DNA of 64,000 bases from NCBI GenBank assembly GCA_017470935.1, contig JAFUXG010000007.1:30654-94653 (forward strand), in the 5' to 3' direction. How positions within the stretch are numbered: the first letter of the stretch is position 1; each line of letters begins with the position of its first letter. Of this stretch, positions 1 to 64,000 are shown in pieces. This stretch comes from Lachnospiraceae bacterium. GTDB lineage: Bacteria > Bacillota > Clostridia > Lachnospirales > Lachnospiraceae. The notes under the pieces are model-generated. The model worked only from the letters and a program-made list of their open reading frames with translations. It was not told where the DNA came from and ran no database searches. Made by a program: the position numbers and the translations under genes.

Positions 1-1707
1 GCATTAAATGCCAAAGCAGAAGCTAACATGAACACTGATGATGAATCATTTACAGACTATACCAGTGGCGGTGTTACAATAAGTAATGGTACAGTAAATC
101 TTACATCTAAGCTTTCAAAGGGCATCAATTCAAAATATGGATTGATCACAATTGCAGGCGGAACGACCAATATCACTGCCGCCGATGATGCTGTCAAAGC
201 AAAAAGCTACAATGTCCAGGTAACCGGAGGAACTCTCAATGTTAATTCCTGCGGCGGCGATGGAATAAGAGCTGGCAATACTGCATTGATCGCTGCAGGC
301 ACTACGAAGATAGATAAATGCTATGGCGACGGTATCCAGGCAGAGAATATAGAGATCACAGGCGGAAAACTTGATATTGTTACATATTACGAATATGCGG
401 CAACTAATTTCTACTCATCCTCTAACTGGTCAGGGAAGACCAACAGCATAACTGAATCAAATTCAACAAAAACTGAAACCATCAACTATGACACAGGAAG
501 CCACAAGGCTCTCAAGGCAGGAACAAAGGAAAAGACATACTCTTATACCAGGATAACCGATGCCGATACAGGCCTTACAGCAGGAACACAGTATACACAG
601 CCGGCAAGTGGCGGTTTAGTGATAACAGGCGGTACGATAACACTTGACACCCGCAACACAGGAATTAAATATAACGGCGGCTCTTCATCTGGCGGAAGCA
701 GTGGTCCTGGCGGCAACGGCGGCGGAGACAGCAAATCTATAATAGGCGCCCCGGATGATGCAATCCACAGTAACAATACAGCTACAATAAGCGGCGGTGA
801 TATTACAATATACTCATCAGATGATGGTATCACCGCAGCTTCTGAACTTAACATCCTAAATAGTGCAAAGATCAATATAGCAACTGCCTATGAAGGAATC
901 GAAGGAGGTACTATAGTAATAGGCAAAGCATCCTCTTCCACAAGTGAACCTGATGTGACTGTTTACAGTAATGACGATGGCATCAATGCCTCTGCAAAGA
1001 CTAACGTGACATACAAGTACGCTGATGAAAACGAAGAAACATATAAAAAAACATCAACAAGCGGAAGCAATAATACCCTTACTGTCACCGCAGGTACAGT
1101 AACTGTTGAGATCGCTGATGATCAAAGCCACAGCGTAACACTTGCCGGTACCAAGGAAGATGGAACCGGAAGCCAGACATATACATTCTCAGCAGATGGT
1201 GATGGAATCGATTGTAACGGATCATTCTATGCATATGGCGGCACGATCGTAACAGTAGGCGGAACATCTAACGGCAATGGCGTATTTGACCGTGACGGAA
1301 GCTTTGTTATCGGGGAAGGAGTGACAATCTTCGGAATCGGAACAAACGGCATGGTAGAAGGGCCAACTGAGGTCAGCCAGGCATACATAGAATATGGCAA
1401 TAACGGTTCAGGCAGTATGGGACCGAAAAACGGAGGAGGCAGCAGCAGTTCTTCAATATCCAGCGGTACAACACTTACAATTGCAGACAGCAGCGGAAAC
1501 ACATTGTACACTTATACGACTAAGAAGTCTGCAAGCTATGTGCTATTCTCATCGCCTAAGCTTACTAGCGGCAGCAGCTATACTCTTAAGTCAGGAAGCA
1601 CAACATTAGGTACTCTGACAGCAACTACAGCCGCATCATCAGAAGGCAGCGGAGCACCACCTGAGATGCCTGGAGGAAACGACAATGGAGGCTTTAACAG
1701 CCACTGA
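1..1707 (+). CDS. Carbohydrate-binding beta-helix protein, DUF4353 family (5' end cut by window)
   Basis: The reading frame is open at base 1, so the N-terminus lies outside the window; the first ATG inside it (28) is probably not the start. What remains is a Gly/Ser/Thr/Asn-rich protein built of short beta-strand repeats with recurring D-D-G-I and D-D-A-I turns, for example DDAIHSNN and DDGITAAS, and a C-terminal GDGIDCNGSFYAYGG block. This pattern is that of DUF4353, whose characterised member Cthe_2159 is a calcium-binding polygalacturonate-binding beta-helix. I infer an extracellular or cell-surface polysaccharide-binding role. A Gly/Ser-rich linker lies near residues 215-235, and the C-terminus is Ser/Gly/Pro-rich and ends PGGNDNGGFNSH, without an LPxTG anchor. 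A bidirectional terminator follows. Confidence 0.85.
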   Translation, partial: ALNAKAEANMNTDDESFTDYTSGGVTISNGTVNLTSKLSKGINSKYGLITIAGGTTNITAADDAVKAKSYNVQVTGGTLNVNSCGGDGIRAGNTALIAAGTTKIDKCYGDGIQAENIEITGGKLDIVTYYEYAATNFYSSSNWSGKTNSITESNSTKTETINYDTGSHKALKAGTKEKTYSYTRITDADTGLTAGTQYTQPASGGLVITGGTITLDTRNTGIKYNGGSSSGGSSGPGGNGGGDSKSIIGAPDDAIHSNNTATISGGDITIYSSDDGITAASELNILNSAKINIATAYEGIEGGTIVIGKASSSTSEPDVTVYSNDDGINASAKTNVTYKYADENEETYKKTSTSGSNNTLTVTAGTVTVEIADDQSHSVTLAGTKEDGTGSQTYTFSADGDGIDCNGSFYAYGGTIVTVGGTSNGNGVFDRDGSFVIGEGVTIFGIGTNGMVEGPTEVSQAYIEYGNNGSGSMGPKNGGGSSSSSISSGTTLTIADSSGNTLYTYTTKKSASYVLFSSPKLTSGSSYTLKSGSTTLGTLTATTAASSEGSGAPPEMPGGNDNGGFNSH

Positions 1708-1738
1708 CAACTGAACAACTGTGTTTAAATAGTGTATC

Positions 1739-1779
1739 AAAAAAGCAGGAGCAGGCTTCTCAAAAGTCTGCTCCTGCTT
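1739..1779. terminator. Bidirectional rho-independent terminator between convergent genes
   Basis: A 12-bp perfect stem (AAGCAGGAGCAG at 1743-1754 with CTGCTCCTGCTT at 1768-1779) can be extended inward by about four pairs. On the minus strand it is followed by six T (1744-1739), so it terminates the antiporter gene best. It also lies 35 bases past the stop of the plus-strand DUF4353 gene. Confidence 0.85.
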
Positions 1780-1781
1780 AT

Positions 1782-2945
1782 TCACCCTATCTCCTTTGCT
1801 GCCTTAAGGGTCGTCTTCGTTATCATGGGACCAAGCAGCTCATATATTACGATTCCGCAAAGCACAACAGTCTGGATTGTATTGCCGTACTGCGGAAGTG
1901 TCTGCTTTGCCACAGTAACAAGACCGATAGCAACTCCCTCCTGTGGAATAAGGGTTAGCCCCAGATACTTCTTAACAACTGCCGGTGCCTTTGAAATAGT
2001 TGCACCAATATACGCTCCCAACATCTTACCAAGCACACGTACCACCACATATACAACACCAACTATACCAATCTTTGGTATAATAGTTATATCAAGAGAT
2101 GCTCCCGACAATATGAAAAACATCATATAAAACGGAGGTGTCATCCTATCAAGCGGCTCAAATATCTTATCCGTATATCTTGAGGTATTGGCAAATACGG
2201 CACTCATCATCATACATGCAAGGAGTGAGGAAAAGCCCACCATATTACACACGCCAATACATAAAAAGGTCATTCCCACAGTGACTGCAAGTCTGTTGCC
2301 GCGGCCGGTATATAACCTGACTAACTGGGTCATAATAAACCCAAGTATTGCCCCGAATACCAAAGCCCCAAAGATCTCAAGCAGCGGAAGGAACAATGCC
2401 TTAGCAGAAAATGAACCGGAGCTTATAACCTTGATAATCGCCATTGATATTCCAAAGCTCATAAGAGCCACTGCATCATCCATTGCAACAACAGGAAGTA
2501 GCGTGTTAGTCACCGGTCCCTTTGCCTTATACTGCTTAACAATCATAAGTGTAGAGGCTGCCGCTGTTGCAGATGCTATTGCACCAAGAGCAAGGGAAAG
2601 CGGTGTATCATATCCCAGTAAAAGCAGCGTAATATCCACCAAAAGTGTAGCGGTACAGCCCTCAAGCACGGCAATCACCACCGGAGATTTACCAACCTTC
2701 TTCAAATATTTAATTGAAAACTCTGCACCGATTGAAAATGCTATAAAACCAAGCGCCATGTCAGATACAATGGAAAAATGTCCAATGACATCTTCATTTA
2801 TTATATTAAGTGCATGTGGGCCTACCAATATACCCATCACAAGATATCCTGTTACATTGGGCAGGTGCAGCTGCTTTACAATCTTCCCTGCAATAAGGGC
2901 TCCCGCAAGAAATATTGCTATATATATGAGATCATTTAAATGCAT
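1782..2945 (-). CDS. Cation:proton antiporter (KefB/CPA2-type membrane domain)
   Basis: A 387-residue polytopic membrane protein with about a dozen hydrophobic segments and the N-terminal NVTGYLVMGILVGPHAL typical of the Na+/H+ exchanger domain of CPA2 antiporters. No TrkA-N/RCK domain follows, so this is the membrane domain only. I place the start at the ATG reading MHLNDLIYIAIFLAG; the frame stays open further upstream only as out-of-frame reading of the preceding gene, whose stop overlaps this start by 14 bases, so the two are translationally coupled. The partner is a PII-like protein, which suggests that transport is gated by a small signal molecule or by energy state (inference). The stop lies two bases before the terminator stem. 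Confidence 0.88.
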   Translation of the reverse strand: MHLNDLIYIAIFLAGALIAGKIVKQLHLPNVTGYLVMGILVGPHALNIINEDVIGHFSIVSDMALGFIAFSIGAEFSIKYLKKVGKSPVVIAVLEGCTATLLVDITLLLLGYDTPLSLALGAIASATAAASTLMIVKQYKAKGPVTNTLLPVVAMDDAVALMSFGISMAIIKVISSGSFSAKALFLPLLEIFGALVFGAILGFIMTQLVRLYTGRGNRLAVTVGMTFLCIGVCNMVGFSSLLACMMMSAVFANTSRYTDKIFEPLDRMTPPFYMMFFILSGASLDITIIPKIGIVGVVYVVVRVLGKMLGAYIGATISKAPAVVKKYLGLTLIPQEGVAIGLVTVAKQTLPQYGNTIQTVVLCGIVIYELLGPMITKTTLKAAKEIG

Positions 2946-3285
2946 CACTGCCACCGATCCCTTCTGCAGAATCAATCGGAAGTGTGAACATGATTCCCGT
3001 ATTGGGTGATTTGAAATCGCCAAGAATATTGTGAATCGTGCGCTTAGTCTTGGCAATCTCCTCATCCTTAAGAACAAAGAGAAGCATCTTATTCTCCTCC
3101 TTGTCCTCCTCTTCCATTATATGCCGAAGCATTCCGAACATAGGAAGATCCTCATAATTCTCAATAATGCTCTTCATTCCCGTGGTGTTGACTATGGTAC
3201 AGCCGGAAACGCCCTGCTCTGCCAATTCACGAAGCAGCTCATTAATTCCATTGCCTCTTGTAAGAATCAAAACCAAAAGATGCAT
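2932..3285 (-). CDS. PII-like (P-II fold) regulatory protein
   Basis: 117 residues with the alternating beta-alpha-beta pattern of the PII/GlnK/CutA fold: MHLLVLILTRGNGINELLRELAEQG is the first strand and helix, and VSGCTIVNTTGMKSI follows. The middle stretch EEEDKEENK is acidic and sits where a T-loop would be. The classical GlnB uridylylation Tyr is not obvious. It overlaps the antiporter start by 14 bases, so the two proteins are made together. Similar PII-like proteins next to transporters bind nucleotides and gate the transporter; I infer that role here. Family membership rests on fold pattern and context. Confidence 0.65.
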   Translation of the reverse strand: MHLLVLILTRGNGINELLRELAEQGVSGCTIVNTTGMKSIIENYEDLPMFGMLRHIMEEEDKEENKMLLFVLKDEEIAKTKRTIHNILGDFKSPNTGIMFTLPIDSAEGIGGSDAFK

Positions 3286-3365
3286 ATATCCTCTCTCCCT
3301 TCTATAATAAGTTACGTATACTTGCTGTATTAGAATTGCTATTTTTATCCTGATATAAAGGCATA

Positions 3366-4970
3366 TTACATGGCATCAAGCAGCCCGGAAAGCCCGTCCT
3401 CCTCATATATGTCCTTGTAATATTCCACCTCATTCCTGATTATCTCATCTATCACCCTCATGCCAAGAAGCTCCACAGGCGCCTGGTCATCCGTCATAAG
3501 ATAATCTCCCCTTTCATACTGTTCAAGATGTGAGGAAACAATCTCCATCATAGACGCAAGTCTCTCATTCTCCTCTTCTGCCATATTATCCTTCATCACA
3601 TCAAGCACATTGGGATCATTTGCAGCAAACAGCTCTCTGTTAGTGCTGCCTGTTACATCCACAGTATATACCTCGCTAAACACATTTGCAATGGTATCGG
3701 AAAGATACTCTGTAATATTGCCCTCCTTCTGCCCGCGCATATTCATGTTCACCACCATGACACCATCATCCTTTAAATGTTCTTTTACAAGAGTGAAAAA
3801 CTCTATTGATGACATCTGAAAGGGTATGGTTATATCCTGGTAGGCATCCACCATTATAACATCATAGGTCTTATCTATGGCATTAAGATAGGCACGTCCG
3901 TCATAGGTGGTAACCGGAACATCCTCCGGCAGTTCAAAATACTTCACCGCCAGATCAGTGATCTTATCATCAATCTCCACACCCTCCATGGATATGTTAT
4001 CAAAATATCTTTCACACTGGGTGGCATATGTTCCCGTTCCCATGCCAAGGATCAGCACATCAATACCATCCTTATCCTTGATCCCTGCCATGTATGGAGC
4101 TGCCATTGCATAGTCATAATACATTCCCGTAAGGCCCCCGTTTTTCTTAAGCAATGACTGGACTCCGAAAAGCACATTGGTGGATAGGATAACATTCTCC
4201 TCATCCTCCTTCACCTGCAGATAGTTATATACAGATTCACCCTCGTAGGTGAGATCATTTTCCCAAAAAGCAAAGCTAGAGTTATGCCCAAATACGCAGC
4301 ATACAACAAACAGGATAACACTTACCACTGCCTTCTTAGCACCTGACCTTGCACTTACAAAGTAAATGACAGCAAGCACCAGCAAAATTCCTGCGAATAT
4401 TAGAAAGGTAATGGATGTTCCCACTGCAGGTATGGTCACAAAGGTTGGCACAAAGGTTCCGATTATACTTCCTATGGTGTTGGCAGCTCCCAGATTTCCC
4501 ACAGTCTTTCCGTTATCGTCAAGACTGTCCACAGTATATTTTACAAGAGATGGGGTGACAGTTCCAAGAAGAAAAAGAGGGAATACAAACACCACCATAC
4601 ATGCAGCAAATGCCGCCCATATAAGAAAGTTATTGTTTATAGAGAATATCAGTGCCCCGGCAATACCCAGAATAACATACTTTCCAAGCACAGGAATTGC
4701 AGCGATCCATATCGCCGCCACCAATATCCTTCTATACAACACATCCGGATCAGGATTCTTGTCTGCGCTGCGGCCTCCGTAGATGTTACCAAGTGCCATT
4801 GCGATCATAATAGTTCCTATTATGATGGTCCACACTATCTGTGATGAACTGAAATAGGGAGCAAGCAACCTGCTGGCTCCAAGCTCCACCGCCATCACCG
4901 ACATACCGGCAAAAAACTCTGTAATGTATAGGTATAATTTATTTCTAAGTATTGATGCCTTCTCTTTCAT
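3366..4970 (-). CDS. Fused membrane (MFS-like) / spermidine synthase-like methyltransferase-fold protein
   Basis: 534 residues. The N-terminal ~210 residues are about seven hydrophobic segments starting LYITEFFAGMSVMAVELGASRLLAPYF, a signature of the fused MFS/spermidine synthase family. After a short loop the C-terminal half has a Rossmann core: VLILGMGTGTYATQC as the nucleotide-binding turn, EGVEIDDKI as the next acidic strand end, and VMVDAYQD in the spermidine-synthase position. Such fusions are common in Lachnospiraceae; whether they make spermidine is not established, and an S-adenosyl-type ligand is only inferred. The gene stands alone, with no close partner on either side. Confidence 0.85.
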   Translation of the reverse strand: MKEKASILRNKLYLYITEFFAGMSVMAVELGASRLLAPYFSSSQIVWTIIIGTIMIAMALGNIYGGRSADKNPDPDVLYRRILVAAIWIAAIPVLGKYVILGIAGALIFSINNNFLIWAAFAACMVVFVFPLFLLGTVTPSLVKYTVDSLDDNGKTVGNLGAANTIGSIIGTFVPTFVTIPAVGTSITFLIFAGILLVLAVIYFVSARSGAKKAVVSVILFVVCCVFGHNSSFAFWENDLTYEGESVYNYLQVKEDEENVILSTNVLFGVQSLLKKNGGLTGMYYDYAMAAPYMAGIKDKDGIDVLILGMGTGTYATQCERYFDNISMEGVEIDDKITDLAVKYFELPEDVPVTTYDGRAYLNAIDKTYDVIMVDAYQDITIPFQMSSIEFFTLVKEHLKDDGVMVVNMNMRGQKEGNITEYLSDTIANVFSEVYTVDVTGSTNRELFAANDPNVLDVMKDNMAEEENERLASMMEIVSSHLEQYERGDYLMTDDQAPVELLGMRVIDEIIRNEVEYYKDIYEEDGLSGLLDAM

Positions 4971-5003
4971 ATATTTTTATTTTATTAACCTTTCATAATT
5001 TCT

Positions 5004-5059
5004 TCGTTTCATAACTCTTCATAACTTTTTTCTCGTTTCATAACTCTTCATAACTTTTT
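5004..5059. repeat. Tandem direct repeat, two 27-bp copies
   Basis: Two identical 27-base copies (5004-5030 and 5033-5059), each beginning TCGTTTCATAACTC and ending in a T5 run, are separated by two bases. They lie between the end of larC and the start of the spermidine-synthase-like gene, where the LarC2 coding part would be expected. No function is evident. Confidence 0.8.
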
Positions 5060-5102
5060 CAATGTATATATATATCATCCAACGGGATATCCCTTACAAT
5101 TC

Positions 5103-6143
5103 CTATGATATTATCATAGCCCGAAGTATTCCGGCACACTCATACTGCCGCTTTCCCGCACCCAGACCTGTCTTTTCAACAGTAAATGTTTTCGGCAGCT
5201 CATGTGAAGTACATATTGCTGCCACAGCTGCTGCTCCGGTAGGTGTTACCAGTTCACCTGCAATATCCGTTATCTCCATAGGCACATGATTGTCAGACAC
5301 GATATTGAGTACCGCCGGTACCGGCACCGGAAGAATTCCATGCTGACACCGCACCGTTCCCTTTCCCTCTGTCAAATGTGTCACCACACATTCCTTTATG
5401 TTAAGATTGTCAAGACACACTGCAATAGATACGATATCTACTATTGAATCTACTGCACCAACCTCATGGAAATGCACCTCGTTAACAGGAACATTGTGAG
5501 CCTTTGACTCAGCATGCGCAAGTATATCAAATATGCACAGCGCAAGCTCTCTGGCACCATCCGTCATAGTTCCATTGTTGATTATCTCCGTGATTTCCTT
5601 CATGCCACGGTGCTCATGATGGTGGTGATGTTCGTGATCACCATGGTGGTGGTCATGATTGTGTCCGTCATGATGGTGTTCATGCCCGTCATGGTGATGT
5701 TCATGGTCGTGGTCATCATGGTGGTTATCATGGTCGTGGTCATGCTCGTCATGGTAATGTGCATGATCGTGTACGTCATGGTAGTGATCATGGTCTTGTC
5801 CGTCATGGTAATGTGCATGATCGTGCCCGTCATGATGGTGTTCATGCACATGCTCGCCGTCGTGATGGTGGTGTTCTTCCACTGTATGCTCGCCATGCAA
5901 GTGTCCGTACAGATAATCCATATCATGGTCATGGTTATCCTGATTATCTAATACCACATCAAAATCACAGGCATCAATTCCAGATTTCATAACTCTGCTG
6001 ATATTAACATGATAACCGGTAAGGGGAAGGCTTCTAAGCACATCCATCAGCACCTTCTCATCCGCTCCCAGATCAAGCAGTGCTGCCACTGTCATGTCTC
6101 CGCTAATTCCCGAGTAACATTCCAGATATAATTTTCTATCCAT
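5103..6143 (-). CDS. larC: LarC1-like nickel insertion protein with a long His/Asp tract; LarC2 part missing
   Basis: 346 residues. The N-terminus LYLECYSGISGDMTVAALLDLG and later HFHEVGAVDSIVDIVSIAV, LPVPVPAVLNIV and LVTPTGAAAV are strong LarC (DUF111) motifs. LarC is the nickel-inserting cyclometallase of nickel-pincer cofactor synthesis. Between roughly residues 75 and 185 lies a tract dominated by His and Asp repeats (HDHDHDNHHDDHDH and the like), probably a nickel store. The protein stops at ECAGILRAMIIS, the point where LarC1 ends in Lactiplantibacillus, whose larC is read into larC2 by a frameshift. Neither shifted frame stays open beyond about 30 bases here, so the CTP-binding LarC2 domain is absent from this locus. 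larB lies 126 bases upstream. Confidence 0.88.
   Translation of the reverse strand: MDRKLYLECYSGISGDMTVAALLDLGADEKVLMDVLRSLPLTGYHVNISRVMKSGIDACDFDVVLDNQDNHDHDMDYLYGHLHGEHTVEEHHHHDGEHVHEHHHDGHDHAHYHDGQDHDHYHDVHDHAHYHDEHDHDHDNHHDDHDHEHHHDGHEHHHDGHNHDHHHGDHEHHHHHEHRGMKEITEIINNGTMTDGARELALCIFDILAHAESKAHNVPVNEVHFHEVGAVDSIVDIVSIAVCLDNLNIKECVVTHLTEGKGTVRCQHGILPVPVPAVLNIVSDNHVPMEITDIAGELVTPTGAAAVAAICTSHELPKTFTVEKTGLGAGKRQYECAGILRAMIIS
5597..5945 (-). repeat. Degenerate tandem repeat encoding the His/Asp-rich tract of LarC
   Basis: On the plus strand this stretch is an imperfect reiteration of CATGGTCGTGGT / CATGATGGTGTT-like units with a period in multiples of three. It encodes more than 100 residues that are mostly His and Asp. 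Such low-complexity DNA changes length easily and may differ between strains. Confidence 0.8.
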
Positions 6144-6269
6144 ATTAATCAGCCTCTCTTTCCTGCCCTAATATACACACCACCATATTATCTTTCTATA
6201 CTTGCAGCAGCCTGTAAGGTAATGTACAGCTCATATGTAAAAATGATCTTTATTCCATTCCATCTTGTA

Positions 6270-7211
6270 CTACATATTATTTTCACCAAGTGCCATCCGA
6301 TTCATCTGAGTTGCCAGATATCCTGCTCCATATCCGTTATCTATATTCACAACCGCTATCCCATTGGCACAGGAATTGATCATTGTCAGAAGTGCCGACA
6401 AGCCCTGAAAGCTTGCACCATATCCAACTGAAGTGGGTACAGCTATTACCGGATTTTTCACAATTCCTCCAAGCACGCTGGGAAGGGCACCCTCCATTCC
6501 CGCCACTGCCACAACACAGTTTGCGTTTCTAAGTTCATCCGTTTTGGAAAGCAGCCTATGAATCCCGCTTACCCCTACATCATATATCCTATTCACTTTA
6601 GTACCAAAAAACTCTGCTGTCTGTGCCGCCTCCTCTGCCACAGGAATATCGGCAGTTCCGGCACTGCATACAGCCACATTTCCATAGTGTGGCTTATTCT
6701 GTTTCTCGATTTTAAGGATATGTGATAATTCATCATAAGAGATATCGGGAAATGTCTGCTTCAGCACCTCATACTGTTCCTTTGAAGCTCTTGTTCCAAG
6801 CACCTCACCCTCGCCGTCCAGAATATGCTGGTATATGCTTCTCAACTGTTCAACAGTCTTCCCACTGCAGAACACCACTTCAGCGAAACCGGTCCGTTGC
6901 TTGCGGTCACTGTCGAGCTTTGCATAACCCATCTCATTATAGCCCATCTTAGCATCGCCCATGCATGCACTATTCGTTCCATAATTCCCTGTACTTACAG
7001 TATTAACCATACACTGATCTGTTTCGGAATTATTCAATTCTGCCAAATCATCTTCTGTAAAGCCCTGCCGTCTGCCATTCATCATCTGTATAGTTTCATG
7101 CCCGGACACAGTATTATAATATTTCTGCTTCAACATTGCCTCTGCCTGAGATACAGACACCTCACCATTTTTAACCTCAGTTAATATTTCTTCTATTGTC
7201 ATACTATTCAT
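6270..7211 (-). CDS. larB: Nickel pincer cofactor biosynthesis protein LarB
   Basis: 313 residues. LarB carboxylates and hydrolyses nicotinic acid adenine dinucleotide in the first step of pincer cofactor synthesis; its C-terminal domain resembles AIR carboxylase (PurE). Visible are the short N-terminal helical part TIEEILTEVKNGEVS, the linker KLDSDRKQRTGFAEVVFCSGKT, and the PurE-like core with VAVCSAGTADIPVAEEA, RIYDVGVSGIHRL, VVAVAGMEGALPSVLGGIV and VPTSVGYGASFQGLSALL. It is longer than the usual ~250 residues because of about 45 extra residues (roughly 40-85) rich in Asn, Met and Gly. It precedes larC in the same direction. larE lies 35 kb away in this window, and no larA is seen. Confidence 0.92.
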   Translation of the reverse strand: MNSMTIEEILTEVKNGEVSVSQAEAMLKQKYYNTVSGHETIQMMNGRRQGFTEDDLAELNNSETDQCMVNTVSTGNYGTNSACMGDAKMGYNEMGYAKLDSDRKQRTGFAEVVFCSGKTVEQLRSIYQHILDGEGEVLGTRASKEQYEVLKQTFPDISYDELSHILKIEKQNKPHYGNVAVCSAGTADIPVAEEAAQTAEFFGTKVNRIYDVGVSGIHRLLSKTDELRNANCVVAVAGMEGALPSVLGGIVKNPVIAVPTSVGYGASFQGLSALLTMINSCANGIAVVNIDNGYGAGYLATQMNRMALGENNM

Positions 7212-7250
7212 ACAACCTTTTAATCAATCTTTTACAAAACACTACATTAA

Positions 7251-7290
7251 TCATGTGGCATATCCCTGTCAACCAAGATATGCCACATGA
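7251..7290 (-). terminator. 14-bp perfect inverted repeat downstream of the flavin reductase gene
   Basis: TCATGTGGCATATC (7251-7264) pairs perfectly with GATATGCCACATGA (7277-7290) around a 12-base loop, 27 bases past the reductase stop. The T-run after it on the minus strand is weak, so it may be a terminator or an operator in front of larB, which starts 40 bases further on. Confidence 0.55.
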
Positions 7291-7316
7291 TACATTCTAT
7301 AATAATTATAATTTTC

Positions 7317-7883
7317 CTACATCAGCTTCTTTCCGGCATCCCATGCCTGACCTGCTTTATCTCCCAATGTGTAATACCCACTCTGGAAATTGTCAAATGC
7401 AAGGGCGTTAAGCCTTGCAGGATCCACCTTTCCATTCTCGTCAATAACTGTTTCATCTGCTGCTACATTAACAATCTTACCAACTATGGCATGAAGGTTC
7501 TCTGTCTCAACAATCTCTGCCAACTCACACTCCATCACAAGAGGAAATTCCTCAATGATCGGAGCATTTACCTTATCGCTCTTAACCGCAGTATATCCTG
7601 TACGCTCGAACTTATCCTCCATGTTGTTACCCGATGCAATTCCGAAGAAATCCGCCACATCCATATGTGCAGCATCTGCAATGCTTACGGTAAATGCTTT
7701 CACCTTGCGGATATTCTTTGTCGTCTTGTGTGCTTCACCAATGAATAATGCGATCTTATCAGGAGCAGATATATTGCCCCACGCTGCATTCATAACATCT
7801 ACCTTTCCATCCTCATCATAGGTTGCGATCATCAGTACCGGCATTGGATATACTGCCTGTAAAACTCCAAGATCCTTTTTCAT
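7317..7883 (-). CDS. Flavin reductase family protein (FMN-binding split barrel)
   Basis: 188 residues from the ATG reading MKKDLGVLQAVYPMPV, preceded by AGGACGG eight bases upstream. The frame is open further upstream but lacks a ribosome binding site there. Motifs of the flavin reductase/NADH:FMN oxidoreductase-like family are visible: PMPVLMIATYDEDGKVDVMNAAW at the N-terminus, then FTVSIADAAHMDVADFFGIASG, the stretch that lines FMN. It probably reduces flavin or acts as an FMN-dependent oxidoreductase in the cytosol; the substrate cannot be read from the sequence. It precedes larB, but I have no evidence that it belongs to that pathway. Confidence 0.85.
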   Translation of the reverse strand: MKKDLGVLQAVYPMPVLMIATYDEDGKVDVMNAAWGNISAPDKIALFIGEAHKTTKNIRKVKAFTVSIADAAHMDVADFFGIASGNNMEDKFERTGYTAVKSDKVNAPIIEEFPLVMECELAEIVETENLHAIVGKIVNVAADETVIDENGKVDPARLNALAFDNFQSGYYTLGDKAGQAWDAGKKLM

Positions 7884-7925
7884 AACTTGTACCGTCCTTT
7901 CTATTAAAGTTTCGCTCGCGCTATA

Positions 7926-7959
7926 CCGCCTTTTATGCCAGCATAAGGCGGTGCACCGC
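7926..7959 (-). promoter_or_regulatory. Hairpin and 12-bp palindrome in the leader of the flavin reductase gene
   Basis: CCGCCTTTTATGC (7926-7938) and GCATAAGGCGG (7941-7951) form an imperfect stem. It overlaps the perfect palindrome GCGGTGCACCGC (7948-7959). Both lie 40-75 bases upstream of the start codon in a locally GC-rich patch, which fits an operator or leader structure; no known riboswitch was recognised. Confidence 0.4.
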
Positions 7960-8063
7960 TCGCTTTTCATTTTAACACAATTGGGTGGGTGGGTAAACCA
8001 TTATATCCTGCAAAATACATTCACTTTCTATGGTCAACCACTCTTAGTTCACTATATTTCCCA

Positions 8064-11000
8064 TTACCTTGCATCATCTCTCCAAGACGGATTCGTTTCA
8101 GCACTGCTCTTAGTGGCCTTAGTAAGCTGATACACAACCTCACTAAAGTAACGGCTTGGCAGCTTATCAAGATCGATAGCCTTATTATCAGTCTTCATGT
8201 CATATCGGTAACCTCTGGCATCCATGTCATCAAGCTTATAGAAGCTGGCATCATATATGGTCACTTCATCATTCTCATCTCCAATATATGAACCGGAAAA
8301 TCTAAGCTCAACACCCATATCTGCATCAGGATCTTTTCGATAAAACTCCTCATAAATACCTGCATCCATAGGCGTACCCTTACTCCACCCAAGGCCCACC
8401 AGCTTACCGGATAAAGAAAGTCCGTTAAGTATCATTCCACCAAAACGTTCCAGATGTTTCTTTCCCTTTTCTTCTTCATTCACCGCATATATGGGACGAT
8501 TAAGCTGTTCGATGGACTGGGTGATCTCATAATCAGAAAGCTGTTCCTTCCACTTATCAATCTCATCCTTTGTCATTTCAATGGGATGCATAAGTCCCAC
8601 CTTGCCACTTCCTGCAAGCTCATATTCCTCCTCATCCACTGTATTGAAGGTGCCGTCCTCCATATACCTGAAGGTCTGTATCAGTTTATCCTCCTCATAA
8701 TAGCCCCAAATGAGACTAATTGCAAACTGATGCATGATGGGGTTCTTCACAAACAGCTTTTCAAAGCCTTCAACGGTCCATTTTCTATCTATGGAAAGCG
8801 CCAGTTCAAGCCTTAGTGCCTGATTCTTCACTGTAGCTTTCATCTGCTTTTTCAGTTCCTTATAATCCGCAAGTGCCTGTGCCGCCTTTTCCTGATCATC
8901 CGACTTAGCCACAGCGGGAAGGGCTTTTCTTACCTTACCTTTTTCATCTGTCACTTCAATCTCTAGTGCAGGGGAGATGCGTACCGTAAATGACCTTGTA
9001 CCATAGTCAAAATGCCTCTCCATATTCTCATCAAAACCAAGATCAGGCACAATACGATCAGCCAGCTCCTCCACCGTCAGATTAAGTTGCTCGGCTGCAA
9101 ACTGTAGGGCTTCTCCGGCTGCCTTCTTTACCTGCTTGTATTTATACTTCCTGGCAATACTGTCAACAGTAACTAATGCCATGGGGCTGTCATTTAATGA
9201 AAGAGCTTTAACCGCATCTGCAGCAATTGCCCCACGGGATGCACCTGCCCATTCATTGATCTGATGCTTAAGCTTGTCCACAATTGCATTTCCACCATGG
9301 ATAGATGCAGCATAGAGCACCCATTTTTTCTTTGCCTCAGCTCCCGCTGCCAGCCATCTCTCAAACACCACATCCATATACATATTAAGCTCCTGCCGGT
9401 TCAACTTATTAGTAAGAATATGCACCTGATGGTTGACACCCGGTGTGTTCATTCCGGAGTATGCCAAAAGGATTGCCTGCATATACTCCTCGCTCGCAGG
9501 TTCTTTGTTATATGATATTCCTTCCACCTTCTCTTCTGATGTCATGTCTTCTATACTGCTCTCAGTTACATTAATATTCTCTCTAACATCAGTTTTGGTA
9601 TCACAATCCATTGACGTTTCACTGGTTTTAAAATGCACCTCTGGCATAGGATCCTTGTATAGCCACTCCAGCGTCCTTTTCTTACCACCCTTGTGACATT
9701 CTTTTATATAATCCTCCACCGTGAGAACATTTCCCGCTCCATCCTTGCCAAAACCACCTGTTCCTTCGGCGGAAGAATCTTCCAATGCGCCTGCTGCCAC
9801 AAGACCTTTGCGGATAATATCGGCAACCTTTTTGCTTTTTTCCTTTTCCAGCGCCCCATTAAGCACATCCACATAGTCGGAGACATTCTCATACTTACTT
9901 ATAATCATTGCCGCAACCTCTCTCTCCCCGGCTTTTTTGGAGGTGGTAAGGACCGAGGTCACTTCATCCGCAAGCTTTGGATGTGAAGATAAGACTCTTA
10001 CAAGCTCCTCCTTCACCTGCTTAGATGAATCTCCCATATATGCCATCAGCTCATCCTTATACTGATATGGGTGCTGTCCCATAGCCCTTATCCCAAGCAT
10101 CCTTCCGTCCACCGATGCCTCCATAAATGCGGCAGCTGCCGCATCACGATTTTCCTTAAGCTCATCCCCAAACATCTTCATGATAGGGTCTAACATTTTA
10201 TCCTTATTCCATTCACCGGAGAACAGTTCTGTTATAGTTCTCACCCGGTATCTTACATCAAGTCCTCCCTTTTTCATGTTATCACAAAAATGTACAAATG
10301 AATTGTTGTTGATGGAAGACCAATCTGAAGAGTATAGTCTGCGTATATTATATGACTGACCGCAAAAACCTGCTATAAATCCTATAAATGTTACGCACCG
10401 AATATAGAAATCATCCTCACCGTATACATCCTTATAGGATATTACGGACTGGACAGCAACTGTTCTTCTGAAACTTCCGGCAAAAGGATAGAGAGTATCA
10501 ATGTTCTTATCTCCATTAAGATAGTCTTGTGACGCTATTACTGCAGTCTGGTCATCTGTAGTAATAATATCCTTAACAACCTTAGACTGAACATTAGATT
10601 GATTAATGTCAAGATTCACCTCAAAATTCTTCTTATAAAAAGCACTGGGAAGAGCACTCTTTAACGGACTTACCAGCTTTCTGTGAAGCTCCAAAGAAGC
10701 ACTTTCTGCCACCTGCATATACCTCTCAGGATTTTTTTTGGCCATAAATGCCAGCACATCATTAAACTCATGTTCTCCTGCCCATTCAATGAAGTCACCG
10801 TCATCCGGAGCAAAGTCATCATACCAGCGTATGATCTCTTCCTCCATATTGTTCTTACATTTGGTCTTCCACATAAGCTCAAGCGTCTGTCGGCAATTTT
10901 GACCGCTCATGCAAAGTTTCAAAAATCTGTATAGCACCTTAGATATTCTATAATTAGGTGTGGCACAACCCACAAGCATATCGGCAGTTTTTTTCTTAAG

Positions 11001-11759
11001 ATATGTCTGCTTTGTTATGGCAACAATCTCATCCGGAAATTGCTTAATGCTCCCGGAAGCCACATAATCCCTCATGAGTGCTATCTGCTCTTCCGTAAAA
11101 CTTGCAGCGTATGCCGCATAAGAATTACGTGCTATCAGGTTCTGATATCGTTCAAATTGTTCCTGATACCTCTTGGTCACCGAATTAAATAAACTATCAA
11201 AGATTTTCTTATGGGCGCCTTCATAGAACAAGGCAGTATATACGACAAGATCTGCATTACAATCATTCGGATTGGTATATTCAAGCGCCATCTTAAGATC
11301 ATCATTATCCTTACATTGTTCACGTATCCTTCGGTATCCCTCACTGTGGAATGATCTCCACTCTATGTCACCGGCGCTTTGTGCCATAACGGCGATCTTC
11401 TGCGGCTTTGTGAGCATTTCCATAGCCTTGTCCCGCCAGCCCATGACAGAATGTAATGTTCCCCCATATATCTCTATCAACACACCCATATATCTTTTCA
11501 AGAGGTCATATTCTTTACGCTTTTCCAAATGATCTATACATTTCTCAATTTTCTTTTTCTGTTCATCTGCTGCAAGAATTGAACCGGCAGTACCATCATT
11601 AGCGCCAAGAACCTTTATCCTTTTTACGGAAAGCCTGCAATTATCCTCACTTCCCTTAAGATAGTTCTCTGCCATCTCCATCTGCTCCCCGGTCAATCCG
11701 CAGCCGCCTAAGCTTTCAATAAGTGTGTCCATGAATCTGTCATTTGCGTTTCTCATCAT
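8064..11759 (-). CDS. DUF4132 domain protein (YehI/MolR-like)
   Basis: 1231 residues, close to the length of E. coli YehI (about 1200). The diagnostic C-terminal DUF4132 segment is WKEQLSDYEITQSIEQLNRPIYAV, followed by GMILNGLSLSGKLVGLGWSKG and a short beta-rich end. The N-terminal two thirds are helical and HEAT-like (for example EVAAMIISKYENVSDYVDVL), suggesting a large scaffold. No catalytic motif is evident. The ATG is preceded by GGGGGTATT. It is the last gene of a six-gene operon with MoxR ATPase, DUF5682, VWA and SWIM proteins, the same set as E. coli yehI/yehL/yehM/yehP/yehQ. The function of that set is not established; conflict-system and metal-related roles have been proposed. Confidence 0.85.
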   Translation of the reverse strand: MMRNANDRFMDTLIESLGGCGLTGEQMEMAENYLKGSEDNCRLSVKRIKVLGANDGTAGSILAADEQKKKIEKCIDHLEKRKEYDLLKRYMGVLIEIYGGTLHSVMGWRDKAMEMLTKPQKIAVMAQSAGDIEWRSFHSEGYRRIREQCKDNDDLKMALEYTNPNDCNADLVVYTALFYEGAHKKIFDSLFNSVTKRYQEQFERYQNLIARNSYAAYAASFTEEQIALMRDYVASGSIKQFPDEIVAITKQTYLKKKTADMLVGCATPNYRISKVLYRFLKLCMSGQNCRQTLELMWKTKCKNNMEEEIIRWYDDFAPDDGDFIEWAGEHEFNDVLAFMAKKNPERYMQVAESASLELHRKLVSPLKSALPSAFYKKNFEVNLDINQSNVQSKVVKDIITTDDQTAVIASQDYLNGDKNIDTLYPFAGSFRRTVAVQSVISYKDVYGEDDFYIRCVTFIGFIAGFCGQSYNIRRLYSSDWSSINNNSFVHFCDNMKKGGLDVRYRVRTITELFSGEWNKDKMLDPIMKMFGDELKENRDAAAAAFMEASVDGRMLGIRAMGQHPYQYKDELMAYMGDSSKQVKEELVRVLSSHPKLADEVTSVLTTSKKAGEREVAAMIISKYENVSDYVDVLNGALEKEKSKKVADIIRKGLVAAGALEDSSAEGTGGFGKDGAGNVLTVEDYIKECHKGGKKRTLEWLYKDPMPEVHFKTSETSMDCDTKTDVRENINVTESSIEDMTSEEKVEGISYNKEPASEEYMQAILLAYSGMNTPGVNHQVHILTNKLNRQELNMYMDVVFERWLAAGAEAKKKWVLYAASIHGGNAIVDKLKHQINEWAGASRGAIAADAVKALSLNDSPMALVTVDSIARKYKYKQVKKAAGEALQFAAEQLNLTVEELADRIVPDLGFDENMERHFDYGTRSFTVRISPALEIEVTDEKGKVRKALPAVAKSDDQEKAAQALADYKELKKQMKATVKNQALRLELALSIDRKWTVEGFEKLFVKNPIMHQFAISLIWGYYEEDKLIQTFRYMEDGTFNTVDEEEYELAGSGKVGLMHPIEMTKDEIDKWKEQLSDYEITQSIEQLNRPIYAVNEEEKGKKHLERFGGMILNGLSLSGKLVGLGWSKGTPMDAGIYEEFYRKDPDADMGVELRFSGSYIGDENDEVTIYDASFYKLDDMDARGYRYDMKTDNKAIDLDKLPSRYFSEVVYQLTKATKSSAETNPSWRDDAR

Positions 11760-11846
11760 AATACCCCCTATTCCAGTTCCGTATCTTTGCTCCCGGCTCC
11801 CGGACAGTTAAGAACAATCCTTCGCAAAGATACTGTTTTCCAGTTC

Positions 11847-12164
11847 CTAACCGAATCTCTCTCTTGCCTCATCCATATCCGCTTGTCTTATTCCGGTCTC
11901 CAGATACTTATAGATAGTACATAATAATCTCACCGATTCCTCATCATCCGTCTCTCCCAATGTATGCCGCCTGCCTTCAAGCTGTTGGTAAAGGAGCCCT
12001 AACTGTTTTGCCAGCCACTCCATTCCATACTGGGACATCACCGTTTCTTCTGACTTAAGCTGCCCCATTAAGGAATCAGAATGCACCATAAGTCCTGCCT
12101 GAAATATATCTGATAAAAGCTCTCTGCATTTAATTAGCTCTTCTCTTATCTGTCTTTCTTTCAT
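11847..12164 (-). CDS. Small helical protein of the yeh-like operon (unknown function)
   Basis: 105 residues, entirely helical in appearance with heptad-like spacing (IREELIKCRELLSDIFQAGLMV, WLAKQLGLLYQQLEGRRHTLG, LLCTIYKYLETGIRQADMDEA). A GGGAG ribosome binding site lies about seven bases before the ATG. It sits between the SWIM protein and the DUF4132 protein in the same direction, so it is probably a structural or adaptor subunit of the same complex. I recognise no named family. Confidence 0.7.
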   Translation of the reverse strand: MKERQIREELIKCRELLSDIFQAGLMVHSDSLMGQLKSEETVMSQYGMEWLAKQLGLLYQQLEGRRHTLGETDDEESVRLLCTIYKYLETGIRQADMDEARERFG

Positions 12165-12259
12165 ATATAATCTCCCATAGGTATATATTTTTTACCTCTT
12201 ATTACAATTACAGCTTTACTCTAATATATAATTAATTCATCCTTCGAACAAGCTGTATA

Positions 12260-14023
12260 TCACAAGGTTTCAATGGGATACATTACACACTCTCCGTCTT
12301 CCACGTATATTATCCCCAGAAATACCGGCATCTTATCTTTACCCTTTTCAATATTTCTCTTTATGCTCTCAAGACTTTTTATAGCAGCTGCCTCTTCCTT
12401 TGAGTATGTAATCTGACTTTTAAGTGTCCTCCCCAAACTATCCTCAAGATAAAACACAAGTCGTTGTCCCACCTCATCATAATTCATATCAAAAATCCTT
12501 TTGGGTCTGATCAGAAACAACTTATCTGCCTCTGATATAGATTCCGACCCATCTCCATATGTATCAGAAAACTTCCCATAAGCTCCTGATATACGCTCAC
12601 AATAATCCTCCCACAGCTTTGCAAAATCATCATAGATATGATCAGAGATAAGCTCCTCTGAAATATTGCTCTCCCCCATAAGGTCAGCCGTAGCTTTGGA
12701 TGTAGATGAAAGACGATGCATCGAATTAGCCTTTCCTCCTCGAAGAACTATGGTGGAACCAGCCAAATGATTCAAGGTACAGGGTAGTCCCCAAGGTGCC
12801 TCCGAATAATTACTGCGTCGCTTTTTTCTGTCATAGATAGTAGGCCTTGCAACAGTATATGTGTACCACTCTCCTGAATCCTCCAAAAAATATATGGTTT
12901 CACCCTCAAAACCTGCAACACTGACAAAATGCCTCATACCCATTCCCGATAAATGCAGCTCCTTCACATCTGTATATTCCGACCTGAAGCTCCCGGCAAG
13001 TGATGTAATATCTTCACCCTTTAAAAGTTTATCCTCTATTGCATCAGATAAAAGATAAATCTCAGACACTACCCTCAAAATATTTGAGGCTTTCACCCTT
13101 GCTCTTCTTCCATTATAGCAAGCGGTAAGCTCTGACAATATACGCATTTGGGTCTCCATATCCGCAAGCATCACATTGTGGCATCTGATGGCAAGCCTTT
13201 CTAATCCTAGCGGAAGCTCCGGTGACATTCTTGATGAACCGGTCATAACAATGTCCGTCAATGTTTTTCTCACATCACGGATAACTTCTTTGATTCCGTC
13301 TGCATCCCATTCTTTAAGTCCGGCCTCCCTCTTATACTTAATAAGATCTTCTATTTCAATTTCTTTCCTTGCAAGCTTCACCAATAGTATTGCTTTAACC
13401 TTGTGTCTGCATAATTTATCACTGTGACAGGAGCATACCGAATTCCTAATAGGGAAGGCAAGCTTCACAATAGTTCCGGCTGCCGCGTCCTTAACAGTTA
13501 TTATATCTTCTCCCCATATATCGACCTTTTCGTCACCCTCAATCTCTTCAACTATTTTAACAAATTCCTTATTGCTGATATCTTTTTTCAACTCTTGCAT
13601 TGAAGGTAAATGCTGAACGGCTTTTGCACTATCTGATCTTTCTATATCCTTTCCATCGGTATTGCTTTGAGTTACTGCATCATTCAAAGCATCAGTCGAA
13701 GTCTCTTCCCTGGCACTGTTGTTTTTCAAGGTAATAATAGTCATCACTATATGCTTGCATATCCCATGGGCAGGGCAGCTACAACGGCTATCCGAAAGGG
13801 GCATGGAAAGTGTTACTTCAATATCCATAAGCTTTCCCTTACATTCATTCTCCGTCACCGAAAGCTCTACCCTTTCTTTTTCCAGATCCTTATATGACCG
13901 TTTCACTATTCCCTTATTTGAAATGCCTACAAGGTATTCATCATCCACAGATGAAACAAAAGCTATTAGTTCACTCAACAAATCTTCCTCCGAATCAGTA
14001 TCCATTAATAATACTGCCAACAT
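12260..14023 (-). CDS. Double SWIM zinc-finger protein (YehQ-like)
   Basis: 587 residues. Two SWIM motifs (CxC-x5-CxH) are visible: C81, C83, C89, H91 in RCSCPAHGICKHIV and C197, C199, C205, H207 in VCSCHSDKLCRHKV. SWIM fingers bind zinc and usually contact DNA or protein. The remaining ~370 residues hold mixed helices and a C-terminal beta-rich part resembling YehQ. The gene overlaps the end of the VWA gene by about 29 bases if the first ATG is used; a second ATG six codons later (14005) is also plausible. It is co-transcribed with the MoxR, DUF5682 and VWA genes. Confidence 0.85.
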   Translation of the reverse strand: MLAVLLMDTDSEEDLLSELIAFVSSVDDEYLVGISNKGIVKRSYKDLEKERVELSVTENECKGKLMDIEVTLSMPLSDSRCSCPAHGICKHIVMTIITLKNNSAREETSTDALNDAVTQSNTDGKDIERSDSAKAVQHLPSMQELKKDISNKEFVKIVEEIEGDEKVDIWGEDIITVKDAAAGTIVKLAFPIRNSVCSCHSDKLCRHKVKAILLVKLARKEIEIEDLIKYKREAGLKEWDADGIKEVIRDVRKTLTDIVMTGSSRMSPELPLGLERLAIRCHNVMLADMETQMRILSELTACYNGRRARVKASNILRVVSEIYLLSDAIEDKLLKGEDITSLAGSFRSEYTDVKELHLSGMGMRHFVSVAGFEGETIYFLEDSGEWYTYTVARPTIYDRKKRRSNYSEAPWGLPCTLNHLAGSTIVLRGGKANSMHRLSSTSKATADLMGESNISEELISDHIYDDFAKLWEDYCERISGAYGKFSDTYGDGSESISEADKLFLIRPKRIFDMNYDEVGQRLVFYLEDSLGRTLKSQITYSKEEAAAIKSLESIKRNIEKGKDKMPVFLGIIYVEDGECVMYPIETL

Positions 14024-15140
14024 ATCCTGCCAACTCTCCCGGAGTCATGGCACCTACATTTGCACCCATGGCTGCTATATCTGCAGCGGCTTTGCGGTTA
14101 TAGTTTGGATTAGCTTCCTTATCAAGCGCAGTAAGGACCATGACCTTGACTCCTTCATCCAGCATAGCACGCACTGAAGCATATAATTCCTTGACGCTTC
14201 CACCCTCATACAGATCCGTAACAAGAACAAATATAGTTCTCTCAGGCTCTTTTACAAGTGCTTCACAATATCTTACCGCTTTCCCTATATCTGTACCGCC
14301 GCCCAGCTGAACACTCATAAGGGTTTCAACAGCATCCTCAACATAATCTGATAAATCTACCACATTTGTATCGAATACCACCAATCTTGTATCAATATCC
14401 GGCAAAGCAGCAAAAATCCCCGCCATAACTGAGCTATGGATGATTGAATCAAGCATTGATCCGCTTTCATCCACAGCAATTACAATATGCCACATAACAT
14501 GCTTTTTTATCCTTGCATAAAAATATACCTTTTCCAGTACAAGACGCTGTTTCTCTTTATCATAGTGCTTAAGATTCCTCTCAATGGTCTTTTTTATATC
14601 AAGATTTCTTGCAGTAGGAAGTGCACTTTCCTGATTTCTGTCAATAATGCCGCTTATACCTTGTCTGACATCATTCTCCAAAGACTTGATCAATTCATCC
14701 ACGACTTTTTTAACTATACGCTTAGCACTTTCAAGTACCTTAGGAGACATCATCCCCTTAAGCTGCAGGATCATTTTCAAAAGCTCATGATTTGGCTCTA
14801 ACTTCTGCAAAACCGTCTCATCAGTCAGAAGTTCCGTCAGGCCATACCTGTTAAGTGCCTGTTTCTCCATCACCTCGATAGTCTCCTTGGGAAACAGTTC
14901 GTGCACCTCATTGATCCATTCAGATATGGTAAGCTGTGACTCCCCATTTCCACCCATACGATTCTCAGCGTCTCTTACGCCCTCATCATCTCCGTATTCA
15001 CGGGAATATAGGAAATCCAGCACATCATCCATACTGCGGCACACCGTCTCATCACCCTCAAACTGAATCCGGCTGTCAGCATATCTTCCAAGCATAAGAC
15101 GCCATTTATTAAGCTGTTCAATATCGTCATTTCTCATCAT
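13995..15140 (-). CDS. VWA domain protein (YehP-like)
   Basis: 381 residues, close to E. coli YehP. The C-terminal half is a von Willebrand factor A domain with an intact MIDAS: D-x-S-G-S at residues 224-228 (VIAVDESGSML), the Thr of LGGGTDIGKAV, and the Asp of FVLVTDLYEGG. The N-terminal ~200 residues are helical (KRIVKKVVDELIKSLE). VWA proteins with a MoxR ATPase partner typically hand a metal or client to the ATPase. The start codon overlaps the stop of the DUF5682 gene (ATGA-type), showing translational coupling. Confidence 0.9.
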   Translation of the reverse strand: MMRNDDIEQLNKWRLMLGRYADSRIQFEGDETVCRSMDDVLDFLYSREYGDDEGVRDAENRMGGNGESQLTISEWINEVHELFPKETIEVMEKQALNRYGLTELLTDETVLQKLEPNHELLKMILQLKGMMSPKVLESAKRIVKKVVDELIKSLENDVRQGISGIIDRNQESALPTARNLDIKKTIERNLKHYDKEKQRLVLEKVYFYARIKKHVMWHIVIAVDESGSMLDSIIHSSVMAGIFAALPDIDTRLVVFDTNVVDLSDYVEDAVETLMSVQLGGGTDIGKAVRYCEALVKEPERTIFVLVTDLYEGGSVKELYASVRAMLDEGVKVMVLTALDKEANPNYNRKAAADIAAMGANVGAMTPGELAGYVGSIINGY

Positions 15141-17701
15141 ATAACACCCATTAATTGAAGCACTTTCTTCTCCAGCTCTTTGCCATAAGCAAACTCTTCA
15201 TTACTTACCTCATGAAGCTGCTTGAACCGCTCCCCTGTCATATTATATTTCCCGGCAATCCGACCTGCAATACGATCTATCTCTACCGGAGTAAAATAGC
15301 TGAATGCTAGCCGTAGCTGGGGAAGCATCCTGATAAATGTATCGTAATCCGTATTGCCAACATATTCATCTAACATATTAAGAATACTGTCATCCACAAA
15401 CAGAATATCTCTTGCCATATAGAAAACACCACGTATATGATCTGCAGCATGAAGCATACGGTCTCCTGAGCCGGAAAGATATCCCTCCATGGATATAGTT
15501 ATCTCTCTTTTATCAATCTCAGCATAAGCATATAATATTCCTTGACATGCTCCCAAAATACTTGGGTGAATATCATCTGCCTTTATCATCTTCTTTATAA
15601 CATCAATATAATACAGCTTATCTTCTTCATATCTTTTATCAAGGAGAACACCATATAGCTCCTTTAATGCATCAAGCATCTCTCCCACACCTTCCTCCTT
15701 CACACCGATCATGTGAATAAGCATGGATAAAAGCTTTGTAACAAGCACCTCCCTTATGGGAGCAAGCTCCATGTCACTGGAATATAATTCCGAAAGATCC
15801 ATCAGCATGGTAACATTTGAAAAAGCTTTTGCAAGAGCAAAGAAATTGCTGTCTTCCTGTATCACTGCAAGAAGTCTGTCTGCCACTCTTTTTGATTGAA
15901 TTTCAAGTCCCATCTCAAACATACTGATCACAAGCTCAGAAACCTTTGAGGCATCTGCCTCCATAAAGAGCCTCTTTTCCACCAGACCACTGCATGCCTC
16001 CTTCAAGGTTCCACCATATACCGAGGCATCCACCAGCGCTGACATAACATCAGGACTATACTTATACTCCCATATCTCCCGTATAAGATTCCTATCCTTC
16101 CTAAGTCTTAGGTTGGCACCCTTTTTCCTTGCCGCAAAGTTAGTATCCAGATATTCCATGCGATAGAAAAAGCTGCTTATCTCCCGATGCCTCTTTGTTG
16201 AAAAAATGGAGAGAGTAAGCTCCTTTTTTGTACTGGAATGAACATCCAGCCGGTATGCATGGCACATCTTTTCAAAATCATTGCACAAAGGTGGAAGTTT
16301 GGCACTTTCATTCAATCTTCCTATCTTCTTTCCCGTAAGCTCTTTTCGAAGAGTTCTCATGGGTCTGTCTGTTGCAAGATTATATTCTCCCTTAACGTAA
16401 TTGGACAGCACACTGTCAATAAGCTCATAGACTCCGGGGCAGCATTTATTACGAAGTCCTGCAAGATTGCTGCACATATTAAGGGCGCAGATCTCATCAT
16501 AGGTCGAAGGATATGCCTCCTTCCTTCTAACCTTCTTTCCAACATCAACAAGATACCTAAGAATCACCTGATCATATATATTGCAGGGGAATTCCTTACT
16601 GTCATACTCGCCTGTACCGGAAATAATCCCATAATCTTCCTCACCTAATTCATCATCGGAACTGCTCTTAACTATTCCTTCCCAAATCCTCTGATAAAAC
16701 ATGGGGTGCGGCATACCGCTCGCATACCCGTTCAATCTGTCACAAGCCTCCATGGAATAAGACATGAGATACACTCCCTTATCCTTCTCATCAATGGTGT
16801 GGCGTTTAAGCTCTATATTATCATTCAAAAACACATCCGGTATCACCGGTTTTTTCTCATCAAAAAAGCTTCCCTGTCCGGTCCCGGCATCAAAAAACGT
16901 ATCCCGGTTATCAGCCAACAGATCAAGTTCTCCATTGGTGATCCAGCTGTCGGGTTTCACAAGGCCTGCCACATGGAAACCTCCGATCACGATCAATATC
17001 CTTTTATGTTCAAATGACTTTTTGAGTATTATACTTCGCATGTGGGTTTCTCTTGCCAAACATCCATCTTCAAGAAGAGCCTGTCTGTCAGAGCTTGCCC
17101 TTGAAAGTACACAATAACACAGCATATTCTTCAAAAAGTCTTCTGTATAGGCTTTAAGTCCTTGTATCTCAAAATAGTGTTCCCAAAACTCATCAAAGCT
17201 TCTAAGTCCGGCATTTTCCACAAGCTTTTTTATGTAACTATTCTCTGACAGATAACGATCATCATTGTAGCTGCTTCTATCATCCTCTTTCCGAAGACCT
17301 TCCCCTTCCTTTTCCGCAAGCAGAATCTCTTCATAAGGCAAATCAATAAAAGCACATTTTATCCCCCGCCTAGCCGCTTCCCGAAGTGCCACAAGCTCAG
17401 GAGAGTAATCCAGAAAAGGATAATAGCAGCGATAATCTCCCCGTTTTCCCTCTAAAAGCCCATTCTTATCACGGAAAGAATAATAGATGGCAAGGGGTGC
17501 CTCTGTATCCGGATCAGTTATATCTTCCAAAAGATCATTGGCATTGTCCGGCCCCTCTATAAGAATACAGTCCGGGGCATAACTTTCTATAACACGCATT
17601 AAATGATAAGCACAGACAGGACTGTGGTGTCTTATGGGGAAATAGAATCTTTTTTTGTCATAAGAACAGGCTGCCTCCATCAAGCGGTCTATTTCTCTCA
17701 T
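15137..17701 (-). CDS. DUF5682 family protein (YehM-like)
   Basis: About 854 residues. I take the ATG at 17701 because it forms an ATGA overlap with the stop of the MoxR gene; an ATG 12 codons upstream (17737) with a GAGGG site is the alternative. The N-terminal ~300 residues carry RFYFPIRHHSPVCAYHLMR, then CILIEGPDNAND, GIKCAFIDLPYEE and later RILIVIGGFHVAGL. The paired His-rich start, E-G-P and G-G-F-H motifs resemble the TraB/Ere/TIKI-like fold, so a metal-dependent hydrolase activity is possible (inference). The C-terminal 500 residues are helical. Confidence 0.85.
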   Translation of the reverse strand: MREIDRLMEAACSYDKKRFYFPIRHHSPVCAYHLMRVIESYAPDCILIEGPDNANDLLEDITDPDTEAPLAIYYSFRDKNGLLEGKRGDYRCYYPFLDYSPELVALREAARRGIKCAFIDLPYEEILLAEKEGEGLRKEDDRSSYNDDRYLSENSYIKKLVENAGLRSFDEFWEHYFEIQGLKAYTEDFLKNMLCYCVLSRASSDRQALLEDGCLARETHMRSIILKKSFEHKRILIVIGGFHVAGLVKPDSWITNGELDLLADNRDTFFDAGTGQGSFFDEKKPVIPDVFLNDNIELKRHTIDEKDKGVYLMSYSMEACDRLNGYASGMPHPMFYQRIWEGIVKSSSDDELGEEDYGIISGTGEYDSKEFPCNIYDQVILRYLVDVGKKVRRKEAYPSTYDEICALNMCSNLAGLRNKCCPGVYELIDSVLSNYVKGEYNLATDRPMRTLRKELTGKKIGRLNESAKLPPLCNDFEKMCHAYRLDVHSSTKKELTLSIFSTKRHREISSFFYRMEYLDTNFAARKKGANLRLRKDRNLIREIWEYKYSPDVMSALVDASVYGGTLKEACSGLVEKRLFMEADASKVSELVISMFEMGLEIQSKRVADRLLAVIQEDSNFFALAKAFSNVTMLMDLSELYSSDMELAPIREVLVTKLLSMLIHMIGVKEEGVGEMLDALKELYGVLLDKRYEEDKLYYIDVIKKMIKADDIHPSILGACQGILYAYAEIDKREITISMEGYLSGSGDRMLHAADHIRGVFYMARDILFVDDSILNMLDEYVGNTDYDTFIRMLPQLRLAFSYFTPVEIDRIAGRIAGKYNMTGERFKQLHEVSNEEFAYGKELEKKVLQLMGVI

Positions 17702-18813
17702 CCCAGATATTTCTTTGCCTCGTAGTAAGCCTTCCATACGTCGCCCTCTTTTTGACTCTTGTCCTTAATCACCGTCTGAAAATAACTGCGTATCTTCGGC
17801 AGGTCATCCTTGTTTTCCTTCACCACTGCACCAACCAGATTCTGTACCATGTCATCCATGCTTATCTTGGAATCACCATAATAATAGGCAGACATCATCG
17901 TCTGGTAAAACACGGAAACCGCTTCCGCTGTACTCATCACCGCAGAGGGCTTGTCAATCTGATGGCCCATTGAGGATACCCCCTCACGCAGTTCATGATA
18001 TGTGGATGCTAAAACCTCTGCAGCTGTCTCGTCCGCCTCCATTTCTATGCCATTCTCCATAGCAAGCTTACTTACCTCCTGGAGAATAATCTGTTTCTCC
18101 ATTCTGACTTCACGCACCGGCTCCACAGTCTCGAAATTAAAACGTCTTTTTAATGCACTGCTCATCTCATTAACGCCCTTATCACGTGTATTCGCCGTTC
18201 CAATTACATTAAATCCCTGTCTGGCAAACAAAAGTCCTTCGGCGCCAAGCTCAGGTACATTCAATACTTTATCACTTAACACACTGATCAGACTATCCTG
18301 TATCTGGGCGGGAGTCCTTGTAATCTCTTCAAATCTGGTGATGATTCCCTGCTCCATGCCCACAAACAAGGGTGACGGAACTAGTGCCTCCCTTATCGGT
18401 CCACGGTCAAGCAGCATCGCATAATTCCACGAATATTTGATCATATCCTCCGTTGTACCCGCTGTTCCCTGAATGGTATTCATGCTGTTTCCTGAGATAG
18501 CTGCCGAAAGCAATTCCGAAAGCATTGTCTTTGCAGTACCCGGTTCGCCCACCAGCATAAGTCCCCTGTTACCTGCAAGGGTAACAATACATCTTTCGAT
18601 AAGTGCATCATTACCAAAATATTTCTTATGTATCTCAACCTGCTTACCATTATGGCTGATAGGTTCTCTGCTTCCCAGAATAAATGTTCGCACCGCCTTA
18701 GGTGACAGTTTCCAGCCCGCCGGTCTTCTTCCACTGTCATTAGCTGCCAACGCTTCCAATTCATCCTTATATGCCTCCTCCATTGGCAGACGCATCATCT
18801 TTGTCTCACTCAT
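17698..18813 (-). CDS. MoxR-type AAA+ ATPase (YehL-like), first gene of the yeh-like operon
   Basis: 371 residues. Walker A is GEPGTAKT at 89-96; Walker B lies in the ITRFEEITR stretch; sensor 1 is VIGTANTRDKG and the arginine-bearing helix is ALKRRFNFE. The absence of a DNA-binding domain and the VWA partner downstream place it in the MoxR branch. These ATPases remodel or load a partner complex. A strong GGAGGGG site lies six bases before the ATG. It is the first gene of a tightly packed operon (4-base overlaps with the next two genes), so the promoter should be in 18814-18915, where I could not define convincing boxes. Confidence 0.92.
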   Translation of the reverse strand: MSETKMMRLPMEEAYKDELEALAANDSGRRPAGWKLSPKAVRTFILGSREPISHNGKQVEIHKKYFGNDALIERCIVTLAGNRGLMLVGEPGTAKTMLSELLSAAISGNSMNTIQGTAGTTEDMIKYSWNYAMLLDRGPIREALVPSPLFVGMEQGIITRFEEITRTPAQIQDSLISVLSDKVLNVPELGAEGLLFARQGFNVIGTANTRDKGVNEMSSALKRRFNFETVEPVREVRMEKQIILQEVSKLAMENGIEMEADETAAEVLASTYHELREGVSSMGHQIDKPSAVMSTAEAVSVFYQTMMSAYYYGDSKISMDDMVQNLVGAVVKENKDDLPKIRSYFQTVIKDKSQKEGDVWKAYYEAKKYLG

Positions 18814-18916
18814 CTGTTCCCCTCCGTAGCTTTCCTATGAACATACTTGTATATACCTTATCCTTTAGTTGTTTCAATTAAACAAAGTGTATCACACCAT
18901 CATAAGATTTTCTACC

Positions 18917-18945
18917 AAAAACTGCCACGATATTATTCGCGGCAG
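18917..18945 (-). terminator. Rho-independent terminator after the small membrane protein pair
   Basis: On the minus strand CTGCCGCG and CGTGGCAG form an 8-bp stem (one G-T pair) around a short AT loop, followed directly by five T (18921-18917). It lies 27 bases past the stop at 18972 and separates that gene from the yeh-like operon. Confidence 0.75.
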
Positions 18946-18971
18946 CCACATATCATTATACTCTCATTAAA

Positions 18972-19280
18972 TTATCTTGTTAGCATTTTCTTAACAATCC
19001 CCTTAGGATCCTTAATTATAAGATAGGCAAGCCAGATTATCATCCCCAGTGCCACTACCGAAAGACCAAGAAATCCATCATTGATCATATCAGAGACCTC
19101 AGGTGTGAAGAACTCTGCCCCCATCTCCTTATATTCGAATATTGCATCGCACATCCACATAAGGCTTGCTCCCCAGTACATCAAGCACAGAAAACCAAGT
19201 CTCATGGAATCATCCGGTGCCTTCTTATACCATAATACAGTTGTGACACATGCAGCAAATACTGTTATTAATAAAGTCAT
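18972..19280 (-). CDS. Small membrane protein, three predicted TM segments
   Basis: 102 residues with hydrophobic segments at about 1-18, 28-48 and 68-90, an N-terminus that itself serves as the first span, and a basic tail KDPKGIVKKMLTR. I recognise no named family. A GGAGAG site precedes the ATG. It follows another membrane protein gene by about 100 bases in the same direction, so the two are probably co-transcribed, and it is closed by the terminator at 18917-18945. Confidence 0.7.
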   Translation of the reverse strand: MTLLITVFAACVTTVLWYKKAPDDSMRLGFLCLMYWGASLMWMCDAIFEYKEMGAEFFTPEVSDMINDGFLGLSVVALGMIIWLAYLIIKDPKGIVKKMLTR

Positions 19281-19382
19281 ACTCTTATCTCTCCATTACA
19301 CTTATTCCGTTACTCTTATTCAAATACATCCTTATATGTCATGTACATCACAAATAAACCATTCAAACAAAACAACATATGA

Positions 19383-19814
19383 TTACTCAGAATCCCCGGT
19401 CTTTATCTCCTGCAGCTGTGCAGTATCTTCCAGTTCCTGTTTCTTCATGATCACATCAGAGGCAAGCACCATAACTCCCCATGCTGCTGTAACAAGCACT
19501 GCCATCGACACTCCCACCGTTGACATCTCATGAAGCATGGCCATCGCTTCATCATGGTTCTCCATAGCCGTTAGGAATGGAAACCATGCCACTACCTCGC
19601 CATGCCATACGTGCTCAAATGCAAGAAGTGCTGAGCCGCCCCAAAGCATATTATTAAGCCAAGATAATTTCTTAGAAAATGGAAGCTTAGCTGAAACTGC
19701 CTCATGAACCTCCTCAGATGTGGGATCCATCTCTGCCTTCTCTTTAGACTTGAATGCCTTAGTTAAAACTGTTGTTACAATTGCCTCCCCTGCCGGTACC
19801 AAAAAACATGCCAT
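19383..19814 (-). CDS. Small membrane protein of unknown function
   Basis: 143 residues. Visible are a short hydrophobic N-terminus (MACFLVPAGEAIVTTVLTKAF), a polar stretch, then hydrophobic segments near LWGGSALLAFEHVWHG and VSMAVLVTAAWGVMVLASDVIM, and an acidic tail. It contains several His residues in or near the membrane (EHVWHGEV and ENHDEAMAMLHEM). A good AGGAGG site lies before the ATG. No named family was recognised; pairing with the following 102-residue membrane protein is the only functional hint. The 160 bases upstream are very AT-rich and probably hold its promoter. Confidence 0.7.
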   Translation of the reverse strand: MACFLVPAGEAIVTTVLTKAFKSKEKAEMDPTSEEVHEAVSAKLPFSKKLSWLNNMLWGGSALLAFEHVWHGEVVAWFPFLTAMENHDEAMAMLHEMSTVGVSMAVLVTAAWGVMVLASDVIMKKQELEDTAQLQEIKTGDSE

Positions 19815-19973
19815 AATTAAATCCTCCTGTTAATTTTTCCAAATTAAACAACCAAACAAAATACAATATTCAATATAAAATGCTAATAATTTAATAAAAT
19901 ATAAATTACCAATATATTTTATCATTAAAATAGGAATTCCACAACATAAAATTGCTGATGCATCAAGAATGCT

Positions 19974-20402
19974 TCAAACTATTTTCATGTCAAATATCAC
20001 TTCCTCCACAACCTTCACGCATTCCTCAATATTTTTCTTAATATCATCACCCCAAAAACGCACCACCGTCCATCCCTCAAACAGCAGCCGCTTATTAATT
20101 TCATCATCCCGCTGCATGTTGCGTGAAATCTTATTGATCCAATAATCACTGTTCTGTGCTTTTTCCAGTCTGGGTTTTAATACTTCCCAGTCTTTCCCAT
20201 GAAAAAACTCACCATCACAAAATATGGCAATCTTATATTTTGTCAGTACTATATCAGGTTTCCCCGGCAGCTTATCATAATTTTTACGGTAACGGTATCC
20301 TTTTTTCCACAGAGCTTTTCTCAGCAGTATTTCAATACTGGTATCCTTTGATTTTATACGCTGCATGTTCTTATGTCTCTGCTCTTTCGTAAGTTTATCC
20401 AT
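19974..20402 (-). CDS. vsr: Very short patch repair endonuclease (Vsr)
   Basis: 142 residues with the Vsr hallmarks: MQRIKSKDTSIEILLRKALWKKGYRYRKN at the N-terminus, the catalytic-Asp strand KPDIVLTKYKIAIFCDGEFFHGKDW, and a C-terminal VVRFWGDDIKKN. Vsr nicks next to T:G mismatches created by deamination of 5-methylcytosine. Its natural partner, a C5-cytosine methyltransferase, is in this window but 11 kb away (31333-32763). The gene lies 61 bases downstream of pepD in the same direction. Confidence 0.93.
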   Translation of the reverse strand: MDKLTKEQRHKNMQRIKSKDTSIEILLRKALWKKGYRYRKNYDKLPGKPDIVLTKYKIAIFCDGEFFHGKDWEVLKPRLEKAQNSDYWINKISRNMQRDDEINKRLLFEGWTVVRFWGDDIKKNIEECVKVVEEVIFDMKIV

Positions 20403-20463
20403 CAGATCACCCTCAGATCAAATCATACAATCTCTCTGTATTCTATCTCTGTTTTGTGCTTTC

Positions 20464-22002
20464 CTATCCTTTCAAAAATTCTAACAGAAATTCATACACT
20501 CTCTTTGCTGACGATATGGACAGCCTTTCATTGTAAGTGTGGATATCCATGATGTCCGGCCCCATGGACACGCAGTCAAGATCCGGGATTTTTGCAGCCA
20601 GCAGTCCGCATTCAAGACCTGCATGTATACCCTCCACAACTGGAGCCTTTCCATACATTTTCTCATAAAGACTGATCATTCTTTCACGAACCTCAGAGTC
20701 CTCCTTGTACTCCCACGCAGGATAGCTGCCTCTGCATTCCAGTTCTCCACCAAGTATTGCCGCCAAAGACTTAAGCTGATCTGTCACATGTTCCTTTCTT
20801 GTTGTGACACTGCTCCTTACTGCATGCTGTACAAATAAATGGTCTTCTTTCAGTTCAAGAATACCGAGATTAAGAGAGGTTTCCACAAGACCCGGAACTG
20901 ACATGCTCATGCCTATAATTCCGTCAGGAACATTCATAAGATATGTGATAACCCTTATCTTGCTTTCCTCAGCCAGGATCTTAATGCCATCTCCAGAATC
21001 ACTTTGTTCATTTTCTGAACACGAAAAGCTATTGTAATTCATCCTCTTGCCAGCCAATACTTCCTGCTCGTCAACTGCTTTAATTGATACATCAATATTC
21101 CCATCGGATCTGTTATACTCATTTTTCAAAACAGAATTAAGCTTATTAATAACAGCTTCTGCCTTCTTAGCACACTCATCAGCCCCTGGCTTTTCACCCA
21201 CAAATCCAATCACCGCTTCTGCCTGAATGGGAATGGCATTGTCCTTCTTGCCTCCGCATACATCTGACAGGCAGAAATTAACCTCGGTTAATAATTCATA
21301 CAGCACTCTTCCCAATATCTTGTTGGCATTGGCTCTTCCCTTATCAATCTCCGTTCCTGAATGTCCGCCGGCAAGGCCGTTTACTGATATTTTATGCCAT
21401 GATACAGAAGCCGCTCTGGTTCTTTCAACCGGTATCCTCACATGCGCAGACACTCCTCCTGCACAGCTTGTGGTAAACACGCCCTCATCCTCAGAGTCAA
21501 TATTGATCATTTTATGCCCCTTCAGCATGGAAAGATCTATACCATTCGCTCCTTCCATCCCCACCTCTTCTGAAACCGTTATTATGAATTCAAGGGGCGG
21601 ATGGGATATGCTTTCATCATCGGCAATCGCCAGCATATAGGCAACTGCGATTCCGTCGTCTCCTCCAAGGGTTGTATCCTTAGCATGAATATGATCACCC
21701 TCAACATACAGTTCAAGCCCTTCCTTCTCCATGTCCTTATCTGCACCTGGCCGCACCTCGCACACCATATCCATGTGTCCCTGCAGGATGACCGGCTCCT
21801 CATCTTCCCTTCCTTCACTTGCCGGAACCTGCATCACCACATTATAAAGCTTGTCCTGATAATAAATGATTCCATGCTCCTTGGCATATTCCACAAGATA
21901 ATCACTTATGGCTTTCTCATGATATGAACCTCTCGGTATCCTGCTTATCTCCTCAAAATAGTGAAATACTCTTTCCGGCTGTAATCCTTCCAATGCTCTC
22001 AT
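20464..22002 (-). CDS. pepD: Aminoacyl-histidine dipeptidase (M20 family, PepD)
   Basis: 512 residues, near the usual ~485-500. It hydrolyses Xaa-His and other dipeptides in the cytosol using two zinc ions. The M20 metal sites are visible: the His of VILQGHMDMVCEV, the bridging Asp of TTLGGDDGIAVAYML, the Glu pair of TVSEEVGMEGANG and the Asp of INIDSEDEG. Near the C-terminus GIHAGLECGLLAAK and SMGPDIMDIHTYNE are also typical. It stands between Vsr and the phosphoesterase group but is a housekeeping gene. Two identical palindromes lie in its upstream region. Confidence 0.93.
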   Translation of the reverse strand: MRALEGLQPERVFHYFEEISRIPRGSYHEKAISDYLVEYAKEHGIIYYQDKLYNVVMQVPASEGREDEEPVILQGHMDMVCEVRPGADKDMEKEGLELYVEGDHIHAKDTTLGGDDGIAVAYMLAIADDESISHPPLEFIITVSEEVGMEGANGIDLSMLKGHKMINIDSEDEGVFTTSCAGGVSAHVRIPVERTRAASVSWHKISVNGLAGGHSGTEIDKGRANANKILGRVLYELLTEVNFCLSDVCGGKKDNAIPIQAEAVIGFVGEKPGADECAKKAEAVINKLNSVLKNEYNRSDGNIDVSIKAVDEQEVLAGKRMNYNSFSCSENEQSDSGDGIKILAEESKIRVITYLMNVPDGIIGMSMSVPGLVETSLNLGILELKEDHLFVQHAVRSSVTTRKEHVTDQLKSLAAILGGELECRGSYPAWEYKEDSEVRERMISLYEKMYGKAPVVEGIHAGLECGLLAAKIPDLDCVSMGPDIMDIHTYNERLSISSAKRVYEFLLEFLKG

Positions 22003-22056
22003 TGCTATAACACACCTCCATGTATAATTAACATCCTCGCTATGACTCTTTTATCC

Positions 22057-22083
22057 AAATCATGATTTACTAAATCATGATTT
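22057..22083. repeat. Twin 12-bp palindromes upstream of pepD
   Basis: The palindrome AAATCATGATTT occurs at 22057-22068 and again at 22072-22083, three bases apart, 55-80 bases before the pepD start codon. Two identical palindromes in a promoter region look like a tandem operator; together they could also form a longer hairpin. No matching regulator was identified. Confidence 0.5.
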
Positions 22084-22105
22084 GAACACCATTATATTAG
22101 ATTTT

Positions 22106-22795
22106 TCAATATATTTCAAAACCTGTTTTAATCTCCCTCTTTCCTTCCTCCGTGACCTGGTAATACTTATCCTCATCCGTATCTATCATAAGCAGAGGAA
22201 TCCTTCCACTTGCAGACACCGTACCATCAATATAATAATGGCTTAATCCGTCATAGAATATGTCATGAAATCCTCTGTCTCCGGCTATCCTTGCGGTCGA
22301 CACATGCCCCGCTATAATAGTCTTACAAAATGAACCCTTAACCGCCGGATACTTCCATAAGAACATCTCATCAGAGGTGCCGGTCTTCCAATATTCCCCG
22401 GCCTCCTCATCCACTCCCGCATGAACAAATATCTGCTTATCCGTTTCATAATATAACTGAAATCCCCCCATCCATGAGACTAGCTCCTTATTCTTCGAAA
22501 GTATAAGCCTTGCCGCCTCTTTATTAAGCGTCAGGCTTGAAGCAGTTCTGGATATCTGCGTAAAAAAATCATATTCCCATTGTCCAACCAGCGTTTTGAA
22601 AACCATCAGATCGCAATCAGAATCTGATATAAGCCATTGGTGGTCAAAGAAATAATCGTCAGGCACTCTCCTTCTCTCCAAAGCCCTGCACTCATTTATC
22701 CAATCAAGAAACATAGCCTCATGGTTGCCCTTTAACACTATTATCTTGTCCCTTCCGTACTTCTGCTCCAGATCATAGATGCAAATTTCTCCCTT
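22106..22795 (-). pseudogene. Metallophosphoesterase lacking its N-terminal metal-binding half
   Basis: The frame resembles Lachnospiraceae calcineurin-like phosphoesterases from IYDLEQKYGRDKIIVLKGNHEAM onward and keeps IFVHAGVDEE and TIIAGHVSTARI. An in-frame TAA sits just before KGEICIYDLE, and only 35 bases separate it from the preceding gene, so the first ~65 residues with the D-x-H and G-D-x-x-D-R metal ligands are gone. Any product would have to start at the GTG at 22738 and would lack half the metal centre. I therefore read it as a remnant; an intact relative lies 1.7 kb upstream. Confidence 0.75.
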
Positions 22796-22829
22796 TTAAT
22801 ATTTTGGCACTATAAGTTTTATTCCACTA

Positions 22830-23732
22830 TTATTCATTATCATCAAGCAAGCTTTCAGGTTCATTTTTAATTCTTTCCCATGTTTCTCTTTCCTTCTCAG
22901 TAAGCTCGCCTGTCATCACAAGCGGAATACTCTGCTGATTCACTTTCCACCACAGAGTCTGCTGCATGTTACAATCTCCGCAAGTTCTTGGGCTAAGCAA
23001 ACCAAATACACCTATATTAGGCGGATAATCCCAGCCTGCATTATGAGCATCCTCCGCAGTAAGAAATTCCTTCCTGCCGCACACCTCACAATAATGCCAG
23101 AAAGGTCTTGTGTTCATGCTATCCAAAAGCTCCTGCCTTTTTCTTCTTTCCTCTTCTTCTTTAGTTATCCTCACAGCTTCCTCTGCCAATTCTTTCCTTG
23201 CCTGATCCACAATTTCAGGCTTTTCTTCATCCATACGCAGGATTATGTCTTCATCCACCACCTCATAAATGGCATCAAATCCCTCTGCCGGATTCGGAAA
23301 TTCTATATCCCTTTGTGCCTGTGCCTTAAAGCTTTTCAAATCATCATCAAGCTCTCGTTTCTTGATATTATCCGCCCACCTGTCATCACCCGGGCACATG
23401 ACGAAAATCTCTATTTCCACATCCACCGCCTTGCGTATCTCATCTATATAAGCAATCCGGCGTTTTGCCTTAAAGAAGGTCTGCTCAGCCACAACATCAT
23501 TCCCTTTTTTAAGTTCAGCTATAATGTCGTGAAGATGCATTTCATTTGCTCTCTTAAGACAACGGAACTGCATATCAAAGGTGATCCAATCATCGCATCC
23601 CGCCTCATCATATGCCCTTTGCTGATAATCATAAACATTAAGTACGACCGCCCTCTTATCAGCAAAATGATGCTCTATAAAGTATGTTTTCCCGGTGGCT
23701 GTAGCCCCAATAACAAATGATAATTTCTGCAT
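22830..23732 (-). CDS. P-loop kinase-like protein with C-terminal Cys cluster
   Basis: 300 residues. Walker A is GATATGKT at 9-16 and the layout resembles zeta-toxin/polynucleotide-kinase P-loop proteins: VVLNVYDYQQRAYDEAG, VVAEQTFFKAKRRIAYIDEIR as the lid-like stretch, and IEIFVMCPGDDRWADNIKKREL. Residues ~170-205 form a charged helix. The C-terminal part carries CEVCGRKEF and CGDC, a probable zinc site. It lies between two calcineurin-like phosphoesterase genes, 18 bases after the first, which recalls kinase-phosphatase repair enzymes; the substrate is not known. GGAGGG precedes the ATG. Confidence 0.75.
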   Translation of the reverse strand: MQKLSFVIGATATGKTYFIEHHFADKRAVVLNVYDYQQRAYDEAGCDDWITFDMQFRCLKRANEMHLHDIIAELKKGNDVVAEQTFFKAKRRIAYIDEIRKAVDVEIEIFVMCPGDDRWADNIKKRELDDDLKSFKAQAQRDIEFPNPAEGFDAIYEVVDEDIILRMDEEKPEIVDQARKELAEEAVRITKEEEERRKRQELLDSMNTRPFWHYCEVCGRKEFLTAEDAHNAGWDYPPNIGVFGLLSPRTCGDCNMQQTLWWKVNQQSIPLVMTGELTEKERETWERIKNEPESLLDDNE

Positions 23733-23750
23733 AATAAATCCCTCCTCACA

Positions 23751-24494
23751 TCAACAACTCGTTCCCGTGTAAAACTCTTCCATCGTATCTAAACATATGG
23801 CAGCAAGTCTTCCACCCGGATAATGTGCCCCACAATCTATGGCAATATGATTGCTGTTTTTGTAAATGAAACCCGGCTTAGGATTCTCCTTAATTGTTTG
23901 CGTAGGTGTGTGACCGGTTATTACATATACATCCTTGAAATATTGCACATTATAATCAGCCCTCTCCCACACAAGCTCATGTAGAGAATAATCTTCCATA
24001 GCTTTATCCGGAGAGAAATTTCCCAATCCGGCATGTACCAGAAGAAACTTTCGCGTTATGTCGGTTCGAGCAAGCTCGACCGCCGCAACGCTTAGTTTTT
24101 CATATATCAAAAAATCCTTTATATATTCAATCACTTCAATTCGTGATTCCTTATCTAACTCTTTAAATTCTTTGATAGTTGTACTGCTTCCATTATATTG
24201 CCATGTAACCAGATTTTCCAGCATCTCTTTGTCTAACTTTTCTAAAGAAATGTCTGTTATTTCATTTGAAAGAAATTCAAGACATTCAAGGGCCATAATT
24301 TCATGATTACCTACAATACATATAACATTGGGCATTTCCATCAGCTTTTTCATAACCTTGATCGGATGCGGTCCTCTGTCCAAAATGTCACCCAAAACAT
24401 ATAATGTGTCCGTTTCCTTAAGCTTGATAATATTAAGCAGCTCCAGAAACTTATCATATTCCCCGTGAATGTCTGAAACAACATACGTAGCCAT
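23751..24494 (-). CDS. Metallophosphoesterase, PPP-like (calcineurin-like fold)
   Basis: 247 residues from the ATG reading MATYVVSDIHGEYDKF, with GGAGGAG eight bases upstream; the open frame before it lacks such a site. All metal motifs are present: D-I-H-G near residue 8, VLGDILDRGPHPIKVM, CIVGNHEIMALE, LLVHAGLGN and VITGHTPTQTI, ending with IDCGAHYPGGRLAAICL. This is the bis(5'-nucleosyl)-tetraphosphatase/PPP-like branch acting on phosphoproteins or dinucleotides. It is the first gene of the little operon with the P-loop protein and the truncated phosphoesterase. Confidence 0.9.
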   Translation of the reverse strand: MATYVVSDIHGEYDKFLELLNIIKLKETDTLYVLGDILDRGPHPIKVMKKLMEMPNVICIVGNHEIMALECLEFLSNEITDISLEKLDKEMLENLVTWQYNGSSTTIKEFKELDKESRIEVIEYIKDFLIYEKLSVAAVELARTDITRKFLLVHAGLGNFSPDKAMEDYSLHELVWERADYNVQYFKDVYVITGHTPTQTIKENPKPGFIYKNSNHIAIDCGAHYPGGRLAAICLDTMEEFYTGTSC

Positions 24495-24715
24495 CCATAT
24501 ACTCCTCCCATTCCCAAATCTCTTGCACCACATCTGCCGGGCTAATTCACCAGGACTTGAAACACCGTAATCATCCTTTTTCCTGCATTTCATTGTATAA
24601 TAAGCGCCTTAAGATTACAATTGAAGACAGCAGCTATTTAATTACAACAATTTTAATACTGTCATCTATATTAGTATATACTCCCTCTTTTGATTCTTTT
24701 CCAATACCTCTATTC

Positions 24716-25897
24716 TTATTGTTCTCCTTTTTTCAGATACATCTCATTTAACCCTTGTAATTCCTTAACTATTGCCTTACGCACACTTTCCGTTTCTACT
24801 TCTACATCACGAAGATTAATTAATGCCCATTTTGCAATTCCATACTCTGTCCCTATGATCTTGATCCTATCAAAGCCATCGTGATAATCAACCCATTCAA
24901 AATCATCTCCAAAGGTTTCATAAACAACATTATAAGCAGTATCTTTATTGAGAAGTCTTACAACTACTTCAATGGTCTTGCCAAAACTGCCAAGCAAATG
25001 TCTGACACTATAGTTTTCATTATAAGCTTTCTTATCATCTCTTTGTAAATCAGTTGCATCATAATCCTGATACTGCTCTATGTTTTTCATACGATCTACT
25101 CTATATCGGCCGTATTCATTTTTATCTCTTTCGTCAATGCCTAACAGCCAAAATGTGTCTTGATCAATAATAAGAGCCACCGGTGAAAGCTTATATTTCC
25201 AATGTTTGTTATTTTTCGGTTTATATTTGCCATCTTTTGTTAAATTACAGTAATCAAACTCTATCATAAGCGGTCTTGCCTCATAAGGCTCTGCCATAGC
25301 CTCCAATAGCATGTCAAGGTTTTCAAGCAAATTGTTTTCTATCCTGTTTTTCTTAAATGAATTCTCAGCTTTTATCATTTCAGCAGTCTTAACATCATAT
25401 AATTCTTCGACTCCCCGCATAGTGTAATCTGCATCAACGCACGCAATATCAGCGACCTTTTTTAACAGTTCTTTTCTTGCAACAGCCGGAATCATAGTAC
25501 AATGCAAAAGACTCGCATACAACAAATTCATTTCAGAAAATGTAAAATTCTGTTCATACCAAATCTTTAATCTTGTGCCTTTCGTCTTTGCTTTACGGTC
25601 ATAAGCATATATTATCGGGGGCTGCCATGCACTTTTGCTTTTCTCCTTTTCACGTCTGCCTATTTGTTCTACATTCTTTCTAACACAATCCATTTCATGA
25701 TCACGTTCTTTCGTTCCGATCCTTTTCCACTGTTCCTCATTATAACCATAGACATTCCGTGTTAAATCCTGCAACACCATTTGTTTATCATGATTCGTAT
25801 TTTTTTTGAGCACATCAAGTATTCTTATATGTATTAAATCAATTGGCTCCTTCCTCTCATTCTTAACTTTTTCACTCTGCTTATTATTCTTAACCAT
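24716..25897 (-). CDS. WYL-domain transcriptional regulator
   Basis: 393 residues. The N-terminal ~110 residues (HIRILDVLKKNTNHDKQMVLQDLTRNVYGYNEEQW) look like a winged helix followed by a DNA-contacting region. The WYL domain lies at about 215-295, with KLSPVALIIDQDTFWLLGIDERDKNEYGRYRVDRM. The C-terminal ~100 residues form a WCX-like dimerisation part. WYL proteins commonly control defence genes and sense nucleic acid or nucleotides. The promoter at 25958-26000 carries an inverted repeat also found at two other promoters nearby, so autoregulation is likely (inference). A GGAGG site lies seven bases before the ATG. Confidence 0.88.
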   Translation of the reverse strand: MVKNNKQSEKVKNERKEPIDLIHIRILDVLKKNTNHDKQMVLQDLTRNVYGYNEEQWKRIGTKERDHEMDCVRKNVEQIGRREKEKSKSAWQPPIIYAYDRKAKTKGTRLKIWYEQNFTFSEMNLLYASLLHCTMIPAVARKELLKKVADIACVDADYTMRGVEELYDVKTAEMIKAENSFKKNRIENNLLENLDMLLEAMAEPYEARPLMIEFDYCNLTKDGKYKPKNNKHWKYKLSPVALIIDQDTFWLLGIDERDKNEYGRYRVDRMKNIEQYQDYDATDLQRDDKKAYNENYSVRHLLGSFGKTIEVVVRLLNKDTAYNVVYETFGDDFEWVDYHDGFDRIKIIGTEYGIAKWALINLRDVEVETESVRKAIVKELQGLNEMYLKKGEQ

Positions 25898-25957
25898 ACA
25901 GATGCCTCCATTCTTTTATACTTATTTGTTGTATCTGGATTTCTTCATCTGGTTATG

Positions 25958-26000
25958 ATTATAATGCGCCACCATCCGTTCGTCAACGGATAGTGGTGCG
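25958..26000 (-). promoter_or_regulatory. Promoter of the WYL gene with overlapping inverted-repeat operator
   Basis: On the minus strand TTGACG (25986-25981) and TATAAT (25963-25958) are spaced by 17 bases. The -35 box lies inside ATCCGTT-GACG-AACGGAT, and the flanks extend the symmetry imperfectly with GCGC...GCGC arms. The start codon is 60 bases downstream. Confidence 0.8.
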
Positions 26001-26015
26001 CCGCCCCCTTCTTTC

Positions 26016-26144
26016 TCAATCGTTCCAGAGATCTTCCAGTTCATCTCCGATCTCATCCTCGTTTTCCGCATCTGAAAACCAATCTGACAAAACATCATCC
26101 CAAAGCTTTCCATCAAATGTCTCTTCATCATACATATTTTTCAT
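26016..26144 (-). CDS. 42-residue highly acidic protein
   Basis: A short frame with an excellent start: GAGAGGA eight bases before ATG, behind its own promoter. The 42 residues contain 17 Asp/Glu against only two Lys and also four Trp (KLWDD, SDWFSD, LEDLWND). I recognise no family. Acidic, aromatic microproteins may act as DNA mimics, antitoxins or adaptor peptides; here it is encoded between two copies of the same operator and just upstream of the WYL regulator, so it is probably part of the same regulatory unit. Confidence 0.7.
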   Translation of the reverse strand: MKNMYDEETFDGKLWDDVLSDWFSDAENEDEIGDELEDLWND

Positions 26145-26172
26145 AAGAAATATCCTCTCTTTCTTCAAGGTA

Positions 26173-26187
26173 GTGTCAACTTGACAC
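26173..26187. repeat. 15-base palindrome in the leader of the acidic protein
   Basis: GTGTCAACTTGACAC is a perfect 7-bp inverted repeat around one base, located 29-43 bases before the start codon, downstream of the -10 box. It could be a second operator or a short leader hairpin. Confidence 0.5.
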
Positions 26188-26208
26188 CCCGTTTTTGTTT
26201 ACGTTATA

Positions 26209-26247
26209 TTTATACAGCATCCACTATCCGTTATTCAACGGATAGTG
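26209..26247 (-). promoter_or_regulatory. Promoter of the acidic protein gene with the shared inverted repeat
   Basis: On the minus strand TTGAAT (26238-26233) and TATAAA (26214-26209) are 18 bases apart (17 if GTATAA is used). The -35 box overlaps a perfect 11-bp repeat, CACTATCCGTT at 26222-26232 and AACGGATAGTG at 26237-26247, with a 4-base spacer. It is the best copy of the motif also seen at 25974-25991 and 29904-29921. Confidence 0.8.
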
Positions 26248-26262
26248 TGAATTGCATAATAA

Positions 26263-26291
26263 AACCACCTCTTCGAATTGAAGAAGTGGTT
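26263..26291 (-). terminator. Terminator after the candidate PD-(D/E)XK gene
   Basis: AACCACCTCTTC and GAAGAAGTGGTT form a 12-bp stem with one mismatch around GAATT. On the minus strand the stem is followed by TTTTATT. It lies 38 bases after the stop at 26329. Confidence 0.7.
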
Positions 26292-26328
26292 GGAAATGAT
26301 GTTGCTTCTTGTTTAAGACTGTGTATTA

Positions 26329-27144
26329 TTACCAATATTTTTCTTCAAAAAATTTTTTCAAATTATCCCATACCTGCTCATCATTTTTTTCTAATTTTAC
26401 TATTGTTTTCTTTTTTATTTTTGCAGTAATTTTATCTAATCTTTTTATTTTAGACAAATCAGGGCATTCATAAAAAGCCTTTACAATCTCGGCGTTTCCT
26501 TTGTACCTATTCTTCATAAAATCAAAATAATAATACATCAAATAATTATTAATTTTATCCAAATCTTCGATCTCATAATAATTCCATATTTTCCCATTCG
26601 TATGTATCACCTTTCCATACCATAACACATCCCCATATAACTGATCAACTTTTGTCTTGTCATTGTCATTGTCAATTTCAATGAAAAAATCGCCATCACT
26701 ATATTCTAATTCTAATTTTACCGAAATAGGTTTTTGGTTTTCTTTATTTATTTCTTCAATTTTCTCAGTTAAATATTTAACTTCGATACATCCACGCAAT
26801 TTTGATTTTTTATTCCTTATATATACTATCTTTTTGCCATACTCATCATTTTTATCTGATTTATCATATCCTTTACTATAATTGAATTCATTGTCAATAT
26901 ATTCAAAATCTTTACTCATAATAACCATATCCGGATAATTTGAAATACCATACAACAGGTTTCTGGAAGCATATTTGCATAATCGCCCTCTATGTACATC
27001 AACCAGAGATGGAGCTTGTTTATTTAAAGGGCTAAAACTACCCGATTCACGTAACAGACTATTTATAAGTGGATATAATGCTTCTTCTCCACCATACTGG
27101 CGTTCTATAAATTCTAATTCTTCCATGTACTCTTCTAAAGTCAT
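26329..27144 (-). CDS. Uncharacterised AT-rich protein with a possible PD-(D/E)XK nuclease core
   Basis: 271 residues from the ATG reading MTLEEYMEELEFIERQYGG, with GGAGAGA eight bases upstream. I recognise no named family. The stretch NYPDMVIM (P71-D72) followed by RGCIEVKYL (E121-x-K123) matches the spacing of a PD-(D/E)XK nuclease core, with hydrophobic strands around both parts. The rest is Lys/Asp/Tyr-rich with a helical C-terminus. Codon use is clearly AT-richer than in the flanking housekeeping genes, which suggests recent transfer. It lies between the ATPase-DUF234 gene and the acidic protein. Confidence 0.6.
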   Translation of the reverse strand: MTLEEYMEELEFIERQYGGEEALYPLINSLLRESGSFSPLNKQAPSLVDVHRGRLCKYASRNLLYGISNYPDMVIMSKDFEYIDNEFNYSKGYDKSDKNDEYGKKIVYIRNKKSKLRGCIEVKYLTEKIEEINKENQKPISVKLELEYSDGDFFIEIDNDNDKTKVDQLYGDVLWYGKVIHTNGKIWNYYEIEDLDKINNYLMYYYFDFMKNRYKGNAEIVKAFYECPDLSKIKRLDKITAKIKKKTIVKLEKNDEQVWDNLKKFFEEKYW

Positions 27145-27217
27145 TTGTACTCTCTCCTTTATCGAATTTATCCTTATTAAAAGATAACACAATCGCACTT
27201 TTATTACAACGTAAAAT

Positions 27218-27241
27218 GGGCAGAGTTTTCACACTCTGCCC
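27218..27241 (-). terminator. Hairpin terminator after the ATPase-DUF234 gene
   Basis: GGGCAGAGT (27218-27226) and ACTCTGCCC (27233-27241) form a perfect 9-bp stem with a 6-base loop. On the minus strand it is followed by ATTTTA, a short T-run. It lies about 130 bases past the stop at 27375. Confidence 0.65.
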
Positions 27242-27374
27242 CTCCACAAAATATAAATGCCAGCACTATAAGAATCACAATATTAATTCCTATGAACAGG
27301 AGTTGAACTTTTATTCTTCGCAGATATTTCTGATATCGACGATCATCTTTAAAGTTTATTATTACAAAAAGAAA

Positions 27375-28808
27375 TTAAGCATTAAACAGATCATCAAAAG
27401 TTATTGTTTTAACAAATGCTCCACTATATTCATTTCTTTTCAAACCATAAGTTGTTATTAATGTACTATATACAGCCGTCTTTTGAGGCAGCTTTGACTG
27501 AAGCATTTCGATTCTTCTTAATATTGTTCTGTAATAATCCTTACTCACAGTATAATCATCACTGTAAAACTTTATTTCACACATATTGACAACATTATCT
27601 TTCCTGTGTATCAGTAAATCAATCTGCAGCCCCTCCTCGTCATCTGCCTTTTTTGTCCATGCAGACTCAGAGGATATCACTCCGCTAATACCCAACGCTG
27701 CTTTAATCTGTTCTATATGATTAAAACATACATTTTCAAAAGCATACCCTCTCCATGAAACAACTTCCGAGAGCGAAGAATTTTGTTGCCAGAATCTTTT
27801 GCTTGTCGTTGCCTGATTCTTAATAAAATGCAAGTAAAAAAGACAAAACGGATCGATCAGCTTATAATATTCTTCTTTTTTGGATAAGCCAAAAGGCGTA
27901 TATTTTATCACAAAATCACTTGAAATAAGCGCATTTAGATCCTTTGTCAGATGACCTCCATCAGATATCTTAAGTTTTTCAGCTATAGTCTTTCTTGTAT
28001 ATCCCATGTTTCTTGTATAAAGCAATTCTACTATTGATTTTATTGATTCAGGTCTTTTGAATACCGATTCAAACAACCTGTCAAACTCTGTTTTAAGCGG
28101 AGCATCTTTCGCAAAAAAAACAGCATCAACATTTTGAGCAAAACTGATCTCCTCATTCATGTAATTCATATAATAAGGAATGCCTCCAAATATCATATAA
28201 CTTTGAACAATATCATATCTGGAAAAAGGAATATTATTGCTTTTATAAAATTCTTCACATTCTGCAAGAGTAAATGGCGATAGTTTAATCTCATGTGTTA
28301 CTCTGCCATACAATCCCCCATGATTATTAATTAGTTCATTCTTCATCCATGAATTTGCACTGCCACATATAATAACCATAAGATTTTTTCTATGACACCC
28401 CCATGTGTTCCAGAATCCTTCAAATGCTCTTATGAACCCCGAACGAGGTGTATCAAGCCAAGGCAATTCATCCAGGAACACAACTTGCCTTGAACCGTCA
28501 TCTAAATCCTGCAGCAACTTCTCAAGCATGTAAAATGCATCCAACCAATTAGCTGGTCTTTCATCACTTTCCATTCCATGAATTTTAAGAGAATTATAAA
28601 AATGATCCAGCTGTGCCCTAAGAAGTCCATTAGCCTCCTCATCTAAAGGTGATAATCCGGCATGTCGAAACGATATCTTGCCTTCAAATACTTCATCAAT
28701 CAAAAAAGTTTTCCCAACCCTGCGTCTTCCATAAACAGCAACCATTTCAGCCTTATTTGATTGGTATAATTTATCTAATTCCTTTCTTTCTTTTTCTCTT
28801 CCTATCAT
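27375..28808 (-). CDS. ATPase with C-terminal DUF234 nuclease-like domain
   Basis: 477 residues. The N-terminal half is a STAND/AAA-like ATPase of the archaeal ATPase family: MIGREKERKELDKLY, Walker A GRRRVGKT, Walker B VVFLDELPWLDT and sensor stretch LMVIICGSANSWMKNE. A winged helix follows (TRKTIAEKLKISDGGHLTKDL). The C-terminal DUF234 region has QIDLLIHRKDNVVNMCEIKFYSDD, a D...E-x-K pattern of the PD-(D/E)XK fold. Such proteins are widespread in Clostridia and Bacteroidetes; their role is not settled, though defence or mobile-element links are frequent. Its promoter is embedded in a 14-bp inverted repeat. Confidence 0.88.
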   Translation of the reverse strand: MIGREKERKELDKLYQSNKAEMVAVYGRRRVGKTFLIDEVFEGKISFRHAGLSPLDEEANGLLRAQLDHFYNSLKIHGMESDERPANWLDAFYMLEKLLQDLDDGSRQVVFLDELPWLDTPRSGFIRAFEGFWNTWGCHRKNLMVIICGSANSWMKNELINNHGGLYGRVTHEIKLSPFTLAECEEFYKSNNIPFSRYDIVQSYMIFGGIPYYMNYMNEEISFAQNVDAVFFAKDAPLKTEFDRLFESVFKRPESIKSIVELLYTRNMGYTRKTIAEKLKISDGGHLTKDLNALISSDFVIKYTPFGLSKKEEYYKLIDPFCLFYLHFIKNQATTSKRFWQQNSSLSEVVSWRGYAFENVCFNHIEQIKAALGISGVISSESAWTKKADDEEGLQIDLLIHRKDNVVNMCEIKFYSDDYTVSKDYYRTILRRIEMLQSKLPQKTAVYSTLITTYGLKRNEYSGAFVKTITFDDLFNA

Positions 28809-28836
28809 GTTTCAGTCACCCCATTATATTTTTATT

Positions 28837-28914
28837 GGGCGAAAGCTCAAAAAAAGAGCAAGATTTCGCCCATTTATTTTTCTACATTATATGTCAAAAT
28901 AAATGGGCGGTCAA
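28837..28914 (-). promoter_or_regulatory. Promoter of the ATPase-DUF234 gene inside a 14-bp inverted repeat, plus leader hairpin
   Basis: On the minus strand TTGACC (28914-28909) and TATAAT (28891-28886) are 17 bases apart. The perfect repeat CGCCCATTTATTTT (28867-28880) and AAAATAAATGGGCG (28896-28909) flanks the -10 box. Immediately downstream GGGCGAAA (28837-28844) pairs with TTTCGCCC (28864-28871), with inner GCTC/GAGC, forming a leader hairpin that shares half of the repeat. Confidence 0.7.
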
Positions 28915-28916
28915 GG

Positions 28917-29810
28917 TCACATCTTCACCATTTTAATTGCGCAATGATCCGTCAAATTCCTAATCCGGGGCGAATCATCAACGAGCGAGCATGTGCAACG
29001 CAAAGCCAAATTGGGAGTAGCAATGAATTTGTCTATACCATATTCATCCCATGTAGCCTTCTCTTGTGTAACATCAACCATTCCTCCAAAAATATCTCCG
29101 CCATTAAAAGTCTCATTGAAGTCGCCAAAATATAATACTTCTTTGTGTGAGTATGTGTCCTTGAGACCTTTAAGAAATACAAGAGAATTAACTTTACGGC
29201 TGACCTGGAATTCATTAGTATCGTCATCAACACAAGGAACATGCACGCCTGCTATCATTATACCGTTACTGCTATCCCCTTTCGACAACACGCCTGCAAC
29301 ATAGCGAAACCGCGGAAACATTTCATCCGCCGAAAATATCTGATCAAATTTAAGACCACTGTCCTTCTTAATTGCAAGAATTGTAACGCACCAATATCTC
29401 TTGCAATCATCATAATCCAGTTTTTTCACAGGATAGTAGATTTTATATCCTGAATGTTCTAAATGCGCTGCTAACCTTTTGCCCTTTTCTGTCGGCATGA
29501 ATTCGCTAAGGCATGCAACATCAGGAGCTTCATTAGTCACATAACCCGCAATCTCATCGATTCTGTGATCTTCATCACCCTCATAAGAAACATTGTAGGT
29601 ATCTGTATTCTTCATGTGCATGTTAAGTGCAAGAAAACTTACCCTGCCATCAAAAATACCATTTGAAGCTGCTGCTTTCTCAGCAATATACCTGCGAAGA
29701 TCTGCTGCCGGTATAACTCTCTGTTCATCGCAATACCTCTTATACTTTGTATACGTATCTGCCGATACCTTAAATGAAATTTCCTTTTTTAATTCCTGTT
29801 TAGCCAACAT
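28917..29810 (-). CDS. Endonuclease/exonuclease/phosphatase-fold protein with N-terminal RHH-like domain
   Basis: 297 residues. Residues ~8-48 (KKEISFKVSADTYTKYKRYC ... LRRYIAEKAA) look like a ribbon-helix-helix DNA-binding domain. The rest is the EEP (DNase I/APE1) fold with its motifs: LALNMHMKN (Asn63), VACLSEFMPT (Glu103), IAGVHVPCVDDD, LYFGDFNETFNGG and LTDHCAIKM. The motif set is complete, so a metal-dependent nuclease or phosphodiesterase is expected; the fused DNA-binding part suggests a sequence-directed enzyme or self-repression. The promoter at 29888-29921 has the same inverted repeat as the WYL and acidic protein promoters. A GGAGG site precedes the ATG. Confidence 0.82.
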   Translation of the reverse strand: MLAKQELKKEISFKVSADTYTKYKRYCDEQRVIPAADLRRYIAEKAAASNGIFDGRVSFLALNMHMKNTDTYNVSYEGDEDHRIDEIAGYVTNEAPDVACLSEFMPTEKGKRLAAHLEHSGYKIYYPVKKLDYDDCKRYWCVTILAIKKDSGLKFDQIFSADEMFPRFRYVAGVLSKGDSSNGIMIAGVHVPCVDDDTNEFQVSRKVNSLVFLKGLKDTYSHKEVLYFGDFNETFNGGDIFGGMVDVTQEKATWDEYGIDKFIATPNLALRCTCSLVDDSPRIRNLTDHCAIKMVKM

Positions 29811-29887
29811 AACGTCAACCTCCTTTTCAATATTATTTTTCTAAACTCTAATTAAACTGCCCGATCGGTTTTTGATGTTACACCTAT

Positions 29888-29921
29888 ATCATACGAATCT
29901 ATCATCCGCCAATCAACGGAT
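29888..29921 (-). promoter_or_regulatory. Promoter of the RHH-nuclease gene with the shared inverted repeat
   Basis: On the minus strand TTGATT (29916-29911) and TATGAT (29893-29888) are exactly 17 bases apart. The -35 box overlaps ATCCGTT-GATT-GGCGGAT, the third copy of the island motif, with two changes in one arm. Confidence 0.75.
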
Positions 29922-29983
29922 ATTACTGTTCTTGTTCTCTGTTCCTAATATTTCTGTTTTAATATCGGCTGATAATATATCAC

Positions 29984-30026
29984 TTTTCATAACACATTAC
30001 CCATGATATAATTTTAAAATATATCA
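29984..30026 (+). promoter_or_regulatory. Promoter and palindrome upstream of the restriction endonuclease gene
   Basis: TTTTCA (29984-29989) and TATAAT (30007-30012) are 17 bases apart. A 23-base inverted repeat with arms TGATATA (30004-30010) and TATATCA (30020-30026) overlaps the -10 box and may be an operator limiting restriction gene expression. The ATG at 30074 has AGGAGGG six bases upstream. Confidence 0.6.
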
Positions 30027-30073
30027 TATATAACACTTAATATACTTTTTGAAGAATTATAGGAGGGCAAGTT

Positions 30074-31261
30074 ATGGCATTTTCCAACGCAGACAAATCA
30101 AAACACGGTCGGAGTGCACAGGACAGTCTTGCTGCAATATTAAACAGGTGTTATGATGCCGGGTATTTAGAACAGGTTATACCTGAATATAGAGCTGGCA
30201 TAGACGGCTTTAATGACAAACAGTTTTTCGCACCTTTTCTTATCGTATTTAAGGATGGGGCAAGGTGGGCATTATTTACCGCTACATCAATGCGCACAGA
30301 CCGGATAAAGGGGCATCAATGGGATGCATTTAACCTTAAGAGAATTGACCCTAAAATTACGCGGGTATATATGGTATATCCAGATGGTATTGAAGAAAAA
30401 ATAGAAAAGGAATTTATCCGCAAAAACCAAAAATATGCAGATAAGATAGAATACTCAATGATCGATGCTATTGTCTCCCAGAACGATATCAGTGACTTGA
30501 TCGAGGCTTATGCGATCAAGGACAAAAGCTTTGGGCAAACGAAAGACATTCAGGGAAAGGGTTATGAGGATAGAGTTGCCGATATCCTGTCTTTTCAGCA
30601 GAATCTTGAAAAATGGAAAACAGACGATATTACAGCCACAGGCATGCATTATGATATCTTCAAAAACATTGTGGAATGCTTTGGGCTTGATAAAACAGCT
30701 ACAGCATCCATCAAGGCGACCTCAGATAAAAAACAAATCGGAGTATTGCCTTCAGGAGGCAACCCTAAGACCGATGTCCTGGTTTCAGTGACCTTCACCG
30801 ACGGCAGCTCAAAGCACTACACAATAAGCTGCAAACGGAGCAGCGCCAGGCAGGTCAGCGTACATGAATACAGCGCAGATATATTTGCAGATGTTCTTGA
30901 TAAGGAGAATTCGTCTCTCCGCGAGCTTCTGAATCTTTTTCAGAAAGCAGGCAACATGCGGGACTTTGGGACAGAAAATGCGGAAAAACTTACCCAGGAA
31001 CTGTCCCCTTATTTCGAAAAATTGACTAAGTGGGTTCTCGGCGGCCATGGAGGAGCTGGCAACCCCGACACGCAATTTGCAAATTATATTCTCGTATACG
31101 ATGATAACAGCGGTTCATCATCCATACATAGCATTGAACAATTTGTCCGCCGCTTAATCGACGATGGCGCCAGCGGTAATTTTGGCACTCCATTCCACTG
31201 GACATACCCGTCCAAAAAACGGGGCAAAAAAATACAGCTAAAATTAAAATGCAATGTATGA
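30074..31261 (+). CDS. Type II restriction endonuclease, MspI-like family
   Basis: 395 residues. The C-terminal part carries GGNPKTDVLVSVTF followed by KHYTISCKRSSARQVSVHEY, a catalytic Asp/Lys pair in a PD-(D/E)XK-type core, and ends with GTPFHWTYPSKKRGKKIQLK, which I associate with MspI-family enzymes. The N-terminal ~150 residues are extra and may be a specificity or dimer domain. It faces a C5-cytosine methyltransferase across a shared terminator, the expected companion. If the MspI assignment holds the target would be CCGG-like, but the site cannot be read from the sequence. It is one of only two plus-strand genes in the window. Confidence 0.68.
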   Translation: MAFSNADKSKHGRSAQDSLAAILNRCYDAGYLEQVIPEYRAGIDGFNDKQFFAPFLIVFKDGARWALFTATSMRTDRIKGHQWDAFNLKRIDPKITRVYMVYPDGIEEKIEKEFIRKNQKYADKIEYSMIDAIVSQNDISDLIEAYAIKDKSFGQTKDIQGKGYEDRVADILSFQQNLEKWKTDDITATGMHYDIFKNIVECFGLDKTATASIKATSDKKQIGVLPSGGNPKTDVLVSVTFTDGSSKHYTISCKRSSARQVSVHEYSADIFADVLDKENSSLRELLNLFQKAGNMRDFGTENAEKLTQELSPYFEKLTKWVLGGHGGAGNPDTQFANYILVYDDNSGSSSIHSIEQFVRRLIDDGASGNFGTPFHWTYPSKKRGKKIQLKLKCNV

Positions 31262-31298
31262 TAAACAGACAATAATGATGAAATCAAAAATCAAAATA

Positions 31299-31324
31299 CG
31301 CAGGGACGATCCGCTGTCCCTGCG
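31299..31324. terminator. Bidirectional terminator between restriction and methylase genes
   Basis: CGCAGGGAC (31299-31307) and GTCCCTGCG (31316-31324) form a perfect 9-bp stem with an 8-base loop. T-rich tracts follow on both sides. It sits between the convergent stops at 31261 and 31333. Confidence 0.8.
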
Positions 31325-31332
31325 CTTATTTA

Positions 31333-32763
31333 TCATAAATGGTTTGGCAGACAATCAACTATTTGTTTTGCGAGTGCATAAGCTAATAATGGCGGTATTG
31401 CATCTCCTATCTGCTCATACCTGTCCTGTTCGTGCGCCCCATGAAACTGCACATAAGGTCCGGCAAACTGATACCAGTCTGGAAAGCTTTGCAGCCTCGC
31501 AGCTTCTCTTGGAGTAATCGCTCTGTTCTGGGTTGGATGGAGCAATTCATCAAGGCAATGGGATGTGACAGTATAGCTGGGATCTTTAACCCTAAGCCTT
31601 CTATTCCTTGAACCATAAATAGTATTAGGAAACACCTTCTCATATGTAAATTCTTCGAAGCCTGGAACTGTCTCCTCAAGCCTGCCTTCTTCCTTCAAAC
31701 GTTTATATTCATCGCGCATACTGGAATCAGGAGGAATAACTGAAAGCAATGCCTGCTTTCTCCTTATATGCCCCGGTCCCTTATGGCTGCTTAATGCGTG
31801 TTCGTTATAATAATCATGCGTGTATTCAGGAGCAATACTGTTAATTCCATCTAACTGGTTAATTCCCCGCATTATCTCGACAAATCTCTTTTGATTATCG
31901 TTATTATACTGTGCAGGATGATCGTAATGGCTTATTTCCTGATTTGACTCAACAGCCGGCAGATCACTTAGTGCATCACCCACAGTCACATACGGATTAT
32001 CAGTTTCAGGTCCATAAGCAGGTACGGGATATGTGAACTGAATCCCAGCATCAGCCAGATCAGCTCTGATGGAAATCAGAAACAGTCTCTCTCGCAGTTG
32101 GGGAACACCATAATCACAGGCTTTCAGCAGCACTGTACCCTGGTCTCTGGAAACCAGCCGGTATGCCGGCTTTGCTGTCTGGTCATCAAAAGTGTCGCAG
32201 ATATGCTTGAAAATTGCCCCTTTGACTCCGTCTGCACTCGGCTTAGAAAACATCCCCTTAACATTTTCAAAAAGAATAGTCTTGGTATTAACTGTCCGTG
32301 ATATTCTCACGATATTGTCAAAAAGATCGTCTCTTTCATCTCCCAGCTTTCTTGAGCCTGCAATACTGAAACTCTCACATGGTGCTCCGCCGGAAACAAC
32401 GTCCACAGTCTCATTTATAGAATCTATACCATATCTATACAGAAGCAGATCCTTGATCATATGATCATCCACAAGATTTATATCCCCGTGGATCACAAGT
32501 GACTTTGTACTTTCCTGCATAAAGTGCGCAAGGTATTCTTCATTTTTTCCGTTTTCAGTGGAATACTCTGCAAGATGCATAACCTCTGCATTATGGCTCT
32601 TTGAATAAGTTTCCACGGTTGTATCTGTCCACTCTACAGCAATCAGAGGCAGTATTCCAGCCCACTTGAAACCTGTGCAGAGTCCGCCAGGACCCGAAAA
32701 CAGATCTATACTAACTAAACTAAAGTGTTCCTTTGCCATTCTCTGGATAAGAGAGTTATTCAT
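31333..32763 (-). CDS. DNA (cytosine-5-)-methyltransferase
   Basis: 476 residues with the ordered C5-methylase motifs: I in SIDLFSGPGGLCTGFKWAG, IV in VVSGGAPCESFSIAG with the catalytic Pro-Cys, VI in TILFENVKGMF, VIII in GVPQLRERLFLISI, and X in QIGDAIPPLLAYALAKQI. The region between VIII and IX (about 235-385) is the target recognition domain. It protects DNA from the convergent restriction enzyme and creates the 5-methylcytosines whose deamination Vsr repairs. A GAAGGAG site precedes the ATG. Confidence 0.95.
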   Translation of the reverse strand: MNNSLIQRMAKEHFSLVSIDLFSGPGGLCTGFKWAGILPLIAVEWTDTTVETYSKSHNAEVMHLAEYSTENGKNEEYLAHFMQESTKSLVIHGDINLVDDHMIKDLLLYRYGIDSINETVDVVSGGAPCESFSIAGSRKLGDERDDLFDNIVRISRTVNTKTILFENVKGMFSKPSADGVKGAIFKHICDTFDDQTAKPAYRLVSRDQGTVLLKACDYGVPQLRERLFLISIRADLADAGIQFTYPVPAYGPETDNPYVTVGDALSDLPAVESNQEISHYDHPAQYNNDNQKRFVEIMRGINQLDGINSIAPEYTHDYYNEHALSSHKGPGHIRRKQALLSVIPPDSSMRDEYKRLKEEGRLEETVPGFEEFTYEKVFPNTIYGSRNRRLRVKDPSYTVTSHCLDELLHPTQNRAITPREAARLQSFPDWYQFAGPYVQFHGAHEQDRYEQIGDAIPPLLAYALAKQIVDCLPNHL

Positions 32764-32866
32764 AATGTTCTCCTTCAGGTTTATTATTCTCTTTTTAATC
32801 TTCTTTCAGGCAGCCTTATACAGTATACCACAATCATACAAGATATTCACTCATAAAAAAACTCCC

Positions 32867-33613
32867 TCAGCCTGCGTAAACCCTTCTCAAATATTCAAAC
32901 TCATTCCTAATGCACAGGTACAGGGCTCTTCCTTTGTCAAGTCCCATATTATCGCAGAAATACCTGTAAAAATTGTTTCTGTTCTTTGATTTCCTGACCG
33001 CCTCCATGACTAACTTCTCTTCCGTCTCAGAAAGCTGCCGTTCACAATGCTCTAGCACATAAGCAGCCAGGCCTTCCTTATCCGGATTATGAGCTTCGAA
33101 AAAAACATCGGGCAATCCCCGCAAAGGAGCTCTGTCTGATAACATATTCTCACAAAAACCACTAGTGTCTTCAATAGTACCAGCGTTTTCATCAGAAAAT
33201 TCAAGCTCCATATCCCATTCGTCAACAATATCAAATTCATCCAGAAAATCTGGCAAATTGATATCATTTATTGCTTCAATCCTATTCAAATTGCTGCGTC
33301 CACAGGTTTTTGCTGCGGCAATACATATATCGTATCCCTTGTCTCGGCTTACAATGTAATAAATGTTATCCTCAGTCATTTCGCACAGCATAAGAGTAAT
33401 GAGATGGAAGTCAAGTGCGTTTGGATATCCGTTCTGAACCCAGCGGAAGCTGATCGACGCCTCAGAGTTCATTATTTTCTCAACATTCGCCACCTTAAGA
33501 TTCTCTGCTCTGTTACTGTAAAAGATTATAACCTTATCATCATCAGAAAGTTTCTCGATGCCTTCAATACCTATATTGCCAACATTTTCAAAATCAACAT
33601 AAAATACTGCCAT
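32867..33613 (-). CDS. PIN/NYN-like nuclease-fold protein paired with a nucleotidyltransferase
   Basis: 248 residues from the ATG reading MAVFYVDFENVGNIGI. Acidic residues in the order of PIN-like nucleases are visible: D7, D68 (NALDFHLITLML), D91 and D95 (YIVSRDKGYDICIA). The C-terminal third is helical (CERQLSETEEKLVMEAVRKS) and may be a partner-binding or regulatory part. The ATG follows the stop of the nucleotidyltransferase by one base, and the AAGGAG site lies inside that gene, so translation is coupled. RNA is the likely target for this fold, but the substrate is unknown. The open frame upstream of this ATG is only the overlapping neighbour. Confidence 0.78.
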   Translation of the reverse strand: MAVFYVDFENVGNIGIEGIEKLSDDDKVIIFYSNRAENLKVANVEKIMNSEASISFRWVQNGYPNALDFHLITLMLCEMTEDNIYYIVSRDKGYDICIAAAKTCGRSNLNRIEAINDINLPDFLDEFDIVDEWDMELEFSDENAGTIEDTSGFCENMLSDRAPLRGLPDVFFEAHNPDKEGLAAYVLEHCERQLSETEEKLVMEAVRKSKNRNNFYRYFCDNMGLDKGRALYLCIRNEFEYLRRVYAG

Positions 33614-33614
33614 A

Positions 33615-34262
33615 TCACTTCTCCTTACCGAACAATCTGCTATACACGTGTTCAACTGCTTCGGTATAAATGGCAGAGGATGTATGGGTATTGTCATTTC
33701 TTGTCAGATATCTGTTCTTAAGCTTTAAGTACTCCTCACGAAGCTCCTGGGACTTGCCTTTTTTTCTGATTCTGATCGCCTTACTTTCAGATCCAGCCCA
33801 GTAGTCCCTGGAAATATTCCATATATAATTGCCGATGGGCTTATCGTGGATAAGCCTTTCAGTATTGCCCTCATTATCCTTCTTGACAATTGCCAGATCA
33901 AAGCTGAATCTTTTCCCTGAGCCGTCAGGGAATTTCACAATAGAGGTTATGACCGATCTGCTGTCCTTGCTAAATGAGAATTCTGTATCCTTGACTATCC
34001 TGTTAAGCTCATTCATAACTGCATCCTTAAGCTTCTTGCAGTCATTCCTATACTCATCTGTCATCTTCTGAATGATAAGATCATAGTCAAGGTCATAGGG
34101 TTCTTCCTCATTCTGGGTCACGATGTTAAGCCTGCCGCTCCCCACCAATGCAGGCTGGGCTGATATCCCCTTTTCCCGTAAGCTCTGGCACAGCTCATCT
34201 AACATGGCTCTGCAGCATTTTTTGTCTGCCTCGACAATCATTGGTTCTACATACTTGTACAT
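33615..34262 (-). CDS. Pol-beta/CD-NTase-like nucleotidyltransferase
   Basis: 215 residues. LVGSGRLNIV (G41-S42) followed by YDLDYDLII (D57, D59, D61) and RFSFDLAIVKK (D122) reproduces the GS...D-x-D...D active site of the nucleotidyltransferase superfamily, so all three catalytic carboxylates are present. The protein is short and lacks an obvious C-terminal helical domain of full-length CD-NTases. It is the first gene of a two-gene operon with a PIN-like protein. The product could be a nucleotide signal, or the enzyme could modify an RNA or its partner, as in MNT-type toxin pairs. Promoter at 34319-34347. Confidence 0.75.
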   Translation of the reverse strand: MYKYVEPMIVEADKKCCRAMLDELCQSLREKGISAQPALVGSGRLNIVTQNEEEPYDLDYDLIIQKMTDEYRNDCKKLKDAVMNELNRIVKDTEFSFSKDSRSVITSIVKFPDGSGKRFSFDLAIVKKDNEGNTERLIHDKPIGNYIWNISRDYWAGSESKAIRIRKKGKSQELREEYLKLKNRYLTRNDNTHTSSAIYTEAVEHVYSRLFGKEK

Positions 34263-34318
34263 ATTTTTTCCTTTCTTCCGCCCACGCCACCCAGATAGCT
34301 TTGCCGCTAAATCGTTAT

Positions 34319-34347
34319 AGAATATCTTACTATTCAGTAAATGTCAA
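34319..34347 (-). promoter_or_regulatory. Promoter of the nucleotidyltransferase-PIN operon with internal inverted repeat
   Basis: On the minus strand TTGACA (34347-34342) and TATTCT (34324-34319) are 17 bases apart. The spacer is largely filled by TTACT-GAAT-AGTAA, an inverted repeat with a 4-base centre, well placed to be an operator. Confidence 0.75.
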
Positions 34348-34366
34348 GAGACAAAACAAGAAAAAT

Positions 34367-35395
34367 CTAACTTACCACATTCTCTTTCCGTCCCTCAAGA
34401 AATGCCTTGAAATTGCCTGCCACCACATCAACAAGACGCTTTCTTGCATCAAGACTTGCCCAGGCCATATGAGGCGTTATGGTCATGTTAGGAGCCTTAA
34501 GAAGTGGATTATCCTCCTTCATGGGTTCTACTGCAACAACGTCCACACCTGCACTTGCAACCTTGCCACTCACCAGTGCATCAGCAAGATCCTTCTCAAC
34601 TACAAGACCTCCACGGGAGACATTAATTATTATCACTCCGTCCTTCATCTTATATATATTACTCTTGTTGATAATACCCTCTGTCTCACTTGTAAGGGGG
34701 CAGTGTAATGAAACAATATCTGACTGAGCTAATAATGTGTCCATATCTACAAATTGAATTTTTCCTGCACTATCATCTATGTGCAAATGCTCTCCTTTGA
34801 AGTATCCTGTCTCAGCATCTCCACCGGGCATATTCTTATCACCAATATATTTCTCTGGATGTGCCGTATGCACCAGAACATTCATGTTAAATGCCCTTGC
34901 AATCTCACAAACTCTTCGACCGATATTTCCATAGCCTACAACACCGAGGGTCTTTCCCGCAAGCTCTGTCACCGGTGCCAGCCAGTAGCAGAACACATCA
35001 GACTTTATCCAGTCCCCTCTATGCACACTATCATTGTGAAGGCTGATATGACATACAGATTCCAGTATAAGCCCCCATGTAAGCTGTGCCACCGACTCCG
35101 TACTGTATGCCGGAACATTGGTCACTGTGACGCCATGTCTCCTTGCCGCCTCCATGTCAATCACGTTATATCCCGTAGCACACACACCAATGTAACGGAT
35201 GTTTGGACATCTCTCAAACATCTCCTCATCCATCTTGACCTTGTTAAGAAAGACAATATCCGCATCCCCTATATGTTCATACTTGTCCTCCTCTGTTGTG
35301 TTGTTATAAATGGTGGTCTCCACAAGAGAGGTTATAGGCTCCCATGAGAGATCCCCCGGATTAACCGCATCCGCTTCCAACAAAACTGCCTTCAT
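34367..35395 (-). CDS. D-2-hydroxyacid dehydrogenase (NAD-dependent)
   Basis: 342 residues. The nucleotide-binding turn is LGVVGYGNIGRRVC at about 150; catalytic residues are the Arg of IINVSRGGLVVE, the Glu of VDVVAVEPMKEDNP and the His of TITPHMAWAS. GVCATGYNVIDMEAARRHGVTVTNVPAYST is the usual substrate-domain hinge. It interconverts a 2-oxoacid and a D-2-hydroxyacid, such as hydroxypyruvate/glycerate or pyruvate/lactate; the exact substrate is not readable. The stretch DKNMPGGDAETGYFKGEHLHIDD is an insertion relative to common members. Confidence 0.9.
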   Translation of the reverse strand: MKAVLLEADAVNPGDLSWEPITSLVETTIYNNTTEEDKYEHIGDADIVFLNKVKMDEEMFERCPNIRYIGVCATGYNVIDMEAARRHGVTVTNVPAYSTESVAQLTWGLILESVCHISLHNDSVHRGDWIKSDVFCYWLAPVTELAGKTLGVVGYGNIGRRVCEIARAFNMNVLVHTAHPEKYIGDKNMPGGDAETGYFKGEHLHIDDSAGKIQFVDMDTLLAQSDIVSLHCPLTSETEGIINKSNIYKMKDGVIIINVSRGGLVVEKDLADALVSGKVASAGVDVVAVEPMKEDNPLLKAPNMTITPHMAWASLDARKRLVDVVAGNFKAFLEGRKENVVS

Positions 35396-35430
35396 AATTG
35401 TATTCCCTTCTAACTGTTAATTATCTGCTT

Positions 35431-38400
35431 TCACTCCACTGATTTAAGCGACTCTGCCATATTGATCTTCTCTATCTTGATCTCCATAACAGCATTGACC
35501 ATTAATGTAAAGATAAATGTCAGCACCGTGCTATACAGAAAGCTGATGGGCAGTATCTGTACCCTGAAGCACACCATATCCACCACGATCTGTTTCATAA
35601 CATATCGGTGCAGCAGCACCCCAAGACCTAATCCGAATATGATCCCGAAAAGTGTCAGGGCAATATTTTCCCTGAACACATAGGATGCCGACTCCTTTCT
35701 GAAAAAGCCTAACACCTTAATAGTGGCTATCTCTCTAAGTCTTTCGGTAATATTGATATTGGTAAGATTATATAAGACGATAAATGCCAGTCCCGCTGCA
35801 CTGATGATGACCACAAGCACAATGTAATTAAGGCTACTCATCATCTTAGCCATTCTCTCCTTGATATCCGCAAAAATGCTGACGGATGTAACATTTTCAT
35901 CCTTTGCAAGCTCTGCCGACTGCTTATATATATCTTCACCATCATCAAAATTAATATAGGCTGAATTATATTCCACAGGCTCAGACAACTGATCTTCCAT
36001 TGTTTCAGGTGATATGAATACATAATTATACACATGATTCTCAAACACTCCCGTCACCTTCACATGCATCTGCCTCATATCCTCATCCCGAAGTATTATC
36101 TCATCGCCCGCCTGGATCTCATAGCGTTTGGCAAGGCTTTCACAGATAAGTGCTTCACCGCTTTTGGGAAATTCAAGGAAGGCTCCATCAGTAGTGTGAA
36201 AATGTATGTAATGATCTATTGTGTCTGCACCTTCCGGTACCACTAAGGAAATCTCCTTTACATAGTCACCAAAGAGAAGATCCCATGATGACTCGTGAAG
36301 AAGAAGGTACTCGTCACACACATCCTCCATTCTTTTAGAAAGACTATCCGGAAGTGCTCTATGCAGATTTTGTCTGTCTGTGTCCGGAAGCGTTACAGAA
36401 TCATCACCAGTCTTTACTCCATCCATCGTCCCGCCAATTGGAGCTTCGCCAACTGAAGCTTTGCCATCCGAGACTTCACCATCCAAAGCCGCACCGTTAT
36501 CTTTGCTGCTCTTATATGTCATGGATGCATCCGCTGTCAATATCTCGTCATACTGCATTGACGCGAAATCCGCAATGGAATCCTTGATCCCGAAGCCTGT
36601 AATGAGCAATGCGGTACATCCTCCTATTCCCACGATCATCATAAAGAATCGTCCCTTATATCTAAAGATGTTCCTGATTGAAACCTTGTGCAGGAATTTC
36701 AGATGATTCCATATAACAGGCACATATTCCAGCAGCACCCTCTTTCCTGCCTTGGGAGCTTTAGGTCTCATCAGCCCTGCCGCAGTCTCATTAAGCTCAT
36801 ACCGGCACGTAAGCCAGGTCGTTCCTATGGAACACAAAAGTGCAGCCAGCACAGAAAATGCCGCCAGCTTCCAGTCGATTATATAACGTATAGGAAGGGC
36901 ATGATACATAAGCTTATAGGTAGTCCATATAACCTTAGGAAACATTATGATACCGCTTCCATAGCCTACAATGCATCCGAGTAATGCTGCCGAGCCTGAG
37001 TAGAACATGAACTTGCCCATAATAGCCGCTTCCGAATAGCCTAATGCCTTAAGTACACCAATCTGTGTGCGCTGCTCCTCCACCATCCTTCCCATGGTAG
37101 TTATACATACAAGGGCAGCCACCAGCACAAAGAAAACCGGGAACACTCTCGCCACCTGAGCTACGATGGCTGAATCATTTTCAAAGCAGGCATATCCTAT
37201 ATTGGTGTTACGTTCAAGAAGATATGTATCCGGCTTTTCCACATCTGCAAGCTTCTCCTTTGCATCTGCTATCTCGTCCTCTGCATCCCTGATTTTTTCA
37301 TCAAACTCATTAAGCCCATCCTCATATTCCACAAGGCCGTCCTCGTATTCGGTAACTCCCTCATAATATTCCGCAAGGCCATTCTTAAGCTCAGCAACCC
37401 CGCTGCTATAGCTTTTCTCGCCATCCGCCAACTGCTTAACTCCCTTATTATAATCTTCTACTCCATCCTCATATTCCTTCTTCCCCTTAAGATACTCATT
37501 AAGGCTGTCCTTATACTTTACAAGTCCCTTGTTATATTCATCCCATCCCGCTGCAAGCTTCTTCTTCTCCACATTAAGCTCCGCCTGCTTAGCATCAAGC
37601 TCAGCTTTACCTGCATCTATCTGCGCCCTTGCCGCCTTAAGCTCTGCCTTCCCTGCAGCAAGCTCTGTCTTTGCCTTTGTAAGTGCTGCCTGCTGCTCCT
37701 TTGGAAGCATATCCCATATATCCTTTACCTGCTCCATCTGCGCATTATATTCTGCTTCCTTTGCAGCAAACTCCTGCTCCTTTTCTGTAAGGGCGGCATC
37801 ATTTAATTCCAGAACAGCCCTCGCTTCATCAATAGACTTCTGCCCTGTCTCAAGCTGGGCTTCACCGGTCTCAAGCTGGGTTTTGGTCTGGTCAAGCTGT
37901 ATCTTGCCGTTATCAAGTGCCGTCTTCCCCTTTGCCAGCTGTTTTTTTGCAGCATCTAACTTCTTCTTTGCCTTTGCCAGCTTCTTCTTATTGTCATCTA
38001 TCGTCTTTTTTGCATCAGTAAGCTTACTTCCGGCGCTGTCTAGCTTAGATTTTGCGTTAAGTAGCTCATCCCTTCCATCATCAAGCTCCTTCCTGGCATC
38101 ATCAAGCTCCTCCTGCCCTTCCTTCTTCTTATCAGCAAGCTCATTTTCTCCATCAGCGATCTCCTCATTAGCATCCGCAATGATCCTGTCGTAGCGGTTA
38201 TCAGCCTGAAGCTCCACATAGGTCTCCCAAGCTTTCTTCTTATCCTTCATATAATCCTTGTATGCCTTGGAATATATCTCGTAATCCTCATCAAATCTCA
38301 CAAACACCTCGGTGTAAATGTCACTGTCAAAGAAGCCCTTTGTAACATACATAAACCCATCCACTGTTCCTGTTCCGATAGATGTGGTCCCGCGCTCAAA

Positions 38401-38937
38401 ATTGATATAGTAGGAGGAATCGACCCAGCCCACAACTGTAAGATCCTTCACCTTGATCATGTCCAGAGTGTCTTCTTCATTGGTGCTATCAACATGTAAA
38501 TGTTCACCTATCTCCGGAAGTCCATGCATAACCGCATCCACAACACATTCGTTGTCCTTTTCCGGAAGCCTCCCCTCGACCAGCTCAAAGCCATTGACAT
38601 TCTCCGGCATAGAGTGTGTCTTTAGAACCGCCTCTTCACCAGCTTCGTTGGTGTATAATGCATCGATGGTAAATGATCCCTCTGCATACCTCACGTCCTC
38701 TCTTTCTCTAAAGGCATCAACATCCTCTTCCTCCCAGCCAAGAGTAGATATAAGGCGGTAATCAAAAAACTGGTTATTCTGCATAAATGTATCAACCGTA
38801 TGCACCATTGCAGGTGTAGTGATCCGGACACCGGAAAAAAAGCCGACTCCAAGTGCTATAATTGCAAAGATGGCAAAGAACCGGCCAAAGGTCTGTTTTA
38901 TCTCTCTAAGGGTTGTTTTTCTCAACATGGATTTCAT
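35431..38937 (-). CDS. ABC transporter permease, FtsX/MacB type, with long coiled-coil extracytoplasmic domain
   Basis: 1168 residues. An N-terminal membrane segment (FFAIFAIIALGVGFFSGVRI) is followed by a MacB-like periplasmic domain. From about residue 230 to 565 there is a very long heptad-rich coiled coil of Lys/Glu/Ala/Leu repeats (for example AKKKLDAAKKQLAKGK). Two FtsX blocks follow: VFFVLVAALVCITTMGRMVEEQRTQIGVLKALG and the C-terminal IVLVVIISAAGLAFIVLYNLTNINITERLREIATIKVLG. A low-complexity Gly/Asp/Ser stretch lies near residues 810-850. The ATPase gene is directly upstream. Function is probably export or mechanical signalling across the envelope. Confidence 0.9.
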   Translation of the reverse strand: MKSMLRKTTLREIKQTFGRFFAIFAIIALGVGFFSGVRITTPAMVHTVDTFMQNNQFFDYRLISTLGWEEEDVDAFREREDVRYAEGSFTIDALYTNEAGEEAVLKTHSMPENVNGFELVEGRLPEKDNECVVDAVMHGLPEIGEHLHVDSTNEEDTLDMIKVKDLTVVGWVDSSYYINFERGTTSIGTGTVDGFMYVTKGFFDSDIYTEVFVRFDEDYEIYSKAYKDYMKDKKKAWETYVELQADNRYDRIIADANEEIADGENELADKKKEGQEELDDARKELDDGRDELLNAKSKLDSAGSKLTDAKKTIDDNKKKLAKAKKKLDAAKKQLAKGKTALDNGKIQLDQTKTQLETGEAQLETGQKSIDEARAVLELNDAALTEKEQEFAAKEAEYNAQMEQVKDIWDMLPKEQQAALTKAKTELAAGKAELKAARAQIDAGKAELDAKQAELNVEKKKLAAGWDEYNKGLVKYKDSLNEYLKGKKEYEDGVEDYNKGVKQLADGEKSYSSGVAELKNGLAEYYEGVTEYEDGLVEYEDGLNEFDEKIRDAEDEIADAKEKLADVEKPDTYLLERNTNIGYACFENDSAIVAQVARVFPVFFVLVAALVCITTMGRMVEEQRTQIGVLKALGYSEAAIMGKFMFYSGSAALLGCIVGYGSGIIMFPKVIWTTYKLMYHALPIRYIIDWKLAAFSVLAALLCSIGTTWLTCRYELNETAAGLMRPKAPKAGKRVLLEYVPVIWNHLKFLHKVSIRNIFRYKGRFFMMIVGIGGCTALLITGFGIKDSIADFASMQYDEILTADASMTYKSSKDNGAALDGEVSDGKASVGEAPIGGTMDGVKTGDDSVTLPDTDRQNLHRALPDSLSKRMEDVCDEYLLLHESSWDLLFGDYVKEISLVVPEGADTIDHYIHFHTTDGAFLEFPKSGEALICESLAKRYEIQAGDEIILRDEDMRQMHVKVTGVFENHVYNYVFISPETMEDQLSEPVEYNSAYINFDDGEDIYKQSAELAKDENVTSVSIFADIKERMAKMMSSLNYIVLVVIISAAGLAFIVLYNLTNINITERLREIATIKVLGFFRKESASYVFRENIALTLFGIIFGLGLGVLLHRYVMKQIVVDMVCFRVQILPISFLYSTVLTFIFTLMVNAVMEIKIEKINMAESLKSVE

Positions 38938-39086
38938 ACTTATACCTTTTTTCTCTTATGTAATATCTTCAAAGCTTGGACTTTCATATTAACTTACGGC
39001 TCCATATATGTATTCGCAAAATCAAGTCACGTACAAGCACGGTCATAGCTTTGTATATTATTCAGCATTATCATCATCAAAGAATC

Positions 39087-39791
39087 TCACCACTCTATAT
39101 TCTCAATATCCACAACATTCTCATTAAGTCTCATGTCAGCAATCCTTCCACTCTTGACCGTTATTATTCTGTCGGCCATGGCAGTCAGAGCCTGATTATG
39201 GGTTATTACCACAACTGTCATTCCCGTTTCACGGCATGTATCCTGCAAAAGCTTAAGTACAGACTTTCCTGTATTATAGTCAAGAGCTCCTGTGGGTTCA
39301 TCACATAGCAGCAGCTTTGGATTCTTTGCAAGAGCTCTTGCTATGGCAACTCTCTGCTGCTCACCGCCCGAAAGCTGTGCAGGAAAATTCTTCATTCTGT
39401 CGGCAAGCCCAACTTCATCAAGAACTGTTGCGGCATCAAGGGGCTCCCGGCATATCTGCGCCGCCAGCTCAACATTTTCAAGTGCCGTAAGATTCCCCAC
39501 AAGGTTGTAGAACTGGAACACAAAGCCCACATCATAACGGCGGTACGCCGTCAGCTGTTTCTTGTTATAAGAAGATATCTCTGCTCCATCCAACTTAACA
39601 CTGCCTGAGGTAAGGGTATCCATTCCGCCAAGAATATTGAGTATTGTTGTCTTACCCGCACCTGACGCTCCCACAATAACACAGAATTCACCCTTTTCAA
39701 TCTCGAAGTTGACATCATTAAGGGCATGTATCTCAACCTCTCCGGTCTTATATGTCTTCTTCACATTCTTAAATTCAACATATGCGCTCAT
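39087..39791 (-). CDS. ABC transporter ATP-binding protein (MacB/LolD type)
   Basis: 234 residues. Walker A is GASGAGKT, the signature is [17 protein letters not shown], Walker B is [12 protein letters not shown], and the switch His is in [14 protein letters not shown]. The length and the GALDYNTGK stretch match the MacB/LolD/FtsE branch that works with FtsX-type permeases. The permease gene follows after about 150 bases in the same direction, so the two form one exporter. Confidence 0.95.
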
Positions 39792-39844
39792 TTACTCTCA
39801 AAATCCTTTCCGTCGGTCATACAAACATCAATGAAATCAGTTAA

Positions 39845-41281
39845 TTATTTATGTATGAACAAATAAATGATATATACAATACCCATAAGTACAACTACCA
39901 ATGTGAAATATAACAATATAGTAGCTAACATCCAGCGTTCCTGTCTCCGATTATTCTCTATTAACTGTCGCTGTTCTCGTCCGGCATCTTTATAATATTT
40001 TGCTATGTCAGCACTTAGATCATCCATCCCTGAATTTGCATTGAGCCGCCACTCTGTTATTCTGTTACGGATGATGAATATTATTGTAAAAAAACAATAT
40101 ATTATAATTCGTAAAACTCCTCTGGATGTTAATATTTTTTTCAATGAAATCTTTTTAGGTGATTCTTCATTATCTGATGAATTCCCAATATTCTTTTGGG
40201 GATCATTACTTGCTTCACCAGCAATAAATAACCCCTCTTCCACAGGATATGATACTTCGGAGATCATTTTCTTGATCTCTACCTGTTTTGAACCATAAAT
40301 GTGATGAACAAAATCATCATTATTTCTCAAAAACCAATCATATCTGGTTTTGTATTCGCCATTATCATCCCATGTCACATCCAGATTATACCATTGACCG
40401 TCCAATTGAACTATATTCCAATGATTATCATAAAGCTGGTCATCGTCAATCACTTTTCCTCCCACGATTCTTACCGGGATATTCATATTTGTCAATAATG
40501 CAAATGCTGCCATTGAATATCCTAAGCTATTCATCTTTCCTTCTCTAAATCCTGCGATATCATCTGAAATATCTTTTTCCCATTCAAAGTTCTCTATAAG
40601 ATAATCGTGAACTGCTTTGACACTTTTGTAATCATTTTCTTTCTGTAGTTCTTTTGATAACTTTTCCATATCACTCATGTGTCCTTGTATCTCTTCCTTA
40701 GTGTATAAATCAGGAATTGTAATCCCTATCCTATACCTTGTTTCATCAGTAACGTATTTTTCAGCCCAGCTATAATCCAGAGGATGATCGTTGTCACGAT
40801 ATCTTCCCAAATAAGATGAGCTTATTATAGGGTTACTCTCATAATAGAACGCATCAATGGAATCAAATATTTCATCAGCATTATTATATAATTCATTCAA
40901 GTTAGTGTCATAGTATAACTCTTTCTTTTGATCTCGAAGTTGAAAAGAAACCCATTCCAGAAAGTCTTCTTTTGAATTAACAGTTATTATCTCCTTATCC
41001 TCATCCTCTGCAGCTTGAAGATCAGCCAATTCTTTATTCTCCTCCTGCAGTTTAGATAAATAAGTGCTTTTTACACTATCCTTGAGCTGTTGTTTTATAC
41101 CTTCCCGCATTTCAGGGGACATATTACTATATTCTCTATCAACCTGTTCATCTATTTGTTTATACCATATTTCTAATTGTTGATCATAATCTTCTGATGC
41201 ATATACTGTAACTGAAATATATGACAATAACACTAATATCAAACAACCTTTTATAATATAGGTGTATTTACAAGAACTCAT
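39845..41281 (-). CDS. Membrane protein with transglutaminase-like domain, catalytic Cys replaced by Ser
   Basis: 478 residues from the ATG reading MSSCKYTYIIKGCLI; a longer frame exists only because it overlaps the previous gene. A signal segment (IIKGCLILVLLSYISVTVYAS) is followed by a charged helix, then a transglutaminase-like core: YKSVKAVHDYLIENFEWE, EGKMNSLGYSMAAFALL and NHWNIVQLDGQWYNLDVTWDD. In active relatives the second motif reads EGKxxCxGY; here Ser sits at the Cys position while His and Asp remain. Two C-terminal membrane segments enclose a charged loop (ITEWRLNANSGMDD ... RRQERW). Probably a binding or pseudo-enzyme protein at the cell surface. Confidence 0.75.
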   Translation of the reverse strand: MSSCKYTYIIKGCLILVLLSYISVTVYASEDYDQQLEIWYKQIDEQVDREYSNMSPEMREGIKQQLKDSVKSTYLSKLQEENKELADLQAAEDEDKEIITVNSKEDFLEWVSFQLRDQKKELYYDTNLNELYNNADEIFDSIDAFYYESNPIISSSYLGRYRDNDHPLDYSWAEKYVTDETRYRIGITIPDLYTKEEIQGHMSDMEKLSKELQKENDYKSVKAVHDYLIENFEWEKDISDDIAGFREGKMNSLGYSMAAFALLTNMNIPVRIVGGKVIDDDQLYDNHWNIVQLDGQWYNLDVTWDDNGEYKTRYDWFLRNNDDFVHHIYGSKQVEIKKMISEVSYPVEEGLFIAGEASNDPQKNIGNSSDNEESPKKISLKKILTSRGVLRIIIYCFFTIIFIIRNRITEWRLNANSGMDDLSADIAKYYKDAGREQRQLIENNRRQERWMLATILLYFTLVVVLMGIVYIIYLFIHK

Positions 41282-41325
41282 ACAATCACATCCCCAATAA
41301 TTATAATCATGAAAACAAAATACAT

Positions 41326-42045
41326 TTATAGGCACACTCTCCGGATTTCCTCATCCGTTGCGTCTATGCACAGCTCCTTAACATGGTCAGCAATCCGCTT
41401 TGCCGATTTCTCCGGATCCTCATCATATGCTGATGTAACAAAGTCATATCCCCATACGTCCTCAGGACGCTTCATTATCGCAGTTGGCATTCCATATCTC
41501 ATGCCCTTCTTGTTGATCCTCTGGCGAAAATCCACATTAACAAGATAGGTCTGCATCTGAAGCTTTGTAAGCACTCCGGCAAAATTCTTCTCTCCTCCCT
41601 TGCCAAAGCCTGCAAGCTCCTTAAGCTCAAAGGAATAATATTCATCCTTAAGCTCGAACAGATCCATTATCTTCTTAGCCCTGTATTCTGCCTTGCCATC
41701 CTCATAGAGGCTGTCAAAATCATATCCGTCTCTTCTGTAATTGGCAAAATAGGGAAGCCATTCCTTGGATATAAAGCCTGCCTTATTATGAAAGAGCTTT
41801 CCATACGCTATATTGCCACGTCTTGCAATAACCTCTCTCCACACCCATGGATCGCTGTCATCTCCCGTCCACCATGATTCACTTGCAGTTACCTCCTCAA
41901 CAGAAAAATCATCTATCTCGTTGCGGAACAGCGGAAGAAATCCGACCTGATCGATATAAGCCTCCATCTCATCCACTGTAATAATACAATCCGGATCATC
42001 ATAATCTAGTCCCTGCATGATCCATACATCATCTATTGTTGACAT
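41326..42045 (-). CDS. AlkZ-related protein
   Basis: 239 residues. ESWWTGDDSDPWVWREVIARRGNIAYGKLFHNKAGF followed by WLPYFANYRRDGYDFDSLYEDGKAEYRAKKIMDLF resembles proteins of Clostridia annotated as AlkZ-related (winged-helix DNA glycosylase-like). The ordered R-R-D-G-Y and F-x-L-K-E-L-A-G-F-G-K-G-G-x-K-x-F parts look like a helical nucleic-acid-binding scaffold. I cannot see the QxQ/QxD catalytic motif of true AlkZ glycosylases, so activity is uncertain. It shares direction with the downstream transglutaminase-like gene, but the two probably act separately. Confidence 0.55.
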   Translation of the reverse strand: MSTIDDVWIMQGLDYDDPDCIITVDEMEAYIDQVGFLPLFRNEIDDFSVEEVTASESWWTGDDSDPWVWREVIARRGNIAYGKLFHNKAGFISKEWLPYFANYRRDGYDFDSLYEDGKAEYRAKKIMDLFELKDEYYSFELKELAGFGKGGEKNFAGVLTKLQMQTYLVNVDFRQRINKKGMRYGMPTAIMKRPEDVWGYDFVTSAYDEDPEKSAKRIADHVKELCIDATDEEIRRVCL

Positions 42046-42161
42046 ATTTACTCACCCACCTATTTTTAACTAATCATCTGTTATTAATAATCTTTATGCC
42101 AATACAAATTTAACCATAGTCAATATTCAACTAATATGCATTCTTAGTCATCGGTGCATAA

Positions 42162-42974
42162 TTACTTCAGCACTTCATTCATACTTCCCGTCCTATAACC
42201 CAACAAATCAAGTGTCACATATGAAAATCCATAGTCCTTAAATGCAACAGCTATCCTTTCCCTGTTTGCCTTTTCTGCAATACGGCTGATCTCATCAGTC
42301 TCCACCTCTATACGCGCCATGTCACCATGAATTCTTACCCTCACCTGGCGGAATCCCATATCAAGAAGCAGCTGTTCCGCCTTATCAACCATGCTGAGCT
42401 TTTCTTCATTTATTGTCTCACCATATACAAACCTTGAAGCAAGACAGGCAAATGATGGCTTGTCCCAGGTAGGCAGCCCAAGCCTTTTTGAAAGCTCGCG
42501 GATCTCTGCCTTATATAATCCAGCTTCCCGAAGGGGACTCTTAACCTTGAGCTCCTTAACTGCCATAAGACCCGGACGGTAATCGCCTTCGTCATCAACA
42601 TTGGAGCCCTCCACCACATACTTAAGGTCATTGCTTTTTGCAATATCTCCTATCTTTTCGAACAGCTCACGCTTACACAGGTAGCATCTGTTCTTTGGAT
42701 TATCTTTAAAGCCTTCAATATCCAGCTCCTCGGATTCACATATCTCATGGCGTATTCCATGCTCCTTGCAAAATGCCACCGTCTCATCAAACTCTCTCTT
42801 TGGAAATGAGCATGACTTAGCTGTTATCGCCATAACACTATCCTTGCCTAATGCTTCGCAGGCTGCATATAGCAGCAATGTGGAATCCACACCGCTACTA
42901 TATGCCACTGCCACGCTTTCAAGACCTTTCAAATATTCTAATAATTTCTCATATTTTATTTCAGTATTATTCAT
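42162..42974 (-). CDS. larE: ATP-dependent sacrificial sulfur transferase LarE
   Basis: 270 residues from the ATG reading MNNTEIKYEKLL, with AGGAGAAG eight bases upstream. The PP-loop is VAVAYSSGVDSTLLLYAA; LarE signatures include NPKNRCYLCKRELFEKI, YVVEGSNVDDEGDYRPG, VKSPLREAGLYKAEIRELSKRLGLPTWDKPSFACLASRF and YGETI. LarE adenylates the LarB product and donates sulfur, in sacrificial enzymes from the Cys within ACLAS. It belongs with larB and larC of this window although separated from them by 35 kb; no larA is present here. Confidence 0.93.
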   Translation of the reverse strand: MNNTEIKYEKLLEYLKGLESVAVAYSSGVDSTLLLYAACEALGKDSVMAITAKSCSFPKREFDETVAFCKEHGIRHEICESEELDIEGFKDNPKNRCYLCKRELFEKIGDIAKSNDLKYVVEGSNVDDEGDYRPGLMAVKELKVKSPLREAGLYKAEIRELSKRLGLPTWDKPSFACLASRFVYGETINEEKLSMVDKAEQLLLDMGFRQVRVRIHGDMARIEVETDEISRIAEKANRERIAVAFKDYGFSYVTLDLLGYRTGSMNEVLK

Positions 42975-43001
42975 TATAGACACTTCTCCTGACATCTTAT
43001 T

Positions 43002-43154
43002 TCAACAACCTTCCACACACCAGCCTATCGCAAAGCCAAGTACCAATATTACTATTGCAAGAACCGATACTACATTCAATATATCAACTATTACACTTAA
43101 TTTTTTATTGGCAGTCTCCTTCCCTGCCTCTGACCTCTTGAGCCTTATGACCAT
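43002..43154 (-). CDS. Small single-span membrane peptide (50 residues)
   Basis: A short frame just upstream of larE: a basic N-terminus (MVIRLKRSEAGKETANKKL) followed by a hydrophobic span (SVIVDILNVVSVLAIVILVLGFAIG) and a Cys-containing end WCVEGC. The composition is that of a real membrane peptide, but the ATG lacks a clear ribosome binding site. It lies 27 bases before larE and 38 bases after the HD-domain gene, so it could be co-transcribed with them. No family was recognised. Confidence 0.45.
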   Translation of the reverse strand: MVIRLKRSEAGKETANKKLSVIVDILNVVSVLAIVILVLGFAIGWCVEGC

Positions 43155-43192
43155 CTATTATAATTGACAGTCTTACAAATGCCTTCACAAAC

Positions 43193-43792
43193 TCAAGCCT
43201 CTAACGATCTATTATATTCCTCCAGCTGTCGATTGATATCATCCTCGCTTGCCTTCATGGCTTCTAAGGTCTTCTCCTGAAGCTCAGATAACTCCCAGCC
43301 GATAAGCTCCGCACCTCTTTCAATTACCTCTCTCGAACACCCTGCAGCAAAGCCCTTGCTCTTGTATTTTTTCTTAAGGGACTTGAGCTCCATATCCTTC
43401 GTGCTCCTTGAAGGACGCATAAGGGCAGCCGCCCAGATAAGACCTGTAAGCTCATCCGCACCATAAAGCACCTTCTCCATCTCATGCTCCGGCTTAATAT
43501 CAACTGTTATTGCATAGCCATGGGAGCATACAGAGTGTATGATATCTTCTCCCACGCCACCTGCGCGCAGAAGCTCCGGTGCCTTGATACAGTGCTCCTC
43601 AGGATACTCCTCAAAATCTATATCGTGAAGAAGACCAACGATACCCCAGTACTCAGCATCATCACCGTACCCAAGCTCATTGGCATACCACTTCATCACC
43701 GCTTCCACAGTCAGTGCATGCTGTATATGAAATGGGTCCTTGTTGTACTTCTTCAATAATTCAAATGCATCATCTCTTGCTATGTAGTCCAT
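43193..43792 (-). CDS. HD-domain hydrolase
   Basis: 199 residues. Metal ligands of the HD superfamily are visible: the His of PFHIQHALTVEAVMKWYA, the H-D of IVGLLHDIDFEEYPEEH, the His of IHSVCSHGYAITVD and the Asp of VLYGADELTGLIWAAAL. These are characteristic of the HDIG-like family of small phosphohydrolases found in many Clostridia. The substrate is unknown. A GGAGGAAAACAAC leader gives a strong ribosome binding site before the ATG. Confidence 0.85.
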   Translation of the reverse strand: MDYIARDDAFELLKKYNKDPFHIQHALTVEAVMKWYANELGYGDDAEYWGIVGLLHDIDFEEYPEEHCIKAPELLRAGGVGEDIIHSVCSHGYAITVDIKPEHEMEKVLYGADELTGLIWAAALMRPSRSTKDMELKSLKKKYKSKGFAAGCSREVIERGAELIGWELSELQEKTLEAMKASEDDINRQLEEYNRSLEA

Positions 43793-44065
43793 GTTGTTTT
43801 CCTCCGCTTATTCTCTGTCTTCTATTCTCCTGTTGCCTTACGGGAACTCCATAAAAACAGCAGGATAGGTCTCCCTGTATTTCCTATAACCATGTTCGTA
43901 GACAATGATACATCATTTATCAGATTCTTTCAATAAGCAATCACATCTCAGTCACCCGTCACATATTGCTCAATCGTCGTCGGCCGCAGCCTTCACGCCG
44001 TCTCCCATGCAAATCATTTCTCCCGCAACTGCTGTAGTAATCATGATTCTCTGCTACAAATATTA
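43793..44065. other. Intergenic stretch without a recognised gene
   Basis: Together with the terminator to its right, about 390 bases separate the HD-domain gene from the response regulator. I find no convincing reading frame and no known RNA motif. The promoter of the HD-domain/larE group should lie here. Confidence 0.5.
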
Positions 44066-44096
44066 AAAAAGGGCTGCTTGTATGACATGCAACCCT
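44066..44096 (-). terminator. Terminator after the response regulator gene
   Basis: On the minus strand GGGTTGC and GCAGCCC form the stem (one G-T pair) around an ~11-base loop and are followed by six T. It lies about 85 bases past the stop at 44180 and closes the biosynthetic locus on the left. Confidence 0.8.
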
Positions 44097-44179
44097 CAAT
44101 AACCGTCCAGACATTGTATCATCTGTTCCTCGCCCTTTCTTCCTTCCGGAGTAAATGTGAACACGTGATGGGCTTCACA

Positions 44180-44962
44180 TCATCCGATCAGCTGCTCTAT
44201 CTTTGCCAACAGGCTATCTCTGTCTATTGGCTTTAGCAGGTATCCCTGTGGCCTAAGGCTTGCCACTTCGGTAATCCGTTCCCTGTCAGCCACTCCTGTA
44301 AGAAATACAATGGGAATATTCTCCTTTCCTTCCATATCACGTATATTCTTAAAGACCACTGGACCATTTTCCACCGGCATCTCATAATCCAGAAGGACAA
44401 GGTCCGCATTCTTCTTTTGGAGAAATTTGTACGCCATAAGACCGCCCTTGGCAATTGCCACATCATACTTATTGTGTAAATGTTCCTTGATGAGCTTTAA
44501 CATCATAGGATCATCATCAATAACAAGCACTCTTTTCTTTCGATCCGGATCATCCTCGGATTCCCTCATTCTCTCCGCTCTTTGCTCCGCACGTTCCAGG
44601 TCATCCATGTAATTATCGATCTGTTTCTTTATAGTATCTGTTGTAAGCGGTTTCCTTAGTACAAGATCAGGCTGCACCTCAGATAGCTCAAGGAATTCAT
44701 CGCAATCCTCAGATGCTCCGATCACCATGAATTCAGCCTTGTGCTTAAGTCTCCCCCGCACCTCGTTGACAGAAGCATAATCATCCCGTGATTCATTATA
44801 AAGGCAATATATTACAATATCAGGATTCATTACTTCTATATGCCGTTTAAGATCGTCAAATCTTGTAGAGGAAGTAAACAGCTCATAGCTCTCCCACAGA
44901 AAATTAAAAAATGTATCTATAATCGGTGTATTCTTCCCAGCCAGCAGTATCTTATATGCCAT
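44180..44962 (-). CDS. Two-domain response regulator (degenerate REC plus intact REC, no output domain)
   Basis: 260 residues. The C-terminal domain (~140-260) is a complete receiver: acidic VLVIDDDPMMLK, phospho-acceptor Asp in LVLLDYEMPVENG, Thr in IVFLTGVAD and Lys in GYLLKPIDRD. The N-terminal domain has the same fold pattern (YKILLAGKNT, DIVIYCLYNES, LVLRKPLTTD) but lacks the acidic pocket and the acceptor Asp, so it should not be phosphorylated. No DNA-binding or enzymatic domain follows. It lies downstream of the partner-switching genes and could pass a signal by protein-protein contact. Confidence 0.88.
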   Translation of the reverse strand: MAYKILLAGKNTPIIDTFFNFLWESYELFTSSTRFDDLKRHIEVMNPDIVIYCLYNESRDDYASVNEVRGRLKHKAEFMVIGASEDCDEFLELSEVQPDLVLRKPLTTDTIKKQIDNYMDDLERAEQRAERMRESEDDPDRKKRVLVIDDDPMMLKLIKEHLHNKYDVAIAKGGLMAYKFLQKKNADLVLLDYEMPVENGPVVFKNIRDMEGKENIPIVFLTGVADRERITEVASLRPQGYLLKPIDRDSLLAKIEQLIG

Positions 44963-45116
44963 TTCATGTCACCTCGTATATTATGTGCTATTTATACCTT
45001 CGGTAATGAATTACGTTACATCACCTTTTACATCTTATCATGTCCACCAGTGAACAACTCAATGGTTTTTTTTTAAATTTTTTGAAAATTTTTGTATTCC
45101 TGTCAGTTCCATGCAT

Positions 45117-45461
45117 TCATTTGCAAAAATATACAGAACTATAAAACGCATCAGCCACCATAAGCCTTAGTGATCTTAACGCCGTATCGCCCGATGTAAC
45201 AGGTAAAACTATTACACCGATTATGGCAATGATATCTCCGATGTTACCTGACATATTCCTGGCAACAACACCCACTACTGTTGTTGCAGCACTGCTTAAC
45301 GTATCCACATCACAGAGTTCTTTCTGCAGTGCTCCCACTCCTGCCGCTGCCCAGGTCATGGCAATGAAGCCCTCTGCGATCATCATGTTATAAAATGTAG
45401 TTCTTCCCTGCAGGATTTCTTCATTCTTATCTCCTACTGTACTTTGTTTCATTTTCTCCAA
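45117..45461 (-). pseudogene. cstA: Internal fragment of a CstA-type carbon starvation/peptide transporter
   Basis: 114 residues. ILQGRTTFYNMMIAEGFIAMTWAAAGVGALQ and ITSGDTALRSLRLMVADAF (with a short difference) are conserved internal CstA segments, but the protein normally has about 480-700 residues. Both ends are missing: similarity begins directly after an unrelated-looking start (MEKMKQSTVGDKNEE) and stops at ADAF before YSSVYFCK. I read it as the remnant of a lost transporter gene at the end of the NRPS locus. Confidence 0.75.
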
Positions 45462-45476
45462 AGAAATTTCACTATA

Positions 45477-45917
45477 TTAAAATTTCTTTTCCATGGTAAA
45501 AATATTCTTACCATTCATGTATTCATACAAAACACTGTCCATGCTCTTTTTTACCATATAGATACCCAGGCCCCCAAGGCCCCTTTCCTCAGCAGAAAGG
45601 GTTACATCCGGATCATCCTTTGCAAGCGGATCATAAGGTATTCCATTGTCGGTAAGCGTAATCCTTACACATTTCCCTGATTCTTCCTCATCATCTGATT
45701 CATATATCTGTATCTCTGTCGTTACATCACCAGTGTTTCCGATATATGCATAATGACATACATTGATAAACATCTCCTCTAAAGCAATGGCAGACATATT
45801 CAGTGCCTTCATTGGAGCTTCGTTTTTTTCCATCAGCTCATTAAGCTTCATCTGTACCTTTGGTAAATTATCATCCACAGCAGAACATGTGATGATTTCA
45901 TTATCCTTTAATATCAT
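45477..45917 (-). CDS. RsbW-like anti-sigma/serine kinase ATPase (HATPase_c)
   Basis: 146 residues of the GHKL fold: N-box ALEEMFINVCHYAYIG, G1-like box ITLTDNGIPYDPLAKDDP, and GLGGLGIYMVKKSMDSV. Proteins of this type phosphorylate a STAS protein and sequester a partner, classically a sigma factor. The start codon directly follows the TAG stop of the phosphatase gene, with AAGGAGG upstream, so the two are made together. A STAS protein for it is encoded at 60976-61278. No sigma factor gene is present in the window. Confidence 0.88.
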   Translation of the reverse strand: MILKDNEIITCSAVDDNLPKVQMKLNELMEKNEAPMKALNMSAIALEEMFINVCHYAYIGNTGDVTTEIQIYESDDEEESGKCVRITLTDNGIPYDPLAKDDPDVTLSAEERGLGGLGIYMVKKSMDSVLYEYMNGKNIFTMEKKF

Positions 45918-47636
45918 CTATACCTCCTTATCTGCTCCATGAAATTCTAATGCAAGCATTGTGATGTCGTCAAACTGCTGCGCCTCTCCTACAAACGTAT
46001 CAATATCCTCCTTTACATTTCTAAGAAGCTCTTCGGGTCGGGCAGCCGGATTTCTGTTTAATGCATCCATCATTCTCTCTGTCCCGAAAAGTGTATCTTC
46101 TCCATCCGTTGCCTCAGGCACACCGTCCGTATATACGAACAGACTGTCTCCCGGATGAAGTTCAAATTCATGCTCCCTAAACCTAATTCCCTCCATCGTT
46201 GCAACTGCGGGAGAATGGCGGTATTTAATAAGCTCATAATAACCTTCCGCACTCCGAAGGGCAGGATGTTCATGTCCTGCATTGGCTGCAAGTCCTTTCC
46301 CGGTACTTATCTGCAATATGGCAAGCCATACCGTAACGAACAGTTCTGCCTCGTTGCCCTGGCACAGCGTATCATTTACCTGCATAAGCACCTTTGCAGG
46401 GGAATACTCACCCATCTGCGCGTGGTTTTTAATAAGGGTTTTTGCAATTACCATGAATAGTGCCGCCGGAACCCCCTTACCCGATACGTCAGCCATTACA
46501 AGCGCAAGGTGGTCATCGTCGATCAGGAAAAAGTCATAGAAATCTCCGCCCACTTCTCTAGCCGGTGTCATCGTTGCATACAAGTCAAATTCCTTCCTAT
46601 CTGGAAATGCGGGGAAAATTCCCGGAAGCATATCCGCCTGTATCTGAGTTGCTACCGAAAGCTCTGCTCCGATACGCTCCTTTTCGGCTGTCACTCTGGT
46701 CAGATTTTCAATATAATCCCGTATTCCCGCCTCCATCGCATAGATGCTCTCCCCAAGGGTTTGCAGCTCGTCATGTGTATTTACAGTCAGAAGCTTTTCT
46801 GATAGCGAAATCTCTCTTGAGGCATCTGCCTCCGACAGCTCATTTTTCACAAAATGCCCGGCCTCGTCCGACACCATACGTATCGGTTTTATCAGGGTCC
46901 TCATCTGCAGCTTCACATAAATGTAGATAAACAGCGCAGATAACAGTGCCGACACCAAGAGGCTCACAAATACAAAATGCCGAAGCTGGTTAAGAAGTGT
47001 CTCCATGCGCAGCACCACGGAATATGCCACTCGCGGCTCTCCCTCACCGCAGCTTACCGGCAGAAATGATTGTATGAAATATCCTTCCTCTCTTTTGTTG
47101 ATAAGATGTGCTGTCGGCTGCTCACCCGTCAGAAGTGCCTCCTTCATATAGGGCATCATACGCGGTGCAAGAGGTGCCGGATCTCCTAAAGAAAAATCAT
47201 ATGTCGGATCATCAAAGCTGTCCACTATGATATAAAATGGTGATCTTTTCCCATCCGGGTCAGCGATATAGTCATCCACCTCATCCTCTATCATCCCCAC
47301 CACGAAGAAATCAGCCGCGCCGAATCTATCCCTCGTGTTATCCATACCCACATCAAGCCTTAAGAAGCGCTCATTTGACAGAAGGTAGTCAACCTCCTCC
47401 TCATCCGCCTCACCAAGATACACATCCCTTGCAATACGCGAGATCGTGTTCATCTCCTCCTCGCTTACGGTGGAGGCAATGGATGAAGCAAGCTGATAAC
47501 CCATACGCTCATACTGTTCTATAATGCTTCTCCTATATAAAAAACCTCCGATACCAACAAGTACAATCGTATTCAGGATTCCGAAGAGTACAAAGCTTAA
47601 TATGAATTTTTTTGTAAGACTCTTTCGTTTTACCAT
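45918..47636 (-). CDS. Membrane PP2C/SpoIIE (RsbU-type) phosphatase with sensor and HAMP
   Basis: 572 residues from the ATG reading MVKRKSLTKKF (GAGG six bases upstream). A membrane span (FILSFVLFGILNTIVLVGIGGFLY) precedes an extracellular sensor region of about 175 residues, a second span (FVFVSLLVSALLSALFIYIYV), a HAMP-like stretch and a coiled coil. The SpoIIE domain carries VGGDFYDFFLID, MADVSGKGVPAALFM, NAGHEHPAL, FVYTDGVPEATD and QFDDITMLAL, so its metal ligands are complete. It should dephosphorylate the STAS protein in response to an outside signal. Confidence 0.92.
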   Translation of the reverse strand: MVKRKSLTKKFILSFVLFGILNTIVLVGIGGFLYRRSIIEQYERMGYQLASSIASTVSEEEMNTISRIARDVYLGEADEEEVDYLLSNERFLRLDVGMDNTRDRFGAADFFVVGMIEDEVDDYIADPDGKRSPFYIIVDSFDDPTYDFSLGDPAPLAPRMMPYMKEALLTGEQPTAHLINKREEGYFIQSFLPVSCGEGEPRVAYSVVLRMETLLNQLRHFVFVSLLVSALLSALFIYIYVKLQMRTLIKPIRMVSDEAGHFVKNELSEADASREISLSEKLLTVNTHDELQTLGESIYAMEAGIRDYIENLTRVTAEKERIGAELSVATQIQADMLPGIFPAFPDRKEFDLYATMTPAREVGGDFYDFFLIDDDHLALVMADVSGKGVPAALFMVIAKTLIKNHAQMGEYSPAKVLMQVNDTLCQGNEAELFVTVWLAILQISTGKGLAANAGHEHPALRSAEGYYELIKYRHSPAVATMEGIRFREHEFELHPGDSLFVYTDGVPEATDGEDTLFGTERMMDALNRNPAARPEELLRNVKEDIDTFVGEAQQFDDITMLALEFHGADKEV

Positions 47637-47683
47637 ATCAGTCCTCAAGCCTCCCTCTTATGTAGTGTATTACGTATATAAAT

Positions 47684-48493
47684 TCAATAATAGTCATTCC
47701 ATTCTTTTCTTGTAATAAAATGCGGTTTCAAACCATTACTGATACTGTCAGCACATAAGCTTATGATATGATCATCTGCCAAAAATGTTCTATACATAAG
47801 CTCCTTACCATGAAAGATAATGCGCTCATTATCATAGTCGATATTAACATCATCATTGTCAAAAACAGACAGACCTATTCCCACCTTCTTTGCAAATGCC
47901 TCACGTATCGTCCATATGCGGTAAAACTGAACAAGCTTCTTTGAAAGAGCTGTTGATGTAATTTGTCTCTTTTTGACAGACAAAGACACTTCAAAATTAT
48001 CAGTATCAATAGACGATTCAAGCAACCTCTTATCAATCTTTGTCAGATAACTTTCAAATTCTGTTATATCTATGTCACAAATCTTCTCCACATCAATACC
48101 CAAAGATTTATCAGACTTAGCATACACGATCATCTCTCCGCTATGGGAAAGGGAAAAATGGATATCCGGATACTCCTCCACATATGGCTTTCCGTATTCA
48201 TTTTTCACAATATTATACATTCTCATAGAGTCATCTAAGGAATGATGGTCAGAATGCAGGAATTCATCCAACTGAGGATTGAGCAGTCCTCTTTTTGCAA
48301 GCTCTGCTTCCACCCCACGTCTTATCAACAATGCTCCCACAGCTGAGCGTATTCTGTCCTCCTGCCTTATAAATCTTTGCGATTTGACTCTATCCTCCTC
48401 CGGCAGGCAGGCAAGGATATGCTCATACTGTTCTGCCAGAGGAAGTCTTCTCATGTCAGCAATATATATACTTATTCCCATAAGCTTGATCAT
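47684..48493 (-). CDS. 4'-phosphopantetheinyl transferase, Sfp type
   Basis: 269 residues. Motifs: NEYGKPYVEEYPDIHFSLSHSGEMIVYA, SLGIDVEKICDID with the metal-binding Asp and Glu, and FYRIWTIREAFAKKVGIGL in place of the usual W-x-x-K-E-A. It attaches the phosphopantetheine arm to the three carrier domains of the NRPS, whose stop lies seven bases upstream. A second ATG four codons later (MGISIYIAD) is an alternative start. Confidence 0.92.
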   Translation of the reverse strand: MIKLMGISIYIADMRRLPLAEQYEHILACLPEEDRVKSQRFIRQEDRIRSAVGALLIRRGVEAELAKRGLLNPQLDEFLHSDHHSLDDSMRMYNIVKNEYGKPYVEEYPDIHFSLSHSGEMIVYAKSDKSLGIDVEKICDIDITEFESYLTKIDKRLLESSIDTDNFEVSLSVKKRQITSTALSKKLVQFYRIWTIREAFAKKVGIGLSVFDNDDVNIDYDNERIIFHGKELMYRTFLADDHIISLCADSISNGLKPHFITRKEWNDYY

Positions 48494-48499
48494 CCTATC

Positions 48500-51400
48500 T
48501 CAATCATCCAATGCTCCATCGAAGAATCCAAGAGTGATAAGTGATTCCATTGTGAGCTTAAGATATCTCTCATCTGTAAGCGGCCAGCGGTAGCCCAGAT
48601 GGTAAAGTACATTCTTTGTAAATGTATGATCCTCAGCAACATAGGAGCGCACAGTGTCGGTATCCGCTGAGAGATAACTGATAAGACCTGATACGAGCAT
48701 ATTCTTATTCTCGTCCTGAAGTGCCTCGGTAAGCCTATTTCCAAACTCCTTATCACTTACCACCTCCACAGGTATATCTGCCATATTCATGACTGCAATA
48801 ATATCTCCCATTTCAATCCAGTGACCGTTGACTGCATGGAACACCGTGAACTTGTCCGATGTCTTTGCCAATGCAACAACTGCCTCAGCCACAAGATCTA
48901 TAGGCGAGAACTCCACAGGTCTTGCCATCTCACTTACGGGGTATGCACCTATCACAGCGTAGCCTCTTAGGTTTCTCATAAAGCCGCTGGTAATGGCATT
49001 TGCCTGAAACTCTCCATCACTGTCACGGCTCATAAGATTGCCCACACGGATTATCTTTGCACGAAGCTTACCCTTTGCAATGGATTTAAGGACTGCCTCC
49101 TCCGCATCATACTTAGAGCGCACATACTGGTTAGACAGATCCTGTCCGAAGTACAGCATATCCTCCTTCATCACCGTGGTATCAGGAAGGAAATGATCAA
49201 CATTTTCTCCTGCCACTGATACGGTTGATATCTGAATAAGCAAAGCCTTCTTTTCTTCACAAAGCTCTACAAGATTCTTAACACCTGTCACATTGACGCG
49301 GGTAAGTATATCGTCCTTTGCAAAATGCTTAACACATGCTGCACAGTTAATGACTGTATCAAATGAAAGCTCCTTCTGGGCAAGGACGATATCCCTGTCT
49401 GTGATATCACCGTCCACAACCTCTATTCTTCCATCCTCGAACAGCTCATCATATGAATCATCAAAATAGAATACAAGCATGGATTTCAGTCTTATCTCCG
49501 CTGACTTTGCACGTCCTTTTCTTATAAGGCAAATGATCTTGCCCTGCTCCTTCTCGATAAGATGATGCAGCACATGTATTCCTAAGAAGCCTGTTGCACC
49601 TGTAAGAAGAATATCTCCAAGCTCGCCGGTTTCTATTTCGTCAATATAGCTCATTGTATTGTATTTTAATACCTGTCTAATCTCATCATCCTCAAGGTCA
49701 TTAATCTGCTTTCTGCAAAGGGAAGTTAAGCCTGCTATCTCCGTCTCTTTATTAGCATCTGTTCCGTTGCTATTACTGCTATGTTCTTTCCCTGTATCTG
49801 CGCTGCTGCCGCTAATATGCTCTTTCTTTGTATCTGCACCGTTAATATGCTTTTCCATTGCTGCCACAGTGGGATATGCAAACACATCCTTGTATGCGAT
49901 GGGAAGACCCTTCACCATTGCACTCATGGCGACCTTAGAGGCCAGCATTGAAGTTCCCCCTGCCTCGAAGAAGTCCTCATCAATTCCAATTTCTTCTACT
50001 CCAAGGGCATGGGCAAACATTTCGCAGAGCTGCCTTTGCAGATCATTCTCTGCTTTCCTTCCGGAAACTGTCTTTTTCTTATCTGCCGGCTTTGGCAGTG
50101 CTTTCTTATTCACCTTGCCATTGACCGTAAGAGGAAGCTCCTCCAGATATACATATACGCCCGGTACCATATATGCAGTAAGAGTTTTCCTTAAGTGTTC
50201 AGATAATGATGCCTCATCTACAGGGTGCTTTGCCACATAGTAGCCCACAAGATATTTGCCATCTCCCTCACCAAGAACCATGACCACACTTCTCTCAATT
50301 CCCGGATATGTATTCATGGTATTTTCTATACCGTCAAGCTCAACACGGAGACCTCTGATCTTAACCTGATTGTCATTACGTCCACAGTGCATGATCTGTC
50401 CATTATTATTAAAGTAGGCAATATCACCGCTTCTATATGCAGGGAGCTTCTTATCATTGTCACTTAAGGTTATATACACTTCTTTGGTCTTTTCCGGCAT
50501 TCCGATATAGCCTGCCCCAACGCAGTCACCGGCGATAACAAGCTCACCGCGCATGTATTTCGGAAGGATATTACCAAAGCGGTCTCTTATATAGAATCTG
50601 GTATTACTGCTTGGTCCTCCGATGGTAACATAGCTTCCGTCAAGCTCTCCTATGCTGACAGACACACATGTTTCGGTAGGCCCGTATGAGTTATAAATGA
50701 TACCCTTAAAGCCTGCACCTTTAAGCTTTTCATACATTCCCTTAGGAAATGGCTCAGCACCTAAGATCACCGCCTTAAGCTGTTCCCATATGCCGCCCTC
50801 TGACTGCACATCTAGAATTGAAAGCATATATGACGGTGTACATTTCATCATGTCCACACCGGTCTTCTTCATAGTATCTAACAGCAGCATCGGATTATGT
50901 ATCTCATCATCCGTTGCCATAACAACCGTCTTGCCATGATAAAGAGGCATCATTTCCTCAATTATTGATACGTCAAAGGTAATAGCCGCAAGGGCGAGGA
51001 ATACAGTGGAATTATCCACATAAGCATGTGCCAGCGTATTCTTATCATTGTAGGATAAGAGATTACGGAGATTCTTATGAGTGATCTCCACACCCTTAGG
51101 ATTACCTGTAGAGCCTGAGGTGTATATGCAGTATGCCGGATCATCCTCCCTAAGCTTAAGCTTAGCAGGCATATTGTCTGATACATCTGAGGCATATACA
51201 GCTTCGATATCGATAATCTCTGTAATACCATCAAACAAAGCCTTACGTTCCGCATATAATTCCTTCGTTGTTATGACCGAGGCAAGACCTGCATCTTCAA
51301 TAATAAATGATATTCTGTCATCCGGATAGTCAGGCTCTAAGCTGACAAAGGCAGCTCCTGCCTTCATAATACCCTGTCTTACGGCATACACATCCTCCGT

Positions 51401-54400
51401 TCGTTCCATATAAAGTCCTACACGTTTTCCTCTTCCGATACCCTTGTCTATAAGGGTATTGGCAATCCTGTTAGCTCTGCTGTTGAGCTCTTTATATGTT
51501 ATACTAACACTGCCGCTTCCGGATATTACGGCAGTCTTATCAGCCCACTTTGCCGCTGCCTTTTCCATAAGATACGGCGCAAGGTCTGATTCTACCACTG
51601 CATCCGTTGAATTAAATCCCTTAAGCTCATCCTTCATCTTATCTGTCACAAAGGAAATGTCAGACATACGCTCAGAGACCGGCATCCGGCTTACAGCATG
51701 ATCAAGGCTTTCCTTCATAGTCCTGATATAATCATCTGAATAATGTGCCCTGTCATATTCAAAGCTATAATGTATGTTATCCCCCTGGATAAATATATTG
51801 ACATTAAGGGGAGCCTTGGCTGCTCCAAGCTCAAGGGCTATCATGGAAGCAGGTCTGCCGCAGAAGGTATCAAAGGTGAAATCGTCCCCCTGGTAAGCAA
51901 ACATGACATCCGCATTAACACCCATCTGGCGGCTTACCTCTGCAAACGAGTACAGATCTCTCGCCTGGGTATCCGTAAGCTGTATTCCCATATCCTTCAC
52001 ATGGCCGGTGACAGTCTCCCCTGCCTTAGTGCCTGCTACAATAGGAATTGTCTTAACTAACATAGCCACCGTATCCATGAGCCTTGAATCGGAACGTCCG
52101 TTATATATACCCGCAAACACCACACTTTCAGTGTTAAGATATGCATTTAGCATATGACCAAATACTGCCGAGAAGAAGGCATTCATTGAAAGACCGTTCT
52201 TATCACAGAATTCCCTGACCTCACCTGCACTGATATAGGATCCGTCAGACTCGTACATACCTGCACCCTCAGCCTGTCTGCCATCTGATACATTATCTGT
52301 TATGTCTCCTGCCAAACAATCTGAATTATTACTAGCCGTACCATCTATATTATTCCCTGCTGTACCATCAGCAATATCTCCAACAGGAAGCGACTGGGTC
52401 TCCGCCTCATCTAACAGTCTCTCATAATATCTCTTTGTCTCTTCTAACTTCTCTGCCGTACGGATATGCTGCTCATTTAAAACCACCTCATAACCGGTGT
52501 ATTCTTCTGCTGCAAGCTCTTCGCCACTGTAAGCCTTAGAGATATCATTTAAGAATATGCTCATGGATGTACCATCTGAGATAATATGATGCATCTCTAT
52601 GAACAGATACCTCTTATCAGCCTCTATTATCTTGATCCTGTATAGCTTTCCTCCGATAAGCTTGAAGGGTTTAACAAGTTCATCCTTAATGTCCTCAATG
52701 GATGGAGCAGTGATCACCTCAACTGATGCTTCATCAAAGGAATAATCTGCATCCATGCGTCTCATACGCACATCTCCATCATCATTTAAGAACAGTCTTG
52801 TCTTGATAAATGGATGTGCATCAACTGCTGCCACAATTGCCTTCTTAAGCCTGTCGGTATCAAGCTCCTTATCAATCTCAAGAAGAATAGGAATGTTATA
52901 TACACATGTATCAGGGTCAGCAACACATTCTACATATACTCCCTCCTGTGTCTTAGTAAGGTCATAAACAGGTCTGACCGAAAAGTCTGCCTCATGGGAT
53001 TTTCCGCCCTTCTTAACACTGAGGATATAAGCCTCAAGCTTTTCTATGGTATTACACTCCTTAAGGTCTCTTGTGGTAAATACCATATCAAAGGTCTTAG
53101 AAAGGCTAGCATTAAGCTTTATGGAACCTATTGATGAAAGACCTGCCTCTGCAAAATCCGTAGTAATACCAAAATCCGTATGTCCCACAACATCAGCCAT
53201 GCAGTCAAATATCTGCTTCTGCATATCAGTCTTTGGCTCTATCTTCTCAATCTGCTGGCGCTCCGGCTTAGGAAGAGCCTTCTTGTTGACCTTCTGATTC
53301 TGATTAAGAGGTATGGCATCTATCTGCATGGTAACTGCAGGTACCATATACGGCGGCTTCTCACTTCTGATAAAGTCATTAAGTGCCGATATATCAATGG
53401 TATCATCTGACACAATATATGCGGCTATATATTTCTCTCCTGTTGCATCATCCTCAAATGCCTGTACTGTAGCATCATTGATCCCCGGAAATTCTCTGAT
53501 GATTCCCTCAACCTCGGTAAGCTCAATACGGAAGCCTCTGACCTTCACCTGACCGTCATTTCTTCCGATAAAGTCCACCTCTCCGTTTGCTAAAAGCCTT
53601 ACCACATCACCGCTTCTGTATGCGCGCTCGTATCCGGGTTCATCAGTAAACTCGTTCTTAATAAATACCTTCTCTGTCAGATCATCCCTGTTAAGATATC
53701 CGGCAGAAACACCTGCGCCGCTAATGAGCATTTCACCCGGTACAAGTGCAGGAAGCTGCCTTCCATATTCATCTCTTACATATACCTTATAATTAGCCAG
53801 AGGCTTTCCTATAGGTACACGGTCATATAATCTGTCCATACGCTTTGCCGTTGTCAATATGGTACACTCTGTAGGTCCGTACACATTATAAAATGGCGGT
53901 GCCGAATCAATAGGGGACAGTGGAACCAGCTTCTCTCCACCGGTTGATAGAAACTTGAGCGACCTGTGGCTTACCATTGTATAGAACTGCCGTCCCACCT
54001 GTGTTGTCATAAAGCTGTGGGTTATAGCATTTTCATTGAAATAGGTTTCCAGCGCAAGAAGATCAAGTCTTATCTCCTCCTCTATGATATATACTGATGC
54101 ACCGGTGGTAAGGGCAGGATACAGATCCATCATATCAGCATCAAAACCATAGCTTGCGTATGCAGCGACCTTAGATGTCTCATCCAGCTCATAGAATTCC
54201 CTGTACCAGCCGCAGAAGTTAGCCAGATTCCGATGCAGTATCTTAACGCCCTTGGGCATACCCGTTGAGCCGGAGGTATATAAGAGAATGAAAAGACTAT
54301 CCTTATCAGGTCCATTCGTAACATGCTCTCCAGGCGGGAGCTTATCTATATCATCAATAAGAAGCACCTCACCCCTGTATTCCGGCACACTTCCAAGCAG

Positions 54401-57400
54401 GCTCTCATCCGCAATAAGATATGCTGCATCTGCATCCTGCATCATAAATGTAAGACGCTCACTGGGGTACGATGGGTCAAGTGGCTGATAAGCAGCACCT
54501 GTCTTCAATACTCCAAGAGAAGCTGTTACCATATATGTGGAACGTGGAATCAATATGGAAACAACCTTACCTGCACCAACTCCCTTATTTCTTAAGAAGC
54601 CTGCAATACGGTCAGATATCTCATCAACCTCTCTGTATGACAGCATTTCACCCTTATAAAATACAGCATTATTATCAGGATGAAGCTTAACCATACGCTT
54701 AAACAATGTAACAATATCCGTGATCTCATAATCACGCTCTGTAGCGTTATGTGCCTCCTGCTCTGCTATATCCTCTGCTCCCACTAAGGTTATATCGCAA
54801 AGCCTCTTATCCTCCAAAAGACCGTATACGATACGGGCATATAATGCAGTTATACGCCTTATGGTATCCTCTGTATATAATCCTGCATCATATTCAAACC
54901 GAAGCTGATAATCGCCTCCCGGCTGCTTAAGTACATGAAGTGTCAGCTTATCCATTGCATCCTGAGGCTTATATATCTCAAGCGGTATGTATCTTCCATC
55001 CATCATTGCACCTGAGAGCATATCCCCCTGATATACAAAGCTGTAGTCAGGACGGATATGATATTCTGATAAAAGCTCGGAAAATGCCGCCCCGTCATGA
55101 GCCACACACTCAAAGAACCTCTTCTGCATATCCTTAAGATAGTCCACACACATGCTTTCCTCGTTGACATCAGCAAGCACCGGAATATTGTGTACCATCA
55201 TTCCAAATGTATCTGCAAGAAGTGAATCATCACGTCCGTTCTCCCCTGCAAATAATAGTACCTTTTTCTGCCCTGAAAGCAGTCGCAGCATATACGCATA
55301 CGCACCTATGAAGACAGTGCTTTCGGTCACTCCATAATGCCTGACAACATCCGTTATATGAGCCTGTATATCTTCATTTAAAGAAGAAAGCAAATTAGTA
55401 TAAAGACCTGATCTTCCTGAAAGCTCACTTAAGGAAGGATTATCATCACCGTATACCTCTGTATCACCATCCATTCCATCTAACATATTTCTGTAGAAAT
55501 CATTATCAGCCTTCTTGACCTCTGCAAGATTCTCATCGGCATATCTTGCAAGACTAAGGTTAGTGACCTTCTCGGTCCGGAGCTCACCACCCTCATAGAC
55601 ACGGCTGATATTGTCAACAAGCAGGGACATGGATGTTCCGTCACACAATATATGATGTATATCTGAGATAAGGAATAAGCCCTCCGGATTCTTATATATA
55701 CATGCCCTTATAAGTGGAGCCTTTGCAAGATCATGGGGAGCGATGAAATCTCTTGCAAGCTTATCCCTGTCTGTCTCCTCTGTCTCTATATATGTGGCAC
55801 TGATCGAAACCGAGGAATCATATACAAATGAGGGCACGCCGTCTATCTCCTCAACATGGCATTTAAGGATCGGATAGCTGTTGATCACCGTTTCACATGC
55901 AGACCTTAGCCTGTCACATGCATCATCAGGATTACCCTCATCAGGCAGGAACAATCCCACCACATTATTATATATAGTCGCCCTGTCAGGATCACTGCTG
56001 TCCAGATATATGGATATCTGGCTCTCCGTCAACGGAAATGCCTCATTATCCTCCGGCTTCTTATCTGCATAATCTGAAAGTACCGCACTTTTCTTATTAT
56101 CTGTCTTTATGTATTGTGCAAGCTTCCTTGGTGTATGTGCAGCAAAGATATCTGACTTGGTTATACCATAATGAGCAAGACGATTCTGCAGCACAAGTGT
56201 CTTAATGGAATCTCCTCCTAAGGAGAAGAAATCGTCATCGATTCCCACACGGGAAATACCTAATATTTCCCCATATACCTGGCATATGCTTTCCTGATCC
56301 CTAGTCTCAGGTGCAGCATACTCACTGCTGTATTCAGAAAGCTCCGGTGCCTTAAGTGCCTTACGGTCAAGCTTTCCGTTAGCATTCACCGGCAATTTAT
56401 CAAGCCTCACACAATATGCGGGAATCATATACTCCGGCAGGCTTTTTGAAAGCTCATTTTTAATAAGCTCTTCATCAAGATCTTTTCCATCCTTAGTTAC
56501 ATAGTATGCAGTAATGATAGTCTGTCCGTCCGGTCTGTTAAAGTCCTTGACGCAGGCTTCATTTATACTGTCCATTCCTGCTATTGCCGCCTCAATCTCT
56601 CCCGGCTCCACGCGCTGCCCGTTGATCTTGATCATCCAGTCCTTACGATTTACATAGAGTATATCTCCTGAGGGAAGCCTTTTCACCAGATCGCCTGTGT
56701 GCAGGAGGGTTTCATATCCATCCTCCTCATAAAATGGGTTTTTAACAAAGGTCTCTGCCGTCTGTTCGTCAAGATTTCTATAACCCACTGCAAGATCACC
56801 TGCAATGCACAGTTCACCCTGTTTAACTATATTTCCATTTTCATCAACAACATAGAATACTTCATCGCCTGCCGGTCTGCCGATTGGCGTATTATCATAA
56901 TTTCTGTCAAGGAGGAACATCAACACGCCGCTTGCGGTCTCTGACATACCGTATCCGTTGACTATCTGGAAATCCTCTGTATATAGATTGGATACTCTTT
57001 CACTTCCAGTCAGTGCACGACGCAAAGATGTCCCTTTCTTTTTAAAATATTTCAGAACCTTCGGTGCAATGTAGGTCATTGTTATTCCATATCTGTCAAT
57101 ACACCCGGCAAGCCCGTCAGGATCACCCCGCAGCTCCTCAGGAATCAACACGGTTGTCACTCCATGCATAAATGCCGAAAAGACATCCTGCATATGTACA
57201 ACAAAATAGAACGGAGCATTACTTCCATAGATATCATTGTTAGCAAAATTCATAATCTTTTCATATCTTTCAATGGCTTTACTGAGTCCGATATGGTTAT
57301 GCATAACCCCCTTAGGTCTGCCTGTAGAGCCTGATGTATATATGATAAGTGACAGGTCATCAGGTGAAAGATCAGGAAACTCTTCTACCTCATTATAGGA

Positions 57401-57745
57401 ATCAGCATCCTCTATAAAATCCTCCTTCAGGACCATTTTCGCAGCCGAATCCTCTTTGATCATGTTAATACGTTCCAAAGGGTATGTGTCGGCAAGCGGT
57501 ACATAGCATATTCCACTTAATAGACAGGCATGAGCCACTGCTATATAATGTACATCATGCGGCATTGCCAGCACGCATACATCACCCTTTTTCACACCTG
57601 ATGAGGCAAGCTTTGCTGCAAGCCTTCTCACATAGCTGTCAAATTCTCTGTAGGTATACTTAACACCGATTGTCGGATCCATGTATGCCGTTTTATCAGC
57701 ATATTCACCCACTACATTATTATATAAATCACTGAATAACCCCAT
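48500..57745 (-). CDS. Trimodular non-ribosomal peptide synthetase, A-T-C-A-T-C-A-T-R
   Basis: 3081 residues from the ATG with AGGAGG ten bases upstream. Order: A1 (~10-470), T1 (LGGDSIKT, Ser ~511), C1 (HHILCDGTS, ~697), A2 (~1025-1500), T2 (AGLSSIGS, ~1536), C2 (HHIISDGTS, ~1718), A3 (~2060-2570), T3 (AGGTSML, ~2597) and a terminal reductase (LLTGATGFLG ~2716, YVRSK ~2875). Both C domains have the catalytic HHxxxDG. There is no thioesterase, so the product should leave as an aldehyde or alcohol. A2 and A3 keep the amino-binding Asp (GFDADMMD, TFDVSIIE), while A1 has YFVVHMQD with Val there, suggesting a non-amino starter acid. Low-complexity inserts occur in C2 and before R. PPTase gene immediately downstream. 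Confidence 0.95.
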   Translation of the reverse strand: MGLFSDLYNNVVGEYADKTAYMDPTIGVKYTYREFDSYVRRLAAKLASSGVKKGDVCVLAMPHDVHYIAVAHACLLSGICYVPLADTYPLERINMIKEDSAAKMVLKEDFIEDADSYNEVEEFPDLSPDDLSLIIYTSGSTGRPKGVMHNHIGLSKAIERYEKIMNFANNDIYGSNAPFYFVVHMQDVFSAFMHGVTTVLIPEELRGDPDGLAGCIDRYGITMTYIAPKVLKYFKKKGTSLRRALTGSERVSNLYTEDFQIVNGYGMSETASGVLMFLLDRNYDNTPIGRPAGDEVFYVVDENGNIVKQGELCIAGDLAVGYRNLDEQTAETFVKNPFYEEDGYETLLHTGDLVKRLPSGDILYVNRKDWMIKINGQRVEPGEIEAAIAGMDSINEACVKDFNRPDGQTIITAYYVTKDGKDLDEELIKNELSKSLPEYMIPAYCVRLDKLPVNANGKLDRKALKAPELSEYSSEYAAPETRDQESICQVYGEILGISRVGIDDDFFSLGGDSIKTLVLQNRLAHYGITKSDIFAAHTPRKLAQYIKTDNKKSAVLSDYADKKPEDNEAFPLTESQISIYLDSSDPDRATIYNNVVGLFLPDEGNPDDACDRLRSACETVINSYPILKCHVEEIDGVPSFVYDSSVSISATYIETEETDRDKLARDFIAPHDLAKAPLIRACIYKNPEGLFLISDIHHILCDGTSMSLLVDNISRVYEGGELRTEKVTNLSLARYADENLAEVKKADNDFYRNMLDGMDGDTEVYGDDNPSLSELSGRSGLYTNLLSSLNEDIQAHITDVVRHYGVTESTVFIGAYAYMLRLLSGQKKVLLFAGENGRDDSLLADTFGMMVHNIPVLADVNEESMCVDYLKDMQKRFFECVAHDGAAFSELLSEYHIRPDYSFVYQGDMLSGAMMDGRYIPLEIYKPQDAMDKLTLHVLKQPGGDYQLRFEYDAGLYTEDTIRRITALYARIVYGLLEDKRLCDITLVGAEDIAEQEAHNATERDYEITDIVTLFKRMVKLHPDNNAVFYKGEMLSYREVDEISDRIAGFLRNKGVGAGKVVSILIPRSTYMVTASLGVLKTGAAYQPLDPSYPSERLTFMMQDADAAYLIADESLLGSVPEYRGEVLLIDDIDKLPPGEHVTNGPDKDSLFILLYTSGSTGMPKGVKILHRNLANFCGWYREFYELDETSKVAAYASYGFDADMMDLYPALTTGASVYIIEEEIRLDLLALETYFNENAITHSFMTTQVGRQFYTMVSHRSLKFLSTGGEKLVPLSPIDSAPPFYNVYGPTECTILTTAKRMDRLYDRVPIGKPLANYKVYVRDEYGRQLPALVPGEMLISGAGVSAGYLNRDDLTEKVFIKNEFTDEPGYERAYRSGDVVRLLANGEVDFIGRNDGQVKVRGFRIELTEVEGIIREFPGINDATVQAFEDDATGEKYIAAYIVSDDTIDISALNDFIRSEKPPYMVPAVTMQIDAIPLNQNQKVNKKALPKPERQQIEKIEPKTDMQKQIFDCMADVVGHTDFGITTDFAEAGLSSIGSIKLNASLSKTFDMVFTTRDLKECNTIEKLEAYILSVKKGGKSHEADFSVRPVYDLTKTQEGVYVECVADPDTCVYNIPILLEIDKELDTDRLKKAIVAAVDAHPFIKTRLFLNDDGDVRMRRMDADYSFDEASVEVITAPSIEDIKDELVKPFKLIGGKLYRIKIIEADKRYLFIEMHHIISDGTSMSIFLNDISKAYSGEELAAEEYTGYEVVLNEQHIRTAEKLEETKRYYERLLDEAETQSLPVGDIADGTAGNNIDGTASNNSDCLAGDITDNVSDGRQAEGAGMYESDGSYISAGEVREFCDKNGLSMNAFFSAVFGHMLNAYLNTESVVFAGIYNGRSDSRLMDTVAMLVKTIPIVAGTKAGETVTGHVKDMGIQLTDTQARDLYSFAEVSRQMGVNADVMFAYQGDDFTFDTFCGRPASMIALELGAAKAPLNVNIFIQGDNIHYSFEYDRAHYSDDYIRTMKESLDHAVSRMPVSERMSDISFVTDKMKDELKGFNSTDAVVESDLAPYLMEKAAAKWADKTAVISGSGSVSITYKELNSRANRIANTLIDKGIGRGKRVGLYMERTEDVYAVRQGIMKAGAAFVSLEPDYPDDRISFIIEDAGLASVITTKELYAERKALFDGITEIIDIEAVYASDVSDNMPAKLKLREDDPAYCIYTSGSTGNPKGVEITHKNLRNLLSYNDKNTLAHAYVDNSTVFLALAAITFDVSIIEEMMPLYHGKTVVMATDDEIHNPMLLLDTMKKTGVDMMKCTPSYMLSILDVQSEGGIWEQLKAVILGAEPFPKGMYEKLKGAGFKGIIYNSYGPTETCVSVSIGELDGSYVTIGGPSSNTRFYIRDRFGNILPKYMRGELVIAGDCVGAGYIGMPEKTKEVYITLSDNDKKLPAYRSGDIAYFNNNGQIMHCGRNDNQVKIRGLRVELDGIENTMNTYPGIERSVVMVLGEGDGKYLVGYYVAKHPVDEASLSEHLRKTLTAYMVPGVYVYLEELPLTVNGKVNKKALPKPADKKKTVSGRKAENDLQRQLCEMFAHALGVEEIGIDEDFFEAGGTSMLASKVAMSAMVKGLPIAYKDVFAYPTVAAMEKHINGADTKKEHISGSSADTGKEHSSNSNGTDANKETEIAGLTSLCRKQINDLEDDEIRQVLKYNTMSYIDEIETGELGDILLTGATGFLGIHVLHHLIEKEQGKIICLIRKGRAKSAEIRLKSMLVFYFDDSYDELFEDGRIEVVDGDITDRDIVLAQKELSFDTVINCAACVKHFAKDDILTRVNVTGVKNLVELCEEKKALLIQISTVSVAGENVDHFLPDTTVMKEDMLYFGQDLSNQYVRSKYDAEEAVLKSIAKGKLRAKIIRVGNLMSRDSDGEFQANAITSGFMRNLRGYAVIGAYPVSEMARPVEFSPIDLVAEAVVALAKTSDKFTVFHAVNGHWIEMGDIIAVMNMADIPVEVVSDKEFGNRLTEALQDENKNMLVSGLISYLSADTDTVRSYVAEDHTFTKNVLYHLGYRWPLTDERYLKLTMESLITLGFFDGALDD
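49745..49862 (-). repeat. Degenerate tandem repeat in the T3-R linker of the NRPS
   Basis: The linker reads as three related units, NGADTKKEHISGS, SADTGKEHSSNSNG and TDANKE, encoded by diverged copies of a ~39-45 base unit. A comparable Asn/Asp/Gly-rich insert (DIADGTAGNNIDGTASNNSD) lies in C2 near 52280-52390. Confidence 0.6.
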
Positions 57746-57898
57746 TGTATAATAACCTCCTGTTGTCTTCATTGATTCTGTCGCAATTTATGGTCTATAA
57801 CCGCTCATCTGCTTGGATGCTTTACTTTCCAACACCTCAGCATATATTCCATTATTCCGAACAAGATAAGTATAAGAATATATGTTACTAAATAAACC

Positions 57899-59638
57899 TT
57901 ATACTGTTATAATAGTGTTATTAAGATCTATCGCCCTTATATACGAAATATCCTTTGCCACCTTCTTGGCAAGCTCAATTCCGTGGATACTATATTCCTC
58001 GTCATCATATTCATAGGTCGTTGGATCAAATGGTACCCCATTATCCCTAAGACGCAGCATTAGTCTGTCCTCCTCTATGGTCAGACATATATCGATCCAA
58101 TCAGACTGCTTTCCTCCATGTTTAACAATGTTGGCAGCCATCTCCTCCGCAGCCACAGCAAGCAGATTCGCCTTACTCTTTTCAATATTATTGCTTATGC
58201 AAAAATCGCTGACCTCCTGGGGAACCTTTGCAACCTCTGACATATCTGCATGTATGGTAAAGTCATGGCATAATCCCGGATTTTTGTCAGGAATAAGAAG
58301 CATGCTCTCCCCAGGGTATTTGATCCTTCTGTATATAAATGAGGCAGTAACCGTAAGAAGCTCTGACATAACAAATGCCAGGGCAAGTCCTCCAAAGCCG
58401 TCTCCTCCTGCACTCTGACCTAATAGAATTCCCACAAGTGTTACCGGGATTAGAAATACACCGTTCTCAAGGGTTGTAATAAGCGTTGCAAGACCTGACT
58501 TCTGCACTGAGCCGTAATACTGCATACCAAAGTAATTCAACAGATTGAATGGCATTGAGAATACATAGACTCTAAGTACCATTACCATAATAGCTGAAAG
58601 CTCTGTATCATTAATACCGAACAGCCTTACAAAAGCACCTGTAAATATGAAAACAACCACCATCAGCACGGCAGTAAGCACTGCACCATAGGTAAGCACC
58701 TTCTTACACAGCACGTTAATTCCATAATAGTCCTTCTCTCCGTAAAGTATCCCTGCAATATTGGGAATAACGCTTATAACACCTCCGATAAACATTGCAA
58801 GTATAAGCTCCGTATTATTACATACCGTGAATACTGCCATGCCCGGTTCTCCAAGAAAGGAAAGTATGATCCCATTCATAAGAAGCATCTTTATCATTGT
58901 TGTTATAAGGTAAGTGAAATAAGGCATACCCGTAGTAACTATACTCTTTATCATTTCCATTGTGATATGTGGAGCAGTAAAGGATATCATACGTTTCCTT
59001 GAACGTATGTATGGCACTGCAACCACAAAGCCTACCGCAAAGCCCAGCATGGTGGAAAGAGCTGCACCCTTTACTCCAAGAGAAGTATATTTTAAGAATA
59101 TATAGTCGAATATAAGATTAACAGAATTGGAGATTATAAAATACAGACTTGCAAGCTGTGGATGAGAATCGTTAGCGAAGAAGCTTGACATCAAAAGTCC
59201 TATTCCAAGTACAGGTGCACCTGCAAGGCACACAAATACATAAGACTCCACATCATCAGCCAAGACGCCTCCCCCGGACAGAAGTCCTGCAATGGGAGCC
59301 GAAGCTATAAATGATGCCACAAAGAATATGACACTGAATATCATTGCCAGAATAAATGATGCAGTGAACACCTGTCCCGCTTCCTTTTTCTTACGTTTGC
59401 CAAGCAGTATTCCCGCTGCAATGGCACCGCCGTTTCCAAGAAAATATCCCGGGATCTGAATAAAGGAAAGCACAGGAAGCGACAGCGTTACTGCTGACAT
59501 TGCCTCTGTACCCAGCAGGTTACCCACAAGGATAGTGTCCACAATATTACCTAGCTGCAGTGCCAGCTTCATCATAATCGCAGGAAGCATATATTGTCTT
59601 ATCTTAACATCCAAAAGTTCATGATTTCTTTCGTGCAT
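57899..59638 (-). CDS. MATE-family efflux transporter fused to an RsbW-like ATPase domain
   Basis: 579 residues. Residues ~10-445 are a MATE transporter with twelve hydrophobic segments (QLGNIVDTILVGNLLG, IQIPGYFLGNGGAIAAG, GVKGAALSTMLGFAVGF). The C-terminal ~130 residues are an HATPase_c domain of the anti-sigma kinase type: N-box AVAAEEMAANIVKHGG, G1 box LMLRLRDNGVPFDPTTY and HGIELAKKVAKDISYIRA. The domain faces the cytosol, where the STAS protein of the same operon could bind or be phosphorylated. It lies between the DUF3089 gene and the NRPS gene in the same direction, so I infer that it exports the NRPS product under partner-switching control. Confidence 0.9.
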   Translation of the reverse strand: MHERNHELLDVKIRQYMLPAIMMKLALQLGNIVDTILVGNLLGTEAMSAVTLSLPVLSFIQIPGYFLGNGGAIAAGILLGKRKKKEAGQVFTASFILAMIFSVIFFVASFIASAPIAGLLSGGGVLADDVESYVFVCLAGAPVLGIGLLMSSFFANDSHPQLASLYFIISNSVNLIFDYIFLKYTSLGVKGAALSTMLGFAVGFVVAVPYIRSRKRMISFTAPHITMEMIKSIVTTGMPYFTYLITTMIKMLLMNGIILSFLGEPGMAVFTVCNNTELILAMFIGGVISVIPNIAGILYGEKDYYGINVLCKKVLTYGAVLTAVLMVVVFIFTGAFVRLFGINDTELSAIMVMVLRVYVFSMPFNLLNYFGMQYYGSVQKSGLATLITTLENGVFLIPVTLVGILLGQSAGGDGFGGLALAFVMSELLTVTASFIYRRIKYPGESMLLIPDKNPGLCHDFTIHADMSEVAKVPQEVSDFCISNNIEKSKANLLAVAAEEMAANIVKHGGKQSDWIDICLTIEEDRLMLRLRDNGVPFDPTTYEYDDEEYSIHGIELAKKVAKDISYIRAIDLNNTIITV

Positions 59639-59671
59639 CTGCGCTCTCCTTTATACTTACTTCCCCATTAT

Positions 59672-60883
59672 CTACTCTGCATTAAGATAAGCATCTATCC
59701 TTGTCTGGACATTTTCGCGGATATTATCCCAGTATCCTGCATAATCCATATTGTGGAAGCTCTGTGGTCCGAAGGGATTCGCCACATCACCCATAAGTGC
59801 TCCTACCTGAATATAGCCGTCATATGTAGTACATACAACAACGCCCCTTTCAGTATCCACCTGTGCATCAAGAAGTCCGGGTTTATCCACCTGATAATCA
59901 ACCGTTACACCCTGCTCATTATTGACGGGAATCCGGTCTCCCAGATTCTCCGATGCCTCCGCCTTAGTATCATCACGCTTCCAGTTAATTGGATTGATTG
60001 CTATAGAATTGTCCATTACCACCGCATTATGCTCATTCTTGTTGCCGGGTCCCTCCACATTCCATGAGACTATAACGCCTGTATCATCAGCACCCTCTGC
60101 AAACTTAAGGGCAGGATTAGTCTCAAGATCATCAGTTGTTATAGAAAATCCAAGCACATAAGCAGCTACCATTCTGTCAAGATAATCTGTGTGCTCCTTG
60201 AAATAATCCCTAAGGGCGATCTTAAGCATCATTGACCCTTGAGAATGTCCTGCAAGAATAAATGGTCTTCCCTGATTATAATTTTCAAAATAGTAATCAA
60301 GTGCGGCATATACATCCGTACGCTGCTCCTGATACTGAAACTCCATGAATTCCTGTGGATTCTTGCCAATAACACTCATAAGATTAGTCTGTCTGTAAAA
60401 TGGCTCATACAGATTAGTCAGATCCTCGAATATGACAGCCTGATTACTGTAATTAGCTGCCACGCCAGCCCGCAACATCTCATCATCGATCGGTACAATC
60501 GAAGGTGCATCCTCTGCCGGATTAATATATACTGTCGGATAGATGAAGAATGTATCCACCGGCTTATCCGTATTATCGGGAAGATGCGCCCAGTTGTTCT
60601 CATCAGAATAATCAGTAGGTGTTCCCACAAGGTTAGTTACTTTATAGCCTTCAACATCATCAGATGATGCTTCCTCATCTGATGAAACTTCTTGGGTACC
60701 TTCTCCCGCAGTATCCTCCTCATCAACAGTCTCAGCCGCATTGTCCGAAGTATCCTCCTCCACAACTGCCTCCTCCACAGGCGACAGCTCCGATGTATCA
60801 TCTCCACAGCCTGCCACAGCTAATGCCAGTACAGGCATTGCCATAATTAAAAACGCTCCTTTTTTCATAAATCCTTTTCTCAT
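59672..60883 (-). CDS. DUF3089 lipoprotein, lipase-like alpha/beta hydrolase
   Basis: 403 residues from the ATG reading MRKGFMKKGAF, with AGGAGG nine bases upstream. A lipoprotein signal ends in the lipobox LAVAGC, followed by an acidic low-complexity linker of about 55 residues. The catalytic domain begins NWAHLPDNTDKPVDTFFIYPTVY, the DUF3089 signature, and has the nucleophile elbow ILAGHSQGSMML. It should be anchored to the outer face of the membrane. Between a STAS gene and the exporter gene it may process, release or detoxify the secreted product (inference). Confidence 0.88.
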   Translation of the reverse strand: MRKGFMKKGAFLIMAMPVLALAVAGCGDDTSELSPVEEAVVEEDTSDNAAETVDEEDTAGEGTQEVSSDEEASSDDVEGYKVTNLVGTPTDYSDENNWAHLPDNTDKPVDTFFIYPTVYINPAEDAPSIVPIDDEMLRAGVAANYSNQAVIFEDLTNLYEPFYRQTNLMSVIGKNPQEFMEFQYQEQRTDVYAALDYYFENYNQGRPFILAGHSQGSMMLKIALRDYFKEHTDYLDRMVAAYVLGFSITTDDLETNPALKFAEGADDTGVIVSWNVEGPGNKNEHNAVVMDNSIAINPINWKRDDTKAEASENLGDRIPVNNEQGVTVDYQVDKPGLLDAQVDTERGVVVCTTYDGYIQVGALMGDVANPFGPQSFHNMDYAGYWDNIRENVQTRIDAYLNAE

Positions 60884-60975
60884 AATCCCTTTCCTCCTGT
60901 GATTATTCATTATTATTAAATTAAGTTGAATATTGATAATATCAACAAAACTTTTAATTGAACGCACCTGTACTT

Positions 60976-61278
60976 TTATTCCTCGATATTTAAGATGTCT
61001 ATGAAGCCGGTAACCTCAAAGATTTCCATGACCTCATCATTAGCATTTGTAATCGTCATCTCACCCTGCTTGTTCATTACCTTCTGCGCAGACAGAAGCA
61101 CACGAAGACCTGCGGATGATATATACTCAAGACCCTTAAGGTCAAGTGTAAGCTTAGTTATTCCATCTACAGTGCTTCTAAGCTCTCCCTCTAACTGCGG
61201 TGCACTTATGGTGTCAAGTCTTCCGTCAAGTGCTACAGTAAGGTTAGTTCCTTCTGTTCTTTTTTCAATATTTAACAT
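60976..61278 (-). CDS. STAS-domain anti-sigma factor antagonist (RsbV/SpoIIAA-like)
   Basis: 100 residues, the whole length being one STAS domain: LTVALDGRLDTISAPQLEGELR and LTLDLKGLEYISSAGLRVLLSAQ, where a Ser of the ISSAG loop is the phosphorylation site. It is the natural substrate of the RsbW-like ATPases and of the SpoIIE phosphatase in this locus. AAGGAGA precedes the ATG. It is the first gene after the GHKL/LytTR pair and a 430-base gap that probably holds the operon promoter. Confidence 0.93.
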   Translation of the reverse strand: MLNIEKRTEGTNLTVALDGRLDTISAPQLEGELRSTVDGITKLTLDLKGLEYISSAGLRVLLSAQKVMNKQGEMTITNANDEVMEIFEVTGFIDILNIEE

Positions 61279-61649
61279 TACTTAATCTCCTTTTCTACTA
61301 CTCTATGTCCATATACCGGATAATTGCAAAACTCAATTCTGCACAGCATTTAACATGCCGCCTCCACATTCAGGACACCTTTGTGTTAAAAAATTACTTC
61401 TTTTGATCTCCCCTTTCTCTATCCCTGTCATAGCCTTTTCTATATCTCATTGCATAACCAGCCTAATGGGACAGGGAATACGAAATCACCCCCTGCCAGC
61501 CGTATGGGCTGTGCTCGATGAAGTCGATATATATACCTTACACAGTCCTGCGCATCAAAAAAAGATTACTAACAGTATCAACAGATGGATTAGGTGTCCA
61601 TCCCGCACCGAAATAATCTTAAAATACATTCTTATTTAATATAATCTAA
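61279..61649. other. Long leader/intergenic region upstream of the STAS operon
   Basis: About 370 bases without a convincing gene. A 32-codon minus-strand frame ending at about 61335 encodes a short zinc-ribbon-like stretch QRCPECGGGML, perhaps a remnant. Otherwise the stretch holds only AT-rich sequence near its right end, suited to a promoter. Confidence 0.5.
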
Positions 61650-61702
61650 TTGTGGAAATTTTTGTTAAAAATTGTGAATTTTGTTCGATTCATTGTGAAA
61701 TT
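61650..61702 (-). promoter_or_regulatory. Three direct repeats at ~21-base period, candidate LytTR binding sites
   Basis: TTGTGGAAATT (61650), TTGTGAATTTT (61672) and TTGTGAAATTG (61693) recur with spacings of 22 and 21 bases, the two-turn period typical of LytTR-type regulators. They lie between the end of the GHKL kinase gene and the STAS operon, about 370 bases before its first start codon. Confidence 0.5.
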
Positions 61703-61710
61703 GGTAAAAA

Positions 61711-62997
61711 CTACCTCTTTACAATCCTGACAGCAAACCATTCATCACTGATCTTGAAGTCACATACAGCGTTATTTCTCTCACAGTAAGCAAGCATTGA
61801 TCTTATCCCTATACCATGTCCTTCTTCTCCTGAAGTAGGCACACCATTCTCATCAAGCATAATGCTGCCGCTGTAATGATTGCTCACAGAAAACATAAGC
61901 TGCGGTGACTGAATAGCCTTTACCCTGATAACTCTGTCCTTTGAAGGGAGCTCAGACACTGCATGTATGGCATTCTCGATAGCATTGGCAAATACAAGTG
62001 AAAGCACGGTGGCTTTGTCACTCGGAACATCTGAAATTTCAAGCTGTGCGATAATTTCTATATTCTGTTTCTTCGCTTCTGCAAAATATGCGGTAAACAT
62101 AGCATTAAGTATAGGATTACCACACCATTTAGTGGAAGTATCCTGCTCAATAACGCCTATGTTCTGCTCTATGTAAGATGAGGCTTCATCATAAGAGCCT
62201 TCAGAAAGCATAACTCCAAGGGTAGTCAGTATATGCCGAAGGTCATGCCTATAGATAGTAATATTCTTCTCTGCCTCCTCAGCATGATTAATCTTCTGCT
62301 GCATCATCTCCATCTGCTGCTCCAGATAATGATTTAACTCCTGCTGCTGATAATAGTTATGCTGGCTAAGCAATGTTTTAATACAGTATATGCCTGTAAG
62401 CAGCATCGCTGCAAACACCAGCACCAGAACAGGAATGTCGTGGGGTCTTTTGGATAGAGTGTTGGGAAAGTTGAATACAACAAGCAGTATAAATGTATAT
62501 ATTCCCGATATATATGCGAACATATTCCATCCGGTACGCAGCACATTCATAACTCTCCTGTAAGGCTTTGCAAGATATGATATCATTAAAAACAATGTTA
62601 TGGGAAATGCTATAAGCCGTACCAAAAACATTACGATATAATTGTTGTATGGGGAATAATAGTCTAACAGATTAGATACCTGTATGATGAATATAAAGAT
62701 TCCTGACACAAAGAAATATGTTGAAAATACCCGTCCGTCATGGTAACGGGAAAGGAAAAAGCTCACCGCAATCTGCGGAAGAATATAGAATAGGATTGCA
62801 AGCTGACCGCCACGTTCTGAGCCAAGCAGCAAGTACATTATAACCGTAAGGATAATTATAGGCACATTGAGAAAAGCAGTCATCAAAGCTGCTTTTTTTC
62901 TGGGATAGCGGTATTCATTTAACATAAAGAACATCACTATATGAAATATTATAGAATATGGTGCTGAAAGCAGTTTGAAAACTGTAACACTATCCAT
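61711..62997 (-). CDS. GHKL-type sensor histidine kinase (AgrC-like)
   Basis: 428 residues. The N-terminal ~210 residues are six or seven membrane segments as in AgrC-type peptide or small-molecule receptors. A coiled coil (YYQQQELNHYLEQQMEMMQQKINHAEEAEKN) leads to the phospho-acceptor ITIYRHDLRHILTTL and the ATP-binding part with SLVFANAIENAIHAV and EEGHGIGIRSMLAYCERN. It is 14 bases downstream of its LytTR partner. It probably senses an external signal and controls the NRPS locus; no AgrD-like peptide gene was found nearby. Confidence 0.9.
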   Translation of the reverse strand: MDSVTVFKLLSAPYSIIFHIVMFFMLNEYRYPRKKAALMTAFLNVPIIILTVIMYLLLGSERGGQLAILFYILPQIAVSFFLSRYHDGRVFSTYFFVSGIFIFIIQVSNLLDYYSPYNNYIVMFLVRLIAFPITLFLMISYLAKPYRRVMNVLRTGWNMFAYISGIYTFILLVVFNFPNTLSKRPHDIPVLVLVFAAMLLTGIYCIKTLLSQHNYYQQQELNHYLEQQMEMMQQKINHAEEAEKNITIYRHDLRHILTTLGVMLSEGSYDEASSYIEQNIGVIEQDTSTKWCGNPILNAMFTAYFAEAKKQNIEIIAQLEISDVPSDKATVLSLVFANAIENAIHAVSELPSKDRVIRVKAIQSPQLMFSVSNHYSGSIMLDENGVPTSGEEGHGIGIRSMLAYCERNNAVCDFKISDEWFAVRIVKR

Positions 62998-63011
62998 ACG
63001 TATTATCCTCT

Positions 63012-63740
63012 TTAATCCAGAAAGTAATCAATCCATGCCTGATAAAGCTCCTTTGATACCGTTCTTGGCACTGTAAGCTCACTATTATTTGCAAAGGTAA
63101 CTATATTTTTTTCAACTGCACGTATGGCTGACAAATTAACTATGATACTTGCACCGCACCTGAAAAATCTTCCATCTGTATCAAATTCTGCCGTTGCACT
63201 CTTGAAGGACTCAGATATGGTAAGACTGGAAAGTTTTTTTTCATTACAGATAAAGCATATACATCGTTTTTCAAATATAATGCAGTTTATCTCCTGACGG
63301 CTCACATAGTAATCTCCATCCCTTGTGCGAACAAAGAACACGTCATCCATCCGTTTTTGTATACTTCCACTTGCCTCATTAAGAACATCTGCGAATTCGC
63401 CATAATCTACCGGCTTTACAAGATAATGAAATGCCCGTACCTTATAACTTTCCACCGCATATTCTCTGGTAGATGTGAGAAATATTATCGGTGTCTTTTC
63501 TGCCAGACTCCTTGCTTCGCGAAGCTTCTTTGCAAGCGTAATTCCATCCATCTCAGGCATCATAACATCAAGGATGAACATGTCGTATTTTTTCCCGTCA
63601 CAAATGGTATTGCACAATAATTCGCCCTGTTGAAACTCATATACCTTAACTATTTTATTCTGTTCCTTCGCCCATTTATCTATCATTTCATGAAGAGCTT
63701 TAAGTTCATTTGCATCATCATCGCAAACTGCTATATTCAT
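63012..63740 (-). CDS. LytTR-type response regulator (AgrA-like)
   Basis: 242 residues. The receiver domain has VCDDDANELK, the acceptor Asp in MFILDVMMPEMDG, Thr/Ser in IIFLTSTREY and Lys in HYLVKPVDY. The C-terminal LytTR domain follows from about 135 (VFFVRTRDGDYYVSRQEINCI to LTVPRTVSKELYQAWIDYF). AAAGGAGG precedes the ATG. With the GHKL kinase it forms a complete two-component system, and a plausible target is the repeat array at 61650-61702. Confidence 0.93.
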   Translation of the reverse strand: MNIAVCDDDANELKALHEMIDKWAKEQNKIVKVYEFQQGELLCNTICDGKKYDMFILDVMMPEMDGITLAKKLREARSLAEKTPIIFLTSTREYAVESYKVRAFHYLVKPVDYGEFADVLNEASGSIQKRMDDVFFVRTRDGDYYVSRQEINCIIFEKRCICFICNEKKLSSLTISESFKSATAEFDTDGRFFRCGASIIVNLSAIRAVEKNIVTFANNSELTVPRTVSKELYQAWIDYFLD

Positions 63741-63901
63741 GAATATGTACCTCCTTTAAGGATTAAATTGCCATCTATAAGTCAGTAAATGTCAGTCCAT
63801 AGGCTGTCTACGTATCATTTCAAGATTATTTCACATCAAGCATTCTATCATTTTATATAATTATGCACAATACCAAAGACTTCGTCAAGCCACCATTTCA
63901 T

Positions 63902-64000
63902 CTACTCTCTTCTCACATAATTTAAGGACACCCATCCCACTACATTTTTATTTCCAACCTTGACCGTTACCTTTCCCCATCCATTCTTTTCTTCAGTAAC
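63902..64000 (-). CDS. C-terminal end of an SH3-domain protein (cut by window)
   Basis: A minus-strand frame enters from the right edge and ends at TAG (63904-63902). Its 32 residues contain GWGKVTV and VVGWVSLNYVRRE, the end of a bacterial SH3 (SH3b) repeat. Such domains bind peptidoglycan in secreted amidases and similar surface proteins; nothing more can be said from the fragment. Confidence 0.6.
   Translation of the reverse strand, partial: VTEEKNGWGKVTVKVGNKNVVGWVSLNYVRRE

Follow-up and report, generated by a model that had tools for sequence, protein, structure and literature searches.

A MATE transporter with an RsbW-type ATPase domain in a sigma-free partner-switching and NRPS locus of a Lachnospiraceae bacterium

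Partner switches such as RsbU/RsbV/RsbW and SpoIIE/SpoIIAA/SpoIIAB of Bacillus subtilis combine a phosphatase, a STAS protein and a Bergerat-type ATPase, and act in the textbook case on a sigma factor. What, then, could such a set control when no sigma gene adjoins it and a second ATPase domain sits on a transporter? This question is raised by a locus within the 64,000-nucleotide stretch of Lachnospiraceae DNA analysed here (hereafter, the window), in which seven co-directional genes arranged around one NRPS fill positions 61278–45477 of the minus strand.

Gene content of the locus

As summarized in Table 1, the STAS, fusion, NRPS, PPTase, phosphatase and ATPase genes named in an earlier, sequence-only reading of this DNA were all present at their positions in one direction (−). 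The DUF3089 gene between those for the STAS protein and the fusion, and the GHKL/LytTR pair just upstream, were absent from its list.

Table 1. Features of the locus, with positions in the window
Feature	Position	Strand	Evidence
STAS protein, RsbV/SpoIIAA-like, 100 aa	60976..61278	-	Pfam STAS 63.5 bits
DUF3089 protein	59672..60967 (ORF)	-	Pfam PF11288 146 bits
MATE–HATPase_c_2 fusion	57899..59638	-	MatE 96.1 bits, HATPase_c_2 38.6 bits, both above cut-off
NRPS, 3090 aa, A-T-C-A-T-C-A-T-R, AusA-like	48500..57772	-	Pfam domains, NCBIfam
PPTase (4'-phosphopantetheinyl transferase)	47684..48493	-	top NCBIfam match AusB, below cut-off
Membrane SpoIIE-type PP2C phosphatase	45918..47648	-	Pfam 155 bits
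Stand-alone RsbW/SpoIIAB-type ATPase (HATPase_c_2), 146 aa	45477..45917	-	Pfam; N-, G1-, G2-box
GHKL sensor kinase, possible separate regulator	61711..62997	-	Pfam
LytTR response regulator, possible separate regulator	63012..63740	-	Pfam

The STAS protein matched the solved structures 4hyl, 6m36 (RsbV) and 1auz (SpoIIAA), and in alignment its Ser55 was aligned with the Ser of the RsbV DSTG motif, which we take to be Ser56, the phosphorylated residue. The SpoIIE-type protein, from its sequence, has an N-terminal extracytoplasmic part and membrane parts, and its nearest solved structure was 6k4e ('Putative serine phosphatase'), presumably SiaA. In the stand-alone ATPase the N-, G1- and G2-boxes were all intact, and a phmmer search at E 0.001 gave no PDB match. 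The ATPase domain that had been noticed on the transporter was confirmed as an RsbW-type domain at the MATE C-terminus (HATPase_c_2 match at 463–568), which retains the N-box and G1 and has an ATP-lid with one Gly; the MatE match comprised two stretches, above the Pfam cut-off of 24.9 bits, and the MATE part scored 107.8 of 147.4 bits against NCBIfam TIGR00797, short of the cut-off. An AlphaFold2 structure of the fusion, built from 3 sequences, had a mean pLDDT of 40.5 and was discarded.

The window thus holds the STAS protein with its Ser, the PP2C/SpoIIE phosphatase and the boxed stand-alone ATPase of an RsbU/V/W-type module, like the B. subtilis sets, but differs from these in lacking an adjoining sigma gene and in having an additional ATPase domain fused to a transporter. 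The claim that no sigma gene accompanies the set held throughout the 94.6-kb contig containing the whole window, where Sigma70_r2 had no match. A second STAS gene and a second SpoIIE/HATPase pair were found on another contig of the same genome (assembly 77.75% complete), with which there could be cross-talk.

The NRPS was composed of three AMP-binding, two Condensation and three PP-binding domains and one terminal NAD_binding_4 domain. The last is an SDR-type thioester reductase (R) domain, in which the catalytic motifs of R domains, TGxTGFLG and Y-x-x-x-K, could be read; its top solved match was 6vtj_A (254 bits), which we take to be a PCP-R didomain of Methanobrevibacter ruminantium. The top NCBIfam matches of the NRPS and PPTase were AusA (1538.9 of 2500 bits) and AusB (59.6 of 225 bits), and reductase release is likewise shared with the aureusimine system; however, both matches lie below cut-off, and the NRPS has three modules, unlike AusA, which we assume to have two and to lack switch genes. 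Compared with PheA, the Asp to which the alpha-amino group is bound seems to be missing from the first A domain, which makes a non-amino-acid starter possible.

For the DUF3089 gene, the likelier start was the ATG at 60883, behind AGGAGG; its product, which has a lipobox-like signal, is probably an exported lipoprotein hydrolase, and relatives were present in stretches L066 and L113 and in the control stretch L158. No Rfam family reached its gathering cut-off in the window, and the 416-nt leader gave a fold z of −1.79. Scans of the window, which count as weak evidence, found 62 promoters (53.9 expected) and 19 terminators (10.7 expected), none of the latter on the minus strand in the gaps between the seven genes.

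Neighbourhoods of the MATE–HATPase fusions

In a family search at E ≤ 1e-40, 29 of 397 genomes, the window's own included, yielded matches, 25 of which span the tail. We compared the neighbourhoods of 38 fusions with those of 42 plain MATEs (open frames of 480 aa or less) in 39 stretches, hand-picked and thus non-random, from among the matches listed in 22 of the 29 genomes. Within 8 kb, STAS was found beside 14/38 fusions versus 0/42 plain MATEs, SpoIIE beside 13/38 versus 1/42, a separate HATPase beside 10/38 versus 0/42, and an NRPS beside 14/38 versus 0/42, the fusions having been chosen by similarity to the window's fusion, which biases them towards NRPS-linked ones. Since domains of the window itself served to build the profiles, these may miss distant switch genes in fusions and controls alike, and several neighbourhoods end at contig edges.

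The sequence-only reading would be refuted by homologous loci lacking the switch genes, and for the most part a tree of R domains did not bear out such a lack. A single clade of 24 rows contained all 18 loci with switch genes or the fusion alone: 13 rows had at least one of STAS, SpoIIE and separate ATPase, and five the fusion only. In four more, the sole counterpart was a long MATE with a tail that has ceased to be recognisable as an ATPase; two, on contigs of 4–5 kb, had none. Neither switch genes nor fusion occurred in any of the 19 rows outside. The full set, on the other hand, was confined to a minority of the clade's loci, many having a subset. Dropped from the tree were L056, L060, L064, L137 and L139, which overlap with other stretches of their contig, as well as L065 and L138 of G315, in which the R stretch is shorter than 150 aa. 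Given the plain-MATE control and the tree, the linkage of switch genes and NRPS to the fusions is not due to chance.

Six further full-length fusions, four from three other families and two from family genomes that had missed the E ≤ 1e-40 cut, were accompanied in the fetched stretches by a SpoIIE ORF in 6/6, STAS in 3/6 and an NRPS in 0/6. The link is therefore one of pump and switch, not just of NRPS and switch. Among the 38 fused domains, the N-box Glu was kept in all, the N-box Asn in 28 and the G1 Asp in 31. In two genomes STAS was fused to an AMP-ligase, in one of them directly behind a SpoIIE gene, and STAS domains can thus be joined to metabolic enzymes. A scan of genome contigs gave only two loci, and a plasmid collection of the named relatives contained two partial MATE matches and two NRPS matches, with no fusion.

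Two relatives appeared to do without a stand-alone ATPase. In G168 (93% complete), STAS, SpoIIE and the fusion lie on one contig without a separate ATPase, and the fused domain is the only match above the PF13581 cut-off in the assembly; the contig stops ~0.1 kb beyond the STAS gene, however, and the assembly lacks 7% of the genome. An ATPase gene could therefore be out of view, and for this contig edge we slightly lowered our estimate for the switch on the pump proposed below. In G411, a single 2.9-Mb contig, SpoIIE, fusion and STAS share one 19.9-kb stretch without a separate ATPase, the fusion tail being weak (21.6 of 27.4 bits).

A possible switch on the pump and its rivals

We tentatively propose, at a probability of roughly 0.4, that a sigma-free partner switch acts on the MATE transporter and is wired to export of the NRPS product. 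The membrane phosphatase would sense an outside cue and dephosphorylate STAS at Ser55, and the stand-alone RsbW-type ATPase would put the phosphate back. Dephosphorylated STAS would bind the pump's C-terminal RsbW-like domain and change pump activity in either direction; the pump, with the NRPS product as its presumed cargo, would thereby take the position of the sigma factor in the textbook switch. In loci lacking a stand-alone ATPase, of which G168 seems to be an example, the domain on the pump would serve as kinase and target at once. We counted in favour of this proposal the linkage of fusions as compared with plain MATEs, the switch genes beside the six further fusions, the G168 and G411 sets, the retained N-box and G1 residues and the STAS–AMP-ligase fusions. 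Somewhat more doubtful is the extension that MATE–HATPase fusions as an exporter class and STAS–AMP-ligase fusions as biosynthetic enzymes might both be gated by a sigma-free post-translational switch, with a transporter domain able to serve as sole kinase.

Several observations speak against the switch on the pump. In a mirror-tree of 16 loci, STAS and the fused domain correlated at r 0.21 (permutation p 0.05), STAS and the MATE part at 0.32, and the partial r of the former pair given the MATE part was −0.19 (p 0.89); the mirror-tree thus gave STAS and the fused domain no signal beyond the MATE part. The double-glycine ATP-lid of the stand-alone ATPases is absent from nearly all fused domains (GGIA in L058 and L065), and the N-box Asn has been lost from 10 of the 38. 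The second STAS gene and SpoIIE/HATPase pair of the genome, with their possible cross-talk, and the contig edge in G168 weigh on the same side. For 17/38 fusions no STAS, SpoIIE or separate ATPase lay within 8 kb, a radius that misses genes beyond a 9-kb NRPS. The idea that fused domains decay, by loss of the N-box Asn or the G1 Asp, in loci with a separate ATPase was dropped (5/13 versus 5/25, p 0.26).

The main rival, which we consider unlikely though far from negligible, is that the stand-alone ATPase holds an unlinked sigma factor or other transcription regulator and that the output of the set is NRPS operon transcription, the MATE tail being an extra STAS site or sink. The intact boxes of this ATPase fit such a role, as do the 18 Sigma70_r2 matches in the assembly (17 above cut-off), including SigE, SigG and a FliA/WhiG-type factor, and a regulation of expression was what Leahy et al. 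(2010; PMC2812497) proposed for M. ruminantium. Against it stand the sigma-free contig and G168, where the fusion alone passes the PF13581 cut-off and the sigma factors found were one of FliA/WhiG type and two SigI-like, in a list that is incomplete, RpoD being missing from it. It is improbable that the pump is sensor and not target, with a flux of product or of membrane energy through the MATE altering the tail's kinase activity on STAS and the stand-alone ATPase or another partner as output: the retained N-box and G1 residues mean that many fused domains may still bind ATP, yet the lid glycines are reduced in nearly all, several domains are degenerate, and no other switch ATPase was found in G168 to serve as output.

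Least probable of all, in our estimate, is that the cluster is in truth regulated by the GHKL/LytTR pair and the partner-switch genes serve another process, linked by descent only. The pair lies 432 bp upstream in the shared direction, and several NRPS-R stretches that fall outside this clade of switch loci also have receiver-type regulators (e.g. L120–L124 and L126). However, the receiver profile (receiver plus LytTR, which also matched plain receivers) was found in 10/38 fusion and 10/39 plain-MATE stretches, the GHKL profile in 3/38 and 3/39, and such regulators in 0/6 further fusion stretches; the MATE–HATPase fusion itself would be left unexplained.

Relation to known systems

The sequence-only reading had known of no characterised NRPS pathway run by such a set, a statement that needs correction, as the assembly of NRPS and switch genes is already in print for NRPS clusters of M. 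ruminantium M1 (mru0066-0071, mru0513-0516; Leahy et al., 2010; PMC2812497). According to the available part of that paper, NRPS genes are clustered there with a MatE efflux protein, serine phosphatases and an anti-sigma antagonist, and another, third cluster contains a PPTase, serine phosphatase, anti-sigma antagonist and anti-sigma kinase, all as in the window. The parts are in separate clusters there, whereas the window has all in one locus, and an ATPase domain on MatE, present in the window, is unmentioned in that description. A limited literature search found neither a MATE-fused switch ATPase nor direct gating.

Two published systems were counted as precedents for the logic of a switch on the pump. 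In SiaABCD of Pseudomonas aeruginosa, the partner switch comprises a PP2C-type phosphatase, a kinase and a target protein and works together with a diguanylate cyclase (PMC7647112). It resembles the window in its PP2C-type phosphatase and differs in its diguanylate cyclase output, a domain absent from the Pfam matches of 11 proteins analysed here, and in having no NRPS or MATE. MlaB is a STAS protein on the ATPase of an ABC transporter (MlaFB; PMC7367683), a pairing of STAS and transporter ATPase like that proposed here, although that transporter is for lipids and the abstract names no phosphatase or kinase.

If the proposal is true, Firmicutes of gut and rumen would use a phosphorylated STAS protein, and no sigma factor, to switch secondary-metabolite export at the level of the pump, and the MATE–HATPase branch of the MATE transporters would have a dedicated regulatory input. 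It would also offer a reading for the uncharacterised switch genes reported in 2010 around archaeal NRPS genes, and a handle with which silent gut NRPS clusters might be activated.

Organization of the NRPS locus and its protein parts

The sequence-only reading had placed the NRPS among partner-switching genes (STAS, SpoIIE phosphatase and a separate RsbW-type ATPase) running in one direction, and gene order and domain searches confirmed this arrangement on the minus strand of the window (G000:C72:30654-94653; assembly of 3.06 Mb in 75 contigs, 77.75% complete).

Genes of the locus, assigned by gene order and domain search
Feature	Position	Strand
LytTR regulator	63740-63012	-
GHKL kinase	62997-61711	-
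STAS protein	61278-60976	-
DUF3089 protein	60967-59672	-
MATE-HATPase_c_2 fusion	59638-57899	-
NRPS	57772-48500	-
PPTase	48493-47684	-
SpoIIE	47648-45918	-
Stand-alone HATPase_c_2	45917-45477	-

The seven genes from STAS through the last ATPase look like a single transcription unit, with gaps of 33 (DUF3089-fusion), 126 (fusion-NRPS), 6 (NRPS-PPTase), 35 (PPTase-SpoIIE) and 0 bases (SpoIIE-HATPase_c_2). Between the GHKL sensor kinase and STAS, a 32-aa ORF containing CPEC (61333-61431, minus strand) may encode a signal peptide, or may have arisen by chance. At the other end, a 114-aa ORF (45117-45461, minus strand), by eye like the C-terminal portion of a CstA-like protein and giving no Pfam match, looks like the remnant of a CstA neighbour; a complete CstA gene (4063-5529, Pfam CstA) follows SpoIIE in the fetched stretch L053. 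DUF3089 relatives adjoin a fusion in L066 and an NRPS-R in L113, and one also occurs in the control stretch L158. Contig C32 of the same assembly (L098 4748-7246, L099 3034-3333) carries a second SpoIIE adjoining a 230-aa ATPase; some 16 kb from this pair lies another STAS.

The structure matches of the STAS protein included RsbV and SpoIIAA. In the ISSAG motif of the window's protein, the second Ser, Ser55, aligned onto the Ser of the RsbV DSTG motif. In the SpoIIE protein, the PP2C domain (377-569) is preceded by a predicted membrane and extracytoplasmic region. The stand-alone ATPase keeps the E/N-box, DNG and GGLG motifs; in the fused domain, EE..N and DNG are retained, but the lid has a single Gly (HGIE). 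The NRPS reductase (R) domain matched 6vtj (254 bits) and AusA (138 bits), and the closest NCBIfam models, AusA for the NRPS and AusB for the PPTase, both scored below cut-off.

Neighbours of the fusion compared with plain MATEs

Matches to the fusion (E <= 1e-40) were found in 29 of 397 family genomes including its own, 25 of them covering the ATPase tail. The fusion also matched two named relatives, RUG12787 and a MAG from red deer, both recorded as uncultured Lachnospiraceae. Using 37 fetched stretches, whose ORFs were scanned with profiles built from the window's own domains, 38 fusions were compared at a radius of 8 kb with 42 plain MATEs in 39 hand-picked stretches of fusion-bearing genomes. 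At least one switch gene accompanied 21/38 fusions versus 1/42 plain MATEs (STAS, 14 versus 0; SpoIIE, 13 versus 1; separate ATPase, 10 versus 0), and the same held for NRPS (14 versus 0) and PPTase (6 versus 1). Two-component genes were not enriched, with the receiver profile at 10/38 fusions versus 10/39 plain-MATE stretches and GHKL at 3 versus 3.

A wider search (398 genomes of the phylum, E <= 1e-30) matched 15 genomes, in 7 of which, the window's among them, the tail was covered. The six further fusions, four from three other families and two from family genomes below the stricter cut, all had a SpoIIE ORF in their stretches (228 aa in L194), with STAS in three and a separate ATPase in two; NRPS and receiver/LytTR or GHKL matches were each 0/6. 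The pump-switch link therefore does not require an NRPS. Fusions without NRPS lie beside other systems: L193 has an MBOAT acyltransferase, and L192 has genes that by eye resemble those of a peptide-export ABC system.

STAS domains were also found joined to enzymes. On contig C64 of genome G168, SpoIIE is directly followed by a STAS-AMP-ligase fusion, and another such fusion occurs on G233:C213, where 5.2 kb and several further genes separate it from a MATE-HATPase fusion. STAS is joined to an APH-like kinase in L040 and L069 (Pfam) and L205 (by eye), L040 also carrying an ATPase domain, and to an LPG-synthase-like protein in L202. In L203, a STAS joined to a protein that by eye looks methyltransferase-like adjoins SpoIIE.

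Descent of the coupled NRPS

An R-domain search of the 397 genomes (E <= 1e-30) matched 44 stretches, which came from 41 of them, and the tree of 43 rows contained one 24-row clade (support 98/96). Within this clade, 13 loci had STAS, SpoIIE or a separate ATPase, five only the fusion (L009, L055, L061, L067, L109) and four only a long MATE whose tail was not read as ATPase by the profiles (L051, L106-L108); two had none, on contigs of 4-5 kb (L059, its MATE cut by the contig end, and L111). Switch genes, fusion and long MATE were all absent from the 19 rows outside it. Since the rows clustered in this way and the label (switch gene or fusion) required 5 changes on the tree versus a mean of 14.0 in shuffles, the coupling is old inside one NRPS lineage. 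In the variant loci L113 and L134, the ATPase is joined to SpoIIE. In one large cluster (G057:C38; L037, L064), a trimodular NRPS-R is accompanied by three MATE-HATPase fusions, along with SpoIIE, ATPase and two STAS genes.

Possible action of the switch on export

Gene content and the comparisons suggest that the ATPase tail of the pump may be a binding partner of STAS, by which the switch would act on export. Loci without a separate ATPase bear on this proposal. In G168 (93% complete; 69% identity to the window's NRPS and 67% to its fusion), the order is STAS, fusion, PaaK-like ligase, NRPS, SpoIIE and CstA, with the separate ATPase gene absent up to a contig end about 0.1 kb beyond STAS. 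Across this assembly, PF13581 matched the fusion (48.4 bits) and, below cut-off, a 522-aa frame (26.5 bits), and thus the fused domain is its sole recognised switch ATPase. Its Sigma70_r2 matches were three, one FliA/WhiG type and two SigI-like, a list that is incomplete because RpoD is missing from it. G411, a single 2.9-Mb contig, likewise has SpoIIE, fusion and STAS together and the separate ATPase absent in a 19.9-kb stretch, its fusion tail scoring below the Pfam cut-off. Against gating, 17/38 fusions had none of the three switch genes in range, the N-box Asn was gone from 10/38 fused tails, motif loss in tails was unrelated to the presence of a separate ATPase, and STAS and tail did not co-diverge once the MATE part was taken into account. 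Considering both sides, we tentatively assign a probability of about 0.42, lowered from 0.45 because of the G168 contig edge, to a sigma-free switch acting on the transporter.

The gene arrangement is thus confirmed and the idea of direct control over synthesis or export is supported in part, with a putative, testable mechanism. The gene assembly was already known: Leahy et al. (2010; PMC2812497) describe genes of the same kinds around archaeal NRPS genes and suggest environment sensing, control of NRPS expression and export. SiaABC is a partner switch working with a diguanylate cyclase, and in MlaFB a STAS protein sits on a transporter. The main text of a STAS review (PMC8256260) contains none of 'MATE', 'nonribosomal' and 'SiaC', and neither a MATE-switch ATPase fusion nor a STAS-gated NRPS exporter was among the literature matches listed (titles and abstract openings, covering few subscription journals). 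Going by the matches listed, the transporter-fused switch would be the new element in this otherwise known assembly. More doubtfully, and lowered slightly for the same contig edge, MATE-HATPase exporters and STAS-AMP-ligase enzymes might be classes gated directly by a sigma-free switch, in which the transporter domain could be the sole kinase.
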